NCBI GenBank assembly: GCA_937906345.1
Contig: CALCXY010000035.1
Span: forward strand, 1-49,729
From: Candidatus Woesearchaeota archaeon
GTDB lineage: Archaea; Nanobdellota; Nanobdellia; Woesearchaeales; CALCXY01
DNA: 49,729 nt
Direction: 5' to 3'
Shown here piece by piece: positions 1 through 49,729 of this stretch. Made by a program: the position numbers and the translations under genes. Under the pieces are notes generated by a model, which worked only from the letters and a program-made list of their open reading frames with translations, had not been told where the DNA came from and made no database searches. How positions within the stretch are numbered: the first letter of the stretch is position 1; each line of letters opens with the position of its first letter.

Positions 1-1
1 A

Positions 2-181
2 GGGGATCAACCTAGGGACCATCTTTCAACATATGATGGCAAAACTGGATTTGCAATAAATCAACCTGTTAATTCTGAAGAGGGAAATTTTAATCAACAA
101 CAACTTCGTGATGATAGAATAAGATTCTTTCAAGTTACTGAACCTATGATGAAAGCTGCTCAAGTTATTGCAAAAAAGTGA
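2..181 (+). CDS. C-terminal end of unknown protein (truncated by window edge)
   Basis: An open frame runs from the first bases to a TGA at 179-181 and gives about 59 residues, ending in the segment RIRFFQVTEPMMKAAQVIAK. The start lies outside the window. The tail resembles the end of the next gene, which reads RVFAASEGLMRAARALK, with a basic/aromatic stretch followed by a Met-rich amphipathic helix. This suggests two tandem paralogues. No function is recognised. The frame is coding by length and by this similarity, but the similarity is judged by eye over about 20 residues. Confidence 0.6.
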   Translation, partial: GDQPRDHLSTYDGKTGFAINQPVNSEEGNFNQQQLRDDRIRFFQVTEPMMKAAQVIAKK

Positions 182-253
182 TTATTTAGGAATTAGTATT
201 ATACCTTCTCTTTAACCCAAAATCTTATAAATGATAGTTAAATTTTCTATAGT

Positions 254-922
254 ATGTTGATGTTTGATTTATGGGAAACTTTTAATGAGTTAAAAGCTGC
301 TAGAATAAAGTATGGTAATGCAGTTACATTATTAAGAAGAACTATTGGACAAGGGAATAGTTATGAAGATAGAGTAGCATTAGCAGATTTAAAAATTGAA
401 AAATATCAGAAAAAATTACAAATAACAGATAGAAAATTAGCTAATTTATTTGAACGTTTTAGTTTTATTGAACATGCTCCTGATTTGTTATTTGATATGG
501 TAAGTGGATTATCTAGTGGATATGGTTCATTTATTCAATCTGGAGATTATTTAGGAATTATTAATGAAAAATTACATCTAGAAGATTCTAAAATTGAGGA
601 AATTTATCTTTTTAAAGCTGGGAAAGTTCATGTATATGGTTCTAGAATGAAAATAGATGTAGCAGGTTCTGAATTTACTAATAAAACACTCCTTTTACAA
701 GATCCAGGTGATTGGGCAACTGTAGATATTCTAGAAAGACCTGATCAGTTTTTAATTAGAGAACATAATGATCCTGTTCGAATGAATAATGGAATTATGG
801 TGTATTATGATAAAGTGGATTTACCTAAACCTGGAGAAACTAAATATACTCAAAGAGTATTTGCTGCATCTGAAGGTTTAATGCGAGCTGCTAGAGCTTT
901 GAAAACTCCTGTTAGAGATTAA
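254..922 (+). CDS. Unknown soluble protein, paralogue of the preceding gene
   Basis: Encodes 222 residues without a signal peptide or membrane segment. Residues about 10-70 look helical and possibly coiled (many Lys, Glu, Leu, Ala). The middle part has alternating hydrophobic/Gly strands, and the last 20 residues form a Met/Ala-rich helix shared with the truncated gene at the left edge. A TATA-like CTTATAAAT at 224-232 sits about 26 bases before the ATG, so the transcript is probably leaderless. The 3' end overlaps the convergent gene at 919 by four bases. I do not recognise the family. Confidence 0.7.
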   Translation: MLMFDLWETFNELKAARIKYGNAVTLLRRTIGQGNSYEDRVALADLKIEKYQKKLQITDRKLANLFERFSFIEHAPDLLFDMVSGLSSGYGSFIQSGDYLGIINEKLHLEDSKIEEIYLFKAGKVHVYGSRMKIDVAGSEFTNKTLLLQDPGDWATVDILERPDQFLIREHNDPVRMNNGIMVYYDKVDLPKPGETKYTQRVFAASEGLMRAARALKTPVRD

Positions 923-2325
923 AGAATTGTAATTATTCCTTTGTTTGCATCTACTTCTACTTCATCATTGTCCTTTAGAATTCTAGTTGCGTGTGTTGTT
1001 CCGATTATACAAGGAACATTAAGTTCTCTAGAAACTATTGCTGCATGAGAAGTTAATCCACCTGTATCTGTTATTATTGCAGCGGCTTTTCCAATAGCAG
1101 GCATTAAATCAGGATTTGTCATAGAACTTACAATAATATCACCTTGATTCATCTTTTCCATATCTTTAACTGTTATGATAATTTTTACTTTACCTTTTAC
1201 TTTTCCCATGGAAGCTACTGTTCCTTTAATTTCTTTAGTTTCATAATCAATATCTTCTTTGTAATTATCTTTATAAAATTGTTTAGCTTCATTTTCTACT
1301 AAGAATTTTTGAGAATTATTTTTTTGAACAAAAATAGAGTAATTCATTCTTTGTTCAATTATTTCTTTAAAATCTTTATTTTGTACAAGTAATTCTTTAA
1401 TCTCTTCTGGAAGGAAATATCTAATTTGTTCTAATGTAAAGTTTTTTCTTTTCCCAATTTCTTTTAATAATGGTTCTACTAAAAAAAGAGTTTTAGTGAT
1501 CAATCCTTTTCGATATTCTTTAAAATAAGCTAATTTTCCTACTGCATTTAATATTCTTTGTTCTTCTTGAGAGAATTGTAATTTAGTAGAATATGTTTTC
1601 TTTAATTCCTCATTCTTTGTTTGTGTGTCTTTTAAGGTTTTTAGTTTTTTAATTTTTTCAGGTGTAAACTCTTTTATCTTGTTTTGAAAATACTCTAAGG
1701 ATAATGAGTTCCCTTCATAATCATACTCTAACCATTCCCATTTTTTTGCATGTTCTGTTAAATCTGGATTTTTTTTTTCAATAAATGATAATAGTTCTAA
1801 TTCTTCTATGATATTCCAAGAATTTCCAGTTGGAAATGTAAAAGCTGAGAATATTTTTTGAGCTTTAATTTGATCAGGAACTTTATCTTGAATAATATTA
1901 AAACCTTGTTCTTCTAATGCAAAATCAACTATAAATGGAATTCCTCCATAGAGATAAGTTTTGTTATAATCTTCTACATATTTGGTAAATAATTCAGAAA
2001 GTTCTTCATTTGGAGTTGATTCATTAACAGTATTTCCTTTTTCAGCTATATTTTGTAAAACACTAATCTCTTTATCAAAATGAGTTCTTAAAAATTGAAT
2101 AAAGTTATCTTCTTTTTCTATTTTAGAAACAGCTAGATTACCCACTCTTAGCACATCACTCTTTGAAAAATATCCCATTGATTTTCCATCTTTAAATTCA
2201 GAGAAAACACATTCCATAGCATCTCCTAATAATTCTTTAAAACCATGGCAAAGATTATAATAAATACAATAAAGAGGAAATGGACTAATCTTCAATGTGT
2301 ATTGTCTGTAAAAATCTGTTTTCAT
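919..2325 (-). CDS. PEP-utilising swivelling His-domain protein, copy 1
   Basis: The last ~100 residues of this 468-residue protein are a PEP-utilising-enzyme mobile domain. They carry the catalytic-His context GGLTSHAAIVSRELNVPCI and the typical GxVxG and SSMTNPDLMPAI strands. The first ~360 residues are mostly helical and lack an ATP-grasp domain, and there is no C-terminal PEP barrel. Rifampin phosphotransferases have the order ATP-grasp, helical substrate domain, His domain, so this protein resembles their second and third parts only. It is the last of three tandem paralogues, 39 bases after copy 2. The phosphoryl-transfer partner is not visible. Family call is strong for the C-terminus; the reaction is unknown. 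Confidence 0.8.
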   Translation of the reverse strand: MKTDFYRQYTLKISPFPLYCIYYNLCHGFKELLGDAMECVFSEFKDGKSMGYFSKSDVLRVGNLAVSKIEKEDNFIQFLRTHFDKEISVLQNIAEKGNTVNESTPNEELSELFTKYVEDYNKTYLYGGIPFIVDFALEEQGFNIIQDKVPDQIKAQKIFSAFTFPTGNSWNIIEELELLSFIEKKNPDLTEHAKKWEWLEYDYEGNSLSLEYFQNKIKEFTPEKIKKLKTLKDTQTKNEELKKTYSTKLQFSQEEQRILNAVGKLAYFKEYRKGLITKTLFLVEPLLKEIGKRKNFTLEQIRYFLPEEIKELLVQNKDFKEIIEQRMNYSIFVQKNNSQKFLVENEAKQFYKDNYKEDIDYETKEIKGTVASMGKVKGKVKIIITVKDMEKMNQGDIIVSSMTNPDLMPAIGKAAAIITDTGGLTSHAAIVSRELNVPCIIGTTHATRILKDNDEVEVDANKGIITIL

Positions 2326-2364
2326 ATACTAAAGAATGTAGCTGAATTTAAAAATATTGAGGTT

Positions 2365-3288
2365 TTATATTATCTTAACTATGCCATTATCAGCGTCTAC
2401 TTCTACGTTCATTCCATCTTTGAGAACTTTAGTTGCATTATTAGTTCCTATAACACAGGGTTTCTTTAGCTCTCTGGCAACAATTGCAGCATGAGATAAA
2501 ATACCTCCTGCATCTGTAACAATAGCAGCAGATTTTTTCATTAAGTGAAGGTATTCAGGACGAGTCATTCCTGTTACTAAGATGTTGTTTTCTTCAAAAT
2601 GCTCTGCTTTAGAAGGATCTTCAATAATGCAAACTTTTCCTTGAACCTTTCCTTTATACGCTGTTGTTCCTTTTAGTGTTGAACTGTCTTGATCTTTGGC
2701 TAAAAGTTTTTCAACTGCTGATACATTTGTTCCTGTTATAATATTAGTTTTTCCTTCAATAAAAAGAAATGCACTTAGCTTACGAGCAATTAAAATATCT
2801 TTTGGAGGCAATTCTTTTGTTTTAAGGAATGTTTCAAATTCTTCTTTAGTAAGTGATCGAATAAGTTCAGCAGGATACGAGGAATCTTTTTCAATTAATT
2901 CAGAAAGTGCTTTCATAAATTCAATAGATTCTGTAAAAACAGGTTCTGCATAAATTCTAGCCTCTTCAAAATTGGGAAGGTATTTTTCTAACATATCTTG
3001 AGGGAGAAAATCAACTAACACCTTAATTGTAATATGATACCTATAATATTCATAAAGGATATTGTGATATTCTAAAAATTGATTCAGATTAATAGGTTTT
3101 CCTTTCCACTTTTTTACAAATTCTACAAACGCATCTGTTTTTTCTTTTAGTTTTTTACAAAGAAAATGTGTAAAGGAATCATCTTCCTTAATTTTCTTTA
3201 TTACTTTCTTTGCAAATTCTTGTTTTTCAGAAGCTCGTTGATAAGCAAAAGATTTTCCATTTTTCCATATAATTATGGTATGATGCAC
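2365..3288 (-). CDS. PEP-utilising swivelling His-domain protein, copy 2 (start uncertain)
   Basis: 307 residues from a GTG at 3288. The C-terminal ~95 residues are the mobile His domain, with GGILSHAAIVARELKKPCV around the predicted phospho-His. The N-terminal helical part is about 130 residues shorter than in its neighbours. The frame stays open upstream to a stop at 3445-3447 and encodes plausible Trp/Phe-rich protein (FTFPDWNSQWAGNW), yet that extension has no ATG, GTG or TTG. Either GTG 3288 is used, or translation begins at a rare ATT/ATA around 3424-3429, overlapping the stop codon of copy 3. Middle gene of the three-gene reverse-strand operon. Confidence 0.75.
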   Translation of the reverse strand: MHHTIIIWKNGKSFAYQRASEKQEFAKKVIKKIKEDDSFTHFLCKKLKEKTDAFVEFVKKWKGKPINLNQFLEYHNILYEYYRYHITIKVLVDFLPQDMLEKYLPNFEEARIYAEPVFTESIEFMKALSELIEKDSSYPAELIRSLTKEEFETFLKTKELPPKDILIARKLSAFLFIEGKTNIITGTNVSAVEKLLAKDQDSSTLKGTTAYKGKVQGKVCIIEDPSKAEHFEENNILVTGMTRPEYLHLMKKSAAIVTDAGGILSHAAIVARELKKPCVIGTNNATKVLKDGMNVEVDADNGIVKII

Positions 3289-3422
3289 ATATTGATCTAC
3301 ATATTCAGAGAAAGGCTTTTGAGAATAAAAAGAACCCCAACCAGAGAATGATAAAATACTCCAATTTCCAGCCCATTGACTGTTCCAATCAGGAAAAGTA
3401 AATTTTTGTAATAATTCTTTGT

Positions 3423-4832
3423 CTATAATCTTCTTACAACCCCATTATCAGCATCTACTTCTACTCTATCTCCATCTTTTAAAACCTTTGTGGCTATAAT
3501 GGTTCCTATGACACTGGGTTTGTTCATTTCTCTAGCTATAATTGCTGCGTGGCAAGTAATGCCTCCTTCATTAGTTACAAAAGCTGCTGCACGTTCCATT
3601 GCAGGAAGATAATCTGGGATAGTCATTGATGTAACTAAAATATCTCCTTCTTGAACTTTTTCAGCATCTTCTTTAGAATGTAATACTTTTACAATTCCAG
3701 TAACTTTACCTTTACAACCCATTGAACCTTTAATTTCTTTAATAAATAAATCAATTTCATCCTTTTCTTCTTGCTCTTTAAACTTTTTTAATGCTTCTCC
3801 AGAAAACATTTGAATTTCTTCATCTCCTAATAATACTAATGCAAAACCTTGCCTTCTTTCCTTAGCTAAAGCAGAATAATCATTTCCTGTTTTAAGAGAG
3901 GCTTTTATTTCCTCTGCAGTTAAGCAGAATACTTCTTGTAAATCAATATTGAGTTTATCAGCTATTGCATAAAATAAATTCCTAGCTCTAAAACCTGTTC
4001 TTACAAATGCGTCCATTCTTTCAGTTCTAAAATACACATAATCTTTTTCTACATCTATAAAATTTCTAAAATCATTATCTGCATTAATCTCATCTAAAAT
4101 GTTATCTGTTTGCTCTTGAATAGTTTTAAGATGAATGGATAATGAATCATATTGTTTTTGAGGATCTTTAATTGATTTAATACGTTCCATGACATCATTT
4201 TCATTCCAAGGATTGCCAAAAAAACCCCTAGTAGTAAGCCATCCCCATTTTTCAATATGTTCTTTAATATCTTCCTTAATATCTTGTCCTAGTTTAAATT
4301 TAATAGCTAACTCATACAATTCAAGATTTTCTTTAATACCATCGTTTTCTTTTCTTGGAGTTGTTAATATAGCGAAATACTCTTCTACTTTATCTTTAGG
4401 TAATTTTGGTTTGATAACAGTATTAGATAATTTTTCAATAATCGTAACAGTATATAGTGCAGTTGAAAGTAGTTTATACGATTCTTGTAGTTTTTCAAAT
4501 TGTTCTAAAAGAGTATCGTTTGAAGGGTTGTGAAACTCAATTTTGCTAATGTCATGAGTAACTTTTTCTAGGTTTTCTACAAAACCCTGCCATCTTTTAA
4601 ATAAATCTACGAAAAATTTAGCACCATGAAGATCATACATTTTTTTAGCATATGCATCTGCCCTATTAATTTCATCTTCATCATAGTAAACTGCCCCTTC
4701 AACAACTTTATAATGGTCATACCACATATCTATGCCTGCTTTTTCTTTCATAAACTTTTTATTTTTCCCTTGAGTTATGAAATTAAAAAATAACGGAGAT
4801 AAGGGCCTTCTTACTATTAATTTCCATTTCAT
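3423..4832 (-). CDS. PEP-utilising swivelling His-domain protein, copy 3
   Basis: 469 residues and the first gene of the tandem trio. The C-terminal ~100 residues form the mobile domain with GGITCHAAIIAREMNKPSV; the His follows a Cys where the other copies have Ser. The N-terminal ~365 residues are helical and rich in Lys and Glu, with no ATP-grasp or PEP-barrel signature. The two flanking copies are similar in length, so this is the family's full form here. The three copies are diverged rather than recent duplicates. It may relay phosphate from a separately encoded kinase domain, or be a rifampin-phosphotransferase-like remnant with another role. Confidence 0.8.
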   Translation of the reverse strand: MKWKLIVRRPLSPLFFNFITQGKNKKFMKEKAGIDMWYDHYKVVEGAVYYDEDEINRADAYAKKMYDLHGAKFFVDLFKRWQGFVENLEKVTHDISKIEFHNPSNDTLLEQFEKLQESYKLLSTALYTVTIIEKLSNTVIKPKLPKDKVEEYFAILTTPRKENDGIKENLELYELAIKFKLGQDIKEDIKEHIEKWGWLTTRGFFGNPWNENDVMERIKSIKDPQKQYDSLSIHLKTIQEQTDNILDEINADNDFRNFIDVEKDYVYFRTERMDAFVRTGFRARNLFYAIADKLNIDLQEVFCLTAEEIKASLKTGNDYSALAKERRQGFALVLLGDEEIQMFSGEALKKFKEQEEKDEIDLFIKEIKGSMGCKGKVTGIVKVLHSKEDAEKVQEGDILVTSMTIPDYLPAMERAAAFVTNEGGITCHAAIIAREMNKPSVIGTIIATKVLKDGDRVEVDADNGVVRRL

Positions 4833-4877
4833 AGGGAATAGGAATGATTTTTAGTTTTTAAAGTTTTAGTATTTAGG

Positions 4878-4890
4878 AATATTTAAATAG
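4878..4890 (+). promoter_or_regulatory. TATA box for secreted protein gene at 4912
   Basis: AATATTTAAATAG lies with its centre about 27 bases before the ATG at 4912. This is the distance expected when the transcript begins at or just before the start codon, and no ribosome binding site is present. Inferred leaderless promoter. Confidence 0.5.
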
Positions 4891-4911
4891 TTAAAAAATG
4901 AAAATAAGTTA

Positions 4912-6015
4912 ATGAAATTTAGTTTTGAGATTAGAAAAACACATTTAATTTACTTATTAATCTTATTGATCTTATTCCTAAGTGTAATTGCATATGCACA
5001 AGTAAAACAAACTCATACTATAGATGAGATAGATTTTAGTCAACCAATATTAAATGATATTAATTTACAAGGAGCACTAAATACTCCAATGGGAAATCTT
5101 GTTCCACCTTGCAAAGGAAAATGGAGAGAAACAGAATATAATCGATGGGTTTGGGATTGTAGTGAAATTGTGATTGATGATCCTATAAATTATATTTGTG
5201 AAGATGATGATGGTAATAATCCTTTCGTAAAAGGAGAAGGAGGTTCAATTTATAGAATATTACCTAATGAAGAACAAGAAATTGTTGAATATGGTAGTTC
5301 AGATTATTGTAAATATGATGATTCTGCTATTATAGAGGTTTATTGTGAAACACCAAACTCAGATTCATTTGCTAATGAGGAAATACCCTGTCAGTTTGGT
5401 TGCGGTTTAGATGCTTGTTATCCTGATACAGTTAGTGCTTCTAAGGTAACTGATTTTCCAAATGATTTAGGTGAACTTGTATCTAATGAAGAAAAAGTAT
5501 TTGATATGAAAGTTAAAAATTTAGAAAATAAGAAAACTTGTTTTTATCTTGAGTTTGTTTGTGATGAAAATGGAGGATCTTGTCCAATAGGTTCTACATT
5601 TACAGAATTAAGTGATAATCATTTATTTGCCTTTAAAAATGGATGGAACTGGTTTGTATCATTAAATCCTTATTGGCTTGATCCCTTTGATACTTGGGTT
5701 CATAGATTTTGGGCAAAACCCCAAAATACTCCTGCTAATTCCTATAATGGAAAATTACTCATTTGGAAACATTATATTGGAGCAGTTGATAATCCTTATG
5801 AATTACAATATACAGAGTGTCTTGATGAAAAAATAGGTGAATGGCCTTCAATAAAAATGAATGTTCCTGCAATAGCAAGTGGATTACCCCCTGGAGGACA
5901 TCTTCAGGCAGGAAATGAGATATTTCCTGCTATCATATCATGGACTCCAAGTTGGGAACCAAGAACAGTAAAACTACATGATGAAATTGATTTTACCTTT
6001 GATGTAATAAATTAA
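4912..6015 (+). CDS. Secreted Cys-rich protein of unknown function
   Basis: 367 residues. Residues about 8-30 are a signal peptide or anchor (Lys/Arg, then LIYLLILLILFLSVIAYA) ending in an Ala-X-Ala-like site. The mature part has roughly a dozen Cys, suggesting disulfides, with aromatic/Asp-rich beta-type sequence throughout. No catalytic motif is seen. It stands alone between convergent reverse-strand operons with its own TATA box. The many Cys fit the disulfide and thiol enzymes encoded downstream, so it could be one of their clients; that is inference. I do not recognise the family. Confidence 0.7.
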   Translation: MKFSFEIRKTHLIYLLILLILFLSVIAYAQVKQTHTIDEIDFSQPILNDINLQGALNTPMGNLVPPCKGKWRETEYNRWVWDCSEIVIDDPINYICEDDDGNNPFVKGEGGSIYRILPNEEQEIVEYGSSDYCKYDDSAIIEVYCETPNSDSFANEEIPCQFGCGLDACYPDTVSASKVTDFPNDLGELVSNEEKVFDMKVKNLENKKTCFYLEFVCDENGGSCPIGSTFTELSDNHLFAFKNGWNWFVSLNPYWLDPFDTWVHRFWAKPQNTPANSYNGKLLIWKHYIGAVDNPYELQYTECLDEKIGEWPSIKMNVPAIASGLPPGGHLQAGNEIFPAIISWTPSWEPRTVKLHDEIDFTFDVIN

Positions 6016-6036
6016 AAAAGAAAAATTTAAAAAAAA

Positions 6037-6660
6037 TTAACAACCAAAAGTTCCTTCAATTGGACATGCCTTGGATTCTGCGTTTGTTTTTGGAGTTCCT
6101 GGTTCAGTTCCTGATATTACATAATCCATAACATCAGTTACATTCCACTCGTGTGGATGATTCCAAGTATTCCAAGCATAACGCCATTCGTTCCAGCCAA
6201 CATTTAAGTGTTTTACATAAATGCCGTGTTCTGCAAGCATTTTACCTATTTTTCTCCCAGTCATACAAGGGATAGAATAACAATACATAATTACTTCCTT
6301 ATCTTTTGGTAAAGCTTCAAAACTGGATACAATTCTCTCAACATCTCCATATGCAGAAGTATCTGGATCTTTGTAAGCAGGGATATTTAGTGCACCTGTT
6401 ACGTGTTCTTCTTCATACTCTTCGTCACTTCTTAAATCCACTAAGATAAAAGAGGTATCTCCTTTATCCATTGCTTTTCTGATATGGTGTGGTGATACTC
6501 CTACTGCACCCTCAGCATAATAAAAATCTTTAACGTATTCACTATTTGTTTTTTCATTAAATTGAAACATAAAGGATGTTCCAATTGCTCCACCAATAAA
6601 TCCAAATATTAGGGATAATATAATGATTTTATATGCTCTTTTCATTTTTGTGTCTTCCAT
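6037..6660 (-). CDS. Membrane-anchored rhodanese-domain protein
   Basis: 207 residues. Residues about 10-30 are a single membrane segment; the rest is extracytoplasmic. A rhodanese fold follows, with LVDLRSDEEYEEEHVTGALNIP (CDC25-like strand) and the active loop MYCYSIPCMTGRK, which holds the conserved Cys after the Tyr plus a second Cys four residues later. Rhodaneses move sulfane sulfur or bind oxyanions. The C-terminus has two more Cys (ACPIEGTFGC). A GAGGT motif about 8 bases before ATG 6660 supports this start. It lies 73 bases after the thioredoxin lipoprotein on the same strand, consistent with envelope sulfur/redox chemistry. Confidence 0.85.
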   Translation of the reverse strand: MEDTKMKRAYKIIILSLIFGFIGGAIGTSFMFQFNEKTNSEYVKDFYYAEGAVGVSPHHIRKAMDKGDTSFILVDLRSDEEYEEEHVTGALNIPAYKDPDTSAYGDVERIVSSFEALPKDKEVIMYCYSIPCMTGRKIGKMLAEHGIYVKHLNVGWNEWRYAWNTWNHPHEWNVTDVMDYVISGTEPGTPKTNAESKACPIEGTFGC

Positions 6661-6733
6661 TTTTTTTACCTCGAGGTTATTTATATTATTTTCTATTTTT
6701 CAGTATATCCTTTCCGAAATAATGGGTGAAAAA

Positions 6734-7090
6734 TTATTTATCACAGCCACTTAAGGATGCTAGTTGAGCTAAAGATTGTGTTCCTGTTACACGTTCACCA
6801 TTTATTTCCCAAGTTGGATAGCTTTGAATATCTTCATCTTTGCAGACTTGATTTTGTCCAGCTCTTTCTGGTAAGGAACATTCTACATATGGTAATAACG
6901 TAACAGCATCTCCAAACATTTCTTTTTGTGCTTTACAATGACCACACCAATATGCTCCAAAGAAAGTTGCTCCTTTTTCAGTTAAGCAAGTAGCGAGTTT
7001 TGCTTCATTAGAGTCTAAATCAATTTTAGGTGCGCATGCAACTAAAACTAATCCTAAAACTAGTGTTAATATTATTTTTTTATTCATCAT
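6734..7090 (-). CDS. Thioredoxin-fold lipoprotein (CGHC)
   Basis: 118 residues. A short signal peptide ends in the lipobox LVAC, followed by a thioredoxin-like domain with the active site FFGAYWCGHCKAQKEMFG and the cis-Pro region SYPTWEINGERVTG. The layout matches the small thioredoxin domain found at the C-terminus of bacterial VKOR (vitamin K epoxide reductase) proteins, here without the membrane part. Expected role: disulfide exchange outside the membrane. The start overlaps the upstream lipoprotein gene by 11 bases, so the two are translationally coupled. A paralogue at 18767-19234 has lost the second active-site Cys. Confidence 0.85.
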   Translation of the reverse strand: MMNKKIILTLVLGLVLVACAPKIDLDSNEAKLATCLTEKGATFFGAYWCGHCKAQKEMFGDAVTLLPYVECSLPERAGQNQVCKDEDIQSYPTWEINGERVTGTQSLAQLASLSGCDK

Positions 7091-8021
7091 CCCCTCCTAT
7101 TCCATGTCCTTCTATAACTTCCATCATAAAAGATGTAAAAATAATTTTATTTTCATGTTTAATTTGCCCAAATATCTGCCATAATCCTGGTTCTGGAAAA
7201 GAAACTTTAACTTCTAAGTCAGGACCAAATTTATCAGGCACGGTTGCATCATGATCATCTTGATCACTCATACCAGGTGGACCTCCATGAGTATGCATAA
7301 ATCCATCTAAACCTGCTTTAACTATTCCAAAATGCATTGGGGCATCTAAAAATGGGACTAAATCTGTTACAGGAACATTATCTTTTTCAATGTGATAAGA
7401 TAAAGTAACCTCTTCATGAGTATGAGGATGATCTACATCAGTTGAAAATTTTACTGTGTAACCTGATTCACTAATAGAATCAGATACAAATACAGGATCA
7501 ACATACCTATCAATACCTTGTTCTTCAAATCCTTGGAATATTTTTGTGGTTGATAGGTCTTTATTTATTTTGGAAAGTTTTTCTGCTCCTTCTACATTAA
7601 CAACAAATTGTTTAGAAAATGCACCTTCATTATTCATTACATCTAATGCTACAATATATTTTCCTGCTTTAGGAAATGTAAATTCAAACTCATATTGGGA
7701 AGCAAGTTCCATTTCTTCAGAAACAGTATTAAAATCATCTGGGTGTAAATGAGCAATCATTCCTAAATCTTCACTAATAATTAACATATGCACTTTTCTA
7801 CCATGATGAGTCATTAAGGGGTATAAAGGTTTTCCTTTATCATCTTTGAAAACTGCTGTTAAACTAGTTAATTCTCCAGCTTGAATAGGACTTGGATTTG
7901 TTATTACATTAGCTTGCGCTTTAATTTGTTCCATGCTATGAGAACCATGATCATGGCCTTGCATACATCCTGCTAGTATCAATAAAACTCCAACAATTAA
8001 AATTAAATTTATCTTCCCCAT
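7080..8021 (-). CDS. His-rich lipoprotein, YtkA-like metal-associated domains
   Basis: The signal peptide MGKINLILIVGVLLILAGC ends in a lipobox, and the mature end begins with a His-rich stretch (GHDHGSH). Two repeats of an Ig-like domain follow. Each has a strand ending in a His pair: LIISEDLGMIAHLHP in the first, and GIVKAGLDGFMHTHG in the second. Such proteins occur beside copper genes in bacteria. The ATG at 8021 is preferred over the ATG at 8042, because a TATA box at 8045-8053 places transcription near 8022, downstream of the longer start. First gene of a reverse operon with the thioredoxin and rhodanese genes; divergent from MerT-HMA. Metal binding is inferred. Confidence 0.75.
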   Translation of the reverse strand: MGKINLILIVGVLLILAGCMQGHDHGSHSMEQIKAQANVITNPSPIQAGELTSLTAVFKDDKGKPLYPLMTHHGRKVHMLIISEDLGMIAHLHPDDFNTVSEEMELASQYEFEFTFPKAGKYIVALDVMNNEGAFSKQFVVNVEGAEKLSKINKDLSTTKIFQGFEEQGIDRYVDPVFVSDSISESGYTVKFSTDVDHPHTHEEVTLSYHIEKDNVPVTDLVPFLDAPMHFGIVKAGLDGFMHTHGGPPGMSDQDDHDATVPDKFGPDLEVKVSFPEPGLWQIFGQIKHENKIIFTSFMMEVIEGHGIGGDDE

Positions 8022-8044
8022 AAGCAATTTGAAATTGTTCATCT

Positions 8045-8092
8045 ATTTAAATCTTTCTGAAAGCTTTACAAGAAATGAAAAGCTTTAAATAG
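8045..8092. promoter_or_regulatory. Divergent promoters with two AAAGCTTT operator-like sites
   Basis: A TATA box at 8045-8053 (reverse strand GATTTAAAT) serves the gene starting at 8021, and TTTAAATAG at 8084-8092 serves the gene starting at 8114. Both are about 26 bases from their ATG, giving leaderless transcripts. Between and over them lie two copies of a site with core AAAGCTTT: 8058-8071 (TGAAAGCTTTACAA) and 8077-8087 (GAAAAGCTTTA). Their centres are 19 bases apart, and the second overlaps the forward TATA box, as a repressor site would. The same 14 bp motif stands upstream of the BlaI/CopY gene (18174-18187). Confidence 0.5.
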
Positions 8093-8113
8093 AAAGAGTT
8101 ATTAAAAGAAAAA

Positions 8114-8770
8114 ATGGGGAATAAAAAGTATCTTTTACCTGGTTTAGTAGGAGGAATTACTGGAGTATTATGTTGCGTCGCACCAATAGTATTAGTTCTT
8201 TTAGGATTTGGGACAGCGTTTGCAATGATGATTATGCATCATTTTCATTATATTAGTATTATTTCAGGAGTTATTCTTATGCTCTTGATTAGTCTTTATT
8301 TAATAAAACGACAAACTGGCACATGTAATTTAAAATCAATTAAACAGCAGTGGAAAACAATAGCAACTGCATTACTTATCATGATTGTAACTTTATTTGC
8401 AATCAATTATTTAATTGTCCTACCATTTGCTACTGTTGTTTATGGAAACCTTGAAGTTGAAAAAAAGCCACTTGGGAATATTGTAGAGATAGCAGAGCTC
8501 CATCATATGGAACAAATGGTTGATATTGATACAACACCTGAAAATCAAGGCATGAAAGAATTAACTATAGGTGTCAAAGGATTATATTGTGGTTCATGTG
8601 GTCCAGCTATCTCTTTTGATTTTATAAGCATAGAAGGAGTTGAACATGTAGATAACTCTTTAAGTGAATTTATTGTAACCTATAACTCTGATATTACAAA
8701 TAAACATATTATTATGGCTACTATTCATGAGCCGTATACTGGTGAAATTGTTGAAGAAAAAAAAGTTTAG
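8114..8770 (+). CDS. MerT-like metal transporter fused to heavy-metal-associated domain
   Basis: 218 residues. The first transmembrane helix carries the vicinal cysteines of MerT proteins (GVLCCVAPIVLVLLGFG); two further membrane segments follow, at roughly residues 42-64 and 80-105. The C-terminal ~70 residues form an HMA-type ferredoxin-like domain with GLYCGSCGP in place of the usual GMTCxxC. Bacterial MerT moves Hg(II) inwards, handed over by the separate MerP, so this is a MerT-MerP-like fusion. Substrate could be Hg or Cu and is not shown by sequence. Leaderless start under a candidate BlaI/CopY-type operator. Followed by a DsbA-like lipoprotein gene. Confidence 0.85.
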   Translation: MGNKKYLLPGLVGGITGVLCCVAPIVLVLLGFGTAFAMMIMHHFHYISIISGVILMLLISLYLIKRQTGTCNLKSIKQQWKTIATALLIMIVTLFAINYLIVLPFATVVYGNLEVEKKPLGNIVEIAELHHMEQMVDIDTTPENQGMKELTIGVKGLYCGSCGPAISFDFISIEGVEHVDNSLSEFIVTYNSDITNKHIIMATIHEPYTGEIVEEKKV

Positions 8771-8780
8771 AGGTGTAAGA

Positions 8781-9401
8781 ATGAAAAAAACAAAAAGTAT
8801 ACTTATTATTTTAAGTGTGTTGCTGTTCCTGGGGTGTATGGATCATGCACAAATGGATCATCATGAGGATATTGTAAGAGTTACTATTAACACAGAAGGA
8901 GATCCTGTAAAAGGAAATACAGATGCTCCAGTTACCTTAATAGCGTTTGAAGATTTTCAATGTGGTTATTGTAAAGCGTTTAATTTAGAGATTTTACCAC
9001 AAATGAAAGGATTATTTGATGAAGGAAAAGTTAAACTTGTTTACAAAGATCTTCCTATAGTAAGCAAGCATCCTATGGCTCAAAAAGCTGCTGAAGCTGC
9101 TTTATGTGCTCGAATGCAGGGAAAGTTTTGGGAATACCATGATATTATTTACGAACGACAAAAAGAATTGAGTGTAGAGAATTTAAAAATTTGGGCACAA
9201 GAGTTAAAATTAGATGGATTGGCTTTTGATGAGTGTTTAGATTCAGGAGCAAAAGAACAGGAAGTGTTAGCTGATTTAGAGCTTGGTAAAAGCTTAGGAG
9301 TATCAGCTACACCTACTGTTTACGTAAACGGTAGAAAAATATCTGGTTTAGTAGAATTGGATGAGTATTTTCACTTTATTGAGGAAGAGCTTCAAAACTA
9401 A
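8781..9401 (+). CDS. DsbA/BdbD-like thiol-disulfide lipoprotein
   Basis: About 206 residues from the ATG at 8781, chosen because GAGGTG lies at 8770-8775. The signal peptide ends in a lipobox-like FLGC, and the mature N-terminus is His/Met-rich (MDHAQMDHHED), typical of copper binding. A DsbA-type thioredoxin domain with helical insert follows: active site FEDFQCGYCKAF, further Cys residues in the helical part, and the cis-Pro loop SATPTVYVNGRKISG. Expected role: forming or rearranging disulfides in exported proteins, or reducing metal-bound thiols. It follows the MerT-HMA gene by 10 bases in one operon. Confidence 0.9.
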   Translation: MKKTKSILIILSVLLFLGCMDHAQMDHHEDIVRVTINTEGDPVKGNTDAPVTLIAFEDFQCGYCKAFNLEILPQMKGLFDEGKVKLVYKDLPIVSKHPMAQKAAEAALCARMQGKFWEYHDIIYERQKELSVENLKIWAQELKLDGLAFDECLDSGAKEQEVLADLELGKSLGVSATPTVYVNGRKISGLVELDEYFHFIEEELQN

Positions 9402-9418
9402 ATTTTATTAATCATAAG

Positions 9419-9440
9419 ATATTTTTTTATTAATTTTTTT
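9419..9440 (+). terminator. Oligo-T tract after the MerT-DsbA operon
   Basis: Two runs of seven T (9422-9428 and 9434-9440) follow the stop codon at 9401. Archaeal RNA polymerase terminates at oligo-T tracts without a hairpin. The next gene at 9490 has its own start signals. Inferred from base composition only. Confidence 0.35.
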
Positions 9441-9489
9441 AAATTCATAACTATTATAAACATACACTGATGAATTGAATCTGGGGAAA

Positions 9490-10332
9490 ATGAAAAAAAT
9501 ACTATTACTACCATTGATTTTGCTCTTAGTAGTGAGTGGAGTGAGTTCTCATGGCTATAGAATCAATGATATAAGCTTAGATTGGAACCCAGAGATGAAA
9601 GCAAATGTTTTCAGTGCTGCAAAAGAATTATTGAAGGTTGATGAGGAACCTTATCTTTTAGATTTTGATTATGAATTAATTGTAGTAAAGTATGATAGAA
9701 TAAAAGAATTGAATGCTTGGGTGCATCCTACAACTTTTGAAATTTATGGATATAGGGATGATAGCATTATAAGCAGCGATACTACTGAGAATTTTAATGC
9801 AGAACAACGAAAATCAACAGCCGAACAATCTTTTTTAGATAATGTTCCAAAAGAAATGCAATCAGAATTACAATATAATGGAGAGAAAAAACTCTATCTT
9901 GGAACGTATGAATATGCATGGTTTAGATATGTAGATGGAGCATATGTAGGGAATGATAATTTTGCTGTTGAAATTGATCCTAACAATGGAAAAGTAATTG
10001 CTTGGAGATTAAGTCCTTTCTTAACACCAAAAGAAAAAATAAAGGTTGAAAGTGCAATAAGTCCAGAGGTTGCTCAAAAGATTGCAGAGATAACATTTAA
10101 TGCAGAGCCTACTGATCAAAAACCTTTTTTTATGATAGAATTAGATAAACCTGTATGGACAACTAAAGTTAAAAATATTTATCCTTTTTTTGTTCAAGTA
10201 GATGCAAGAGATGGTAGTATTCATGCATCAGGTGCTGTAAGGAGTGAATTACCTCAAGATTATTCGTTTTCAGATGTTCCTATTGTTGAATCTGGTTTAA
10301 TTAAATCAATTTACGCAGGTGATACTCAATGA
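9490..10332 (+). CDS. Secreted PepSY-like domain protein
   Basis: About 280 residues with a signal peptide (Met-Lys-Lys then a Leu-rich run to SGVSS). Start taken at ATG 9490; GGGG at 9483-9486 lies only three bases upstream, so an in-frame TTG at 9475 remains possible. The middle holds repeated alpha/beta units with strands such as NFAVEIDPNNGKVIAWRLSP and FFVQVDARDGSIHASG, typical of PepSY/YPEB domains, which inhibit proteases or sit near metal and redox proteins. Its end overlaps the cupredoxin gene by four bases (ATGA), so both are probably co-translated. The exact role is unknown. Confidence 0.7.
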   Translation: MKKILLLPLILLLVVSGVSSHGYRINDISLDWNPEMKANVFSAAKELLKVDEEPYLLDFDYELIVVKYDRIKELNAWVHPTTFEIYGYRDDSIISSDTTENFNAEQRKSTAEQSFLDNVPKEMQSELQYNGEKKLYLGTYEYAWFRYVDGAYVGNDNFAVEIDPNNGKVIAWRLSPFLTPKEKIKVESAISPEVAQKIAEITFNAEPTDQKPFFMIELDKPVWTTKVKNIYPFFVQVDARDGSIHASGAVRSELPQDYSFSDVPIVESGLIKSIYAGDTQ

Positions 10333-10799
10333 AACAAAAAATAATTAATTTAGGAATGTTAATTTTATTATTACCTATGCTTTTATTTTCAGGCTGCTCA
10401 AATGGAGATGGTTTAGGTGATGATCCTGATTTTATTAAAGCAAAAAAAATAATTCAAGCAAATATGGATAAATATACAGATGAAGAAGCTTCTGGAGAAT
10501 TAATAGATGGTGTGAGAGTTATTGAAGTAACTGCTTACCAGTTTTATTTTGAACCTACAACTATTATTGTTAATCAAGGTGAAAAAATAAGAATTAAGTT
10601 TTCAAGTGAAGACATTCCTCATGGTTTTGAGATTCATGGCTATGAAATTCCTGGATATGATTTTAATGAACCTGTTAGACCTGGATTTCCTATTGAAATT
10701 GAATTTGAAGCTAAAGAACAAGGAATCTTTGAGTTTATTTGCAGTATTTATTGTGGATTTGGACATAGTGCTATGAAAGGATTGTTTGTTGTGAGGTAA
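10329..10799 (+). CDS. Lipoprotein cupredoxin with CuA-type site
   Basis: 156 residues: lipoprotein signal peptide ending FSGC, a linker, then a cupredoxin domain from about residue 60. The metal ligands of a binuclear CuA site are present: His in SEDIPHGFEI and the C-terminal loop CSIYCGFGHSAMKG (Cys-x3-Cys-x3-His-x2-Met). This matches the soluble part of cytochrome c oxidase subunit II. No oxidase subunit I is in the window, so it may be a free-standing electron carrier or copper chaperone. Second gene of the PepSY-cupredoxin pair; the gene after it is convergent. Confidence 0.9.
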   Translation: MKQKIINLGMLILLLPMLLFSGCSNGDGLGDDPDFIKAKKIIQANMDKYTDEEASGELIDGVRVIEVTAYQFYFEPTTIIVNQGEKIRIKFSSEDIPHGFEIHGYEIPGYDFNEPVRPGFPIEIEFEAKEQGIFEFICSIYCGFGHSAMKGLFVVR

Positions 10800-11441
10800 T
10801 TATTCATCACAATTTTCAGAATGGATGCATGCTTGATAACCTACACTTTTCATCTGTTCATTTGTTTGGGAAATTTTCCCATAACTAATAAGAATTCTAT
10901 CTAAATCATGGAATAGGTAAGAATCTGGATTGATGATCTTTTCTCCATTTACTAAGACTTGTAAAATATTGTCAGAATCAGAGCAATAGGTTTGTTCAAC
11001 ACTTTCTTGTTTTTGAATTAATTCTGGGAAAGAAATACAACTATGATTTAAAGAACCACCAATAACTCTAAAAAACATTCCTAGTCTAACACCTATAGCG
11101 TGAATATGAATAACTCCAGATTGATTCTCTCCTGGGTGCATATGCACAAACCTTGAGAAACCAGAGGTTCTCCAAAACTCAGCAGAACCCCACTCAGGTG
11201 CTTGCAGCTCTGGATATGACATATTAATTTCTTTTCCCTCAATAAAAACTTTATAATCAGCATGAATATGTTGAGAATCTAATAATCCTAAACCAGATAA
11301 GTGTTCTAATTGTTCAGCATAAATAATTCCATTTACAATTTTATCATTTAAAGTAGTTGTGTTACCCTTATATTTAAAATAGAAAAGGATTAAAATCAGG
11401 AATAATATGAAGATTATAATTTTGTAATACTTTTTTTTCAT
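10800..11441 (-). CDS. Membrane-anchored His-rich extracellular protein
   Basis: 213 residues. An N-terminal membrane anchor (residues about 5-24) is followed by an extracellular domain with regularly placed His motifs: SQHIHADYKVFIEG, SRFVHMHPGENQSGVIHIHAIG and LGMFF, then a ubiquitin-like strand ILQVLVNGEKIINPDS. This resembles a widespread secreted family with H-x-H, HTHD and IHIES motifs. The His clusters suggest a metal site, though none is proven. Four Cys in the distal half could form disulfides. It lies between two CuA-type cupredoxin genes, on the opposite strand, with a TATA box near 11464-11473. Copper-related function is inferred from context. Confidence 0.65.
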   Translation of the reverse strand: MKKKYYKIIIFILFLILILFYFKYKGNTTTLNDKIVNGIIYAEQLEHLSGLGLLDSQHIHADYKVFIEGKEINMSYPELQAPEWGSAEFWRTSGFSRFVHMHPGENQSGVIHIHAIGVRLGMFFRVIGGSLNHSCISFPELIQKQESVEQTYCSDSDNILQVLVNGEKIINPDSYLFHDLDRILISYGKISQTNEQMKSVGYQACIHSENCDE

Positions 11442-11587
11442 TGATGGATTGAATATTTGATTGTTTTTATAGTTTTCTTAAATTAAGAATTTATTAGATA
11501 TTTCATTCAAAATTTAATTTTGAAACAGGCAGTAAGATTTAAATACTAGTTCTCTTCATATTGAACTATATTTTAGGGGGGATTATT

Positions 11588-12073
11588 ATGAAAAAAACAA
11601 TGTTATTATTAGCTATGTTAAGTATTTTTATTCTTGCGTGTGGAGGAACTCAAAAAACTGCTCCAGAAAGTCAGGTAGAGAAACAGATTCTTGATGCCTT
11701 AACAACACCTCCAGCTCCACCATCAATAGCTGGAACACCAGCAGATGATGCAGTCCAAGAAACAGAAGTAGTAGCAGATACAACTACCACAAGTGCTAAA
11801 GTAGTTGAGATTGATATGATTGCAAAGCAATTTGAATTTATACCAGGAGTTATTGAAGTGAATGAAGGAGACACTGTTAAGATTCATGTTACAAGCACTG
11901 ATGTTGCACATGGTTTAGCTATTCCAGAGTTTGGAGTAAGGGAAAGCTTTGATAAAGGAGAAATGGTTGATATTGAATTTGTAGCTGATAAGAAAGGAGA
12001 ATTTAATTTCTTTTGTTCAGTTCCTTGTGGATCAGGACATAGAGCTATGAGTGGAACCTTAATTGTTAACTAA
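11588..12073 (+). CDS. Lipoprotein cupredoxin with CuA-type site, second copy
   Basis: 161 residues from ATG 11588, fixed by the strong AGGGGGG at 11575-11581. The signal peptide ends with the lipobox ILAC. A low-complexity Pro/Thr/Ala linker of about 60 residues follows, then the cupredoxin domain. Ligands are the His in STDVAHGLAI and the loop CSVPCGSGHRAMSG, again the CuA pattern. It is a diverged paralogue of the gene at 10329, and the flexible linker would let the domain reach other surface proteins. TATA-like GATTTAAATAC lies at 11536-11546. First gene of the operon that continues with DoxX, Lgt and the DUF255-CcdA fusion. Confidence 0.9.
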   Translation: MKKTMLLLAMLSIFILACGGTQKTAPESQVEKQILDALTTPPAPPSIAGTPADDAVQETEVVADTTTTSAKVVEIDMIAKQFEFIPGVIEVNEGDTVKIHVTSTDVAHGLAIPEFGVRESFDKGEMVDIEFVADKKGEFNFFCSVPCGSGHRAMSGTLIVN

Positions 12074-12074
12074 G

Positions 12075-12527
12075 ATGGGCAAACTAGACAAGTATAGTCA
12101 TAACAGTCATGCAATTATTAGAATAGTGCTAAGCCTTGTTTTTTTATGGTTTGGCACTAATCAACTTTTGCATACTGAAACTTGGGTGAGTTTTTTACCT
12201 GAGTGGGTTTTTTCCTTATCTATGAATCCAAGCAGCATTATTGTTATGAATGGTGTGCTTGAAACTATTTTGGGATTGTTGCTCTTGTTTGGTGTTTTCA
12301 CAAGATTAGTTTCGCTGATACTTGGATTGCATTTATTGAGTATTGCATTTACCGTAGGATATAATGATGTAGGAGTGAGGGATTTTGGATTGGGATTAAT
12401 TACTTTAGCTATCTCATTACATGGTCAAGACTCATTATCTCTTGATAGAAAAATTAAAAATAGCAATTTAAAAAATAATATTTTATTTAGATTAGGATAC
12501 ATCATTGACAGTAAAGATGATCAGTAA
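12075..12527 (+). CDS. DoxX-family membrane protein
   Basis: 150 residues with four membrane helices and the DoxX pattern, including AIIRIVLSLVFLWFGTNQL at the start and a late acidic/aromatic loop. The ATG lies one base after the stop of the cupredoxin gene; a TTG at 12063 inside that gene is less likely. DoxX proteins often accompany electron-transfer or thiol-stress genes, and some act as quinone-linked subunits. Here the context is copper electron carriers and CcdA. Function cannot be assigned more closely. Confidence 0.8.
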   Translation: MGKLDKYSHNSHAIIRIVLSLVFLWFGTNQLLHTETWVSFLPEWVFSLSMNPSSIIVMNGVLETILGLLLLFGVFTRLVSLILGLHLLSIAFTVGYNDVGVRDFGLGLITLAISLHGQDSLSLDRKIKNSNLKNNILFRLGYIIDSKDDQ

Positions 12528-12529
12528 AA

Positions 12530-13327
12530 ATGCCATACACACATGCTATCAACCCAACTCTTTTGGAGTTAGGACCGTTTGAAATTAGGTTTTATGGTAT
12601 TGTGTATGCTTTAGGTTTTTTCTTAGCGTATTGGTTTATTAAGAAAGCGAAAAAACAAGGGCTTTTAGATATTCAGGAAGGAGATATAGATAATTTTATC
12701 ATTTACTTAGCATTAGGCATTATTTTAGGAGCTAGATTAGTTCATGTGTTTTTATGGAATCCTAGTTATTATTTACAAAACCCTCTTGAGATATTAATGA
12801 TTTGGAAAGGTGGCTTAGCTTTTCATGGTGGAATTTTAGGAGGTATGCTTGTTGCATATTGGTTTTGTAAAAAGAAAAATTTATCATTTGGAAGGGTTGC
12901 AGATGTTCTAAGTATTCCAGCAGTATTTGCTCTTGCACTTGGAAGAATAGCTAATTTTATCAATGGAGAGTTATGGGGAACTGTAACTAATGTAAATTGG
13001 TGTGTTAATTTTAAGGGAGCAGAGGGATGCAGACATCCTAGTCAATTATATGCAGCATTTGGAAGATTTGTTGTTTTAGGATTCTTATTAGTATTAAATC
13101 AAAAAAAGAGAAAAGATGGGTTTATTTTTTGGAGTATGTTTGGATTATTAGGGTTAAGCAGATTAATTGTTGATTTTTTTAGAGAAAATGCACGAGTTAT
13201 TGGATTAAGTTTAGGGCAATGGTTAAGTTTAGCTATGGTGATATTAACCTTTTGGGTTTATTTTAAATATTACCGAACTGTTGAAGAAGAAAATGAAGAA
13301 AGTAATGAATCTGAAAAAACTGATTAG
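12530..13327 (+). CDS. lgt: Prolipoprotein diacylglyceryl transferase
   Basis: Lgt moves diacylglycerol from a phospholipid to the lipobox Cys of exported prolipoproteins. The 265-residue, seven-helix protein has all signature blocks: FEIRFYGIVYALGF, GLAFHGGILGG (catalytic His), LGRIANFINGELWG (Arg, Asn and Glu of the Lgt signature), HPSQLY, and an Arg/Glu block near RLIVDFFREN. Length equals bacterial Lgt. Typical Lgt is uncommon in archaea, so transfer from bacteria is likely. It sits two bases after DoxX and overlaps the DUF255-CcdA gene. Eight lipobox proteins in this window are its obvious substrates. No LspA signal peptidase II is in the window. Confidence 0.93.
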   Translation: MPYTHAINPTLLELGPFEIRFYGIVYALGFFLAYWFIKKAKKQGLLDIQEGDIDNFIIYLALGIILGARLVHVFLWNPSYYLQNPLEILMIWKGGLAFHGGILGGMLVAYWFCKKKNLSFGRVADVLSIPAVFALALGRIANFINGELWGTVTNVNWCVNFKGAEGCRHPSQLYAAFGRFVVLGFLLVLNQKKRKDGFIFWSMFGLLGLSRLIVDFFRENARVIGLSLGQWLSLAMVILTFWVYFKYYRTVEEENEESNESEKTD

Positions 13328-15851
13328 TTTTTCCTTGTTATTAATTATTCTCAGTTGTATTGTTTCAGCAGAGAGTAAGTATACAAGGGAAAAATCAGAA
13401 GAGCTGAAAGATCTTATTCATTGGAAAGAGTATTCTCCAGAAACCTTTGACTTAGCAATTAAAGAACAAAAACCAATCTATTTTGTTTTAAGTGCTCCTG
13501 CTTGGTGTTATTGGTGTCATGTTTATGAATCAGAGGATTATTTGTTTCAAAAAGATTTGTATCCTTACATTAATGAGCATTTTATTCCTATATTTGTAGA
13601 TGCAGATAAAAGACCGGACTTAGTAAGAAAATATTTGGAGGGAGGATGGCCAAGCACAACTATTTTCACTCCAAATATGCAGAGGATTGAAGGGTTTACT
13701 GGGCCGAGAGATCCAGTAGGGCTTCTTGAGTATTTAGAAAGTGTAGTAGTATTTATTTCCAATCAAGAATTTACTTTTGAACAACTAGGAATTACTTATG
13801 AAAAAGAAGAAGCAGTTATTCCTTCCCAACAATCACTAGATCAAATAGAGCCTGCTATTCTAGCTTTTGTCAAGGAGAGGTATGATCCTGTGTATGGTGG
13901 AATTGGTTTAGGTGATCTTCCTGAATGGAGAGAAGGGCAAAAGTTTCCACAAACCTTAGGGTATGATTTTTTATTAGAGCAGTTTGAATTGAATCAAAAT
14001 AAGGAATATTTAGATATTGTAACCTTTACTTTTGAAAATCAATATACCTCAAATGAACTTAATCCTTATCGATTATACGATCCTATAGAAGGAGGATTTC
14101 ACAGATATTCTACAAAGAGAGACTGGACTATTCCTCATTATGAAAAAATGCTTTATGATCAAGCTAAGTTTTTAATAGCATTAGCGCATTATGAATCTAT
14201 TAGTTCTAGTAAAATAACAAAGGAAATGTTTGAAGGAACAATTAGCTTTGTTATGGATAAGATGTATGACATGGATGGAGGATTTTATTCTAGTCAAGAT
14301 GCTCATTTAGAAGGAGAATATTTTGAACAATCACAAGAGATTAGAGAAACTTTAGAGCAGCCTTATATTGATAAAACAAAAAATATAGACCTCAATGGGA
14401 TGATGATAAGCTCATTACTTTATGTTAATTCAGTTTCTGAGAATAATTTTGATGAACAGATTAGGAAAACTTTAGATTTTATGGAAAATGAAATGGTTGG
14501 AAAAGAAGGATCATTTTATTATTTTGATTATGAAAAAGAAGAATCATTTCTTACTGGGCAGACGCTTGCAAATTCATATGGATTATTAGCTTTTATTGAA
14601 GGATATGAACATTTTGAGGATGAATCATATTTGAAAACAGCTGAAAAGATTGGGAAATACAGTTTAGACAATTTATTTGATTGGAACTCAGGAGGATTTT
14701 TTGAGAGAAATAGTAAAGATACTGAGTTTTATGCACCTAATGAACGAGTTGATTTATCTAAACCTTATGAAGAGAATGGTGTATTTGCTTATGGAATGTT
14801 AAAACTGTATCTTGCAACTGATAATTTAGAGTATTTAGATGCTGGAATGAAAACTCTTGGCTGGACAATGGTAAGGTTAGGAGGATTAGATCAAAGTTAT
14901 TATGTTGTTGAAGCTGCACAAATTGTGAAGGAAAATAATTTAATTGAAGTGTATAAAAATAATTTAGAGGAGATTAATGGGCTTGTTGAGAAAAGAAAAA
15001 AATCTTTTTTTGTCAATGATTTACTTGATCAAGAAACCAATACCATTAATTTAGAAAATGTACCTCAATTAGGAAGTGAATTTGCAAATGTAGGCTTTAT
15101 TATTCTTTTAATTTTAGCTTTTTTTGCAGGTTTACTTAGTTTTATTTCACCATGCACCTTACCAGTATTAACTGCTTACTTTGCACAAAATGTTCATGCT
15201 AAGCGTGGAGAGATTTTAAAGAATACATTATTGTTCTTCCTTGGTCTTGCGATAGTGTTTTCTATATTTGGAATGGGAGCTACTTTTTTAGGTTCATTAT
15301 TTAGAGAATATCGTTTTGCTTTTACAAAAATAGCTGGAGGAATAATAATTCTTTTAGGAGTTATGCAATTAACTGGAAAGGGTTTTTCGGGTTTGAATTT
15401 GAAAATTAATCATAAAAAATACAATTATGGCTCGTTTTTATTTGGAGCAGTGTTTGCAATAGGGTGGAGTGCTTGTATAGGTCCTATATTGGCTTCTCTT
15501 TTGTTGTTATCAGCAACAACAGAGACTATCTTTAAAGGAACTGTTTTATTGTTTATCTATGCTATAGGACTTGCATTGCCTCTTATCCTTATATCTATGT
15601 GGTTTGATCGCATTAAGAATGTAAAATTTTGGAAAATTGTTCAAGGAAAAATGATTTCTCTAAAAATAGGAAAAGATACTTGGCATTTGCATAGCACTTA
15701 TATTGTATCTGGAATTATTCTCATAATTATTGGAATTCTTATTTTCCAAGATTATTTATTTGCTTTAAATAATTTAACACTCCAAAGTAATTGGGTTCAA
15801 GAAATTATTGTTAAGGGTGAAGAATTAATTAAACAATTGCTTTTATCTTAA
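13293..15851 (+). CDS. Secreted DUF255 thioredoxin/six-hairpin protein fused to CcdA membrane domain
   Basis: About 852 residues in three parts. A signal peptide leads to a DUF255 thioredoxin domain with PAWCYWCHVYE around residues 70-77, then an (alpha/alpha) barrel-like region as in YyaL/SPATA20 proteins to about residue 560. The last ~270 residues form a CcdA/DsbD membrane domain with LLSFISPCTLPVLTAYFAQ and FAIGWSACIGPILAS, each holding one of the paired Cys. DsbD-type domains carry electrons from cytoplasmic thioredoxin to an outer thiol domain, so the N-terminal CxxC is probably the acceptor. Starts at 13281 (TTG), 13293 and 13305 are possible; all overlap lgt. Confidence 0.85.
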   Translation: MKKVMNLKKLISFSLLLIILSCIVSAESKYTREKSEELKDLIHWKEYSPETFDLAIKEQKPIYFVLSAPAWCYWCHVYESEDYLFQKDLYPYINEHFIPIFVDADKRPDLVRKYLEGGWPSTTIFTPNMQRIEGFTGPRDPVGLLEYLESVVVFISNQEFTFEQLGITYEKEEAVIPSQQSLDQIEPAILAFVKERYDPVYGGIGLGDLPEWREGQKFPQTLGYDFLLEQFELNQNKEYLDIVTFTFENQYTSNELNPYRLYDPIEGGFHRYSTKRDWTIPHYEKMLYDQAKFLIALAHYESISSSKITKEMFEGTISFVMDKMYDMDGGFYSSQDAHLEGEYFEQSQEIRETLEQPYIDKTKNIDLNGMMISSLLYVNSVSENNFDEQIRKTLDFMENEMVGKEGSFYYFDYEKEESFLTGQTLANSYGLLAFIEGYEHFEDESYLKTAEKIGKYSLDNLFDWNSGGFFERNSKDTEFYAPNERVDLSKPYEENGVFAYGMLKLYLATDNLEYLDAGMKTLGWTMVRLGGLDQSYYVVEAAQIVKENNLIEVYKNNLEEINGLVEKRKKSFFVNDLLDQETNTINLENVPQLGSEFANVGFIILLILAFFAGLLSFISPCTLPVLTAYFAQNVHAKRGEILKNTLLFFLGLAIVFSIFGMGATFLGSLFREYRFAFTKIAGGIIILLGVMQLTGKGFSGLNLKINHKKYNYGSFLFGAVFAIGWSACIGPILASLLLLSATTETIFKGTVLLFIYAIGLALPLILISMWFDRIKNVKFWKIVQGKMISLKIGKDTWHLHSTYIVSGIILIIIGILIFQDYLFALNNLTLQSNWVQEIIVKGEELIKQLLLS

Positions 15852-15853
15852 TC

Positions 15854-16948
15854 CTATAATAGGGCATTGAATAACAATCCTAAAATTACAATTTGAGGCA
15901 CTGTTATTAATGGAAGCCACATAGCAGATTTTCTACCAATATTACTCCAGATTAAACCAATCTCTGTATAATCTGTTGCAACTCCTGCCATTAAAAATGT
16001 GAAAGAGTTTCCAAAAGCGCCTGTTTGATTATAAATTTCAAATGCTAAAGGGGATGAACCTTCAGAGCATACCTCTATAATTGTAGCAATCACTAAAGTA
16101 ACAATGAGTCCTAATAATGTAGGACCCATATATTGATGGAAAAAGTGAGTTGGAACAAATGCTCTAGCAAATGAAGCTAAAATTAACCCAATTAATATCC
16201 AATAGGTAACCATTTTATTAAGAGCCCACATTCCTGTAAAAAGTCCATTAAGATCTTCTTTAAAATTAAATGAATATGTTTTAAATCGAGACTTTACATC
16301 AGTCCAAAATGAAAAATCTTTGAATTCATGTTTAGGTGATTGCTCAATGAGTTTATATTTTTCCAGTTTTTGATAAATAAAACCTGTTATTAATGCAATT
16401 ATTAATGCTGATACTACTAAAAACAATGCTTTTACACCAAAAAAACCAAATAATAAGATAGTGATAGGAATATTAGCCCAAGGTGAAGCTAATAAAAATG
16501 TAATAACAGCAGGAATTGATGCGCCTTTCTTATGTAATTGAATAGCAATAGCTAATATTCCATGAGAACAAGCACTCATTAAAAAACCAAAAATAGCTGC
16601 GTTAAAAATAGTAGAACGTTTAGATCCTGCTAAAAACTTAGTGATATATTCCCTTGGAATATAATAATCAATAATTCCACCAATTAATAATCCTAATAAG
16701 ATTGCCCACCAAATTAATGCAAAAAATTCAATAAACGCAGTCCAAACAGGGTTTAATGGTTCAAAATAATAAGATGCTATTAAGATAATGATTGATGATA
16801 ATAAGATGATCCAAAATTTATCTAAATACCAAGGCCATGGCTTTCCTTTTTGATTTTTTTTAAATTTAATAATACAATTATCACTACAAAAATAATTTTT
16901 CTCATATTTGAGTGTTCCTTCCATTCCGCAAATTGGGTCTTTGGGCAT
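15854..16948 (-). CDS. SO_0444-type metal permease with N-terminal YHS/TRASH metal domain
   Basis: 364 residues. The first ~30 form a small Cys-rich metal sensor (DPICGMEGTLKYEKNYFCSDNC), as in YHS and TRASH domains. Two blocks of membrane helices follow, with signatures of the DUF318/SO_0444 Cu/Zn efflux permeases: GFLMSACSHGILAIAIQLHKKG with ASPWANIP, and CSEGSSPLAFEI with the acidic DYTEIG. The buried Cys-His and Cys-Ser-Glu motifs probably bind the metal. An AGAGGT motif before ATG 16948 supports the start. Third gene of the BlaI-like operon, so export of the metal sensed by that repressor is the likely job. Which metal is unknown. Confidence 0.85.
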   Translation of the reverse strand: MPKDPICGMEGTLKYEKNYFCSDNCIIKFKKNQKGKPWPWYLDKFWIILLSSIIILIASYYFEPLNPVWTAFIEFFALIWWAILLGLLIGGIIDYYIPREYITKFLAGSKRSTIFNAAIFGFLMSACSHGILAIAIQLHKKGASIPAVITFLLASPWANIPITILLFGFFGVKALFLVVSALIIALITGFIYQKLEKYKLIEQSPKHEFKDFSFWTDVKSRFKTYSFNFKEDLNGLFTGMWALNKMVTYWILIGLILASFARAFVPTHFFHQYMGPTLLGLIVTLVIATIIEVCSEGSSPLAFEIYNQTGAFGNSFTFLMAGVATDYTEIGLIWSNIGRKSAMWLPLITVPQIVILGLLFNALL

Positions 16949-16986
16949 AACCTCTACTTAGAATGTAACTTAATAAATATTATGGT

Positions 16987-17760
16987 TCAAGAAACAGATC
17001 TAGAAAATTTAAAAAAAGCATTCATTTTTCTTTTAGCACTAATAATATTTTTATTTGTCTTTTGAATATGAATAGCAAATGCATCTGCTAAGTGTTCTTC
17101 TTTACTCAGTTCTTTATGAAATGTTGAAAAACTTGCTAAAGGTGAGACTAGTTTAAAGAGATTTACTGAGAATTTATACAGAGATGAGCGGTTTTTAATA
17201 TGACCTAGCTCGTGTAGTAAAACAGCTTCTATTTCCTTTCTGTTTAATAAGTCAATTAAACCTAAAGTGATGAAGATTTGAGATTTAACATATTTAATAG
17301 AGAATGCTTGTGGCTTAGCTTCATTAAGAATTTGGATTTGAGGATTTTCTATCTTAAGCTTAATTGCATGTTTTTTAACAAAGTTGTGTATCCAATGTTT
17401 AGCAGCATTATCAGTTTTAATGGATTTTTTCTCAAATCGTTTAATATAAATTAATGGGCCTAAAAATACTCCAAATACTAATGATATAAGTGCTGTTATG
17501 CCTAACATTGTAAGAATTTTCCCTAATTGTGAACAATTATTAAACATAGCTTGGCAGCCTTGGAATAATGCAAAAAATACAAAAGGAAAAATCAATGTAA
17601 ACATGTGAGCATACATTATTCCTAATTTCTTTTTAAAACTAAGTTGTTTATATTTTTTTAATACAATAAAAAGTCCTAATGAGAGTAGTAAAGAAACTAT
17701 CACTAATCCCATCTTAAAAGGGTCATAAAAAAAACTTACCATACATTCGCTGCAAGCCAT
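16987..17760 (-). CDS. Membrane zinc metallopeptidase (M48/M56, BlaR1-like)
   Basis: About 257 residues. Four membrane segments lie in the first half (residues about 15-35, 50-70, 80-105 and on), followed by a cytoplasmic-type protease core with HELGHIKNRSSLYKF and the downstream third ligand region EEHLADAFA. The layout fits M48/M56 peptidases. In bacteria an M56 protein (BlaR1/MecR1) is paired with a BlaI/MecI repressor that it inactivates, and here the repressor gene lies directly upstream. Start ATG 17760 is chosen two bases after the repressor stop and behind GAGAGG. The short N-terminal MACSEC could be a metal site. Confidence 0.8.
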   Translation of the reverse strand: MACSECMVSFFYDPFKMGLVIVSLLLSLGLFIVLKKYKQLSFKKKLGIMYAHMFTLIFPFVFFALFQGCQAMFNNCSQLGKILTMLGITALISLVFGVFLGPLIYIKRFEKKSIKTDNAAKHWIHNFVKKHAIKLKIENPQIQILNEAKPQAFSIKYVKSQIFITLGLIDLLNRKEIEAVLLHELGHIKNRSSLYKFSVNLFKLVSPLASFSTFHKELSKEEHLADAFAIHIQKTNKNIISAKRKMNAFFKFSRSVS

Positions 17761-17761
17761 T

Positions 17762-18112
17762 TTATTTTGAAAACCTCTCGTTAAAGTAAACAGTTGCTGT
17801 TTTACCAAACTTTGTGATCATTTTGTCAACATTGCTCTCTATAATAGATCGTTCAAATTGTTTTTGATCTTTTAATGGAAAATAAATATAACGCAAGCCG
17901 CCACGAGCTGTTTCGACTTCTCTGCCTACAATGCCTTTTTCATGCAACCTATCTAGAATAACTGCTACGCTTGTTAAAGCTACTTTTTGATTAGATTTTA
18001 ATGTGTTAAAAATATCTCTTACTTTGGCTTTCTTTTTCTTCCAAAGTAAATTTAAAACATCGATCTCTAAAGGACTCAGAATAGATTCATATTTTTTAAT
18101 AGTAGCTTTCAT
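17762..18112 (-). CDS. BlaI/MecI/CopY-family winged-helix repressor
   Basis: 116 residues with the BlaI fold. The winged helix covers residues about 10-75 (LSPLEIDVLNLLWKKKKAKV, recognition helix in VALTSVAVILDRLHEKGIV) and a dimerisation helix ends the protein. It lacks the C-terminal CxC metal motif of CopY, so direct metal sensing is not obvious; cleavage by the adjacent membrane peptidase is an alternative, as in BlaI/BlaR1. First gene of an operon with that peptidase and a metal permease. Reverse TATA near 18143-18153 gives a short leader of about 10 bases. Two candidate operators lie just upstream. Confidence 0.88.
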   Translation of the reverse strand: MKATIKKYESILSPLEIDVLNLLWKKKKAKVRDIFNTLKSNQKVALTSVAVILDRLHEKGIVGREVETARGGLRYIYFPLKDQKQFERSIIESNVDKMITKFGKTATVYFNERFSK

Positions 18113-18117
18113 GTTCC

Positions 18118-18187
18118 CACAATAAGGATAATTGTGTGTTGAGTATATAAACTTTATGATTCTTTTACGTGGTTTGTAAAGCTTTGA
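18118..18187 (-). promoter_or_regulatory. Promoter and candidate operators of the BlaI-like operon
   Basis: Reading toward the repressor gene, a TATA element (TTTATATACTC, 18143-18153) is followed by a predicted start near 18122. Over that start lies an inverted repeat, CACAAT (18118-18123) and ATTGTG (18131-18136) with seven bases between. Upstream of the TATA box, 18174-18187 reads TTGTAAAGCTTTGA, nearly identical to the complement of the site at 8058-8071. BlaI/CopY proteins bind palindromes with TACA/TGTA halves, so either could be the autoregulatory operator. Confidence 0.45.
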
Positions 18188-18246
18188 AAAAATTTATGTT
18201 TGAATTAATATTTCATGTAAAAGTGATTTTTAGTAACTGCATTCCC

Positions 18247-18347
18247 GCCAGCCAAAAAAAGCTATAAGCTTGACGTAAGAGCCCCCTCCCCCCACCCAAG
18301 GAATGTAGGAGCCAATATGCTAGACAAAAAGGCTCCACACCTTTATG
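18247..18347 (+). repeat. Dispersed structured repeat, copy A (one arm)
   Basis: This non-coding stretch matches, in inverted orientation, the element at 28783-28946. The best-kept core is CCCAAGGAATG-x-AGGAGCC, then GCTAGACAAAAAGGCTCC and ACAC-x-TTTATG; AGCTTGACG also matches. Within it GGAGCC (18308-18313) pairs with GGCTCC (18331-18336) to form a small hairpin. The second long arm present in copy B is missing or degraded after 18347. It lies in the 455-base gap between the repressor operon and the gene at 18567; the remaining gap holds promoter elements and no convincing gene. Confidence 0.75.
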
Positions 18348-18420
18348 TGCTGGAGTCTACACTTTTTAAACAAAATATGAAAGATGGTTCAAAATTATCA
18401 CAACCTTTAAATAATAGAAC

Positions 18421-18439
18421 CTTTACAGAAGGTGTAAAG
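18421..18439. promoter_or_regulatory. CTTTACA-N5-TGTAAAG inverted repeat
   Basis: A perfect 7+7 inverted repeat (18421-18427 and 18433-18439) whose half-site TGTAAAG also occurs in the candidate operators at 8064-8070 and 18175-18181. The half-site contains TGTA, the BlaI/CopY core. It lies about 90 bases upstream of the TATA box for the operon at 18567. Confidence 0.4.
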
Positions 18440-18508
18440 CTTAGGATTGTGGGTATTTCAAAATTAAATTTGAATAATCTAATAAAATATAATAACTGCT
18501 CACATACC

Positions 18509-18560
18509 GAAAAATATTTAAACCCTTACAAGCTTGTTCACTTTTATTACAAGGGGAGGG
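18509..18560 (+). promoter_or_regulatory. Promoter and strong RBS of the thioredoxin/GGC operon
   Basis: ATATTTAAACC at 18509-18519 is a good TATA box, predicting transcription start near 18540. Just after it, 18526-18535 is a perfect palindrome ACAAGCTTGT, related to the TGTAAAGCTTT sites. A strong ribosome site GGGGAGGG at 18553-18560 precedes ATG 18567 by six bases, fixing that start over an upstream in-frame codon at 18534. Confidence 0.5.
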
Positions 18561-18566
18561 TATACA

Positions 18567-18764
18567 ATGAACAAAATTCAATTAATATTAGTTATTGTGA
18601 TTGGGCTTTTAGTGGTCTTATCAGGATGCTCATCTAGTGGCTATCAAAGCACTGGCGCTGCATCTTACCAAAACAACGAAAAGTATGTTGGTGGTGGATG
18701 TGGAGTAGCACAACCTGCAGAAGGAGACTTACCAACTAGTGGTGGTTTAGCACCTGTGTTGTAA
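18567..18764 (+). CDS. Small lipoprotein with GGGCG motif
   Basis: 65 residues. The signal peptide IQLILVIVIGLLVVLSGC ends in a lipobox. The mature part is only about 45 residues, Ser/Gly/Gln-rich, with one further Cys in YVGGGCGVAQPAEG followed by LPTSGG. Two nearby proteins share the LPT/LPG and GGC elements at their C-termini. It is the first gene of the operon and has the strongest ribosome site. No domain is recognised. It may be an abundant surface thiol carrier or scaffold; this is inference from size and expression signals. Confidence 0.75.
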   Translation: MNKIQLILVIVIGLLVVLSGCSSSGYQSTGAASYQNNEKYVGGGCGVAQPAEGDLPTSGGLAPVL

Positions 18765-18766
18765 CC

Positions 18767-19234
18767 ATGAAAAAACTCACAAAGCATCAATTAATGATGC
18801 AAAAGCAGCGTGAACAAAGTATTCAAGCTCATCAAGAACATGAAGAGCGAGAAGAAAGACACGAATCTATTGCAGAAGAAACAAAAGGTAAAAAAAATAA
18901 AATATTCATGTATTCAGGGATAGCAGCTGTGATCCTTTTGGCGATTGCAAGTATTCCTGTTTACTCATATTATTTCACACCAGGACCTTTCGATGATTTT
19001 GCCAAATGCTTGAAAGAAAATGGAGCAGTTATGTATGGGGCTGATTTTTGCCAATACACAAAAGGTCAAAGAGCAATGTTTGGAAAATCAATGAAACACA
19101 TTAATTATCAAGAGTTCACAGAAGGAGAAGATATAACAGTAACTCCTACCTGGATTATTAAAGGAGAAAGAATTGAAAATGCACAATCATTTGAAGCATT
19201 AGCAAAGTTAACTGGGTGTAAAGCGCCTATTTAG
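18767..19234 (+). CDS. Membrane-anchored thioredoxin-like protein with CQYT active site
   Basis: 155 residues. A charged cytoplasmic segment (residues 1-45, rich in Gln, Glu, Arg and His) precedes one membrane helix (about 46-68). An extracytoplasmic thioredoxin domain follows, with MYGADFCQYTKGQRAMFG, cis-Pro TPTWIIKGERI and a C-terminal Cys (LTGCKAPI). It matches the CGHC lipoprotein at 6734 along its length, but the second active-site Cys is Thr, so it is monothiol, as in some glutaredoxins. Such proteins can hold a mixed disulfide or bind a metal cluster. The ATG follows the previous stop by two bases. Confidence 0.8.
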   Translation: MKKLTKHQLMMQKQREQSIQAHQEHEEREERHESIAEETKGKKNKIFMYSGIAAVILLAIASIPVYSYYFTPGPFDDFAKCLKENGAVMYGADFCQYTKGQRAMFGKSMKHINYQEFTEGEDITVTPTWIIKGERIENAQSFEALAKLTGCKAPI

Positions 19235-19243
19235 GAGGAAAAA

Positions 19244-20023
19244 ATGGAAGAGAAAAAAGAGCACGATGCTCATAAAACACATCATACAGTTCATCATAAA
19301 AAACCAATGTTTAGTAGAAATATTATGATTCTTTTTGGAATTGGAGTTCTCCTTTTACTATTTAATCAATGGCAAATTTCAAGTTTAAATACTATGCTTA
19401 CTTATGGACTTCCTTCAGGAGCAAGTGGAGGTTCAAATTCTGGATCCTCTACTTTAAGTTTAAGTGGAGGAAAATCATTAGATGATGTAAATGTAGAAGA
19501 TATTAAATCTACAGCCCAAGGAATAGCTGCATTATTTGAATTAGATCAAATAAAAAATACTGATGATGCCATAAAATTGATGATTCCTACAGGGACTCCA
19601 GAATATGGAGAAGCTATGGGTGTAACCTTTGATGATCCTGTTACATCTTTAAATAACTTAGCACGAGTTTATCCTGCATTAAAACAACAAGTGCAAGGTG
19701 ATAATCCTGAAGCTTTTGAGAGATTTGCACATCTTGCATCAACACCAAAAGGTATTTCCTGTGAATACTGTTGTGGAATAGGTCCAATTGGGGCAGATGC
19801 TAAGGGTAATAGTAGATGTGGTTGTAAACACAATCCAGGTGTTCTAACACTTGCGTTATGGCTTGTGGCTAACACAGAGTATAATGATGCAGAGGTTTTA
19901 AGAGAAGTATACAAATGGAAAACACTTTGGTTTCCAAAAAATATGGTGACTTTAGCAACTCAGATAGCTGGAGGAGATGACTCAGTATTAAGAGACTTAC
20001 CAGGAATGGTAGGAGGATGTTAG
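19244..20023 (+). CDS. Membrane-anchored Cys-rich protein ending in Val-Gly-Gly-Cys
   Basis: 259 residues. Residues 7-19 are His-rich, a membrane segment spans about 26-42, and a Gly/Ser linker follows. The outer domain contains CEYCCG (Cys173, 176, 177) and RCGCKHNPG (Cys192, 194), spacing suited to metal or cluster binding. The last residues are LPGMVGGC, the same ending as the protein at 20079. The double Cys block recalls the PCYCGC-motif lipoproteins of Bacillus, but only loosely. AGGAGG at 19233-19238 marks the start. It lies between thioredoxin genes, so its cysteines are probably their substrates. Function unknown. Confidence 0.7.
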   Translation: MEEKKEHDAHKTHHTVHHKKPMFSRNIMILFGIGVLLLLFNQWQISSLNTMLTYGLPSGASGGSNSGSSTLSLSGGKSLDDVNVEDIKSTAQGIAALFELDQIKNTDDAIKLMIPTGTPEYGEAMGVTFDDPVTSLNNLARVYPALKQQVQGDNPEAFERFAHLASTPKGISCEYCCGIGPIGADAKGNSRCGCKHNPGVLTLALWLVANTEYNDAEVLREVYKWKTLWFPKNMVTLATQIAGGDDSVLRDLPGMVGGC

Positions 20024-20078
20024 AATATTTTTTTATTTTTACATTAATTATTTAACAAAAACAATAGGAGGAACAAAA

Positions 20079-20315
20079 ATGAAACAAAGCACAATTGTAA
20101 CAATTGTTTTAGTAGCATTAGTATTAATTGCATTAGTTCAAGCTTTCCAAGTAAATGGATTAAAAGGCAAAATTGGACATGCATTAGAAACAGGTGCAGT
20201 ATCAGGAGGTTCTGGAGCTACATCAACTAGCACACAATCTGGATCTGGTTCTAGTGGAGGCGGTAGTTTACCAACTAACATTCAAAACTTACCAACAATG
20301 GTTGGCGGTTGTTGA
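20079..20315 (+). CDS. Short membrane-anchored protein ending in Met-Val-Gly-Gly-Cys
   Basis: 78 residues. One N-terminal membrane helix (residues about 6-24) leads to a Ser/Gly/Thr-rich linker with no fold, and the chain ends NIQNLPTMVGGC. The only Cys is the last residue. The final MVGGC is identical to that of the larger protein at 19244, so this looks like the same anchor and tail without the Cys-rich domain. A strong AGGAGGA ribosome site precedes the ATG. It could display its terminal Cys for lipidation, cross-linking or metal transfer; none is established. No homologue is recognised. Confidence 0.72.
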   Translation: MKQSTIVTIVLVALVLIALVQAFQVNGLKGKIGHALETGAVSGGSGATSTSTQSGSGSSGGGSLPTNIQNLPTMVGGC

Positions 20316-20344
20316 TACTCAAATAAAAAAGGTAAAGAGATACA

Positions 20345-21505
20345 ATGACTGAAAAAAAGTTTAATTTTAAGGATAAGAATACTCTTCTTATCCTCTTATC
20401 TACTATTCTCTTAGTGGTGTTGTTTCTCAGCACTATCCAATTAGGGAGTATTGGAGATATTGTTTCTGGAGAAAAAAAAGAAGTAAAGCTTCCAGAGGTA
20501 AAAGTAACTTTATTAACGGTTGATTGTGAAAAATGCATTGAAATGGATGGAGTAGTAGAAGCTATCTCTAGTGATCCTGTAACCTTAGTAACTGAAAGGG
20601 TTGAAGCTTTTTCAGATGAAGGTAAAAAACTATTAGAAAAATATGAAATTACACAAGTTCCTAATATTATTATTGACGGGCAGCTTTCTCCTGAATTAAT
20701 AACAAATTTTGGTGAATTTTTACAAGATAATGGGAAAGTGTTTACTTTCAAAAACTTACCTGCTCCTTATGTAGATACTCAAACTGAAAAAATTGTTGGA
20801 GAAGTAAGTGTAGTATCTATAGTAGATAAAACTTGCACTATTTGCCAAGAAATTAATCCTTTACTAGGACAACTTGAAAATATTGGTATCTTTATCTCTG
20901 ATAAAAAAGAATTAAATCACGATAGTGATGAAGCAAAAGAACTTATTGAAAAATATGATATTAAAGTTATTCCAACTCTTATTATGAGCAAAGAAGCAAG
21001 ACAATATCCTGATTTAATTGAAGCTTGGGCAGATGTTGGTATTATAGATGCAGATGGATCCTTTGTTTTAACAAATATTTTGCCGCCATATAAAGAAGTA
21101 TCAACAGGGAATTTAGTTGGAAAGGTAAAATTATCAATTTTATTTGATAGTGATTGTGATGAGTGTTACAAACCAGAGGAATTTCATATTCCTATTCTAG
21201 AAAATTTAGGAATTTACATTGATAGCCAAGAAAAAATTGGACTTACAACTGCTAAAGGAAAAGAATTAATTGAAAAATATAGCATCACAAAGATACCGAC
21301 TGTTATTTTAACTGGAGATACTGATTCCTATAAAGCATTCACATCTGTATGGGATAGTGTAGGAACCATTGAAGATGATGGTGCATATGTGTTTAATGGA
21401 TTTCATATTGTAAATGGGCCTTATAAGGATTTAGAGACCAATGAAGTTATTATTCCTGAAACTCCAGATCCAAATGCACAAGCTGCTGCTCAAGTTGCTT
21501 CATAA
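20345..21505 (+). CDS. Membrane-anchored protein with three tandem thioredoxin-like domains
   Basis: 386 residues. One membrane helix (about 13-33) anchors three repeats of roughly 105 residues. Each has a CxxC site and a later cis-Pro: CEKC at 61-64 with VPN at 105-107, CTIC at 164-167 with IPT at 209-211, CDEC at 271-274 with IPT near 317-319. Each repeat ends with a similar LPxPY linker. Three redox centres in a row suggest an electron relay from the CcdA protein encoded next to substrates outside the cell. Each repeat resembles the glutaredoxin-like half of PDO proteins. Catalytic direction is unknown. Confidence 0.85.
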   Translation: MTEKKFNFKDKNTLLILLSTILLVVLFLSTIQLGSIGDIVSGEKKEVKLPEVKVTLLTVDCEKCIEMDGVVEAISSDPVTLVTERVEAFSDEGKKLLEKYEITQVPNIIIDGQLSPELITNFGEFLQDNGKVFTFKNLPAPYVDTQTEKIVGEVSVVSIVDKTCTICQEINPLLGQLENIGIFISDKKELNHDSDEAKELIEKYDIKVIPTLIMSKEARQYPDLIEAWADVGIIDADGSFVLTNILPPYKEVSTGNLVGKVKLSILFDSDCDECYKPEEFHIPILENLGIYIDSQEKIGLTTAKGKELIEKYSITKIPTVILTGDTDSYKAFTSVWDSVGTIEDDGAYVFNGFHIVNGPYKDLETNEVIIPETPDPNAQAAAQVAS

Positions 21506-21542
21506 TTACTAATTATTATTTAATTATTAATTGAGGATGATT

Positions 21543-22520
21543 ATGAAATCTAAAAAATTCCTATTTTTTTATTTAATAATGTTCTTGATACTTATGAGTA
21601 GTTTAGTATTAGCTCAAAGTGACTTGCCTATTGGAATACAAAAAATTATTGAATATAATTTTCAAACGAGTTATGAAATTTTATTGAGTGTTTCTTTTTT
21701 TGTAGCTTTTGTTGCAGGAATATTGGGAATACTTAGTCCATGCATTTTGCCTTTTATCCCTGCTTATTTTTCATATAGTTTCAAAGAAAAAAAGAACATT
21801 ACGAAGATGACTCTAATTTTCTTTTTAGGATTTTCAGCTGTTTTTGTTACTATGGGAATTATAGCAGGGTTTATAGGAGAGCAATCTCTTTTATTGCTGC
21901 AAGCTCCTTGGATTGTAAGATTAGCTGGAGCATTTTTAGTGATTATGGGAATAATAACAGCTTTAGGTTTAGGTTTTGAAGGACTCTTTAAACATAAAGT
22001 AAAACCTGCTAATGATAATATAGGAACTTTTCTCTTTGGAATGTTTTTTGCATTAGGATGGAGTGCTTGTTTAGGTCCAATTTTAGCAGGAATATTAGGA
22101 ATTGGAGTGTATCTTCATAATTGGTTTTACTCAGGAATCTTATTATTATTTTATTCTCTCGGGAATTTAGCACCTCTTTTCCTTCTCGCTATTTATTGGG
22201 ATAAACATCATTTAGAAAATAGTAAATGGCTTAAAGGAAAAGTGTATACATTCAAGATATTAGGTAAAAAATTCTATACTGTTACCATAAAAATCATATC
22301 AGGTTTACTTTTTATTTTAATAGGAGTAGTAATGCTTATCTACAAAGGAACATCTGTTGTAAATACATGGGATGTTTTTAATACTAAGCAATATTTTTAT
22401 CTTTTACAAGAAAAGCTTATAGCCTGGCAGTATAATAATATATTAGGAGCAGTATTATTTATCATTTTCATTGGATTATTGTATTGGGGTTTGAAAAGAA
22501 AAAAGAGGAATAAAGAATAG
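21543..22520 (+). CDS. ccdA: CcdA/DsbD-type transmembrane electron carrier
   Basis: About 325 residues. A signal peptide or first helix precedes a CcdA core with GILGILSPCILPFIPAYFSY and FALGWSACLGPILAG, each holding one of the two reactive Cys in Pro-rich helix kinks. C-terminal helices extend beyond the minimal family. CcdA passes electrons from cytoplasmic thioredoxin to thiol proteins outside. It directly follows the triple-thioredoxin gene, the natural acceptor. GAGG at 21533-21536 and spacing support ATG 21543 over TTG 21531. It is closely similar in its motifs to the C-terminal domain of the fusion protein at 13293. Confidence 0.9.
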   Translation: MKSKKFLFFYLIMFLILMSSLVLAQSDLPIGIQKIIEYNFQTSYEILLSVSFFVAFVAGILGILSPCILPFIPAYFSYSFKEKKNITKMTLIFFLGFSAVFVTMGIIAGFIGEQSLLLLQAPWIVRLAGAFLVIMGIITALGLGFEGLFKHKVKPANDNIGTFLFGMFFALGWSACLGPILAGILGIGVYLHNWFYSGILLLFYSLGNLAPLFLLAIYWDKHHLENSKWLKGKVYTFKILGKKFYTVTIKIISGLLFILIGVVMLIYKGTSVVNTWDVFNTKQYFYLLQEKLIAWQYNNILGAVLFIIFIGLLYWGLKRKKRNKE

Positions 22521-22530
22521 GGGATATCAT

Positions 22531-23334
22531 ATGAAAAGTAATTTTTTAGGATTTTTATCACTCATTAAAAAAGAGTATCAACTCTTTTCATTTATGTTGC
22601 TTTTCGATGTTTTATTTATTCTCCTTGTTGTTAATATTAGAATTTTAGCCTTAGGCTTTATTGAGATCATAAGTCCATTATTAGCATATACCCCTCCAGG
22701 AGTTCAATATTTTTTCTCAGTGATTATATTTCTCATTGTTATGTATATTTTTATCTTGATTCATATTGTATTCAAATACTTAGTGGTAGGTAAAAGTTTT
22801 GAAATACTTCACAAAGAAAAAAAGGAGAATCTTAAACAATTTATTAAATTGAATTTGATGATTTACACACCAATCTTAGTTTTATTAGTTTTTTTAATTG
22901 TGATTAATCCAACAATTTACTCTTGGCTTTCAATTCAAAATCTAGGGAGATTGTTTATTCCTGCAACTATTCTCCTTATTGTTTTTGTAATTGGAATATT
23001 ATATCTTTACACCCTTATCAATTTTATTCAGGTAAAAGCATTTAATTTTGACTCCATAAAAACAATTATTAAAAGAGCTTTTAAGAAAACTACATCTGCA
23101 AAAGTCTATGGTTTTTATTGGTTTGACATTAAAGTGATTATAGGATATGTTATTTTCTTTATCATTGTTACATTAATTGCAAGATCTTATCTTTTTACTA
23201 CAACAAATGCATATGTAAATTACATGGGACCATACAAAAGCTTTATATCCTTTACCTCATACCTTATTGGATATATTATCCTTTTATATAATCGGTTAAG
23301 TTTTGTTAAAAATGGTTCCATATCAAGCAGTTAG
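22531..23334 (+). CDS. Six-helix membrane protein of unknown function
   Basis: 267 residues with about six membrane segments and basic loops; no Cys, no catalytic motif and no recognised family. GGGGAT shortly before ATG 22531 is a plausible ribosome site. It lies ten bases after the CcdA gene, and its 3' end overlaps the Lgt-like gene by about 23 bases, so it is a true operon member. It might be a scaffold or an anion/lipid transporter; nothing in the sequence decides. Confidence 0.6.
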   Translation: MKSNFLGFLSLIKKEYQLFSFMLLFDVLFILLVVNIRILALGFIEIISPLLAYTPPGVQYFFSVIIFLIVMYIFILIHIVFKYLVVGKSFEILHKEKKENLKQFIKLNLMIYTPILVLLVFLIVINPTIYSWLSIQNLGRLFIPATILLIVFVIGILYLYTLINFIQVKAFNFDSIKTIIKRAFKKTTSAKVYGFYWFDIKVIIGYVIFFIIVTLIARSYLFTTTNAYVNYMGPYKSFISFTSYLIGYIILLYNRLSFVKNGSISSS

Positions 23335-24688
23335 CTACTTTACATTTGCATCTTTTACATTGTATCTGTATAGCTTGATGATTCTCATTGGTGTTGTTGT
23401 AGGATATTTTATTTTTGTTGGAGAAATTAAAAGAAATAAATTAGATTATTCTAAAAGTTTAAGTTTAGTTTTTTGGCTGTTATTAGGAGTATTTTTTGGT
23501 TCTCGTGCTTTTTTTCAATTTGGTCCTTGGAATCAAAATGAAATTTCATTTTTGCAAGGAATTCTAAAAACATTCATACCTTGGATGGGATCTGGATATG
23601 TGATGTTAGGAGGAGCTACTGGAGGAATACTAGCTGCTTGGATCTATCTTAAGATTCATAAGATGCATTTTTTTAGATATATGGATCTCCTTAGTATAAG
23701 TAGTGCACTTGCAATGGTTTTTGGAAGGTTTGGATGCTTTTTTGCATTTGATCATCCAACAACTGCAACGAGTTTACCTTGGGCATTACAACTTGGAGAA
23801 CAGAGTTTTCATCCCACAATGATTTATGCTAGTATTTTCTATTTTCTTTTATTCTTATTCTTAATGAGTCTAAATAGAAATAAACTTTATGATGGACAGA
23901 TTTTTCTCACAACAATGGTTTTATTTCCCTTAGCAAGGTTTTTAATGGAATTTACAAGAATTTACGATACTTTATTTTTTGGTTTAAGTGCATCGCAAAT
24001 AATTAGTTTAACATTTCTTGTTATTTTTGTTCCCATGTATTATCATTTTAATAATGCAATTCATAAAAAAGTTCAGCAAAAACCTATTAAGATGGATTTT
24101 CTTTTATTTAGCATATCTGGAGTGATTTTAATTGGTGCTGTTTACTTTGTAAGTGCTTGGAATTATACGTATTCATTTATTTTATTTGTTTTAGGATTAA
24201 TACTATTACTACATTCAATCTTTAAAACTTACTCTATTACTTTTAAAACTATTAAATCAAATGATGCAATAAAGAATTTAGTTGTTATAGGTGTTACGCT
24301 TATTATATTATTTTCTCTATCCGCTGTTATTCAGCGAGTTGTAGGATCTACGCTTGATAAACCTTATTTACAAGATTGTCCTCACAAGCAAATTGGTAAT
24401 AATGAATCAAATATTTATATTATGTATTTTGAAAGTCCTTACTGCACATTATGCTGGCAAAATGAGATTTTTGTTTTTCCTAAATTAGAGGAAAATATGA
24501 TTGATGAGTATTACATGGAACATTTTGATATCAGACATTGCAGTGAAATTAGTAGTAGCTTTGGAATATATGGAACTCCTGGCTATGTCATGGAAAATAC
24601 AGATACAGGATTACAATTTATCTATTATGGTTTTAGAAGTTATGAACAAATTAAGAGAGATATTGAGGAGTTGAAAAAGAGGGAGTAA
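23312..24688 (+). CDS. Lgt-like membrane protein fused to a C-terminal thioredoxin-like domain
   Basis: 458 residues from ATG 23312. The first ~260 residues follow the Lgt plan: Tyr-rich helix, GYVMLGGATGGIL, VFGRFGCFFAF, FHPTMIY and LARFLMEFTR. Compared with the Lgt at 12530, the catalytic His before the Gly pair is Leu and the Asn of the GR-x-x-N signature is Cys, while both Arg remain. Two extra helices lead to a thioredoxin-like domain with SPYCTLCWQNE and cis-Pro YGTPGYV. So it is Lgt-related but unlikely to do the standard reaction. As part of the GGC-protein operon it may modify or reduce a Cys. I know of no described fusion of this kind. Confidence 0.8.
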   Translation: MVPYQAVSYFTFASFTLYLYSLMILIGVVVGYFIFVGEIKRNKLDYSKSLSLVFWLLLGVFFGSRAFFQFGPWNQNEISFLQGILKTFIPWMGSGYVMLGGATGGILAAWIYLKIHKMHFFRYMDLLSISSALAMVFGRFGCFFAFDHPTTATSLPWALQLGEQSFHPTMIYASIFYFLLFLFLMSLNRNKLYDGQIFLTTMVLFPLARFLMEFTRIYDTLFFGLSASQIISLTFLVIFVPMYYHFNNAIHKKVQQKPIKMDFLLFSISGVILIGAVYFVSAWNYTYSFILFVLGLILLLHSIFKTYSITFKTIKSNDAIKNLVVIGVTLIILFSLSAVIQRVVGSTLDKPYLQDCPHKQIGNNESNIYIMYFESPYCTLCWQNEIFVFPKLEENMIDEYYMEHFDIRHCSEISSSFGIYGTPGYVMENTDTGLQFIYYGFRSYEQIKRDIEELKKRE

Positions 24689-24702
24689 AGTAATTATGAT
24701 TA

Positions 24703-25848
24703 TTAAACTGATTTTAAAGCAATATCTAAGTCCTGAATAAGATCTTCAACGTTTTCTATTCCAATTGAAAGCCTCATTAAATTATCATTTATGCCTATAT
24801 CATTTCTTTCTTTTTCTGATAAATAAGCATGAGTCATCAGAGAAGGAACATTAATTAGAGATTCAACTCCTCCTAAACTTTCTGCAAGTTTAAATATTTT
24901 TAGATTATTCAAGAATAAATTTAATTTTTCCTTAGTGCCTAGGATTTCAAATGAGATTATTCCTGCATATCCCTTGAATTGTTTTTTAACAATTTCAAAT
25001 TGAGGATGAGATTTTAATCCAGGGTAAATGACTTTTTTTATTTTTTGGTGTGTTTCTAAAAAATGAGCAATTTTCAAAGCATTTTCTTGATGTTTTTCCA
25101 TCCTGATAGCTAGTGTTTTAATGCCTCGTGCTACTAAGAAACTATCAAAAGGAGAAAGTATAGCACCTGTTGCATTTTGATTAAATTTTAATGAATCATA
25201 TAGTGATGAATCATTTACCATGATAGCACCCCCAATTGAATCAGAGTGTCCATTGATATATTTTGTTGTGCTGTGCAAAACAATATCAGCTCCTAACTCA
25301 AGAGGATTTTGAAAATAAGGACTTAAGAATGTGTTATCTACTAAAACTAGACTATTCTTTTTTAGTTTTGAGATTTTATTAATGTCGCAGACTTTTAATA
25401 AAGGATTTGTAGGTGTTTCAATCCAAATGAGTTTAGTATTTTCTTGAATAGCTGATTTTAAGTTATCTATTTTAGTTAAATCAACATAGTCAACATGTAT
25501 CTTAAATTTTTCTTTAAAAATTTTATCAAAAAGTCGTTTTGTTCCCCCATATAAATCATCAAAAGCAATCATGTGATCTCCTGGTTTTAACAATGTTAAT
25601 AGTGCAACTGTTTCAGCAGCTAAGCCTGATGAAAAAGCTAATGCAAACTTAGCATTTTCAAGTATAGCTAGTTTTTTTTCTACTAAAGATCTACTGGGAT
25701 TTCCTGCTCTTGAATATTCAAATTCTTGAGAAGTATCTAAGTTTGGTTTGATAAATGTTGATGAGAGGTGAATAGGCATAGTAGCATCTCCATGTTTATT
25801 CTGATATTCTCCCTCATGTATTATTTTTGTTTCAAATTTTCCATGCAT
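24703..25848 (-). CDS. Cystathionine gamma-synthase/lyase family PLP enzyme
   Basis: 381 residues from ATG 25848 (GGTGAT upstream). Fold-type I Cys/Met-metabolism enzyme: SSTFIKPNLD, YSRAGNPSRSLVEKKLA, SGLAAETVALL, the PLP loop DLYGGTKRL, and the Schiff-base Lys in LHSTTKYINGHSD. Either cystathionine gamma-lyase (releasing Cys) or gamma-synthase is possible by sequence. The partner gene directly upstream overlaps it by 17 bases and encodes a beta-synthase-type enzyme, which favours reverse transsulfuration from homocysteine to cysteine. Extra Cys supply suits this thiol-rich locus. Confidence 0.92.
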   Translation of the reverse strand: MHGKFETKIIHEGEYQNKHGDATMPIHLSSTFIKPNLDTSQEFEYSRAGNPSRSLVEKKLAILENAKFALAFSSGLAAETVALLTLLKPGDHMIAFDDLYGGTKRLFDKIFKEKFKIHVDYVDLTKIDNLKSAIQENTKLIWIETPTNPLLKVCDINKISKLKKNSLVLVDNTFLSPYFQNPLELGADIVLHSTTKYINGHSDSIGGAIMVNDSSLYDSLKFNQNATGAILSPFDSFLVARGIKTLAIRMEKHQENALKIAHFLETHQKIKKVIYPGLKSHPQFEIVKKQFKGYAGIISFEILGTKEKLNLFLNNLKIFKLAESLGGVESLINVPSLMTHAYLSEKERNDIGINDNLMRLSIGIENVEDLIQDLDIALKSV

Positions 25849-26764
25849 CAAAATCACCATAAATATTTTTACTGAGATAGTTATTTGAACCATCAGGAAA
25901 AATAGTAACTATATTCTTATTAGGATTTAATCTAGCTATTTTATAAGCAGCCCATGCAGTAGCTCCAGAGGAAGATCCAATAAGCAATCCTTCTTTTTTA
26001 GCTAAGAATTTTAACATCTTATGAGTATTTCTATCAGATACAGTTATTATTTCATCTATTAGTTCCCAATCAATAAGTTTAGATGTTTCTATTTTATCAA
26101 CACCAATACCCTCTGTCTTATGTTCTTTGAGCTTACCCTTTGCTAACACTGAACCTTCTGGTTCTACACCTATTGTTTTTATATGTGGATTTTTTTCTTT
26201 CAAATATTTTGAAACTCCCATAAATGTTCCTGCTGTTCCAATTCCTGCAATAAAAATATCAATTTTCCCATTTAATGAATCATAAATCTCCTTTCCTGTT
26301 GTTTCATAATGGGCTTTTATGTTAGCAGGATTTGAAAATTGTTGAGGAATGAATGAGTTTTTAATCTTTTTTTTCAATTCAAAAGATTTTTTGATAGCAC
26401 CTTCCATTCCATTAGATGTAGGAGTATTAATTATTTTAGCGCCTAGAGCTTTCATCAATACTTGTTTTTCTTCACTAAATCTTTTTGGCACAACACAAAT
26501 TACTTTGTAATTCTTTTGAGCAGCTACAAGTGATAAGCCAATCCCAGTATTTCCAGCTGTAGGTTCAATTATTGTGCTATTTTCATGAATTAAACCTTGT
26601 TTTTCTGCTTCATTTATGAGATACAAGGCAGTTCTATCCTTAATTGACCCTCCAGGATTAAAAAACTCTAATTTAGCATATATATTAGCAAATCTACTCA
26701 ATGAATTTATCTTTAACAATGGTGTGTTTCCAATTGTTTTTAAGATATTGTTAATTTTAGACAT
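25832..26764 (-). CDS. Cysteine synthase / cystathionine beta-synthase family PLP enzyme
   Basis: 310 residues, fold-type II. Signatures: TIGNTPLLKIN, the PLP Lys in NPGGSIKDRTAL, the substrate loop PTAGNTGIGLSL and the phosphate loop GIGTAGTFMG. Length equals CysK or the catalytic core of beta-synthase. No CBS regulatory domains follow. Start ATG 26764 overlaps the upstream HTH gene by eight bases; an in-frame ATG at 26785 is possible. Coupled to the gamma-lyase-like gene, it would condense serine with homocysteine or make Cys from O-acetyl/phosphoserine; the exact substrate is not visible. Confidence 0.92.
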   Translation of the reverse strand: MSKINNILKTIGNTPLLKINSLSRFANIYAKLEFFNPGGSIKDRTALYLINEAEKQGLIHENSTIIEPTAGNTGIGLSLVAAQKNYKVICVVPKRFSEEKQVLMKALGAKIINTPTSNGMEGAIKKSFELKKKIKNSFIPQQFSNPANIKAHYETTGKEIYDSLNGKIDIFIAGIGTAGTFMGVSKYLKEKNPHIKTIGVEPEGSVLAKGKLKEHKTEGIGVDKIETSKLIDWELIDEIITVSDRNTHKMLKFLAKKEGLLIGSSSGATAWAAYKIARLNPNKNIVTIFPDGSNNYLSKNIYGDFDAWKI

Positions 26765-27050
26765 GTTTTGCAACCCATTTTCCAATTTTTGTTAATTCAA
26801 GAGGTTTTCCTTTTGTTTTTTCTTTCCCAAATTCTACTAATCCAATTGCTCGTAGTTGATTCATATTAAACCATATAGTAGAAGAGGAACTATTTGTGAG
26901 GGTAGTTAGTATTTGCACCATTTGTGTAATATGTCTTTTTTTGATAATAGAGGAGGATCTAAGTATAGAAAGTAGTTCTTTTTGTTTTTTAGTCAATCTT
27001 ACTTTTGCAAAATTTAATAGAATATCTGAAACTTCAGTAGAAACAAACAT
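26757..27050 (-). CDS. Small winged-helix transcriptional regulator
   Basis: About 97 residues from ATG 27050; a TTG at 27080 would add ten. The core TKKQKELLSILRSSSIIKKR, then a Ser/Thr-rich recognition region SSSSTIWFNMNQLRAIGLVE and a wing ELTKIGKWV fit archaeal ArsR/MarR-like winged helices that read a small substrate or act on their own operon. It is the first gene of the transsulfuration operon and overlaps the next gene by eight bases. Likely regulator of sulfur amino acid genes. No metal-binding Cys are seen. No clear TATA box lies at the expected place. Confidence 0.65.
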   Translation of the reverse strand: MFVSTEVSDILLNFAKVRLTKKQKELLSILRSSSIIKKRHITQMVQILTTLTNSSSSTIWFNMNQLRAIGLVEFGKEKTKGKPLELTKIGKWVAKHV

Positions 27051-27198
27051 ATCCAGCACGTTTAGAGTGCAGACTAACAAGTCCCCTCATATCTGGATTA
27101 GTATTTGAATTTAGTTTCATATGATATGTATTTACATGCTCCTATATAAAACTTTTGTGCAACTAATCCTGGAGTGAAAACATTTCAATAAAAGAAAC

Positions 27199-27206
27199 AT
27201 ATTTAA
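27199..27206 (+). promoter_or_regulatory. TATA box for carboxypeptidase gene
   Basis: ATATTTAA centred about 27 bases before ATG 27230, with no ribosome site; a leaderless transcript is inferred. Confidence 0.45.
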
Positions 27207-27229
27207 GCCAGAAAATTGAAAAGTATGCT

Positions 27230-28747
27230 ATGAATAAAGATCTTCAGCATTTTAAAAAAGTAGAAAAAGAACTTTCTTTATTAGAGGGGATGTTAGCATT
27301 ATTACAATGGGATCGTGCTACTATTATGCCTGAATCTGCAATTGAACAAAGAGCTGAACAGTCCTCTATTATATCAGAGATGCTGTATACTAAAACCATA
27401 TCTAAGGAATTTAGAGCTGTTATTAGTAAATTAGCTAAAAAATCAACATTTTCTAGATTAGATAAAGCAGATCAATTATCAGTATCAAAATATAAAAAGC
27501 AAATCGCTAAAGAGAAAAAAATACCTTTAAGCTTTGTTAAAGAATATTCAGAATTAGTTACTAAAGCAAATGCTGCATGGGAAAATGCTAAAGAGAAAAA
27601 TAAGTTTTCTTTGTTTAAACCGTATTTAGAAAAAATAATAGCAATGCAGCAAAAAGAAGCAAAGATTATTAATCCTAAATTACATCCCTATGATTTTTTA
27701 TTGGATGAATTTGAAGAGGGTATGAACATTGCTAAATTAAATAAGGTTTTTGAAAAATTAAAAGTAGGATTAATTGAAATTTTAACCAATATTAAATCTT
27801 CTGCTGTTTATAAAAAACAGAAAAACCATTTAGTTGGGAGATTATTTCCTATTGAGGGTCAAGAAAGAGTTACAGGACAAATAAAAGATCTGATTTTAGA
27901 TAATCATACCAGAAACTTAATGGCAGAGAGTGTTCATCCTTTTACAACTGCTATTAATGGAGATGATGTTAGGATTACCACTGCTTATGATGAAAAAGAT
28001 CCTATGTTTTCATTTAAAGCAGTTGCACATGAATCAGGGCATGCATTATATGAATTAGGTTTTTCAAAAAAATTGCAATATACTATCATGGCAAAAGCAC
28101 CAAGTATAGGCTTACACGAATCACAATCACGATTTTGGGAAAATTTTATTACTAAAAGTAAAGCTTTTTGGAGTTATTATTATCCTACGTATAAAAAAAT
28201 ATTTTCTAAGCAGTTATCATCTATGAATTTGAATGAATTTTACAAACAAGCAAATTTTGTGCAGCCTAGCAATATTCGTGTTTTAGCAGATGAAGTTACT
28301 TATTGTCTGCATATTATCATTCGTTTTGAATTAGAACGAGAATTAATGGAAAATTCTCTTAAAGTAAAAGATTTACCTAAAGCATGGAATAAAAAATACA
28401 AAGAATACTTAGGAATAGTTCCACAAAATGATAAAGTTGGAGTTTTACAAGATACGCATTGGAGTATGGGATTAATTGGATATTTTCCTACCTATGCCAT
28501 AGGCACTATGTATGCAGCTTCTATTTACTATCAAATTAGAAAAGAACTTCCTGGAATTAATCAGCAAATCAGTAAAGGCAATGTAAAACCTATACGCAAT
28601 TGGCTGCATAAAAACATCCATCAGTATGGTTCTACAATGCTAGCCCATGATATAATTGCGAAATCTTGTGGGAAAGAGTTAGATAGCGAGGATTTAATTA
28701 AATATTTGAAAGATAAGTATTATGGGATTTATGGTGTGAAGAATTAG
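27230..28747 (+). CDS. M32 family carboxypeptidase (Taq-type)
   Basis: 505 residues, the normal length for the family. The zinc motif HESGHALYELG lies near residue 266, followed by the conserved HESQSRFWENF, the IRVLADEVTY block and QDTHWSMGLIGYFPTYAIG near the end, all typical of M32. The enzyme removes C-terminal residues from peptides in the cytoplasm, using a metal. It stands alone with its own promoter. The protein is fully intact. The 260-base gap after it holds the hairpin repeat described separately. Confidence 0.95.
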   Translation: MNKDLQHFKKVEKELSLLEGMLALLQWDRATIMPESAIEQRAEQSSIISEMLYTKTISKEFRAVISKLAKKSTFSRLDKADQLSVSKYKKQIAKEKKIPLSFVKEYSELVTKANAAWENAKEKNKFSLFKPYLEKIIAMQQKEAKIINPKLHPYDFLLDEFEEGMNIAKLNKVFEKLKVGLIEILTNIKSSAVYKKQKNHLVGRLFPIEGQERVTGQIKDLILDNHTRNLMAESVHPFTTAINGDDVRITTAYDEKDPMFSFKAVAHESGHALYELGFSKKLQYTIMAKAPSIGLHESQSRFWENFITKSKAFWSYYYPTYKKIFSKQLSSMNLNEFYKQANFVQPSNIRVLADEVTYCLHIIIRFELERELMENSLKVKDLPKAWNKKYKEYLGIVPQNDKVGVLQDTHWSMGLIGYFPTYAIGTMYAASIYYQIRKELPGINQQISKGNVKPIRNWLHKNIHQYGSTMLAHDIIAKSCGKELDSEDLIKYLKDKYYGIYGVKN

Positions 28748-28782
28748 GATATTATTTGTTCTTAGTAATTGATTAGTTTTGA

Positions 28783-28946
28783 TGAGGAAACAACCCACCA
28801 GCCGAAAAACGCTTTAAGCTTGAGGAAATTGCCCCCGCCCATAAAAGTGTGGAGCCTTTTTGTCTAGCCTACAGGCTCCTTCATTCCTTGGGCGGCGGTG
28901 GGGCAGAATCGTCAAGCTAATCGTTTGCTGGTGGCTTTACCTCCTC
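28783..28946. repeat. Large imperfect hairpin element, copy B of dispersed repeat
   Basis: The two ~70-base halves are approximate reverse complements around a loop near 28861-28872. The outer tips are GAGGAAACAACCCACCAGC and CTGGTGGCTTTACCTCCTC; further in come AAGCTTGAGG against GTCAAGCT, GCCCCCGCCC against GGCGGCGGTGGGGC, and GGAGCC against GGCTCC. About 100 bases match the copy at 18247-18347 in opposite orientation. It is GC-rich against an AT-rich background. This fits a MITE-like element or a structured RNA. The right end abuts the promoter (TTTATATAA at 28978) of the next gene. Confidence 0.8.
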
Positions 28947-29006
28947 AAAAATTTAACTTCTTTTATTTTTAGCAAGTTTTATATAAGTAGATTTTAAAAA
29001 AACTTT

Positions 29007-29531
29007 ATGCCATTAGCAGTAACACATATTATTCTTACAATCATAGCTGTAGATATTTATAGAGATTACTTTATGAAGGCTCATAAGAAGTTTTTAACAC
29101 TACATACTATTCTTATTGCAGGAATAGCTGGTATGTTGCCTGATATTGATATTGCTTTAAATTGGTTTTTAGGTGCTGTTGGTTATCAGAATGAAATTTT
29201 AATGCACGGTGCTTTAACGCATACATTGGCTTTTTCGCTTATCTTCTTGATACCTGGATATTATTTTTATCAGAAGAAAAATTACAAATGGGCAATGTAT
29301 TTCTTTGTGATTAGTTTTGGAATATTCTTCCACTTATTTTTAGACTTTTTATTGGGTGGTGGAAGAGCAGAAGGAATCATGTGGTTTTGGCCTTTTTCAA
29401 GTGTAGGATATAAGATTCATTTACTCTTAAAAGCAAATCTAAATGCTCTTCCACAGGGTATAGATGCGCTAATTCTTCTTGCATGGCTTTGGCACGAAGA
29501 GGTTAAGCATAAGATAAAGGATTTTATTTAG
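29007..29531 (+). CDS. DUF457-type (YdjM-like) membrane protein
   Basis: 174 residues with about four membrane helices. The pattern MPLAVTHIILTII, GMLPDIDIALN, HGALTHTLAFS and FFHLFLDFLLGG has the His and Asp residues of the YdjM/DUF457 family annotated as metal-dependent membrane hydrolases. The substrate is unknown for the family; phospholipid or envelope turnover is often assumed. TATA box TTTATATAA at 28978-28986 is about 26 bases before the ATG, so the transcript is leaderless. Its end overlaps the convergent gene at 29524 by eight bases. Confidence 0.75.
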   Translation: MPLAVTHIILTIIAVDIYRDYFMKAHKKFLTLHTILIAGIAGMLPDIDIALNWFLGAVGYQNEILMHGALTHTLAFSLIFLIPGYYFYQKKNYKWAMYFFVISFGIFFHLFLDFLLGGGRAEGIMWFWPFSSVGYKIHLLLKANLNALPQGIDALILLAWLWHEEVKHKIKDFI

Positions 29532-30576
29532 GATTCTTAGGTTTTTGTGCAATTACTGCTTTTAGATAGCATACCTGAAGCTGGTGATTATCTGGAAAAT
29601 TAATAGCATCTTCACCAAAATCAAAATGACTAGCAGTGGAAATTGAGTGTTTAATAACTACGTTTCCTGTTGGTTCAGAGTCACATTGAGTATCATCTAA
29701 TGGTGCAAATGTTCCAACTATAAAATATTCATCTCTTACCTTGAAACCTGCACGTTTCGCTGAATTCATTAATTCTAAATTAAAAAAATCAACTGAAGAA
29801 ACTGTTTTGTAACCAGAATCTGTATATGATTCCAATCCACCTATCATAGTTGTAGTTGTTACATGTCTTGATGCATTATCAGAATACACTTTAATATCAG
29901 CTGAAATGCCTTTATTAACTCTGTTCCTAGCTTCATGATTTAGGACTAAATGTCCGCCTGGAGCTACATCTTGTATATGTAAAAAAATGCCTCCTTCTCC
30001 TAATGCCTCAAATACTGGTTTTACAGCTAAGTCTAGATCTAATGCAGAATCCCAAGCATTTATTCCTAATACCAATTCTAGATTGTTATGCATTTCAGCC
30101 ATTTCATAAATATTTCCAATACTTCCTCTTTTCGGATATCCTCCTTCTTCGAGTAATTTGTTTGCGTGGATTACAGCACCCATATTGATATCATAGGGTT
30201 GAACAACTTCTTGATATGCGGGAGGTAATCTTCTATATAAGAATGCTGCACCCCCCATACCATATTCTACTGCTTTAGTTGGAGCTTTATATCCGAGAAT
30301 AGTATTGAGAATAAATCTAATGCTCTCTTTCATTGCACTTGGAACTTCTTGATCTCTATCATCTAAAACAAGGGAAGCTTGTAAAACATCTTGTGTAGCG
30401 ATCGCAACTTCTTCCAAAAAGGAATATCTATTCACTTTTTCATGAATCAGAGTTGGCGAAAAATTCTTAATATGAGGACAAAGAGCTCTTAATATAGGAT
30501 CATTATTATATTTAATTGTATATACAACTTTCTTGATTATTCCTTTTTCCAGTTCAGCTGGCATTAAAACATGCAT
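29524..30576 (-). CDS. Putative class I SAM-dependent methyltransferase-like protein
   Basis: 350 residues, no signal peptide or membrane segment. A Rossmann-like motif (KAVEYGMGGAAFLYRRLP) lies near residue 105, followed by acidic and NAWDSALDLDLAV segments and GGIFLHIQDVAPGG; this resembles motifs I-IV of class I methyltransferases but the glycine-rich loop GMGGAA is not the standard GxGxG. The N- and C-terminal thirds are not recognised. It stands alone. Methyltransferase function is inferred with moderate confidence; substrate unknown. Confidence 0.55.
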   Translation of the reverse strand: MHVLMPAELEKGIIKKVVYTIKYNNDPILRALCPHIKNFSPTLIHEKVNRYSFLEEVAIATQDVLQASLVLDDRDQEVPSAMKESIRFILNTILGYKAPTKAVEYGMGGAAFLYRRLPPAYQEVVQPYDINMGAVIHANKLLEEGGYPKRGSIGNIYEMAEMHNNLELVLGINAWDSALDLDLAVKPVFEALGEGGIFLHIQDVAPGGHLVLNHEARNRVNKGISADIKVYSDNASRHVTTTTMIGGLESYTDSGYKTVSSVDFFNLELMNSAKRAGFKVRDEYFIVGTFAPLDDTQCDSEPTGNVVIKHSISTASHFDFGEDAINFPDNHQLQVCYLKAVIAQKPKNPK

Positions 30577-30694
30577 TAGTTTGCAAATTTCCTCTCATTT
30601 AAAAAAATATGCTTTATTATAGTTACACTAAAACAAATATTTTTATTTCAAAACAACCTTTATAAACTTCTCCAGACATCCATCTGATTATAAT

Positions 30695-31363
30695 ATGAAA
30701 ATCTCAGTAATAATTCCAGTATATCATGAAAGTGAAAGTATCAATAATCTTATTGCTCATGTAAAATCAATAATGAAAGATAGTGAAATCATAGTAGTAG
30801 ATGGCTCTCCAGAGAAAGATACTTTAAATGCGATTAAAGATAAGGAGGTAGTTCAATTGTCTTCTGAAAAAGGTAGAGCAAAACAAATGAATTTAGGAGC
30901 TGAAAAAGCTACTAATACTATTTTCCTCTTTTTACACGCAGATACCTATCTTCCTAAAAATGCTTTTCAATTAATTACAAATGAATTAAAAACATATAGT
31001 GTTGGTGCTTTTTCCTTAGGAATTCAAAGTTCAAACATTATTATTAACATAATTGAGATTATTGCAAATATAAGGACAAAATTAACTAAAGTTCCTTATG
31101 GAGACCAAGCACACTTTGTTAAAAAAGAAGTGTTTACTCAATTAGAGGGATTCAAAAATATTCCAATCTTAGAAGATGTTGATTTTATGACAAGAGTTAA
31201 GAAAGCAAGGTATCCTATTAAAATATTAAATCAAAAAGTAAAAACATCTCCTAGAAGATGGAAAAAAGAAGGCCCTATCAAAAGAACTTTAAAGAATTGG
31301 AGAATATTAATTAAATATCATTTAGGAGTTAGTCCTGAAAAACTAAAGGAGTTGTATCAATGA
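30695..31363 (+). CDS. Glycosyltransferase family 2 (TIGR04283-like, selenodomain/arsenosugar associated)
   Basis: 222 residues of GT-A fold: ISVIIPVYHESESINNLI, EIIVVDGSP, EKGRAKQMNLGA and FLFLHADTYLPKNA (metal-binding His-Ala-Asp), then LEDVDFMTRVK. The short length and the KGRAKQMN and HADT motifs match the TIGR04283 transferases found in arsenosugar and radical-SAM/selenodomain clusters. TATA box TTTATAAAC at 30659-30667 gives a leader of about seven bases. It overlaps the next gene by four bases. Arsenic genes downstream support an arsenosugar-type role, but the sugar product is inference. Confidence 0.85.
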   Translation: MKISVIIPVYHESESINNLIAHVKSIMKDSEIIVVDGSPEKDTLNAIKDKEVVQLSSEKGRAKQMNLGAEKATNTIFLFLHADTYLPKNAFQLITNELKTYSVGAFSLGIQSSNIIINIIEIIANIRTKLTKVPYGDQAHFVKKEVFTQLEGFKNIPILEDVDFMTRVKKARYPIKILNQKVKTSPRRWKKEGPIKRTLKNWRILIKYHLGVSPEKLKELYQ

Positions 31364-32016
31364 ACCACATTATCTTTTTTGTAAAATATCCTGAAAAAGG
31401 AAAAGTAAAAACAAGATTAGCTAAAAGTATTGGTGATGAACACGCATTAGGATTATACAAATGTATGGTTGAAGATATTCTTGCTATGTTAAAAGATACT
31501 GGAATTGATTTTACCATATTTTATTCTCCTGATGATAAGGAAAATGAATTAAAAGAATGGCTTGGAGATAATAAATTTGTTGCTCAACAAGGCAAAGACT
31601 TAGGAGAAAAGATGAAGAATGCTTTTACTTTTGTGTTTAAAGATGATGAAATTAAAAATGCCATTATTATAGGAAGTGATTCACCAGATATTCCTGAGAA
31701 ATTGATTTTTGAAGCATTTGATCCCCTTGAAAAAAACGAAGCAGTTATAGGGCCTAGCTTTGATGGAGGATACTATCTTCTAGGTTTCACTAAACAAAGC
31801 TTTATTCCAGAGGTTTTTAATGGAATTGATTGGAGCACTGAGAAGGTTTTTGAACAAACCATGAAGATATTATTAGATCATAATAAAAAAGTAAGTTTAC
31901 TGCAAAGATGGGCTGATATTGATACGATTGATGAGTTGAAAGAGTTTGCTGAGAAGAATAAAAACAAGGAATCATTAACAATGCAGTATATTAAAGATAA
32001 TAAACTTCTAAACTAA
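31360..32016 (+). CDS. TIGR04282-like transferase (DUF2064)
   Basis: 218 residues of nucleotidyl/glycosyltransferase-like fold: FVKYPEKGKVKTRLAKSIG (N-terminal binding loop), IIIGSDSPDIPEKLI and GPSFDGGYYLLGF, then DIDTIDELKEF. These are the hallmarks of TIGR04282, the usual partner of TIGR04283. The ATG overlaps that gene (ATGA), so the pair is co-translated. Expected to prepare or transfer an activated sugar or glycerate for the arsenic product; the biochemistry is established only in part for the family. Confidence 0.88.
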   Translation: MNHIIFFVKYPEKGKVKTRLAKSIGDEHALGLYKCMVEDILAMLKDTGIDFTIFYSPDDKENELKEWLGDNKFVAQQGKDLGEKMKNAFTFVFKDDEIKNAIIIGSDSPDIPEKLIFEAFDPLEKNEAVIGPSFDGGYYLLGFTKQSFIPEVFNGIDWSTEKVFEQTMKILLDHNKKVSLLQRWADIDTIDELKEFAEKNKNKESLTMQYIKDNKLLN

Positions 32017-32097
32017 ATTTTGAGGGTGTTTTGAGAACAATTACATAATATCTATTTTACCTTATTTTTGTTACTTTTAAGTGGTTAAAATAGATAG

Positions 32098-32107
32098 ATT
32101 TATAAAG
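32098..32107 (+). promoter_or_regulatory. TATA box deciding the M16 peptidase start
   Basis: ATTTATAAAG is centred about 26 bases before ATG 32129. It lies downstream of the alternative GTG start at 32081, so the longer frame would begin upstream of the transcript. Leaderless start at 32129 is inferred. Confidence 0.5.
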
Positions 32108-32128
32108 GGGATAAATTTCGATATTTCT

Positions 32129-33448
32129 ATGTCAATTGATTTTGAGGATTTAGAAACACAAGTAGAAGAGCGTGGAAAAGTAATAAAACTAGATAATGGA
32201 GTAGTAATTACTGCTGAAGATTGGCCAGGATCAGGTTTAGCAATAGGAACTATCAATGTATTAGCAGGATCTACAGTAGAGAAAGAAGGTGATGAAGGAA
32301 TTATGCATTTTATTGAGCATATGAGTTGGAGAGCAAGTCAAAATTATCCAAATGATGATGAAAAACTAAGTGCAGCTGCATCATTAGGGTTAGGCGTAAA
32401 TGCAAACACTACCTTAGAGGGTGTAAATTTTCCTATCAATGGAGCTAATGAAAGTAATTATATGTTAGCTAGTAATTTTTTAGAAGCTTCAAGACTTATT
32501 ATAGATTCTATTCATCAACCATTATTTTTAGATGAATCTATTGAACTTGAGAAAGGAATAATTGGCACTGAAATTTTAAGAGAAGAAAATAAAAGAGCAC
32601 ATGATCCTAGCATGGAAAGACAGAGAGTTATCCATCAATGTATTTTTCCAAATAGTCCAGAATTAATGAGCACTGAGTTAGCAGGATCACAAGAGTCTAT
32701 TCAAGGCATAACTGCTCAAAGATTGAAAGAATACCATAAAAAGTATTTTAGAGGATCAAATATTATTGCAGGATTAGTCGCTGATTTCTCTTCAAACCCT
32801 AAATTATTAGACCAAATTTGCGATCTTTTTTCAAAAATTCCTAAAGGTGTTGAAACTCCTTTTTATTTACCTAAAGTTGAAACACCTTTTGAAGATTCAA
32901 CTTATGTTGACATAAATGTAGGTGGAGAAGGACATATGGAAGCTATTACTTACTTCTACACTCCACCCATTTACCATCCAGAATTTGAAAAAATAAAAGG
33001 AGTTGCTCATTTACTTGGAGGAAATTGCAATAGTTTATTATATAGGAATCTTCGATTAAAAAATGGAATTAGCTATGAGGTGAATGCTTTAACAGGAGGC
33101 ACAAGATCAACAGGAACTTTAAGTGTTTTTTTTAACACTCCACCTGATAATTTTGACCAAGCAATGGGCCTTACTTCAGAGTGTATTAATGCACTAAGAG
33201 AAGGTACATTTAACGAAGAAATGTTAGAGGCATACAAAACAGGGTATCTCCCACAATTTATGGTAAGACTCAAAGACCCTGGATGGATTCAAGTAGAGTT
33301 ACAGCAACGTGAACTTGGCAAAAGAATGGGAATAGGAACTCCTCAAGTAGAAACTGTTAAACAATTATTGAGCCTTACTAAAGAAGATATTGTAGGAGCT
33401 GCTAATACCTATCTCACTAGAGATCATAGAATTTTAAAGTTTCTTTAG
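32129..33448 (+). CDS. M16 family metallopeptidase (insulinase/MPP-like)
   Basis: About 439 residues. The inverted zinc motif HFIEH occurs in EGIMHFIEHMSWRAS near residue 66-70, with the downstream Glu in ELEKGIIGTEILREEN about 75 residues later. A second, inactive-looking M16 half carries YRNLRLKNGISYEVNA and the RxxGxR-like end. Length equals one full two-domain M16 subunit. No signal peptide, so it probably acts inside the cell on peptides. Start as decided by the TATA box. No close functional link to the neighbours is visible. Confidence 0.9.
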   Translation: MSIDFEDLETQVEERGKVIKLDNGVVITAEDWPGSGLAIGTINVLAGSTVEKEGDEGIMHFIEHMSWRASQNYPNDDEKLSAAASLGLGVNANTTLEGVNFPINGANESNYMLASNFLEASRLIIDSIHQPLFLDESIELEKGIIGTEILREENKRAHDPSMERQRVIHQCIFPNSPELMSTELAGSQESIQGITAQRLKEYHKKYFRGSNIIAGLVADFSSNPKLLDQICDLFSKIPKGVETPFYLPKVETPFEDSTYVDINVGGEGHMEAITYFYTPPIYHPEFEKIKGVAHLLGGNCNSLLYRNLRLKNGISYEVNALTGGTRSTGTLSVFFNTPPDNFDQAMGLTSECINALREGTFNEEMLEAYKTGYLPQFMVRLKDPGWIQVELQQRELGKRMGIGTPQVETVKQLLSLTKEDIVGAANTYLTRDHRILKFL

Positions 33449-33538
33449 ATTAATAATTAAAAATATTTATTCTCTTCATCAAAACATAATTTTGACAGTA
33501 AAAGCGAAACCTTTTAATAGGATTTGCCCATCTTTTTT

Positions 33539-34204
33539 ATGAAAATGGGGTATAAAGTAATAGCACCTGTCGGTGATAATCTAAAAGCACTATTTGTAGG
33601 GATAAAGGAGTTTCCAACAGAGAAAGTTTTTCTTATTTGTCCAAGTGAAAATATTAAGGATGCACAAGATTTAAAAGAAAAACTAGCAGATTTCACAATT
33701 GATGTTGAGATTATTGAAATAACGGGTAACTTAATGGAAGAGATGTTTAAAGAATTTGGTAAGATAGTAGCGATTCATCCAAATGATGAGATTATTGTCA
33801 ATGTAGCAACAGGTGATAGAATGAGCACTTGTGCTGCTATGAGCGCATCTTTTGCAAATGGGCTTAAAACATTTGGAGTTATGGGCAATCAAGCAATGAT
33901 TATGCCAATAATGAAATTATCTTATTATCAAGAATTAAGCGAAAACAAATTAAAAATTCTTAAAATGTTGAAAATTGAGGATTATGTTTCCTTAAAAGAA
34001 TTAAGTAAACAAGTTGAAATGAGTATCTCTTTATTGTCTTACCATATCAATGGTAATTACAAATATAAAGGATTAAAAGAATATAGACTAGTTGAAGTAA
34101 TGGAGAAAAATAAACAGCTCTATATTAAATTATCAGAGATGGGAAATTTACTTCTTAAGGGATATATTCAACAAGAAAAAGCACCAGGAGAGGTTAAGAA
34201 ATGA
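33539..34204 (+). CDS. CARF-like domain with winged-helix regulator (DUF6293/Csa3-like)
   Basis: 221 residues. The first ~125 have a CARF/Rossmann-like fold: strand [29 protein letters not shown], and the motif [20 protein letters not shown], whose Gly-Asp-Arg loop resembles a ring-nucleotide pocket. The C-terminal ~80 form a winged helix ([26 protein letters not shown]). The layout resembles Csa3 and haloarchaeal DUF6293 regulators. No CRISPR array or cas gene is in the window. A TATA-like TTTTAATAG at 33512-33520 places ATG 33539 at the transcript start. It overlaps gdhA by four bases and may regulate it. Confidence 0.75.
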
Positions 34205-35490
34205 GTCTATTTGAAAATGCAAAAAAACAATTTTACAAATCATTAAAATACCTTAACTTTAGTGAAGACTCTAAAAAAATTCTATCACAGCCCAAAGAGA
34301 TTTTAGAAGTTTCTATTCCTGTTAGGATGGATGATGGATCTTTAGAGGTATTCACAGGATATAGGGTGCATTACAACAATATCCTAGGCCCAACAAAAGG
34401 AGGAATTAGATATCATCCTGATGTTACACTAGATGAAGTAAAATCTTTAGCCTTTTGGATGACATTTAAATGTGCGATAGCAGGGTTGCCTTTTGGAGGA
34501 GGAAAAGGAGGAATTATTGTTGACCCTAAAAAATTATCCAAAAAAGAATTAGAAAGATTAAGCAGAGGTTTTATTCAATCAATTTATGATTTTATTGGAC
34601 CTGATATTGATGTTCCAGCTCCAGATGTGTATACTAATGAAATGATCATGGGCTGGATGGCTGATGAATATTCTAAAATTGCAAGGAAATTAACTCCAGA
34701 GGTCATAACTGGGAAGCCTGTTAGTTTAGGTGGCTCACTTGGAAGAGATGATGCAACTGCTCGTGGAGCTTATTATGTGATTAAAGAACATGTTAAAAAA
34801 CTTAAATTAAACGAGAAAGATTTGAAAGTAGCAATTCAAGGATTTGGAAATGCAGGATTTTATATTGCTAAACTTTTAAATGATGATGGTTTTCAAATTG
34901 TTGCTTTAAGTGATTCTAAAGGAGGAATTTATACTAAAAATGGAAAACTTGATCCAGAGTCTATTATGAAAGTAAAAGAACAAAAAGGAAAAATGGAAGG
35001 AGTTTATTGCAAAGGAACTGTTTGTGATATGATTGAGCATGAAAAAATAACAAATGAGGAATTATTAGAATTAGATGTTGATATTTTAATTCCAAGTGCT
35101 ATTGAAAATCAAATCACAAAGAAAAACGCTGATAAGATTAAAGCAAAAATTGTTTTAGAGATTGCCAATGGTCCAACAACTCCAGAAGCAGATGAAATAT
35201 TAAATAAGAAAAACATAACTGTTATCCCTGATATTTTAGCAAATTCAGGAGGAGTTACAGTTTCTTATTTTGAATGGGTGCAAAATAAAGCAGGATATTA
35301 TTGGACAAGGGAAGAAGTGAGTGAAAAATTAAAACCTATTATGGTCAAAGGATATAATGATATGATGGAAGCAGCTGAGAATAACAAGATTGATTTGAGG
35401 ACAGCAGCGTATGTTGTAGGTTCTAGAAGAATTATTGAAGCTATCGAAGCAAAAGGAACTACTGCTTATTTTAGAGAACAGTCAAAATGA
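34201..35490 (+). CDS. gdhA: Glutamate dehydrogenase
   Basis: 429 residues, standard length. Signatures: [34 protein letters not shown] (catalytic Lys), the active-site Asp region [11 protein letters not shown], and the nucleotide-binding [17 protein letters not shown]. It interconverts glutamate and 2-oxoglutarate plus ammonia; coenzyme choice cannot be told reliably by eye. The gene overlaps the CARF-HTH gene upstream and the radical SAM gene downstream by four bases each, so all three are coupled. Nothing is truncated. Confidence 0.97.
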
Positions 35491-36410
35491 TTGCGATTCA
35501 AAAACAGAGGCCAGGTTTTATTGGTTTTCAAGAAAAAGAGGGAAAGTATCAATTAGATGATCTTTGGTTTATGGTAGGTTCAAGGTGTAATCTAAGCTGT
35601 AAGCATTGTTATGTTGCTAGCAGCCCTACAAACGATACCTTACAACAAATAACAGTAGAGGATATTAAACCTTTTTTAGCAGAAGCAAAGGAATTTGGAG
35701 TAAAACACATATATTTTACAGGAGGAGAACCTTTCATCAATAAAGACATGTTAAAAATGATTGAAACCTCATTAATGTATGGAGATGTGACTGTTTTAAC
35801 TAATGCAACGTTTCCAATAACTAACTTTATTCCAAAATTAAAAGAACTGCAAAATTCATCTCAAAATAATCTTACTTTCAGAGTAAGTTTAGATCATTAT
35901 GATGAAAAGATCCATGATTCTATTAGAGGAAATGGTTCTTTTAGTTTTACCTTAAAAAATGTAAAGCAATTACACGAAAATGGGTTTAAGCCAATTATCA
36001 CATCAACTGCTATTGTCTATGAAAATAATGAGCTTAATGAAGAACAAATTGCCATAAAATTTAAAGAACTTTTTAGCAAAGATGGAATTGATATTGATGT
36101 TAAGATGCTGCCTTACAATCTTGAAATGGGAACTAATTTAAATCGTGTTAAAACACCTAGCAAAAATGTTTTTATCAGCGAAGATTGCATGAACAGAGCA
36201 AGTGTTGATAATTCAAATTTTCAATGTTTTAATGGAAGGACTGTTCAAAAAATTAAAGGTGAAATGAGAGTATATCCTTGCCCTATTATTTACAATAATC
36301 CAAAATTCGAGATATCTACAAATTTAAAAGATTCATTTTCAAAAATATTTTTAACACATAAAGCGTGTTTTGATTTTTGCTACAAATCTGGAGGAAAATG
36401 CACAAACTAA
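35487..36410 (+). CDS. Radical SAM protein with Cys-rich C-terminus
   Basis: 307 residues. The cluster motif is CNLSCKHC (Cys-x3-Cys-x2-Cys) at about residue 34-41, followed by the SAM-binding [13 protein letters not shown] and ITSTAIV strands. The last ~70 residues have five Cys (CMNRA, QCF, YPCPI, ACFDFC, KCT), as in SPASM-type auxiliary cluster domains. It is not the standard ArsS layout with a DUF3641 tail, but it stands between gdhA and arsM, where ArsS would be expected. It may be a distant functional counterpart that acts on the arsenic product; substrate unknown. Confidence 0.85.
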
Positions 36411-37366
36411 AAATGACTATAAAAGATACTAAACAAATTGTAACTGAAAGATATAGTAAAGCTTCAGCTCAAAAAGAAGAAAATTTATGCTGTCCTAAAG
36501 GGTATACTGGAGATGAAACATCTCACATACCAGAAACAGTTATTGAAACAGCTTATGGATGCGGCAATCCAACAGGGTTCAATACTCTTAAAGGAGGAGA
36601 AACTGTTTTAGATTTAGGATCAGGTGCTGGAATTGATTGTTTTATTGCATCTAAAAAAGTTGGAAAAGATGGAAAAGTAATTGGAATTGATATGACTGAT
36701 GACATGCTTGAAAAAGCAAATAAAAACAAAAAATTAGTGGCAGAGTCATTAGGATATGATAATACTGAATTCAAAAAAGGACATTTAGAAAATATTCCTT
36801 TAGAGGATAATTCAGTAAACTTTGTAATGTCTAACTGTGTTATTAATTTATCAACTGACAAAGAAAAAGTATTTAATGAAATATTTAGAGTAATGAAAGA
36901 TAATGGAACATTTTCAATATCAGATATTGTATCAGATAAAGAGGTTCCTCAACATCTTAAAGATGATGAAGAATTATGGAGTGGATGTATTAGTGGATCT
37001 TTAACTGAGAAAGAATACCTTGCATTAATGGAAAAAACAGGATTTTATGGCTTAACCGTTTTCAAACAAAGTGTATGGAAAGAAATTGAAGGAATTAAAT
37101 TCAAATCCATTGTTGTAAAAGGTCATAAATTAAAGAGGAGCAAAGAATGTGTATTTATTGGACAAACAGCTACCTACACAGGGCCTATGAAAAAAGCAGA
37201 AGATGATGAAAATCATACATTTTTACGAGGCATTCCTCAAGAGGTTTGCACTGAAACTGCTAAACGATTAAGTAAAGAGCCTTATAAAAAATCATTTATC
37301 ATAACAGATCCAACTAAAAAAATGGAGGAAGGCATATCTTGCGATCCTAAAGATGGATGCTGTTAA
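36398..37366 (+). CDS. arsM: Arsenite methyltransferase
   Basis: About 322 residues. ArsM methylates As(III) with SAM. Conserved blocks: NLCCPKGYTGD (Cys pair near the N-terminus), the SAM loop ETVLDLGSGAGIDCFIA, YGCGNPTG, the catalytic-site NCVINLSTDKEKV and WSGCISGSLTEKEYL with the third Cys, and a Cys-rich end (SCDPKDGCC). Start options are ATG 36398, with GGAGG at 36390-36394, and ATG 36413 after the upstream stop; the ribosome site slightly favours the first despite short spacing. Followed within six bases by the arsenate-reductase-like gene. Confidence 0.92.
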   Translation: MHKLKMTIKDTKQIVTERYSKASAQKEENLCCPKGYTGDETSHIPETVIETAYGCGNPTGFNTLKGGETVLDLGSGAGIDCFIASKKVGKDGKVIGIDMTDDMLEKANKNKKLVAESLGYDNTEFKKGHLENIPLEDNSVNFVMSNCVINLSTDKEKVFNEIFRVMKDNGTFSISDIVSDKEVPQHLKDDEELWSGCISGSLTEKEYLALMEKTGFYGLTVFKQSVWKEIEGIKFKSIVVKGHKLKRSKECVFIGQTATYTGPMKKAEDDENHTFLRGIPQEVCTETAKRLSKEPYKKSFIITDPTKKMEEGISCDPKDGCC

Positions 37367-37371
37367 ATTAA

Positions 37372-37791
37372 ATGAAACAACACAATTATTCTGTAAATAT
37401 TATTATGTTTTGCTGCGGCCATAATGCAGGAAGGAGTCAAATGGCTCAAGCGTTCTTTAATCATCTTAATAAAAATCCTAAATTTGTAGCTGAAAGTGCA
37501 GGAACAAATATTGCAAATGAAATTAATAAACAATGTGTTGAAGCTATGAAAGAAATTGGAATTGATATGGGTGATAAAAAAAAGTATTATCCTAAAGCAA
37601 TCAATCCTAAAAGAAAATATTTTAGAATTTATACTATGGGATGTAATGTGCAATGCCCTATTGATTTTTATAAAGATCTTGCATTAGATGATCCTGCTGG
37701 AAAACCTGTTGAAGAGGTTAGGATTATTAGAGATCAAGTTAAAGAAAAAATATTGGAGATTATTAATAATCTTAATTCAATATCTTCCTAA
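37372..37791 (+). CDS. arsC: Arsenate reductase, LMW-phosphatase type (ArsC)
   Basis: 139 residues. The catalytic P-loop is CGHNAGRS (Cys-x5-Arg) after IIMFC. The C-terminal block YTMGCNVQCPIDFYKDLALDDP provides the two further Cys used by thioredoxin-coupled ArsC proteins to cycle the disulfide, and PVEEVRIIRDQVKEKI is the usual final helix. So this is an arsenate reductase rather than a protein phosphatase. It would hand arsenite to ArsM, encoded just before it. No Acr3 or ArsB exporter is visible. The electron donor may be one of the thioredoxins of the cell. Confidence 0.92.
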   Translation: MKQHNYSVNIIMFCCGHNAGRSQMAQAFFNHLNKNPKFVAESAGTNIANEINKQCVEAMKEIGIDMGDKKKYYPKAINPKRKYFRIYTMGCNVQCPIDFYKDLALDDPAGKPVEEVRIIRDQVKEKILEIINNLNSISS

Positions 37792-37814
37792 ATTGAGGTC
37801 AATAAAAATTCAGG

Positions 37815-38498
37815 ATGAAATTAAAAAAAATAATAAAACCTTTAATCCTTGTGCTATTTATAATAGCTGCAATCATTCTCGTTAAAGCAACAAATGTTGA
37901 AAAATTACTTGATAAAGATTTTATTGCTTCTATTATTAATCCATTAGGTTTTTTTGGAGTCTTACTTTTTATGGTAATCTATATGATAGGAACTGTTATT
38001 TTTTTACCTGGAACTCCATTGAGCATTATTGCAGGATTTTTATTTGGATCTATTCAGGGAACAATAGCGGTTGTTATTGGTGCGACTCTAGGTGCGTGTA
38101 TTGCATTTGGAATCTCAAGATATTTAGGAAAAGATTTTACAGAAAGATTCCTTAAGGGCAGGTTTAAAAAATTGTATGCATATGACAAAAAATTAGAAGA
38201 TAATGGTCTTATCACAATATTATTTTTAAGAATTGTTCCTTTGTTTCCTTTCAATGGCTTAAATTTTGCACTTGGTCTCACTAAAATTAAATTCAAAGAT
38301 TTTATATTAGGAACAGTATTAGGTATTATTCCAGGAAGTTTTATCTTAGTTAATATTGGATCAAATGCAACAAGTATTAGCAGTCCAAAGCTATACCTTT
38401 TTATATTCCTATTTATACTATTGGCCTTAATACCCACTTGTTACAAGGGATATACACACTATAAGAAAAAAAGAGATGGGAGAGAAAACACTGAATAA
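37815..38498 (+). CDS. TVP38/TMEM64 family membrane protein, copy 1
   Basis: 227 residues, about five membrane segments. Family blocks are FLPGTPLSIIAGFLFGSIQGT, GATLGACIAFGISRYLGKDF and FLRIVPLFPFNGLNFALGLTKIKFKDF, matching the DedA-like VTT fold. Function is unknown; some members help membrane lipid or ion transport. It is followed, with a 23-base overlap, by a second TVP38 gene and then a MerA-like oxidoreductase, a combination often found together in bacteria. Confidence 0.88.
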   Translation: MKLKKIIKPLILVLFIIAAIILVKATNVEKLLDKDFIASIINPLGFFGVLLFMVIYMIGTVIFLPGTPLSIIAGFLFGSIQGTIAVVIGATLGACIAFGISRYLGKDFTERFLKGRFKKLYAYDKKLEDNGLITILFLRIVPLFPFNGLNFALGLTKIKFKDFILGTVLGIIPGSFILVNIGSNATSISSPKLYLFIFLFILLALIPTCYKGYTHYKKKRDGRENTE

Positions 38499-39156
38499 GA
38501 TTATTGGTGCGATTGTATTAATCTTAATAGTGTTTTTAATTTTTTCTCAGCTCAAAGCAAAAGTAAATTTTGATCAAATAACAGATGTAGAATATTTGAA
38601 AAATACATTAAGTCAATATGAAAATTTAGCACCAATCATATTCATAGCTATTATGGCTATTGCTATTATCATAAGCCCAATACCTAGTCTACCATTAGAT
38701 ATTGCAGCAGGAGCAATATGGGGGCCTTTTATTGGAGGATCATTAGCCATTATTGGTGCAGAGATTGGCGCAATTATCAGTTTTTTAATTGCACGATACT
38801 TAGGAAGGGAATTAGTAGAAAAATTATTGCATAAAGACATACACATTTGTGATAATTGTTCAGAAAAGTATATTTTTTGGGTGATTCTCATTGCGAGATT
38901 GTTTCCCTTTTTTCAATTTGACATTATTAGTTATGGAGCAGGGTTAACCAATATTTCAGTAAAAAAGTTTGCTGTTGCAACATTTATTGGAATGATACCC
39001 ATGACTTATTTATTTGCGTATACTGGGAAAGCATTTTTTTCAGCAAAGCTTTTAAGCACTTTCCTTTCAATTGTAATCATAGGAGGAATGTTTATTGTTC
39101 CAATGTTGATTAATAGATACAATATTTTCAATTTAAAAGATAAAATCAAATTATGA
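38476..39156 (+). CDS. TVP38/TMEM64 family membrane protein, copy 2
   Basis: 226 residues with VTT-fold blocks: SPIPSLPLDIAAGAIWGPFIG, AEIGAIISFLIARYLGRELV, ARLFPFFQFDIISYGAGLTNI. A loop between membrane segments carries CDNCSEKY, a CxxC motif absent from copy 1. This may be a redox or metal site exposed on one face of the membrane. The start overlaps copy 1, so translation is coupled. The two copies are clearly diverged. Function inferred as membrane transport or lipid handling only by family. Confidence 0.88.
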   Translation: MGEKTLNKIIGAIVLILIVFLIFSQLKAKVNFDQITDVEYLKNTLSQYENLAPIIFIAIMAIAIIISPIPSLPLDIAAGAIWGPFIGGSLAIIGAEIGAIISFLIARYLGRELVEKLLHKDIHICDNCSEKYIFWVILIARLFPFFQFDIISYGAGLTNISVKKFAVATFIGMIPMTYLFAYTGKAFFSAKLLSTFLSIVIIGGMFIVPMLINRYNIFNLKDKIKL

Positions 39157-39205
39157 ATTAACAAATAAAAGATTAATAAATAAGGTATTAATAAAAGAGG
39201 AAAAA

Positions 39206-40630
39206 ATGAAGTATGATATTATTGTTTTAGGAGCTGGTTCTGCAGGATTAAATGTAGCAGTTTTCATGAACAGAATAGGACTAAAAGTATTAATGGTTGA
39301 GAAACATCTTATAGGTGGAGATTGCTTAAATTATGGATGTGTTCCAAGTAAAGCTTTAATCAGTTTATCAAAACATATGCATCAAGGCAAAAAAGCTGAA
39401 CAGTATGGTGTTCAAATAAAAGGTTCTATTGATCTTAAAAAAATTGCGCAAACCATTAAAAAACGGCAGGATTTTATTAGAGAGCATGAAAATGAAGAGT
39501 ATTTTAGAAAAAAAGGAATCGATGTTAAGATGGGAAGTGCAAAGTTTGTTGATAAAAGATCTATTTCATTAAATGGAGAAGTGCACACTGCAAAACGAAT
39601 TGTCATTGCAACAGGATCTAGGCCTTTTACTCCACCTATTGATGGAGTTGAAAAAGTTCCTTATTTTACTAATGAAACAATTTTTAAGAATGAAAAGTTA
39701 CCTAAAAAATTCCTCGTGGTTGGAGGAGGTCCTATTGGTATGGAGATTTCTCAAGCCTATAATAGATTAGGAGCAGAGGTAACTATTGTTGAACGAAATA
39801 ATCAAGTTTTACCTAAAGAAGACAAAGAAATGAGTAACATGATATGCGAGGTATTCAAAAAAGAAGGCATCAAACTTATGCTTGGCTATAATCCTGTTAA
39901 ATTTTCTGATAAAAATACATTAGTTGTTTCACAGTATGATCGAGAAAAACGAGAAAATGTTGGTAAACCTATCTCCATAAAATTTGACCAAGTAATCATA
40001 GCAATTGGAAGAAGATTAAACATAGAAGGACTATCTCTAGAAAAAGCAAATGTTCAGGTTAAAGATAATAAAATTGTGGTTGATAAATATTTAAGGACAA
40101 CGAATAAACATATTTATGTTGCAGGAGATGTAGCAGGAGATTTTCTTTTTACTCATTGGGCAGAGTATCAAGCTTCAATTGTGATTAATAATATGGTCAA
40201 CCCAAGAAAGAAATCTCCTAAGAGAGAAAATGTTGCGTGGGTGACGTATGTTGATCCTGAATTAGCAAGTTTTGGTTTGCAAGAACAAAATCTTAAAGAA
40301 CAAAATATTCAATATGAAGTTTTAGAATTAAAATTAGATGATGTGGATAGAGCCATTGCTGAAGGTTCTACTGAAGGTAAACTTAAATTATTTGTTGGTA
40401 AAGGAAAAATACTTGGCGGGACAATGCTTGCTAAAAATGCAGGTGAATTAGTTGGAGAATTAGTATTAGCCATGACTTTAGGAATTCCTGCTGCTAAGTT
40501 ATTTGAAAGAATTTATCCGTATCCTACACTAAGTAGAGTTAATAAAAAAGTAATTGCAAAGTATTTGGGGAAAAAGTTAACAAGTAAATCCATGAGCATT
40601 TTACGAATACTTTATAAAATTTTGCCTTAA
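39206..40630 (+). CDS. MerA/lipoamide-dehydrogenase-like flavin disulfide oxidoreductase
   Basis: 474 residues. FAD motif VLGAGSAGLNVAVFM, redox disulfide GGDCLNYGCVPSK, NAD(P) motif FLVVGGGPIGMEISQAY, the FAD block IYVAGDVAGDF, and the C-terminal dimer domain are all present. There is no MerP-like N-terminal domain and no C-terminal Cys pair for Hg. The active-site HAHPT of lipoamide dehydrogenases and MerA reads IYPYPT, so the catalytic His is Tyr; this is usual in the TVP38-linked subfamily. RBS GAGGAAA precedes the ATG. Possible role: a quinone or other oxidoreductase tied to the membrane partner; unproven. Confidence 0.88.
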   Translation: MKYDIIVLGAGSAGLNVAVFMNRIGLKVLMVEKHLIGGDCLNYGCVPSKALISLSKHMHQGKKAEQYGVQIKGSIDLKKIAQTIKKRQDFIREHENEEYFRKKGIDVKMGSAKFVDKRSISLNGEVHTAKRIVIATGSRPFTPPIDGVEKVPYFTNETIFKNEKLPKKFLVVGGGPIGMEISQAYNRLGAEVTIVERNNQVLPKEDKEMSNMICEVFKKEGIKLMLGYNPVKFSDKNTLVVSQYDREKRENVGKPISIKFDQVIIAIGRRLNIEGLSLEKANVQVKDNKIVVDKYLRTTNKHIYVAGDVAGDFLFTHWAEYQASIVINNMVNPRKKSPKRENVAWVTYVDPELASFGLQEQNLKEQNIQYEVLELKLDDVDRAIAEGSTEGKLKLFVGKGKILGGTMLAKNAGELVGELVLAMTLGIPAAKLFERIYPYPTLSRVNKKVIAKYLGKKLTSKSMSILRILYKILP

Positions 40631-40649
40631 AAATTTAGAATACCGAAAG

Positions 40650-40701
40650 TATTAAATACCATAATATCATTCTATATCATACTAAATCATTCAAGGTGAT
40701 T
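40650..40701 (+). promoter_or_regulatory. Promoter and phased operator of the toxin-antitoxin pair
   Basis: TATA-like TATTAAATA at 40650-40658 is preceded by a BRE-like CCGAAAG. After it, the pentamer ATCAT occurs at 40666-40670, 40676-40680 and 40686-40690, with a variant GTGAT at 40696-40700: exact 10-base spacing, on one face of the helix. The array covers the expected transcription start and the ribosome site (AAGGTGAT), as an antitoxin autorepressor site would. Confidence 0.5.
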
Positions 40702-40705
40702 CAAA

Positions 40706-40960
40706 ATGACTTCAATGAGTATAACTGTGAATAAATACACTAGCAAGGTTTTAGGTGTAATAAAGGAAAAATTTGACTTAAAAGACAAAGCTGCAGCTTT
40801 AGATAAATTCGCTGATATGTATGGAGAGGAATTTGTTGAAAAGGAAGTTAAAGAGGAAGTTGTACAAGAGATTATAGATTCTTGTGAAACTCACATTAAA
40901 AAGCACGGGCATCGTAAAATGAATATTAAAGAGTTAGATAAGCTTTGTGGCCTAGAATGA
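40706..40960 (+). CDS. Antitoxin-like protein (DUF2683 type)
   Basis: 84 residues. N-terminal strand MSITVNKYTSKVLGVIKEKF then helices with charged residues, typical of ribbon-helix-helix DNA-binding antitoxins of the archaeal DUF2683 type. A Lys/Glu-rich C-terminal tail would wrap the toxin. The stop overlaps the toxin's ATG (ATGA). The phased ATCAT array in its promoter suggests that it represses its own operon. Pairing with a RelE-like toxin makes the call firm, though its own motifs are weak. Confidence 0.75.
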   Translation: MTSMSITVNKYTSKVLGVIKEKFDLKDKAAALDKFADMYGEEFVEKEVKEEVVQEIIDSCETHIKKHGHRKMNIKELDKLCGLE

Positions 40961-41235
40961 GTTTTGATTTTGATATAACAGATGAACTTAAGTTAATAAT
41001 TAGGAAACTGAGGAATAAAGATAAAGTTAGGCTTATTATTCTTAATAAAAAAATTAAGGAAATAATCGAGAATGATATTCAATCTATTGATAGATACAAA
41101 AATTTAAGACATGCATTAAGTGATTATAAGAGAGTGCATATAGACAAAAGATTTGTATTACTCTTTAAAGTGGATAAAGAGAAAAATCACATATTATTTT
41201 CTAAGTTAAAGCATCATGATGAGGTTTACAGATGA
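40957..41235 (+). CDS. RelE/ParE-superfamily toxin
   Basis: 92 residues from ATG 40957. The core NLRHALSDYKRVHIDKRFVL followed by LFKVDKEKNHILFSKLKHHDEVYR fits archaeal RelE-type mRNA interferases, with the basic and His residues expected near the active site at the end. The toxin would cut mRNA on the ribosome unless the antitoxin binds it. It overlaps the antitoxin gene by four bases, and its last bases overlap the dph2 start. Confidence 0.85.
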   Translation: MSFDFDITDELKLIIRKLRNKDKVRLIILNKKIKEIIENDIQSIDRYKNLRHALSDYKRVHIDKRFVLLFKVDKEKNHILFSKLKHHDEVYR

Positions 41236-42227
41236 ACAGATTTAATTTTGAGCTGGAAAAAGTAATTCAAGAAATTAAACAAAAACAAGCTAAAAAAGTG
41301 CTTTTGCAATTTCCTGAAGGTATTAAGTTAGAAGCGTCTTCTATTGTTAAAAAACTAGAAAGTGAAACAGCGTGTGAATGTATTGTTTCTGGAGAAACAT
41401 GCTGGGGAGGATGTGATATTGATATTAATGAAGCAAAATCTGTAAAAGCAGATTTAATTGTTCATTTTGGACACGCACCATTTATTAAAATAAATTTCCC
41501 AATACTCTATGTGCCTTTATATGATTCTAAAAATCTTATTCCACTTATTAAAAAATCATTAAAATCAATTGAGAAATTTAAAAATATTGGATTAATCAGT
41601 TCAATTCAACATATGGATCAAATTGAAAAGATCAAACAATATTTTGAAGATAAAGGCAAAATAATAAAGATTCCTAGTGCTAAAGGCTATGCACACCTCT
41701 CAGGACATGTAATTGGATGCGAGTTTAGTGGAATTAAATCAATTAAGAAAAATATTGATGCTGTTATTGTTTTAGGCAATCAATTCCATGGTTTAGGTGC
41801 TGCTTTAGCTGTAACTGATAAACCTGTTTTGTTAATTGATACGTATAATAATGATATCATATCAATGGATGAACAACGTAATAAGTTTATCAAGCAAAGA
41901 GGAGCTTCCATTGAAAGAATTAAAAGAAGTAAAAAAATAGGAATTATAGTTGGATTAAAACCAGGGCAGCAATTTGGTTTACCTAATGTGATCAAAAAAG
42001 GCCTGGAAAAAATAGGAAAACAAGTTAGTATTATTACAATGAGGGAAATGACTCCAGAAAAAATTTACAATTTTTATGATATTGAAGGTTTTGTAGAATT
42101 AGCTTGTCCAAGAATAGCACTTGATGATTATGGAAAGTATAATAAACCAATAATTACTTTTAAGGAAGCTATGGTTGTTATTGGAAAGAAAAAGTGGGTG
42201 AATTTGTTGGATAGTGGGTTTTTGTGA
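41232..42227 (+). CDS. dph2: Diphthamide biosynthesis radical enzyme Dph2
   Basis: 331 residues. Dph2 makes a 3-amino-3-carboxypropyl radical from SAM and adds it to a His of elongation factor 2. Three widely separated Cys for the 4Fe-4S cluster are visible: SGETCWGGCD near residue 58, VIGCEFSG near 165 and ELACPRIALDD near 290. Blocks such as QFPEGIKL, HFGHAPF and LKPGQQFGLPN also match. It is an archaeal-eukaryotic enzyme, marking the host. It overlaps the toxin gene by four bases; the link is probably only positional. Confidence 0.93.
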   Translation: MNRFNFELEKVIQEIKQKQAKKVLLQFPEGIKLEASSIVKKLESETACECIVSGETCWGGCDIDINEAKSVKADLIVHFGHAPFIKINFPILYVPLYDSKNLIPLIKKSLKSIEKFKNIGLISSIQHMDQIEKIKQYFEDKGKIIKIPSAKGYAHLSGHVIGCEFSGIKSIKKNIDAVIVLGNQFHGLGAALAVTDKPVLLIDTYNNDIISMDEQRNKFIKQRGASIERIKRSKKIGIIVGLKPGQQFGLPNVIKKGLEKIGKQVSIITMREMTPEKIYNFYDIEGFVELACPRIALDDYGKYNKPIITFKEAMVVIGKKKWVNLLDSGFL

Positions 42228-42236
42228 TAAGCTAAA

Positions 42237-42283
42237 TTTAATTTCTATCTCCCCGCCCAAGGTAAGGGGAGATAGAAATTAAA
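42237..42283. repeat. Perfect 18 bp inverted repeat with 11-base loop
   Basis: 42237-42254 and 42266-42283 are exact reverse complements, enclosing GCCCAAGGTAA. The GC-rich top of the stem (CTCCCC/GGGGAG) stands out in AT-rich sequence. It follows the dph2 stop by nine bases. No T-run follows on either strand, so it is not a classic intrinsic terminator; a stable RNA end or small element is possible. The loop shares GCCCAAGG with the 18.3/28.8 kb repeat, which may be chance. Confidence 0.7.
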
Positions 42284-42364
42284 GAGAAGTATGTTCAAAA
42301 AAATGTATGTGAACTTGGCGCCGAAACTAAAAAAGTATTAAATTAAATAATTGAGGTGAACATT

Positions 42365-42913
42365 GTGAATAAAACAAACATATTCGGATTATTCTTTGTT
42401 CTATTTTTAATTAGCTGCACAACTGTTCAAGAATCTCAACCTACTAGTATTGAAACAGGTTCATCTGATGAAACAAATACTGATTTAGATTGGCGTGATT
42501 ATCCTCTTAATGATATTAATTCAGGTGAAGATTTTAAAATTAGTGATTTTAAAGGACAAAAAATATTATTAGAGAGTTTTGCTGTGTGGTGTCCTACTTG
42601 CACAAAACAACAAAGAGTTTTTCAAGAATTAATTAAAGAAGGTGATGAGACAATACATATTAGTTTAGATACTGATCCAAACGAAGATGCATCTTTAGTA
42701 AAAGAACATACAACACAAAATGGATTTAGTTGGAGATATGTAATAACCCCAGCTACTATGACAAAATCATTAATCAATGAATTTGGGATTAGTGTTGTTA
42801 ATGCCCCAAGTGCACCTGTTATTTTAGTGTGTGAGGATCAATCAGCTCGGTTATTAAAAAGAGGATTAAAAGACAGTGGAGAAATAAAAGATGAGGTAGC
42901 AAAGGGATGTTAA
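42365..42913 (+). CDS. TlpA/ResA-like thioredoxin-fold lipoprotein
   Basis: About 182 residues from GTG 42365, behind GAGGTGA at 42353-42359 (GTG 42356 lies inside that site). The signal peptide ends LFLISC, a lipobox. After a Ser/Thr-rich linker comes a ResA-like thioredoxin domain: ISDFKGQKILLESFAVWCPTCTKQQ (WCPTC active site), then SLDTDPNED and cis-Pro VNAPSAPVILV. Two late Cys (VCEDQ, KGC) may pair. It would keep exported or haem-binding thiols reduced. The CcdA gene directly follows, one base after its stop, making an isolated electron-delivery pair. Confidence 0.9.
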   Translation: MNKTNIFGLFFVLFLISCTTVQESQPTSIETGSSDETNTDLDWRDYPLNDINSGEDFKISDFKGQKILLESFAVWCPTCTKQQRVFQELIKEGDETIHISLDTDPNEDASLVKEHTTQNGFSWRYVITPATMTKSLINEFGISVVNAPSAPVILVCEDQSARLLKRGLKDSGEIKDEVAKGC

Positions 42914-42914
42914 C

Positions 42915-43595
42915 ATGTTATTAACAGATTTTGGATCATCTTTTGTCTTGGGTTTGCTTACTCCTTTAACAGCAGTATGTGTTTTACCTCTTTATCCAGG
43001 ATTTTTAGCTTATCTTTCTAATCAATTATCTGGTGCAGATGAAGCTGAGAGTAAACGATTGCCATTTTTAATTGGAATTGTGATTACTTTAGGAGTTTTA
43101 CTCTTTATGCTTTTGCTTGGAATTATTTTTACAACAGTTCTTCAAGTTTCATTAACTAAGGTTATTAATATTGTAAGTTCAATAGCTTTTGGATTGCTTG
43201 GTGTAATTAGTTTGTTTTTGATATTTAATGTAGACTTTAGTAGGATTCTACCTAAAATGAATGCCCCCATTGGGAAAAACCCATTAAAAAGTGCGTTTTT
43301 CTTTGGTTTCTTTTTTGGAGCTATAATCATACCATGTAATCCTGGATTTATAGCTGCTTTTTTTGCGAGGAGTTTATTAATTGATAGTGTTGTAGGGAAT
43401 TTACTCAACTTTTTAATGTTTGGACTTGGGATTGCTTTTCCATTATTAGTTTTTGCCTTGATATCAAGTGCAAAGAGTCAAGTAATTATATCATGGTTAA
43501 CTAAAAGGAAAAGAGCTATTAATTTAATTGCTGGAATTTTTATGTTGATCATATCTCTTTATTATCTTATTTTTGTTTTTAAGATATTTGGGTGA
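42915..43595 (+). CDS. ccdA: CcdA-type membrane electron carrier
   Basis: 226 residues, six membrane helices, close to the minimal bacterial CcdA. Reactive Cys are in LGLLTPLTAVCVLPLYPGFLAYL and GAIIIPCNPGFIAAFFARS. It transfers reducing equivalents from a cytoplasmic thioredoxin to the neighbouring TlpA-like lipoprotein. It is one of three CcdA-type domains in the window (with 13293-15851 and 21543-22520), but it belongs to a different subgroup, with CNPGF instead of CIGP. Its end overlaps a convergent gene by 17 bases. Confidence 0.9.
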   Translation: MLLTDFGSSFVLGLLTPLTAVCVLPLYPGFLAYLSNQLSGADEAESKRLPFLIGIVITLGVLLFMLLLGIIFTTVLQVSLTKVINIVSSIAFGLLGVISLFLIFNVDFSRILPKMNAPIGKNPLKSAFFFGFFFGAIIIPCNPGFIAAFFARSLLIDSVVGNLLNFLMFGLGIAFPLLVFALISSAKSQVIISWLTKRKRAINLIAGIFMLIISLYYLIFVFKIFG

Positions 43596-44040
43596 GTTTA
43601 TTTATTTTCTCAGCGAGTAAGTCCTTTATGAAATATAACCTCTTAGAGTTATCTGGTTCTGAGAGGTCTTGTAAATAATCCCAATCTCCTTCACAAATTT
43701 TTGGACAGATTGACTCAGCCCACCATCTCATAGTGGATATAGAGTAATCTGTCCTGGAAGAGTATCCTGTTCCTACCCAATTACCATCATGAATTTTCAA
43801 AGCTATATCATACTCTTCACGAACATTTCCATTTGGAAAATGTAATTGAGCAGGTAAAAGTGTAAATAAACCATGTGTATGTTCTCCAATTTTTATTAAA
43901 CTTAAATCAGGATCCCAAACAACTATTGGACGAGTAGAATAGGATTGATCAATAATTTTTTCACAATTTTCTCTTACACTCCTTAGATTCCTAATTAATT
44001 CTAACCTTTTCTCATTTTGAATTGTGTTTTCATCACTCAT
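43579..44040 (-). CDS. Unknown soluble protein
   Basis: 153 residues, no signal or membrane segment. The N-terminal half is helical; the middle reads VVWDPDLSLIKIGEHTHGLFTLLPAQLHFP, then a Trp-rich stretch (STMRWWAESICPKICEGDW). No known motif. The ATG follows GAGGATGG. Its leader shares a 21-base exact repeat with the leader of the upstream gene at 44088. It probably forms an operon with that gene and the small ORF before it. Function unknown. Confidence 0.65.
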   Translation of the reverse strand: MSDENTIQNEKRLELIRNLRSVRENCEKIIDQSYSTRPIVVWDPDLSLIKIGEHTHGLFTLLPAQLHFPNGNVREEYDIALKIHDGNWVGTGYSSRTDYSISTMRWWAESICPKICEGDWDYLQDLSEPDNSKRLYFIKDLLAEKINKLTQIS

Positions 44041-44062
44041 TTTTCCATCCTCTTATTTTAAT

Positions 44063-44083
44063 AATTAAGCAATTTGATAATTA
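44063..44083. repeat. Leader repeat, copy 2
   Basis: Exact copy of the 21 bases at 44838-44858, lying 22 bases before the ATG of the gene at 44040 and just after the stop of the gene at 44088. Sequence around the ribosome site is also similar to the other copy. It points to a local duplication. Confidence 0.75.
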
Positions 44084-44087
44084 TTTT

Positions 44088-44813
44088 CTACAAAGATTCA
44101 TACGAAGATTGCAATGCTTTTGCAATTTGATTTGCTGTTTCCTTGTAATTTTCATCCTGTCTTAATTTATGGGATATTTCCAATTGAATTGAATGATCTG
44201 GAGATCCTTTATGGAATTGAATACCATTCTCCCTACTCCAAGCTGCGAATCTTCTACCAATTGTGACATCCATATCAAGATTTTCCCTTAAAGAACGTCT
44301 TAATTCTTGAGCTAAAATCCTTGAAGTTCTTATAACTCCAGAATTTCTACCTCCTTGAGGATGAGACTTAGCACTTTTTAGTGTATTCTGATGATATTTA
44401 GCACCTATGCCTATATCTACACCAATTTCCTCATCTTTCATACTATGAATGTAGACAACAACAGCGTGTTCTTTATGATCATGCTGTTTTGAAGAGTTTT
44501 TTCTAGCCTCAATACTAAACTCATTGATATGTTTATAAAAATCACTCATAGCATCAATTCTAAATATATTTCCTCTAGGAATATTATTAAAGTCACAAAC
44601 AGGTTTTCTTTGACTTTCAGATCTCACATTATTAGAGGCATTAGTAGGTTTAACATGGCTATCATTAACTACCAGGGAACTATTTAGTAAATTAGCAATT
44701 TCTTGAGATATTTCTCCAGATTTGAGATCATCTCCAGCTGCATGCGGGGCTACAATTACATATTTTGAATTACCCTTTGATTTATATCCGAAACTTGTTT
44801 TTTCATTTTTCAT
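44088..44813 (-). CDS. N-formylglutamate amidohydrolase-like protein
   Basis: 241 residues, cytoplasmic. YVIVAPHAAGDD near the start resembles the metal-binding VPHGG-type strand of the N-formylglutamate amidohydrolase / poly-gamma-glutamate hydrolase superfamily. Later VVVYIHSMKD gives a second His and HSIQLEISHKLR the typical C-terminal Glu motif. Overall it looks like a zinc amidohydrolase acting on a glutamate-containing or similar acyl compound; the substrate is not visible. GGAGGAAAA precedes the ATG. It lies between the small ORF at 44840 and the unknown gene at 43579, linked by the leader repeat. Confidence 0.6.
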   Translation of the reverse strand: MKNEKTSFGYKSKGNSKYVIVAPHAAGDDLKSGEISQEIANLLNSSLVVNDSHVKPTNASNNVRSESQRKPVCDFNNIPRGNIFRIDAMSDFYKHINEFSIEARKNSSKQHDHKEHAVVVYIHSMKDEEIGVDIGIGAKYHQNTLKSAKSHPQGGRNSGVIRTSRILAQELRRSLRENLDMDVTIGRRFAAWSRENGIQFHKGSPDHSIQLEISHKLRQDENYKETANQIAKALQSSYESL

Positions 44814-44837
44814 TTTTCCTCCTTATTCTATTTTTTC

Positions 44838-44858
44838 AATTAAGCAATTTGATAATTA
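44838..44858. repeat. Leader repeat, copy 1 (contains the small-ORF stop)
   Basis: Exact 21-base match to 44063-44083. On the reverse strand it encodes the last residues NYQIA of the 36-residue ORF and its stop codon, then leads to the ribosome site of the gene at 44813. The other copy encodes NYQIA in an out-of-frame position. Confidence 0.75.
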
Positions 44859-44950
44859 CCTTGATATTTTGATTTCAACTCTTCCAAAGGTTGGAAGAAT
44901 TTTCTAAGTTCTATTTTTCTTTGTTCTAAAATTTTGGGCATTAGATTCAT
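44840..44950 (-). CDS. Small 36-residue protein
   Basis: ATG at 44950 is preceded by a very good ribosome site GGAGGTGG five bases away. The product begins MNLMPKILEQRKIELRKFF and ends KYQGNYQIA, a short amphipathic, basic helix. Its stop lies 26 bases before the ATG of the amidohydrolase-like gene. It could be a leader peptide that couples translation, or the true first gene of the operon. Short length makes it easy to miss. Function unknown; conservation is unchecked. Confidence 0.55.
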   Translation of the reverse strand: MNLMPKILEQRKIELRKFFQPLEELKSKYQGNYQIA

Positions 44951-45034
44951 TTGTTCCACCTCCATGGACAATACTATTACTATGGGATAGTAAATATATA
45001 AAAATTATGGTCTATTTTTGACCGTTTTATAGAT

Positions 45035-45047
45035 ATATTTATATAAT
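45035..45047 (+). promoter_or_regulatory. TATA box of the Lrp-type regulator gene
   Basis: ATATTTATATAAT about 28 bases before ATG 45069; start of transcription is predicted just before the ATG. The 120-base gap upstream toward the small ORF at 44950 shows nothing else. Confidence 0.45.
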
Positions 45048-45068
45048 ATTACATATTATGGTTAATTT

Positions 45069-46058
45069 ATGAAGAAAATTAAGCTTGATTTGACTGATAA
45101 GAAAATACTTGCTGAATTGGATAAAAATTGCAGAATATCTACTACTCAGCTTGCCAAAAAAGTCCAAAAATCAAGAGAAGCTGTTAAGTATAGGATTGAA
45201 CAGCTCCAAAAAAAAGGAATAATAACTGGTTTTATCACTTCTATTAATCCTCACAAATTTGGATTTTATATGTTTAAAATTTATCTGAAACTAGAAAATA
45301 TTCCAAATGAAAGGGAAAAATTCTTTGACAGCCTTAAAAAAAATAAAGATGTATATTGGATGGGTATATCTGATGGAGTTTTTGATGTAGTGTTTGCAAT
45401 TTTAGCAAAAAATAATACTGAATATTTTGAGAAGATTAATACCTTATTATCACAATGGAAACATCTCATTATTAGCAAGGTTTTAGGTGCTATGGTGGAT
45501 ACTAAACAATACAATAAAAAATTTTTTACTAATGATAAAGAAGGAATTTATGTAACTTTCGGAGGAGAAGTTGAAAAGAATGATGTGGATGAGTTAGATA
45601 AACAAATTCTGCATGTTCTTGCTAATAATGCTAGAATTCCTTTGGCTGAGCTTTCCAGGAATGTAAATTCTAGTATTGAAATAGTAAGAGGAAGAATAAA
45701 AAAACTTGAAATAAAGGGAATAATCTTAAATTATCGATTAGCTGTGGATTTTAATAAATTAGGTTTAGAATTTTACAAACTTATTATTTATTTTAAATCA
45801 TTATCAAAAGAGGATGAACAATCCCTATCTGAATGGATGAGAATTAACCCTAATGCACTTTACTATATTCGAAGTCTCGCACCATGGGAGGTGGAATTTG
45901 AGTTTGCAGTTGAGAATTATCAAGAATTTAATACCATTGTAAATGAATTAAGAAAAAAGTTTCCCCATGTAATACGTAATTATGAACACCTCATTATGAT
46001 ATATGAAACATGGATGCCTGCTTATAATCAGATTTTAGAAACTAAAAAATTAATTTGA
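45069..46058 (+). CDS. Double Lrp/AsnC-type transcription regulator
   Basis: 329 residues holding two complete Lrp units in tandem. Each has an HTH domain (LDLTDKKILAELDKNCRIST with SREAVKYRIEQLQKKGII; then VDELDKQILHVLANNARIP with SIEIVRGRIKKLEIKGII) and a ligand-type RAM-like strand region. The two halves are diverged copies. Such fusions would act as obligate pseudo-dimers with two different half-site readers. No target is shown by the sequence. A plausible autogenous site lies in the promoter, but none is clear. Confidence 0.88.
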   Translation: MKKIKLDLTDKKILAELDKNCRISTTQLAKKVQKSREAVKYRIEQLQKKGIITGFITSINPHKFGFYMFKIYLKLENIPNEREKFFDSLKKNKDVYWMGISDGVFDVVFAILAKNNTEYFEKINTLLSQWKHLIISKVLGAMVDTKQYNKKFFTNDKEGIYVTFGGEVEKNDVDELDKQILHVLANNARIPLAELSRNVNSSIEIVRGRIKKLEIKGIILNYRLAVDFNKLGLEFYKLIIYFKSLSKEDEQSLSEWMRINPNALYYIRSLAPWEVEFEFAVENYQEFNTIVNELRKKFPHVIRNYEHLIMIYETWMPAYNQILETKKLI

Positions 46059-46122
46059 CATGCAAATTTAATTTTGACTAAGAAAAGGAACTTATAAAAA
46101 GGTTAAAACCTTAAAAAATAAA

Positions 46123-47148
46123 ATGAAAATGAATTATTGGGTTTATATTCTCATTGGGGTAAGTATTTTTTTAGTAGCTTGCACCCCAGCACAAACTTCT
46201 ACTACAAAAGAAAAAACATCACCTTTTGCATCTGGAGTAGAAACAGTAACTAATTTTGATGCAACTCCAATAAAAGACAGGCCAATTCAAACAACTTCTG
46301 ATGGAACTAAATATTTAATTAATCCAAGTAAAATAAGAGGAGGCGGTCCTCCAAAAGATGGTATTCCTAGTATTGATAATCCTATTTATGTAACAGTTGA
46401 TGAAGCTGATGAATGGATTGAAGATAATGAATTGGTTTTAGTTATGATTCATAAAGGTGTAAAAAGAGTTTATCCTTTACAAATATTAGTATGGCATGAA
46501 ATTGTTAATGATTTTATTGCTAATGATCCTATCTTAATAACATATTGTCCTTTATGTGGCTCTGGAATTGCTTATGAAAGAACTATTAATGGAGAAACAG
46601 TAGAGTTTGGAACATCTGGAAAATTGTATAATTCCAATTTGGTTATGTATGATAGAAAAACAGATACCTATTGGAGTCAAATAGATGGAGTAGCAATTGT
46701 TGGTGAATTAACTGGAATGGAATTAATTGAATTATCAATTGATACTGTAACTTGGAGAGATTGGAAAAAAGCACATCCAGACTCAGAAGTATTGAGTCAA
46801 GAAACTGGTTTTAGCAGACAGTATGGTAGAGATCCTTATGGGAATTATTACGAAGATAGTTTTTTAATCTTCCCTGTTGATAATGAAGATGATAGTGTTC
46901 ATCCTAAGACTGTTATTTTTGGAATAGAAGTAGGAGATACATTTAAGGCATACAGAGAAGATGATTTATTACAAACCCCTATAATTACTGATGTTGTTAA
47001 TGATGTTAATGTAAAAGTTGAGAGAGACGAAGCTGGAATTGTTTCTATTACCAATACAGATACTGGTGAAGAAATTGTTAAAGAAAGGGATTTTTGGTTT
47101 GCCTGGTATGCTTTTCATCCTGAGACTGAGTTGTATGGGAATTCTTAA
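46123..47148 (+). CDS. DUF3179 lipoprotein
   Basis: 341 residues with a lipobox signal peptide (ending FLVAC) and a DUF3179 domain over most of the length. Hallmarks are LVMIHKGVKRVYPLQILVWHEIVND, YCPLCGSGIAYER (CPLCG motif), TSGKLYNSNLVMYDR, and a C-terminal FWFAWYAFHPETELY. Function of the family is unknown; it is common in archaea and bacteria on the cell surface. The Cys pair suggests metal or thiol chemistry. TATA-like CTTATAAAAAGG at 46091-46102 gives a leaderless start; ATG 46129 is an alternative. Another Lgt substrate. Confidence 0.9.
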   Translation: MKMNYWVYILIGVSIFLVACTPAQTSTTKEKTSPFASGVETVTNFDATPIKDRPIQTTSDGTKYLINPSKIRGGGPPKDGIPSIDNPIYVTVDEADEWIEDNELVLVMIHKGVKRVYPLQILVWHEIVNDFIANDPILITYCPLCGSGIAYERTINGETVEFGTSGKLYNSNLVMYDRKTDTYWSQIDGVAIVGELTGMELIELSIDTVTWRDWKKAHPDSEVLSQETGFSRQYGRDPYGNYYEDSFLIFPVDNEDDSVHPKTVIFGIEVGDTFKAYREDDLLQTPIITDVVNDVNVKVERDEAGIVSITNTDTGEEIVKERDFWFAWYAFHPETELYGNS

Positions 47149-47168
47149 GATCAATTTATATTAATGCT

Positions 47169-47300
47169 AAACCTAGCAACAAGGATGAGTTTGCTCGTGT
47201 AGAGGGAATTTCCCTACGTAGTGGGGAAATTTCCTTTACGAGCAAGGGCAAATTCCAAAGGAATTTGACCGTAAACGAATCCCTTGTTGTTGCTGGGTTT
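47169..47300. repeat. Branched inverted-repeat element (three-way junction)
   Basis: The ends pair: AACCTAGCAACAAGG (47169-47183) with CCCTTGTTGTTGCTGGGTT (47281-47299). Inside are two hairpins: 47193-47244, closed by GCTCGT/ACGAGC with an inner run of GGGAA/TTTCC pairing, and 47249-47267 (CAAATTCC/GGAATTTG around AAA). The fold would be a three-way junction. It fills the 239-base gap between two genes and is not coding. It could be a small transposable element or a structured RNA. Confidence 0.65.
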
Positions 47301-47353
47301 TAATGAAAAAACAAAATATAATTTAATTAAAACATTATATTATTTATGTAGCA

Positions 47354-47363
47354 ACATTTAAAT
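47354..47363 (+). promoter_or_regulatory. TATA box for the gene at 47387
   Basis: CATTTAAATA lies about 28 bases before ATG 47387, giving a leaderless transcript. It is the only regulatory signal I see between the branched repeat and the gene. Confidence 0.45.
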
Positions 47364-47386
47364 AATACTATTTCTCATAGTAAGTA

Positions 47387-47692
47387 ATGAAAAAAGAATC
47401 TGATTCCAAATACATTACTTTGTATGCAGGAATCATTAGTGTGTTTTTCCTATTTTTTATTGTATGGTCTGTTATGGGAACAACCCCAAATATAGATCCT
47501 GTTGGTAAAAGTTATGTTTCACCTTGTTTACTTTCAAAAGTAAAAACAGAGGTTTATCAAAAAAAATCACAAGAAAGTTTTAATAAATTCCAAACTTCAA
47601 ATAGAGCTCATGATTATCAAAATTATTTAGACTATTTAGATTTAAGTTTAGAGCAGGATGAGATTGCAAAACAATGTGGAGGTAAACTATGA
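47387..47692 (+). CDS. Small membrane-anchored protein, unknown
   Basis: 101 residues. Residues about 10-30 are a membrane helix (ITLYAGIISVFFLFFIVWSVMG); the outer part is helical with two Cys (SPCLLSK near residue 46 and KQCGGKL at the end). No domain is recognised. The last bases overlap the next start (ATGA), so it is transcribed together with the histone-fold gene, an odd pairing of a membrane protein and a chromatin protein. Confidence 0.65.
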   Translation: MKKESDSKYITLYAGIISVFFLFFIVWSVMGTTPNIDPVGKSYVSPCLLSKVKTEVYQKKSQESFNKFQTSNRAHDYQNYLDYLDLSLEQDEIAKQCGGKL

Positions 47693-47862
47693 TAATTGTA
47701 AAAGCTAAGATTAAAGAATTTGCAAAAGTAAATGAAAAATCTTTGAATGTTGCAGGAGATGTGGCTGAAAAATTAAATAATAAGGTTGCTACATTAATTA
47801 AACAAGCTAGTATGAGAGCAAAAGAAAATGGTAGAAATACTTTAATGGCTAAGGATTTTTAA
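47689..47862 (+). CDS. Histone-fold protein (DUF1931-like)
   Basis: 57 residues. The sequence VKAKIKEFAKVNEKSLNVAG, then DVAEKLNNKVATLIKQASMRA and KENGRNTLMAKDF, follows the helix-strand-helix plan of the archaeal histone fold, with the final RxTLMAKDF matching the RKTVMPRDL-type end of DUF1931 proteins. It is about half the length of a doubled DUF1931 protein and similar to one histone unit. It may bind DNA as a dimer. The ATG overlaps the previous stop and the end overlaps the convergent gene at 47859. Easily missed because it is short. Confidence 0.75.
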   Translation: MIIVKAKIKEFAKVNEKSLNVAGDVAEKLNNKVATLIKQASMRAKENGRNTLMAKDF

Positions 47863-48395
47863 GAAACTTGAGTTTTCATCATATCTATTTTTCCTTGGAG
47901 CATTTGAATTTTAACTTTATTGGCACGTTTATGTTTGCTTAAACGTTTTAATTTATTTTCTAAAGCTATTAATCTTTTTGAAACACTTGTATCTTCTGAT
48001 CCTAAACTATCTCCTTTAATTTTTTGCTCTAATTCTTTTACTCGTTTACTTCGTAATTTTCTTCCATCAAGATATTTCCCTAATTTATTATCAAGAAGTT
48101 CAATTCGTGAATGTAATTTACTATTATAGGTTTCATCATCAAACACGTGTTTAATAATTGTTCTTTCTTTTTCTAAAGCAATTGCGATTTTATCTTCTAA
48201 TTCTGCTAGTTGTTCTGAAAAATCTTTTTTATGCTCTTTTTTAGAAGCTATTTTTTTTAATTTTTTTAAATGATCTTTTAAATTAATAATAGCGTATTCA
48301 CGTTCTTCATATTTTTTAAAAGCAAAGATAGTATGCTTAAAAAAAATACTCATAATATCTTTATCTACATCAGAAAATGATTCTGGTTCTATCAT
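47859..48395 (-). CDS. Coiled-coil protein, unknown
   Basis: 178 residues from ATG 48395 (MIEPESFSDVDKD), one base after the stop of the gene upstream. Almost entirely helical, with long charged heptad stretches (KKLKKIASKKEHKKDFSEQL, ALENKLKRLSKHKRANKVKI). No signal peptide. It pairs with the gene at 48397, also coiled coil, and the two probably interact. The arrangement next to the rRNA promoter looks typical of related archaeal genomes, but that is from memory. Function unknown. Confidence 0.7.
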   Translation of the reverse strand: MIEPESFSDVDKDIMSIFFKHTIFAFKKYEEREYAIINLKDHLKKLKKIASKKEHKKDFSEQLAELEDKIAIALEKERTIIKHVFDDETYNSKLHSRIELLDNKLGKYLDGRKLRSKRVKELEQKIKGDSLGSEDTSVSKRLIALENKLKRLSKHKRANKVKIQMLQGKIDMMKTQVS

Positions 48396-48396
48396 T

Positions 48397-48945
48397 TTAA
48401 AATAGTCCTTTTTTTGGAGGTGGTGCAGGAGATGCACTCATTGTTCCAGGTGGTGGAGGAGCAACACTTGGTGGAGGCCCCATTGGTGCAGGCATTGGTG
48501 GACCCATTGGTCCTGGTGGAGGCATTCCAGTTGGAGGAGGCATTGGAGCACCCATTGGTGGTGGTCCTGGTCTTGGAGAATGAACCATTTTAGGTCCTCC
48601 TACTTCATGTTTAGGAGATCCTTTTAATTCTTTAACCATATCTGCAACTGCAACAATCCCTTCTGCAATTTTTTCATTTTGACTCATAACATCTGCTAAT
48701 TTTTGAGTAACATCATCAATTTTTTGGAGTACTTCTCCTTGATGATCTTCATCAGTTTTCATACTTCTAGAAGCTTCTCTAAAAATATCTATGAGACTAT
48801 TCATACTAAGTTGTAAATTATCCATAGAAGCATGAAAAGAGATTGTAGAATCTTTAGAACCGCCTTTTAGATTTTGTAATTCGTTTTTTAAACCTATAAT
48901 TTCTCTATGAGGAACAATCTCATATTCTCCATCATCTTCTGCCAT
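48397..48945 (-). CDS. Coiled-coil protein with proline-rich tail
   Basis: 182 residues. An acidic start (MAEDDGEYEIVPHREI), coiled-coil segments (residues about 20-105) and a C-terminal ~65 residues rich in Pro, Gly, Met and Ala, such as PPPTGMPPPGPMGPPMPAPM. The tail is low complexity and probably unstructured. GAGGTGGA before the ATG fixes the start. First gene of the divergent operon beside the rRNA promoter. Function unknown; a cytoskeletal or division-scaffold role is only a guess from composition. Confidence 0.72.
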   Translation of the reverse strand: MAEDDGEYEIVPHREIIGLKNELQNLKGGSKDSTISFHASMDNLQLSMNSLIDIFREASRSMKTDEDHQGEVLQKIDDVTQKLADVMSQNEKIAEGIVAVADMVKELKGSPKHEVGGPKMVHSPRPGPPPMGAPMPPPTGMPPPGPMGPPMPAPMGPPPSVAPPPPGTMSASPAPPPKKGLF

Positions 48946-48991
48946 TTAACTCCACCTCTTTTAAACGATACTAAGGAAATTCTATTTTTAA

Positions 48992-49000
48992 GATTTATAA
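48992..49000 (-). promoter_or_regulatory. TATA box of the coiled-coil operon
   Basis: Reverse-strand TTTATAAAT; predicted start near 48970 leaves a leader of about 25 bases with the GAGGTGGA ribosome site. Confidence 0.45.
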
Positions 49001-49047
49001 AACTATGGTTTTTTTTAGTTTAAATCTTAATACAAATAAGCGATACC

Positions 49048-49056
49048 TTTATAAAT
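49048..49056 (+). promoter_or_regulatory. TATA box of the rRNA operon
   Basis: TTTATAAAT preceded by a purine-rich CGATACC; predicted transcription start near 49078. The box lies about 200 bases before the mature 16S 5' end. It shares the divergent intergenic region with the coiled-coil operon promoter. Confidence 0.5.
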
Positions 49057-49114
49057 AACCTCAATCCCTCTATTGCTACAAAACAATAATATATCGCCAC
49101 CATTTCTCGAATGG

Positions 49115-49160
49115 CACTATACACTACGCTAGTGCTTCCAAAGAGAGCGTACCTATAGTG
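49115..49160 (+). other. Hairpin in the pre-16S leader
   Basis: CACTATA (49115-49121) pairs with TATAGTG (49154-49160) and TACGC (49125-49129) with GCGTA (49147-49151), giving 7 bp and 5 bp helices separated by an internal loop of 3 and 2 bases. Pairing is by eye. It lies in the 170-base leader and may help processing, but it is not an exact bulge-helix-bulge. Confidence 0.5.
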
Positions 49161-49250
49161 TGTACTTGAACTTAGATTCATGTATGAATGACAGTTGTTT
49201 TTAACGTATAAGTTTCAGAATACTAATTTTTAGTATATTTGAGCGACCAA

Positions 49251-49729
<479 letters not shown>

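Follow-up and report, generated by a model that had tools for sequence, protein, structure and literature searches.

The eight-gene run and its surroundings

Within the window (the whole stretch of 49,729 nucleotides that was analysed), an earlier note had reported eight contiguous open reading frames, and all eight were confirmed, all on the + strand and with the motifs and gene order described there. Neighboring genes in this run overlap or are separated by spacers of 2–55 bases, and a minus-strand gene lies on either side. The features of the run, together with three genes located upstream, are as follows.

10329–10799, + strand: second CuA-type cupredoxin lipoprotein (CSIYCGFGHSAM; PF13473, PF00116)
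11561–12073, + strand: CuA-type cupredoxin lipoprotein (CSVPCGSGHRAM; PF00116, E 2.2e-8; PF13473), a candidate copper client
12530–13327, + strand: canonical Lgt (TIGR00544 above cut-off; AFHGG and GRIANFINGE motifs)
18567–18764, + strand: small lipoprotein, ATG start, N-terminal VLSGC and internal YVGGGCGV
18767–19234, + strand: membrane-anchored monothiol thioredoxin-like protein, CxYT instead of CxxC, conserved Cys near the C-terminus (LTGC)
19244–20023, + strand: TailA, N-terminal TM anchor, helical domain with CEYCCG...CGCxH, end LPGMVGGC
20006–20020, + strand: MVGGC tail of TailA (pattern search; Met-to-Gln change common to TailB)
20079–20315, + strand: TailB, one TM helix, disordered Gly/Ser/Ala/Pro linker, end LPTMVGGC
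20298–20312, + strand: MVGGC tail of TailB (TailB alignment; pattern search)
20345–21505, + strand: Trx3, a triple thioredoxin with an N-terminal TM anchor and CEKC, CTIC and CDEC motifs
21531–22520, + strand: CcdA/DsbD-type transmembrane thiol electron carrier (PF02683, E 1.5e-16)
22531–23334, + strand: multi-TM protein matching no family in Pfam or NCBIfam
23303–24688, + strand: Lgt-like domain (PF01790, E 2.9e-36), then a thioredoxin-like domain (CTLC; PF00085, only E 0.016)

The small lipoprotein, whose reading frame has an alternative opening at TTG 18534, shares its GGGCG motif with relatives in about a dozen other loci and is an accessory that is usually paired with the monothiol thioredoxin. 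The latter protein matched Thioredoxin_4 weakly and has CQYT at the position of a CxxC motif; nearly all of its TailA-linked relatives likewise have CxYT or CxxT, and CPHC paralogues are located elsewhere. Trx3 contains a CxxC motif in each of its three domains (PF13192 and PF00085 above cut-off). Selenocysteine in Trx3 was considered because of an in-frame TGA in some matches and was rejected, as the reading frame of the match checked (G000, contig C11) closes normally at the match end. The CcdA protein matches the DsbD_TM profile and has two TM cysteines, in SPCILPF and SACLGPIL. For the multi-TM protein at 22531, phmmer found a relative in a single locus (L107), and it is not a conserved member of the unit described below.

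The MVGGC tail and the proteins that carry it

We surveyed 193 genomes of the window's order for open reading frame ends encoding MVGGC. The tail followed by a stop codon occurred 133 times in 54 genomes, as compared with 2 matches for the reversed pattern, a stronger signal than the earlier note had claimed. Tailed genes almost always lie in groups of at least two neighbors, and loci recurrently hold two to four tails. Four tails, forming two systems on contigs C35 and C11, occur in the window's own genome. Among matches to the QVGGC pattern, the contigs of G195 and G375, equal in length to those of L064 and L113, were taken to be identical with them, and further single matches in G371, G114 and G043 were discarded as they are not open reading frame ends. 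One TailA homologue (L112) is apparently frameshifted, with its MVGGC in another frame.

The tail caps at least two types of protein, TailA with its globular Cys-rich domain and TailB-like proteins consisting of a TM helix and a disordered linker. In the first alignments, of 26 TailA and 26 TailB sequences, every sequence ended in MVGGC, and M/QVGGC forms the end of 97 of 106 TailA proteins. The tail cysteine, whose conservation the earlier note had proposed to check, is thus kept to the last residue of the tailed proteins, even in the odd variant IVGEC. Across about 210 tail ends the amino acids are constant, whereas the codons differ at all synonymous positions. The tails draw on the full set of four codons for both Val and Gly, and GGAGG is present in just 89 of the 210; they are therefore not a Shine-Dalgarno artefact. 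A broader version of this idea, in which it is the DNA that is conserved, as a Shine-Dalgarno sequence or an overlapping regulatory element, with the peptide as a by-product, could draw on these 89 tails and on the next gene start, which is often close; it is exceedingly improbable, given the free variation at wobble positions, the equal fixity of Met, Val and Cys, the tails lying far from the next start and the occurrence of the same peptide at the end of several gene families.

TailA had matches in 57 of the 193 genomes at E<=0.001, and its alignment contains invariant C173, C176, C177, C192, C194, H196 and W225 in addition to MVGGC. Neither TailA nor TailB matched an entry in Pfam, NCBIfam or PHROGs, and TailA had no match among PDB sequences or PDB folds. 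The AlphaFold2 model of TailA had a mean pLDDT of 83; that of TailB showed a helix at residues 3–37 and a linker with pLDDT below 50. The tail and the TailA domain occurred together in 53 genomes, with 1 and 2 exceptions in the two directions; two of these exceptions, G120 and G095, lie at contig ends. Some TailA proteins carry a fused multi-TM domain that contains GCPSCG or CPVCQ, and TailC arms bear the Met/His motifs MNYEMHG or MMARMHP. Lipoproteins with a PCYCGC motif (PF13798) were rejected as TailA relatives (hhalign probability only 0.8%); the two adjoin each other in L138 and L139.

Two observations bear on how the tails of a locus relate to each other. Where Met was replaced by Gln, both partners were changed at 3 of 3 loci, with 0 of 91 discordant, a test that comes down to a single independent pair if restricted to well-supported branches. 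The three loci fall at three places on the TailA tree. The two genes use different codons; the concerted change is therefore not due to gene conversion. No residues covarying convincingly with this change were found in TailA, Trx3 or CcdA across the three Gln loci. Second, homologues ending without Cys, which the earlier note had said would refute its idea, do exist: seven TailA proteins have no tail. All seven have a tailed neighbor, so the tail can act in trans.

These features would suit a non-covalent docking tag, in which a reader, PDZ-like or of another kind, grips the C-terminus so that an envelope complex can form, and the Cys counts for its shape and not for its chemistry: the concerted Met/Gln change, the recurrence of two to four tails per locus and the supply in trans would all be expected. 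We consider such a tag very unlikely, since Cys is retained even in IVGEC, the VGGGCG motif of the lipoprotein is internal rather than terminal, and the genomic context is one of thiol and metal chemistry.

Genomic partners of the tailed proteins

The earlier note had treated the eight genes as one system. They are not one conserved unit; the set that recurs among 71 loci carrying organism names comprises TailA, TailB, Trx3 and CcdA, sometimes with the lipoprotein–monothiol thioredoxin pair, and the core is TailA–TailB, usually with Trx3 and CcdA. CcdA adjoins TailA in most loci. Trx3 was found in 49 of 193 genomes, 38 of them tailed (odds ratio 28 on per-genome counts, which, here as in all our associations, ignore relatedness among genomes). 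Of 54 tailed genomes, 16 have no Trx3, and of 49 genomes with Trx3, 11 have no tails; Trx3 and CcdA are thus frequent but not obligatory partners. The linkage posited earlier accordingly holds among the tailed genes themselves and usually extends to thioredoxin and CcdA, but not in every genome, so that the two refuting conditions named in the earlier note gave a mixed outcome.

In a second TailA clade, the neighbors are instead DUF411, CopA and other metal genes. Among the tail loci in general there are genes for CopA, Met/His-rich proteins and MerT-like proteins. Tails were strongly associated with DUF411 (34/37, odds ratio 77, p 2e-20) and with CuA cupredoxins (odds ratio 6.8, p 2e-8), both on per-genome counts regardless of kinship. 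DUF411 had no match in the window's own genome. The neighborhood contains cupredoxins of the kind served by CuA maturation, as both CSVPCGSGHRAM and CSIYCGFGHSAM match PF00116.

The partners bear on whether the tails serve a pure thiol–disulfide relay, in which the tail Cys takes no part in metal handling and forms mixed disulfides with the thioredoxins. It would then either work as a swinging redox arm or supply the resolving Cys that the monothiol thioredoxin lacks. Trx3 and CcdA adjoin the tails in most loci of the first TailA clade, the linked thioredoxin is consistently of the CxYT monothiol type and the TailB linker is flexible in the AlphaFold2 model, all of which agree with such a relay. 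We nevertheless regard it as unlikely: Trx3 is missing from those 16 tailed genomes, the second clade is accompanied by DUF411 and metal genes instead, and the DUF411 association is very strong.

Another possibility is that an enzyme reads the C-terminal VGGC much as it would a lipobox, and that the Cys receives a lipid or some other modification by which this end of the protein is anchored in the membrane. The same tail on several protein types and its concerted change would be expected of a shared enzyme, VGGC does resemble a lipobox, Lgt is common in the order, and MYXO-CTERM proteins have been proposed to be lipidated on a Cys of their C-terminal region by an Lgt-like enzyme (PMC11980579). 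The tailed proteins, however, are already TM-anchored, and no hydrophobic or basic segment follows their Cys; the tripartite arrangement of a sorting signal, a motif followed by a TM helix and a basic cluster, is absent from them. Nearly all genomes of the order have Lgt, with or without tails (52 of 54 tailed genomes vs 127 of 139 others, p = 0.36), and Lgt had no match even at E 10 in the tailed genomes G142 (99% complete) and G132 (90% complete).

The protein at 23303 also speaks against this explanation. It resembles the Lgt domain but scored below the TIGR00544 cut-off (67.6 vs 118.9 bits); its alignment has YVMLGG in place of the catalytic HGG of canonical Lgt (AFHGG) and GRFGCFFAFDH where the Lgt at 12530 has GRIANFINGE, so that the GRxxNFxNxE pattern is missing. 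The Lgt-thioredoxin fusion had no counterpart in the other loci and genomes examined and is, among these, private to this genome; matches to it in L078, L083 and L095 were to the thioredoxin domain alone. The role that the earlier note had given the fusion is thus not borne out. We rejected Lgt-mediated lipidation of the tail on these grounds, and consider C-terminal modification or anchoring in general quite unlikely. The Lgt at 12530 is likely the lipidator of the N-terminal lipoproteins.

A proposed model of thiol-tipped arms and its relation to known systems

The MVGGC proteins look like an undescribed system of thiol-tipped arms outside the membrane. With a probability of about 0.5, we propose that these arms take up Cu(I), or another soft metal of this kind, and pass it on, and that at loci like that of the window they are reduced by CcdA/Trx3. 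The analysis shows that the tails are identical, conserved, linked to one another, changed in concert, able to be supplied in trans and associated in genomes with copper genes; beyond this, we infer orientation, metal binding, electron flow and clients as follows. TailA, TailB and their variants would be single-span membrane proteins with N-in, C-out topology, each presenting its Cys thiol outside the cytoplasm at the end of a flexible arm. Once bound, the metal would be shuttled between the Cys/His-rich domain of TailA and proteins that act as clients or transporters; the tails that have Gln where others have Met speak against an essential role of Met as a Cu ligand. The arms may have a single reader in common, for which the TailA domain itself is the simplest candidate. 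At loci of the window's type, CcdA would carry electrons across the membrane to Trx3 and the monothiol thioredoxin, which would keep arm and client thiols reduced, as TlpA/CcdA do in bacterial CuA assembly, and the CuA-type cupredoxins would be the likely clients. In the other clade, DUF411, CopA and metal-binding proteins may be the partners of the same arms, with copper tolerance as the probable function. In favor of the model are the invariant tail, its concerted change and its supply in trans, the nearly complete co-occurrence of tail and TailA domain, the disordered linker, the associations with DUF411, CuA cupredoxins and Trx3, the CopA, Met/His-rich and MerT-like proteins of the loci, the multi-TM fusions of TailA, the Met/His motifs of TailC and the Burkholderia copper island described below. 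Counting against it are, besides the Gln variants, the 16 tailed genomes that lack Trx3, the want of convincingly covarying residues, the single independent pair behind the concerted change on well-supported branches, the missing DUF411 of the window's genome and the remoteness of the Burkholderia match.

The extracellular thiol relay of the earlier note therefore survives in part: the data are best read as an extracytoplasmic thiol system, a pathway that loads or modifies the tail is only partly right, and modification of the tail Cys is neither shown nor needed. More tentatively, MVGGC may represent a new class of archaeal C-terminal recognition signal, in which a dedicated reader acts on the terminal Cys at the outer face of the membrane, by metal loading or covalent modification. 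Such a signal would be shared in trans by several proteins and would lack the TM-plus-basic tail of the sorting signals known to us. DPANN archaea have small genomes with many genes of unknown function, and here a five-residue, exactly searchable signature defines a whole module, including a domain without a match in Pfam, NCBIfam or PDB. The idea of a shared reader can be tested, thanks to the supply of tails in trans and the concerted change of Met to Gln. Should the arms prove to carry copper or exchange disulfides, they would constitute a peptide-encoded, membrane-tethered thiol carrier system of the archaeal surface. In line with the earlier note, which knew of no such system, our literature search found the string MVGGC only in unrelated papers and no description of the system, and literature on PCYCGC, Woesearchaeota C-terminal sorting and DUF411 contained nothing on it.

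One close parallel is bacterial CcdA/TlpA(-Sco) CuA maturation, which likewise combines CcdA, extracytoplasmic thioredoxins and CuA-type cupredoxins in one neighborhood. We know of no counterpart of the MVGGC-tailed proteins or the TailA domain in that pathway, and, unlike it, many tailed genomes have no Trx3. In CuA maturation, copper loading requires reduced thiols, and reduction of the CuA cysteines by TlpA is established (PMC9145763). In mercuric reductase MerA, flexible C-terminal thiols deliver a soft metal across to the opposing subunit and its acceptor site (PMC4500099); the tails, which are not homologous to this Cys pair, have a single terminal Cys and belong to separate, membrane-tethered proteins with no flavoenzyme.

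MYXO-CTERM/myxosortase, GlyGly-CTERM/rhombosortase and PGF-CTERM/archaeosortase resemble the present system in placing a short conserved C-terminal motif on otherwise different proteins, and MYXO-CTERM also has an invariant Cys. The Cys of MVGGC, however, is terminal, with the anchor at the N-terminus and no TM helix or basic cluster following, and a genome has as a rule two to four tailed proteins, not dozens. With regard to Lgt, the protein at 23303 differs in the loss of HGG, in its fused thioredoxin and in its restriction to one of the genomes examined.

The CCNN family of Burkholderia/Paraburkholderia plasmid hypothetical proteins (WP_027810704 / WP_028197075) shows profile similarity to the TailA domain and has SCG near the C-terminus; the match, of a profile against a single sequence at 79% probability, indicates remote similarity only. 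These proteins lie in copper or mercury islands with CcdA and thioredoxin genes, and the Burkholderia copper island with the TailA-like protein contains cueR, a P-type ATPase, CcdA, TlpA, SCO and DUF411. In contrast to the tailed proteins, their Cys is not terminal and TailB is lacking. Finally, the cupredoxins of the window, putative clients of the arms, fit the CX3CX3H description given for DPANN NosZ-like CuA proteins in PMC10936187, whose relevant sections do not describe the tailed proteins; ETNP MAGs occur among our loci. The CuA proteins have been proposed to give DPANN archaea a role in N2O chemistry (PMC10936187), and the thiol carrier system, if real, would be tied to these same proteins.

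Composition of the tailed operon and its surroundings

The eight genes that the earlier note had proposed as one operon were confirmed in place: all lie on the plus strand, separated by gaps of 2-55 bases or overlapping, with minus-strand genes on either side. MVGGC closes two of the products, TailA (19244-20023) and TailB (20079-20315), and a VGGGCG motif is present in the small lipoprotein. Of the operon parts, CcdA, the thioredoxin domains and the Lgt-like domain alone could be assigned by family searches, and no credible match to TailA or TailB was obtained in Pfam, NCBIfam or PHROGs. In the predicted TailA structure, a TM helix and a disordered stretch (56-75) precede a confident helical domain, and pLDDT reaches at least 90 at 156 positions of TailA; no PDB match was found at E 0.001. 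The TailB model consists of a single helix (3-37), a linker mostly below pLDDT 50 and the tail. The window also encodes two CuA-type cupredoxins, a weakly MerT-like protein and an ArsP-type permease.

Features upstream of the operon in the window
7083-15851: metal/thiol island; YtkA-like, MerT-like with HMA-type motif, DsbA-like, two CuA cupredoxins, DoxX-like, canonical Lgt, DsbH-CcdA fusion
16987-18112, minus strand: BlaI-type regulator and adjoining membrane metallopeptidase-like gene, divergent from the tailed operon

The BlaI-type regulator/metallopeptidase-like pair was found again near TailA in several other loci.

Neighbour clustering bore out part of the proposed system, the recurrent set being TailA, TailB, the triple thioredoxin Trx3 and CcdA; some loci add the lipoprotein-monothiol thioredoxin pair, others cupredoxins. 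The Lgt-thioredoxin fusion does not belong to it: no second case was found among the loci examined, and the fusion is missing the HGG motif present in the canonical Lgt of the window. Lgt itself was detected in 179 of the 193 genomes of the order irrespective of tails, and was not found even at E 10 in the tailed genomes G142 (99% complete) and G132 (90%). That the tail is a C-terminal modification signal, for which the closest precedent so far proposed is MYXO-CTERM (PMC11980579), appears rather improbable.

Conservation and concerted change of the tail

TailA matches were detected in 57/193 genomes; those in G042 and G096 covered the N-terminal TM region only and were left out of later counts. 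As the earlier note had anticipated, the tail Cys is conserved: MVGGC was invariant in alignments of TailA and TailB (26 sequences each), whose members were mostly ~36-58% identical to the window protein. The MVGGC-stop DNA pattern occurred at 133 places in 54/193 genomes (reversed-pattern control, 2), nearly always in at least two neighbouring genes. The tails draw on every synonymous codon of Val (four), Gly (four) and Cys (two) and close with any of the three stops, indicating selection on the peptide. When 84,980 species genomes were scanned, 71 loci emerged, with MAG labels including Woesearchaeota, Pacearchaeota, Micrarchaeota, Diapherotrites, Aenigmatarchaeota, Altiarchaeota, Nanoanaerosalina and others. 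Three carry a bacterial label and are taken to be mis-binned or misnamed, for L050 on the basis of a neighbourhood that it shares with the archaeal loci L063 and L071.

The 106 TailA ends comprised MVGGC (94), QVGGC (3), IVGEC (1), tail-less (7) and frameshifted (1) forms. In all three Q loci the partner tail was also QVGGC, and none of the 91 loci with both tails was mixed. The Q loci sit at three separate places in a TailA tree built without tail residues, implying three changes per gene. Since only one of the three Met/Gln comparisons remained on strongly supported branches, the statistics are modest, with every case in agreement. The two tailed genes of Q loci use different Gln codons and are unlike at wobble bases further downstream, which argues against gene conversion. 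No convincing residues covarying with the Met/Gln change were found.

Homologues ending without Cys, which the earlier note had held would count against it, do exist, yet a tailed neighbour stands beside all seven, so that a second protein can provide the tail in trans. TailA domain and tail occur together in 53 genomes, the exceptions being G120 and G095 (contig ends) and G074 (IVGEC); because of this near-perfect co-occurrence, the TailA domain is, of the partners examined, the sole constant candidate for the role of reader or acceptor. A tail serving as a docking tag seems to us the least probable of the roles weighed. No TailB was found near the IVGEC homologue at L123:4796-5401, and neither Lgt nor an MVGGC tail was detected in its genome.

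Copper-associated neighbours and the second TailA clade

By per-genome counts that ignore kinship, DUF411 was present in 34/54 tailed genomes vs 3/139 others (p 2e-20), CuA cupredoxins in 38/54 vs 36/139 (p 2e-8) and Trx3 in 38/54 vs 11/139. Outside the tailed family, the nearest relative has a near-C-terminal Cys (profile vs one sequence, probability 79%, E 1.6e-5); its Burkholderia contaminans homologue lies in a copper island with cueR, a P-type ATPase, CcdA, thioredoxin, TlpA, SCO and DUF411. From this island and the gene context here, we infer a copper role for DUF411. The second TailA clade, from which Trx3 is often absent, neighbours a membrane MarR-type regulator, DUF411, a CPLC membrane protein, CopA-type ATPases and Met/His-rich proteins.

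Further families in tail loci (L, locus) and on a plasmid
L119:5251-5559, L139:5612-5881, L132:189-473, L149:4635-4964: extra MVGGC-tailed proteins of the second clade; Met/His motif WTENEKMNYEMHGTIPARL or YEQMMARMHPEQ (MNYEMHG, MMARMHP) upstream of the tail
L119:6576-7085, L135:2700-3203, L140:1529-2020: 169-aa neighbour family; conserved EEWCISKHLLAASMR and C-terminal DCCKE(W); no Pfam family
L119:6047-6583, L139:3838-4335: multi-TM family, ~174 aa; HCPLCT near the N-terminus; no Pfam family
L088:9344-10747, L101:9347-10738, L135:10007-11245: TailA fused to multi-TM domains; GCPSCG or CPVCQ motifs; two TailA-tree clades
L116:665-937, L120:1804-2139, L144:4551-4880, L148:4119-4457: tailed proteins with two adjacent Cys (DCCK, NCCG, GCCS) at an N-terminus presumed to be cytoplasmic
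L119:1650-2534, minus strand; plasmid NZ_CP090638.1 137262-138212: TailA-like 'CCNN' proteins; SCG near the C-terminus; no Pfam or NCBIfam family

The Met/His motifs resemble short copper-binding peptides, and the HCPLCT family recurs beside clade-2 TailA. The multi-TM fusions are possible metal or thiol membrane carriers. 'CCNN' proteins occur in a single archaeon of the order as well as on Burkholderia/Paraburkholderia plasmids, within copper or mercury islands.

Proposed role and comparison with known systems

The literature yielded no description of the MVGGC tail or of the module, of which CcdA, thioredoxin and cupredoxin are already known parts. We know of no other case in which several membrane-anchored proteins share an invariant terminal-Cys pentapeptide that changes in concert; we therefore regard the MVGGC system as categorically new, while its biochemical role may turn out to be a variant of copper/thiol homeostasis. 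By analogy, we give a probability of about 0.5 to the tails being thiol-tipped arms that would handle Cu(I) or a similar metal; in loci having them, CcdA-Trx3 would supply reductant, and the putative clients are CuA proteins or metal exporters. A purely redox arm is unlikely, ranking somewhat ahead of a modification signal. The proposed metal-handling arms would resemble MerA, whose C-terminal cysteines deliver metal (PMC4500099), and the suggested reductant role of CcdA-Trx3 would parallel that of TlpA and CcdA in CuA assembly (PMC9145763).
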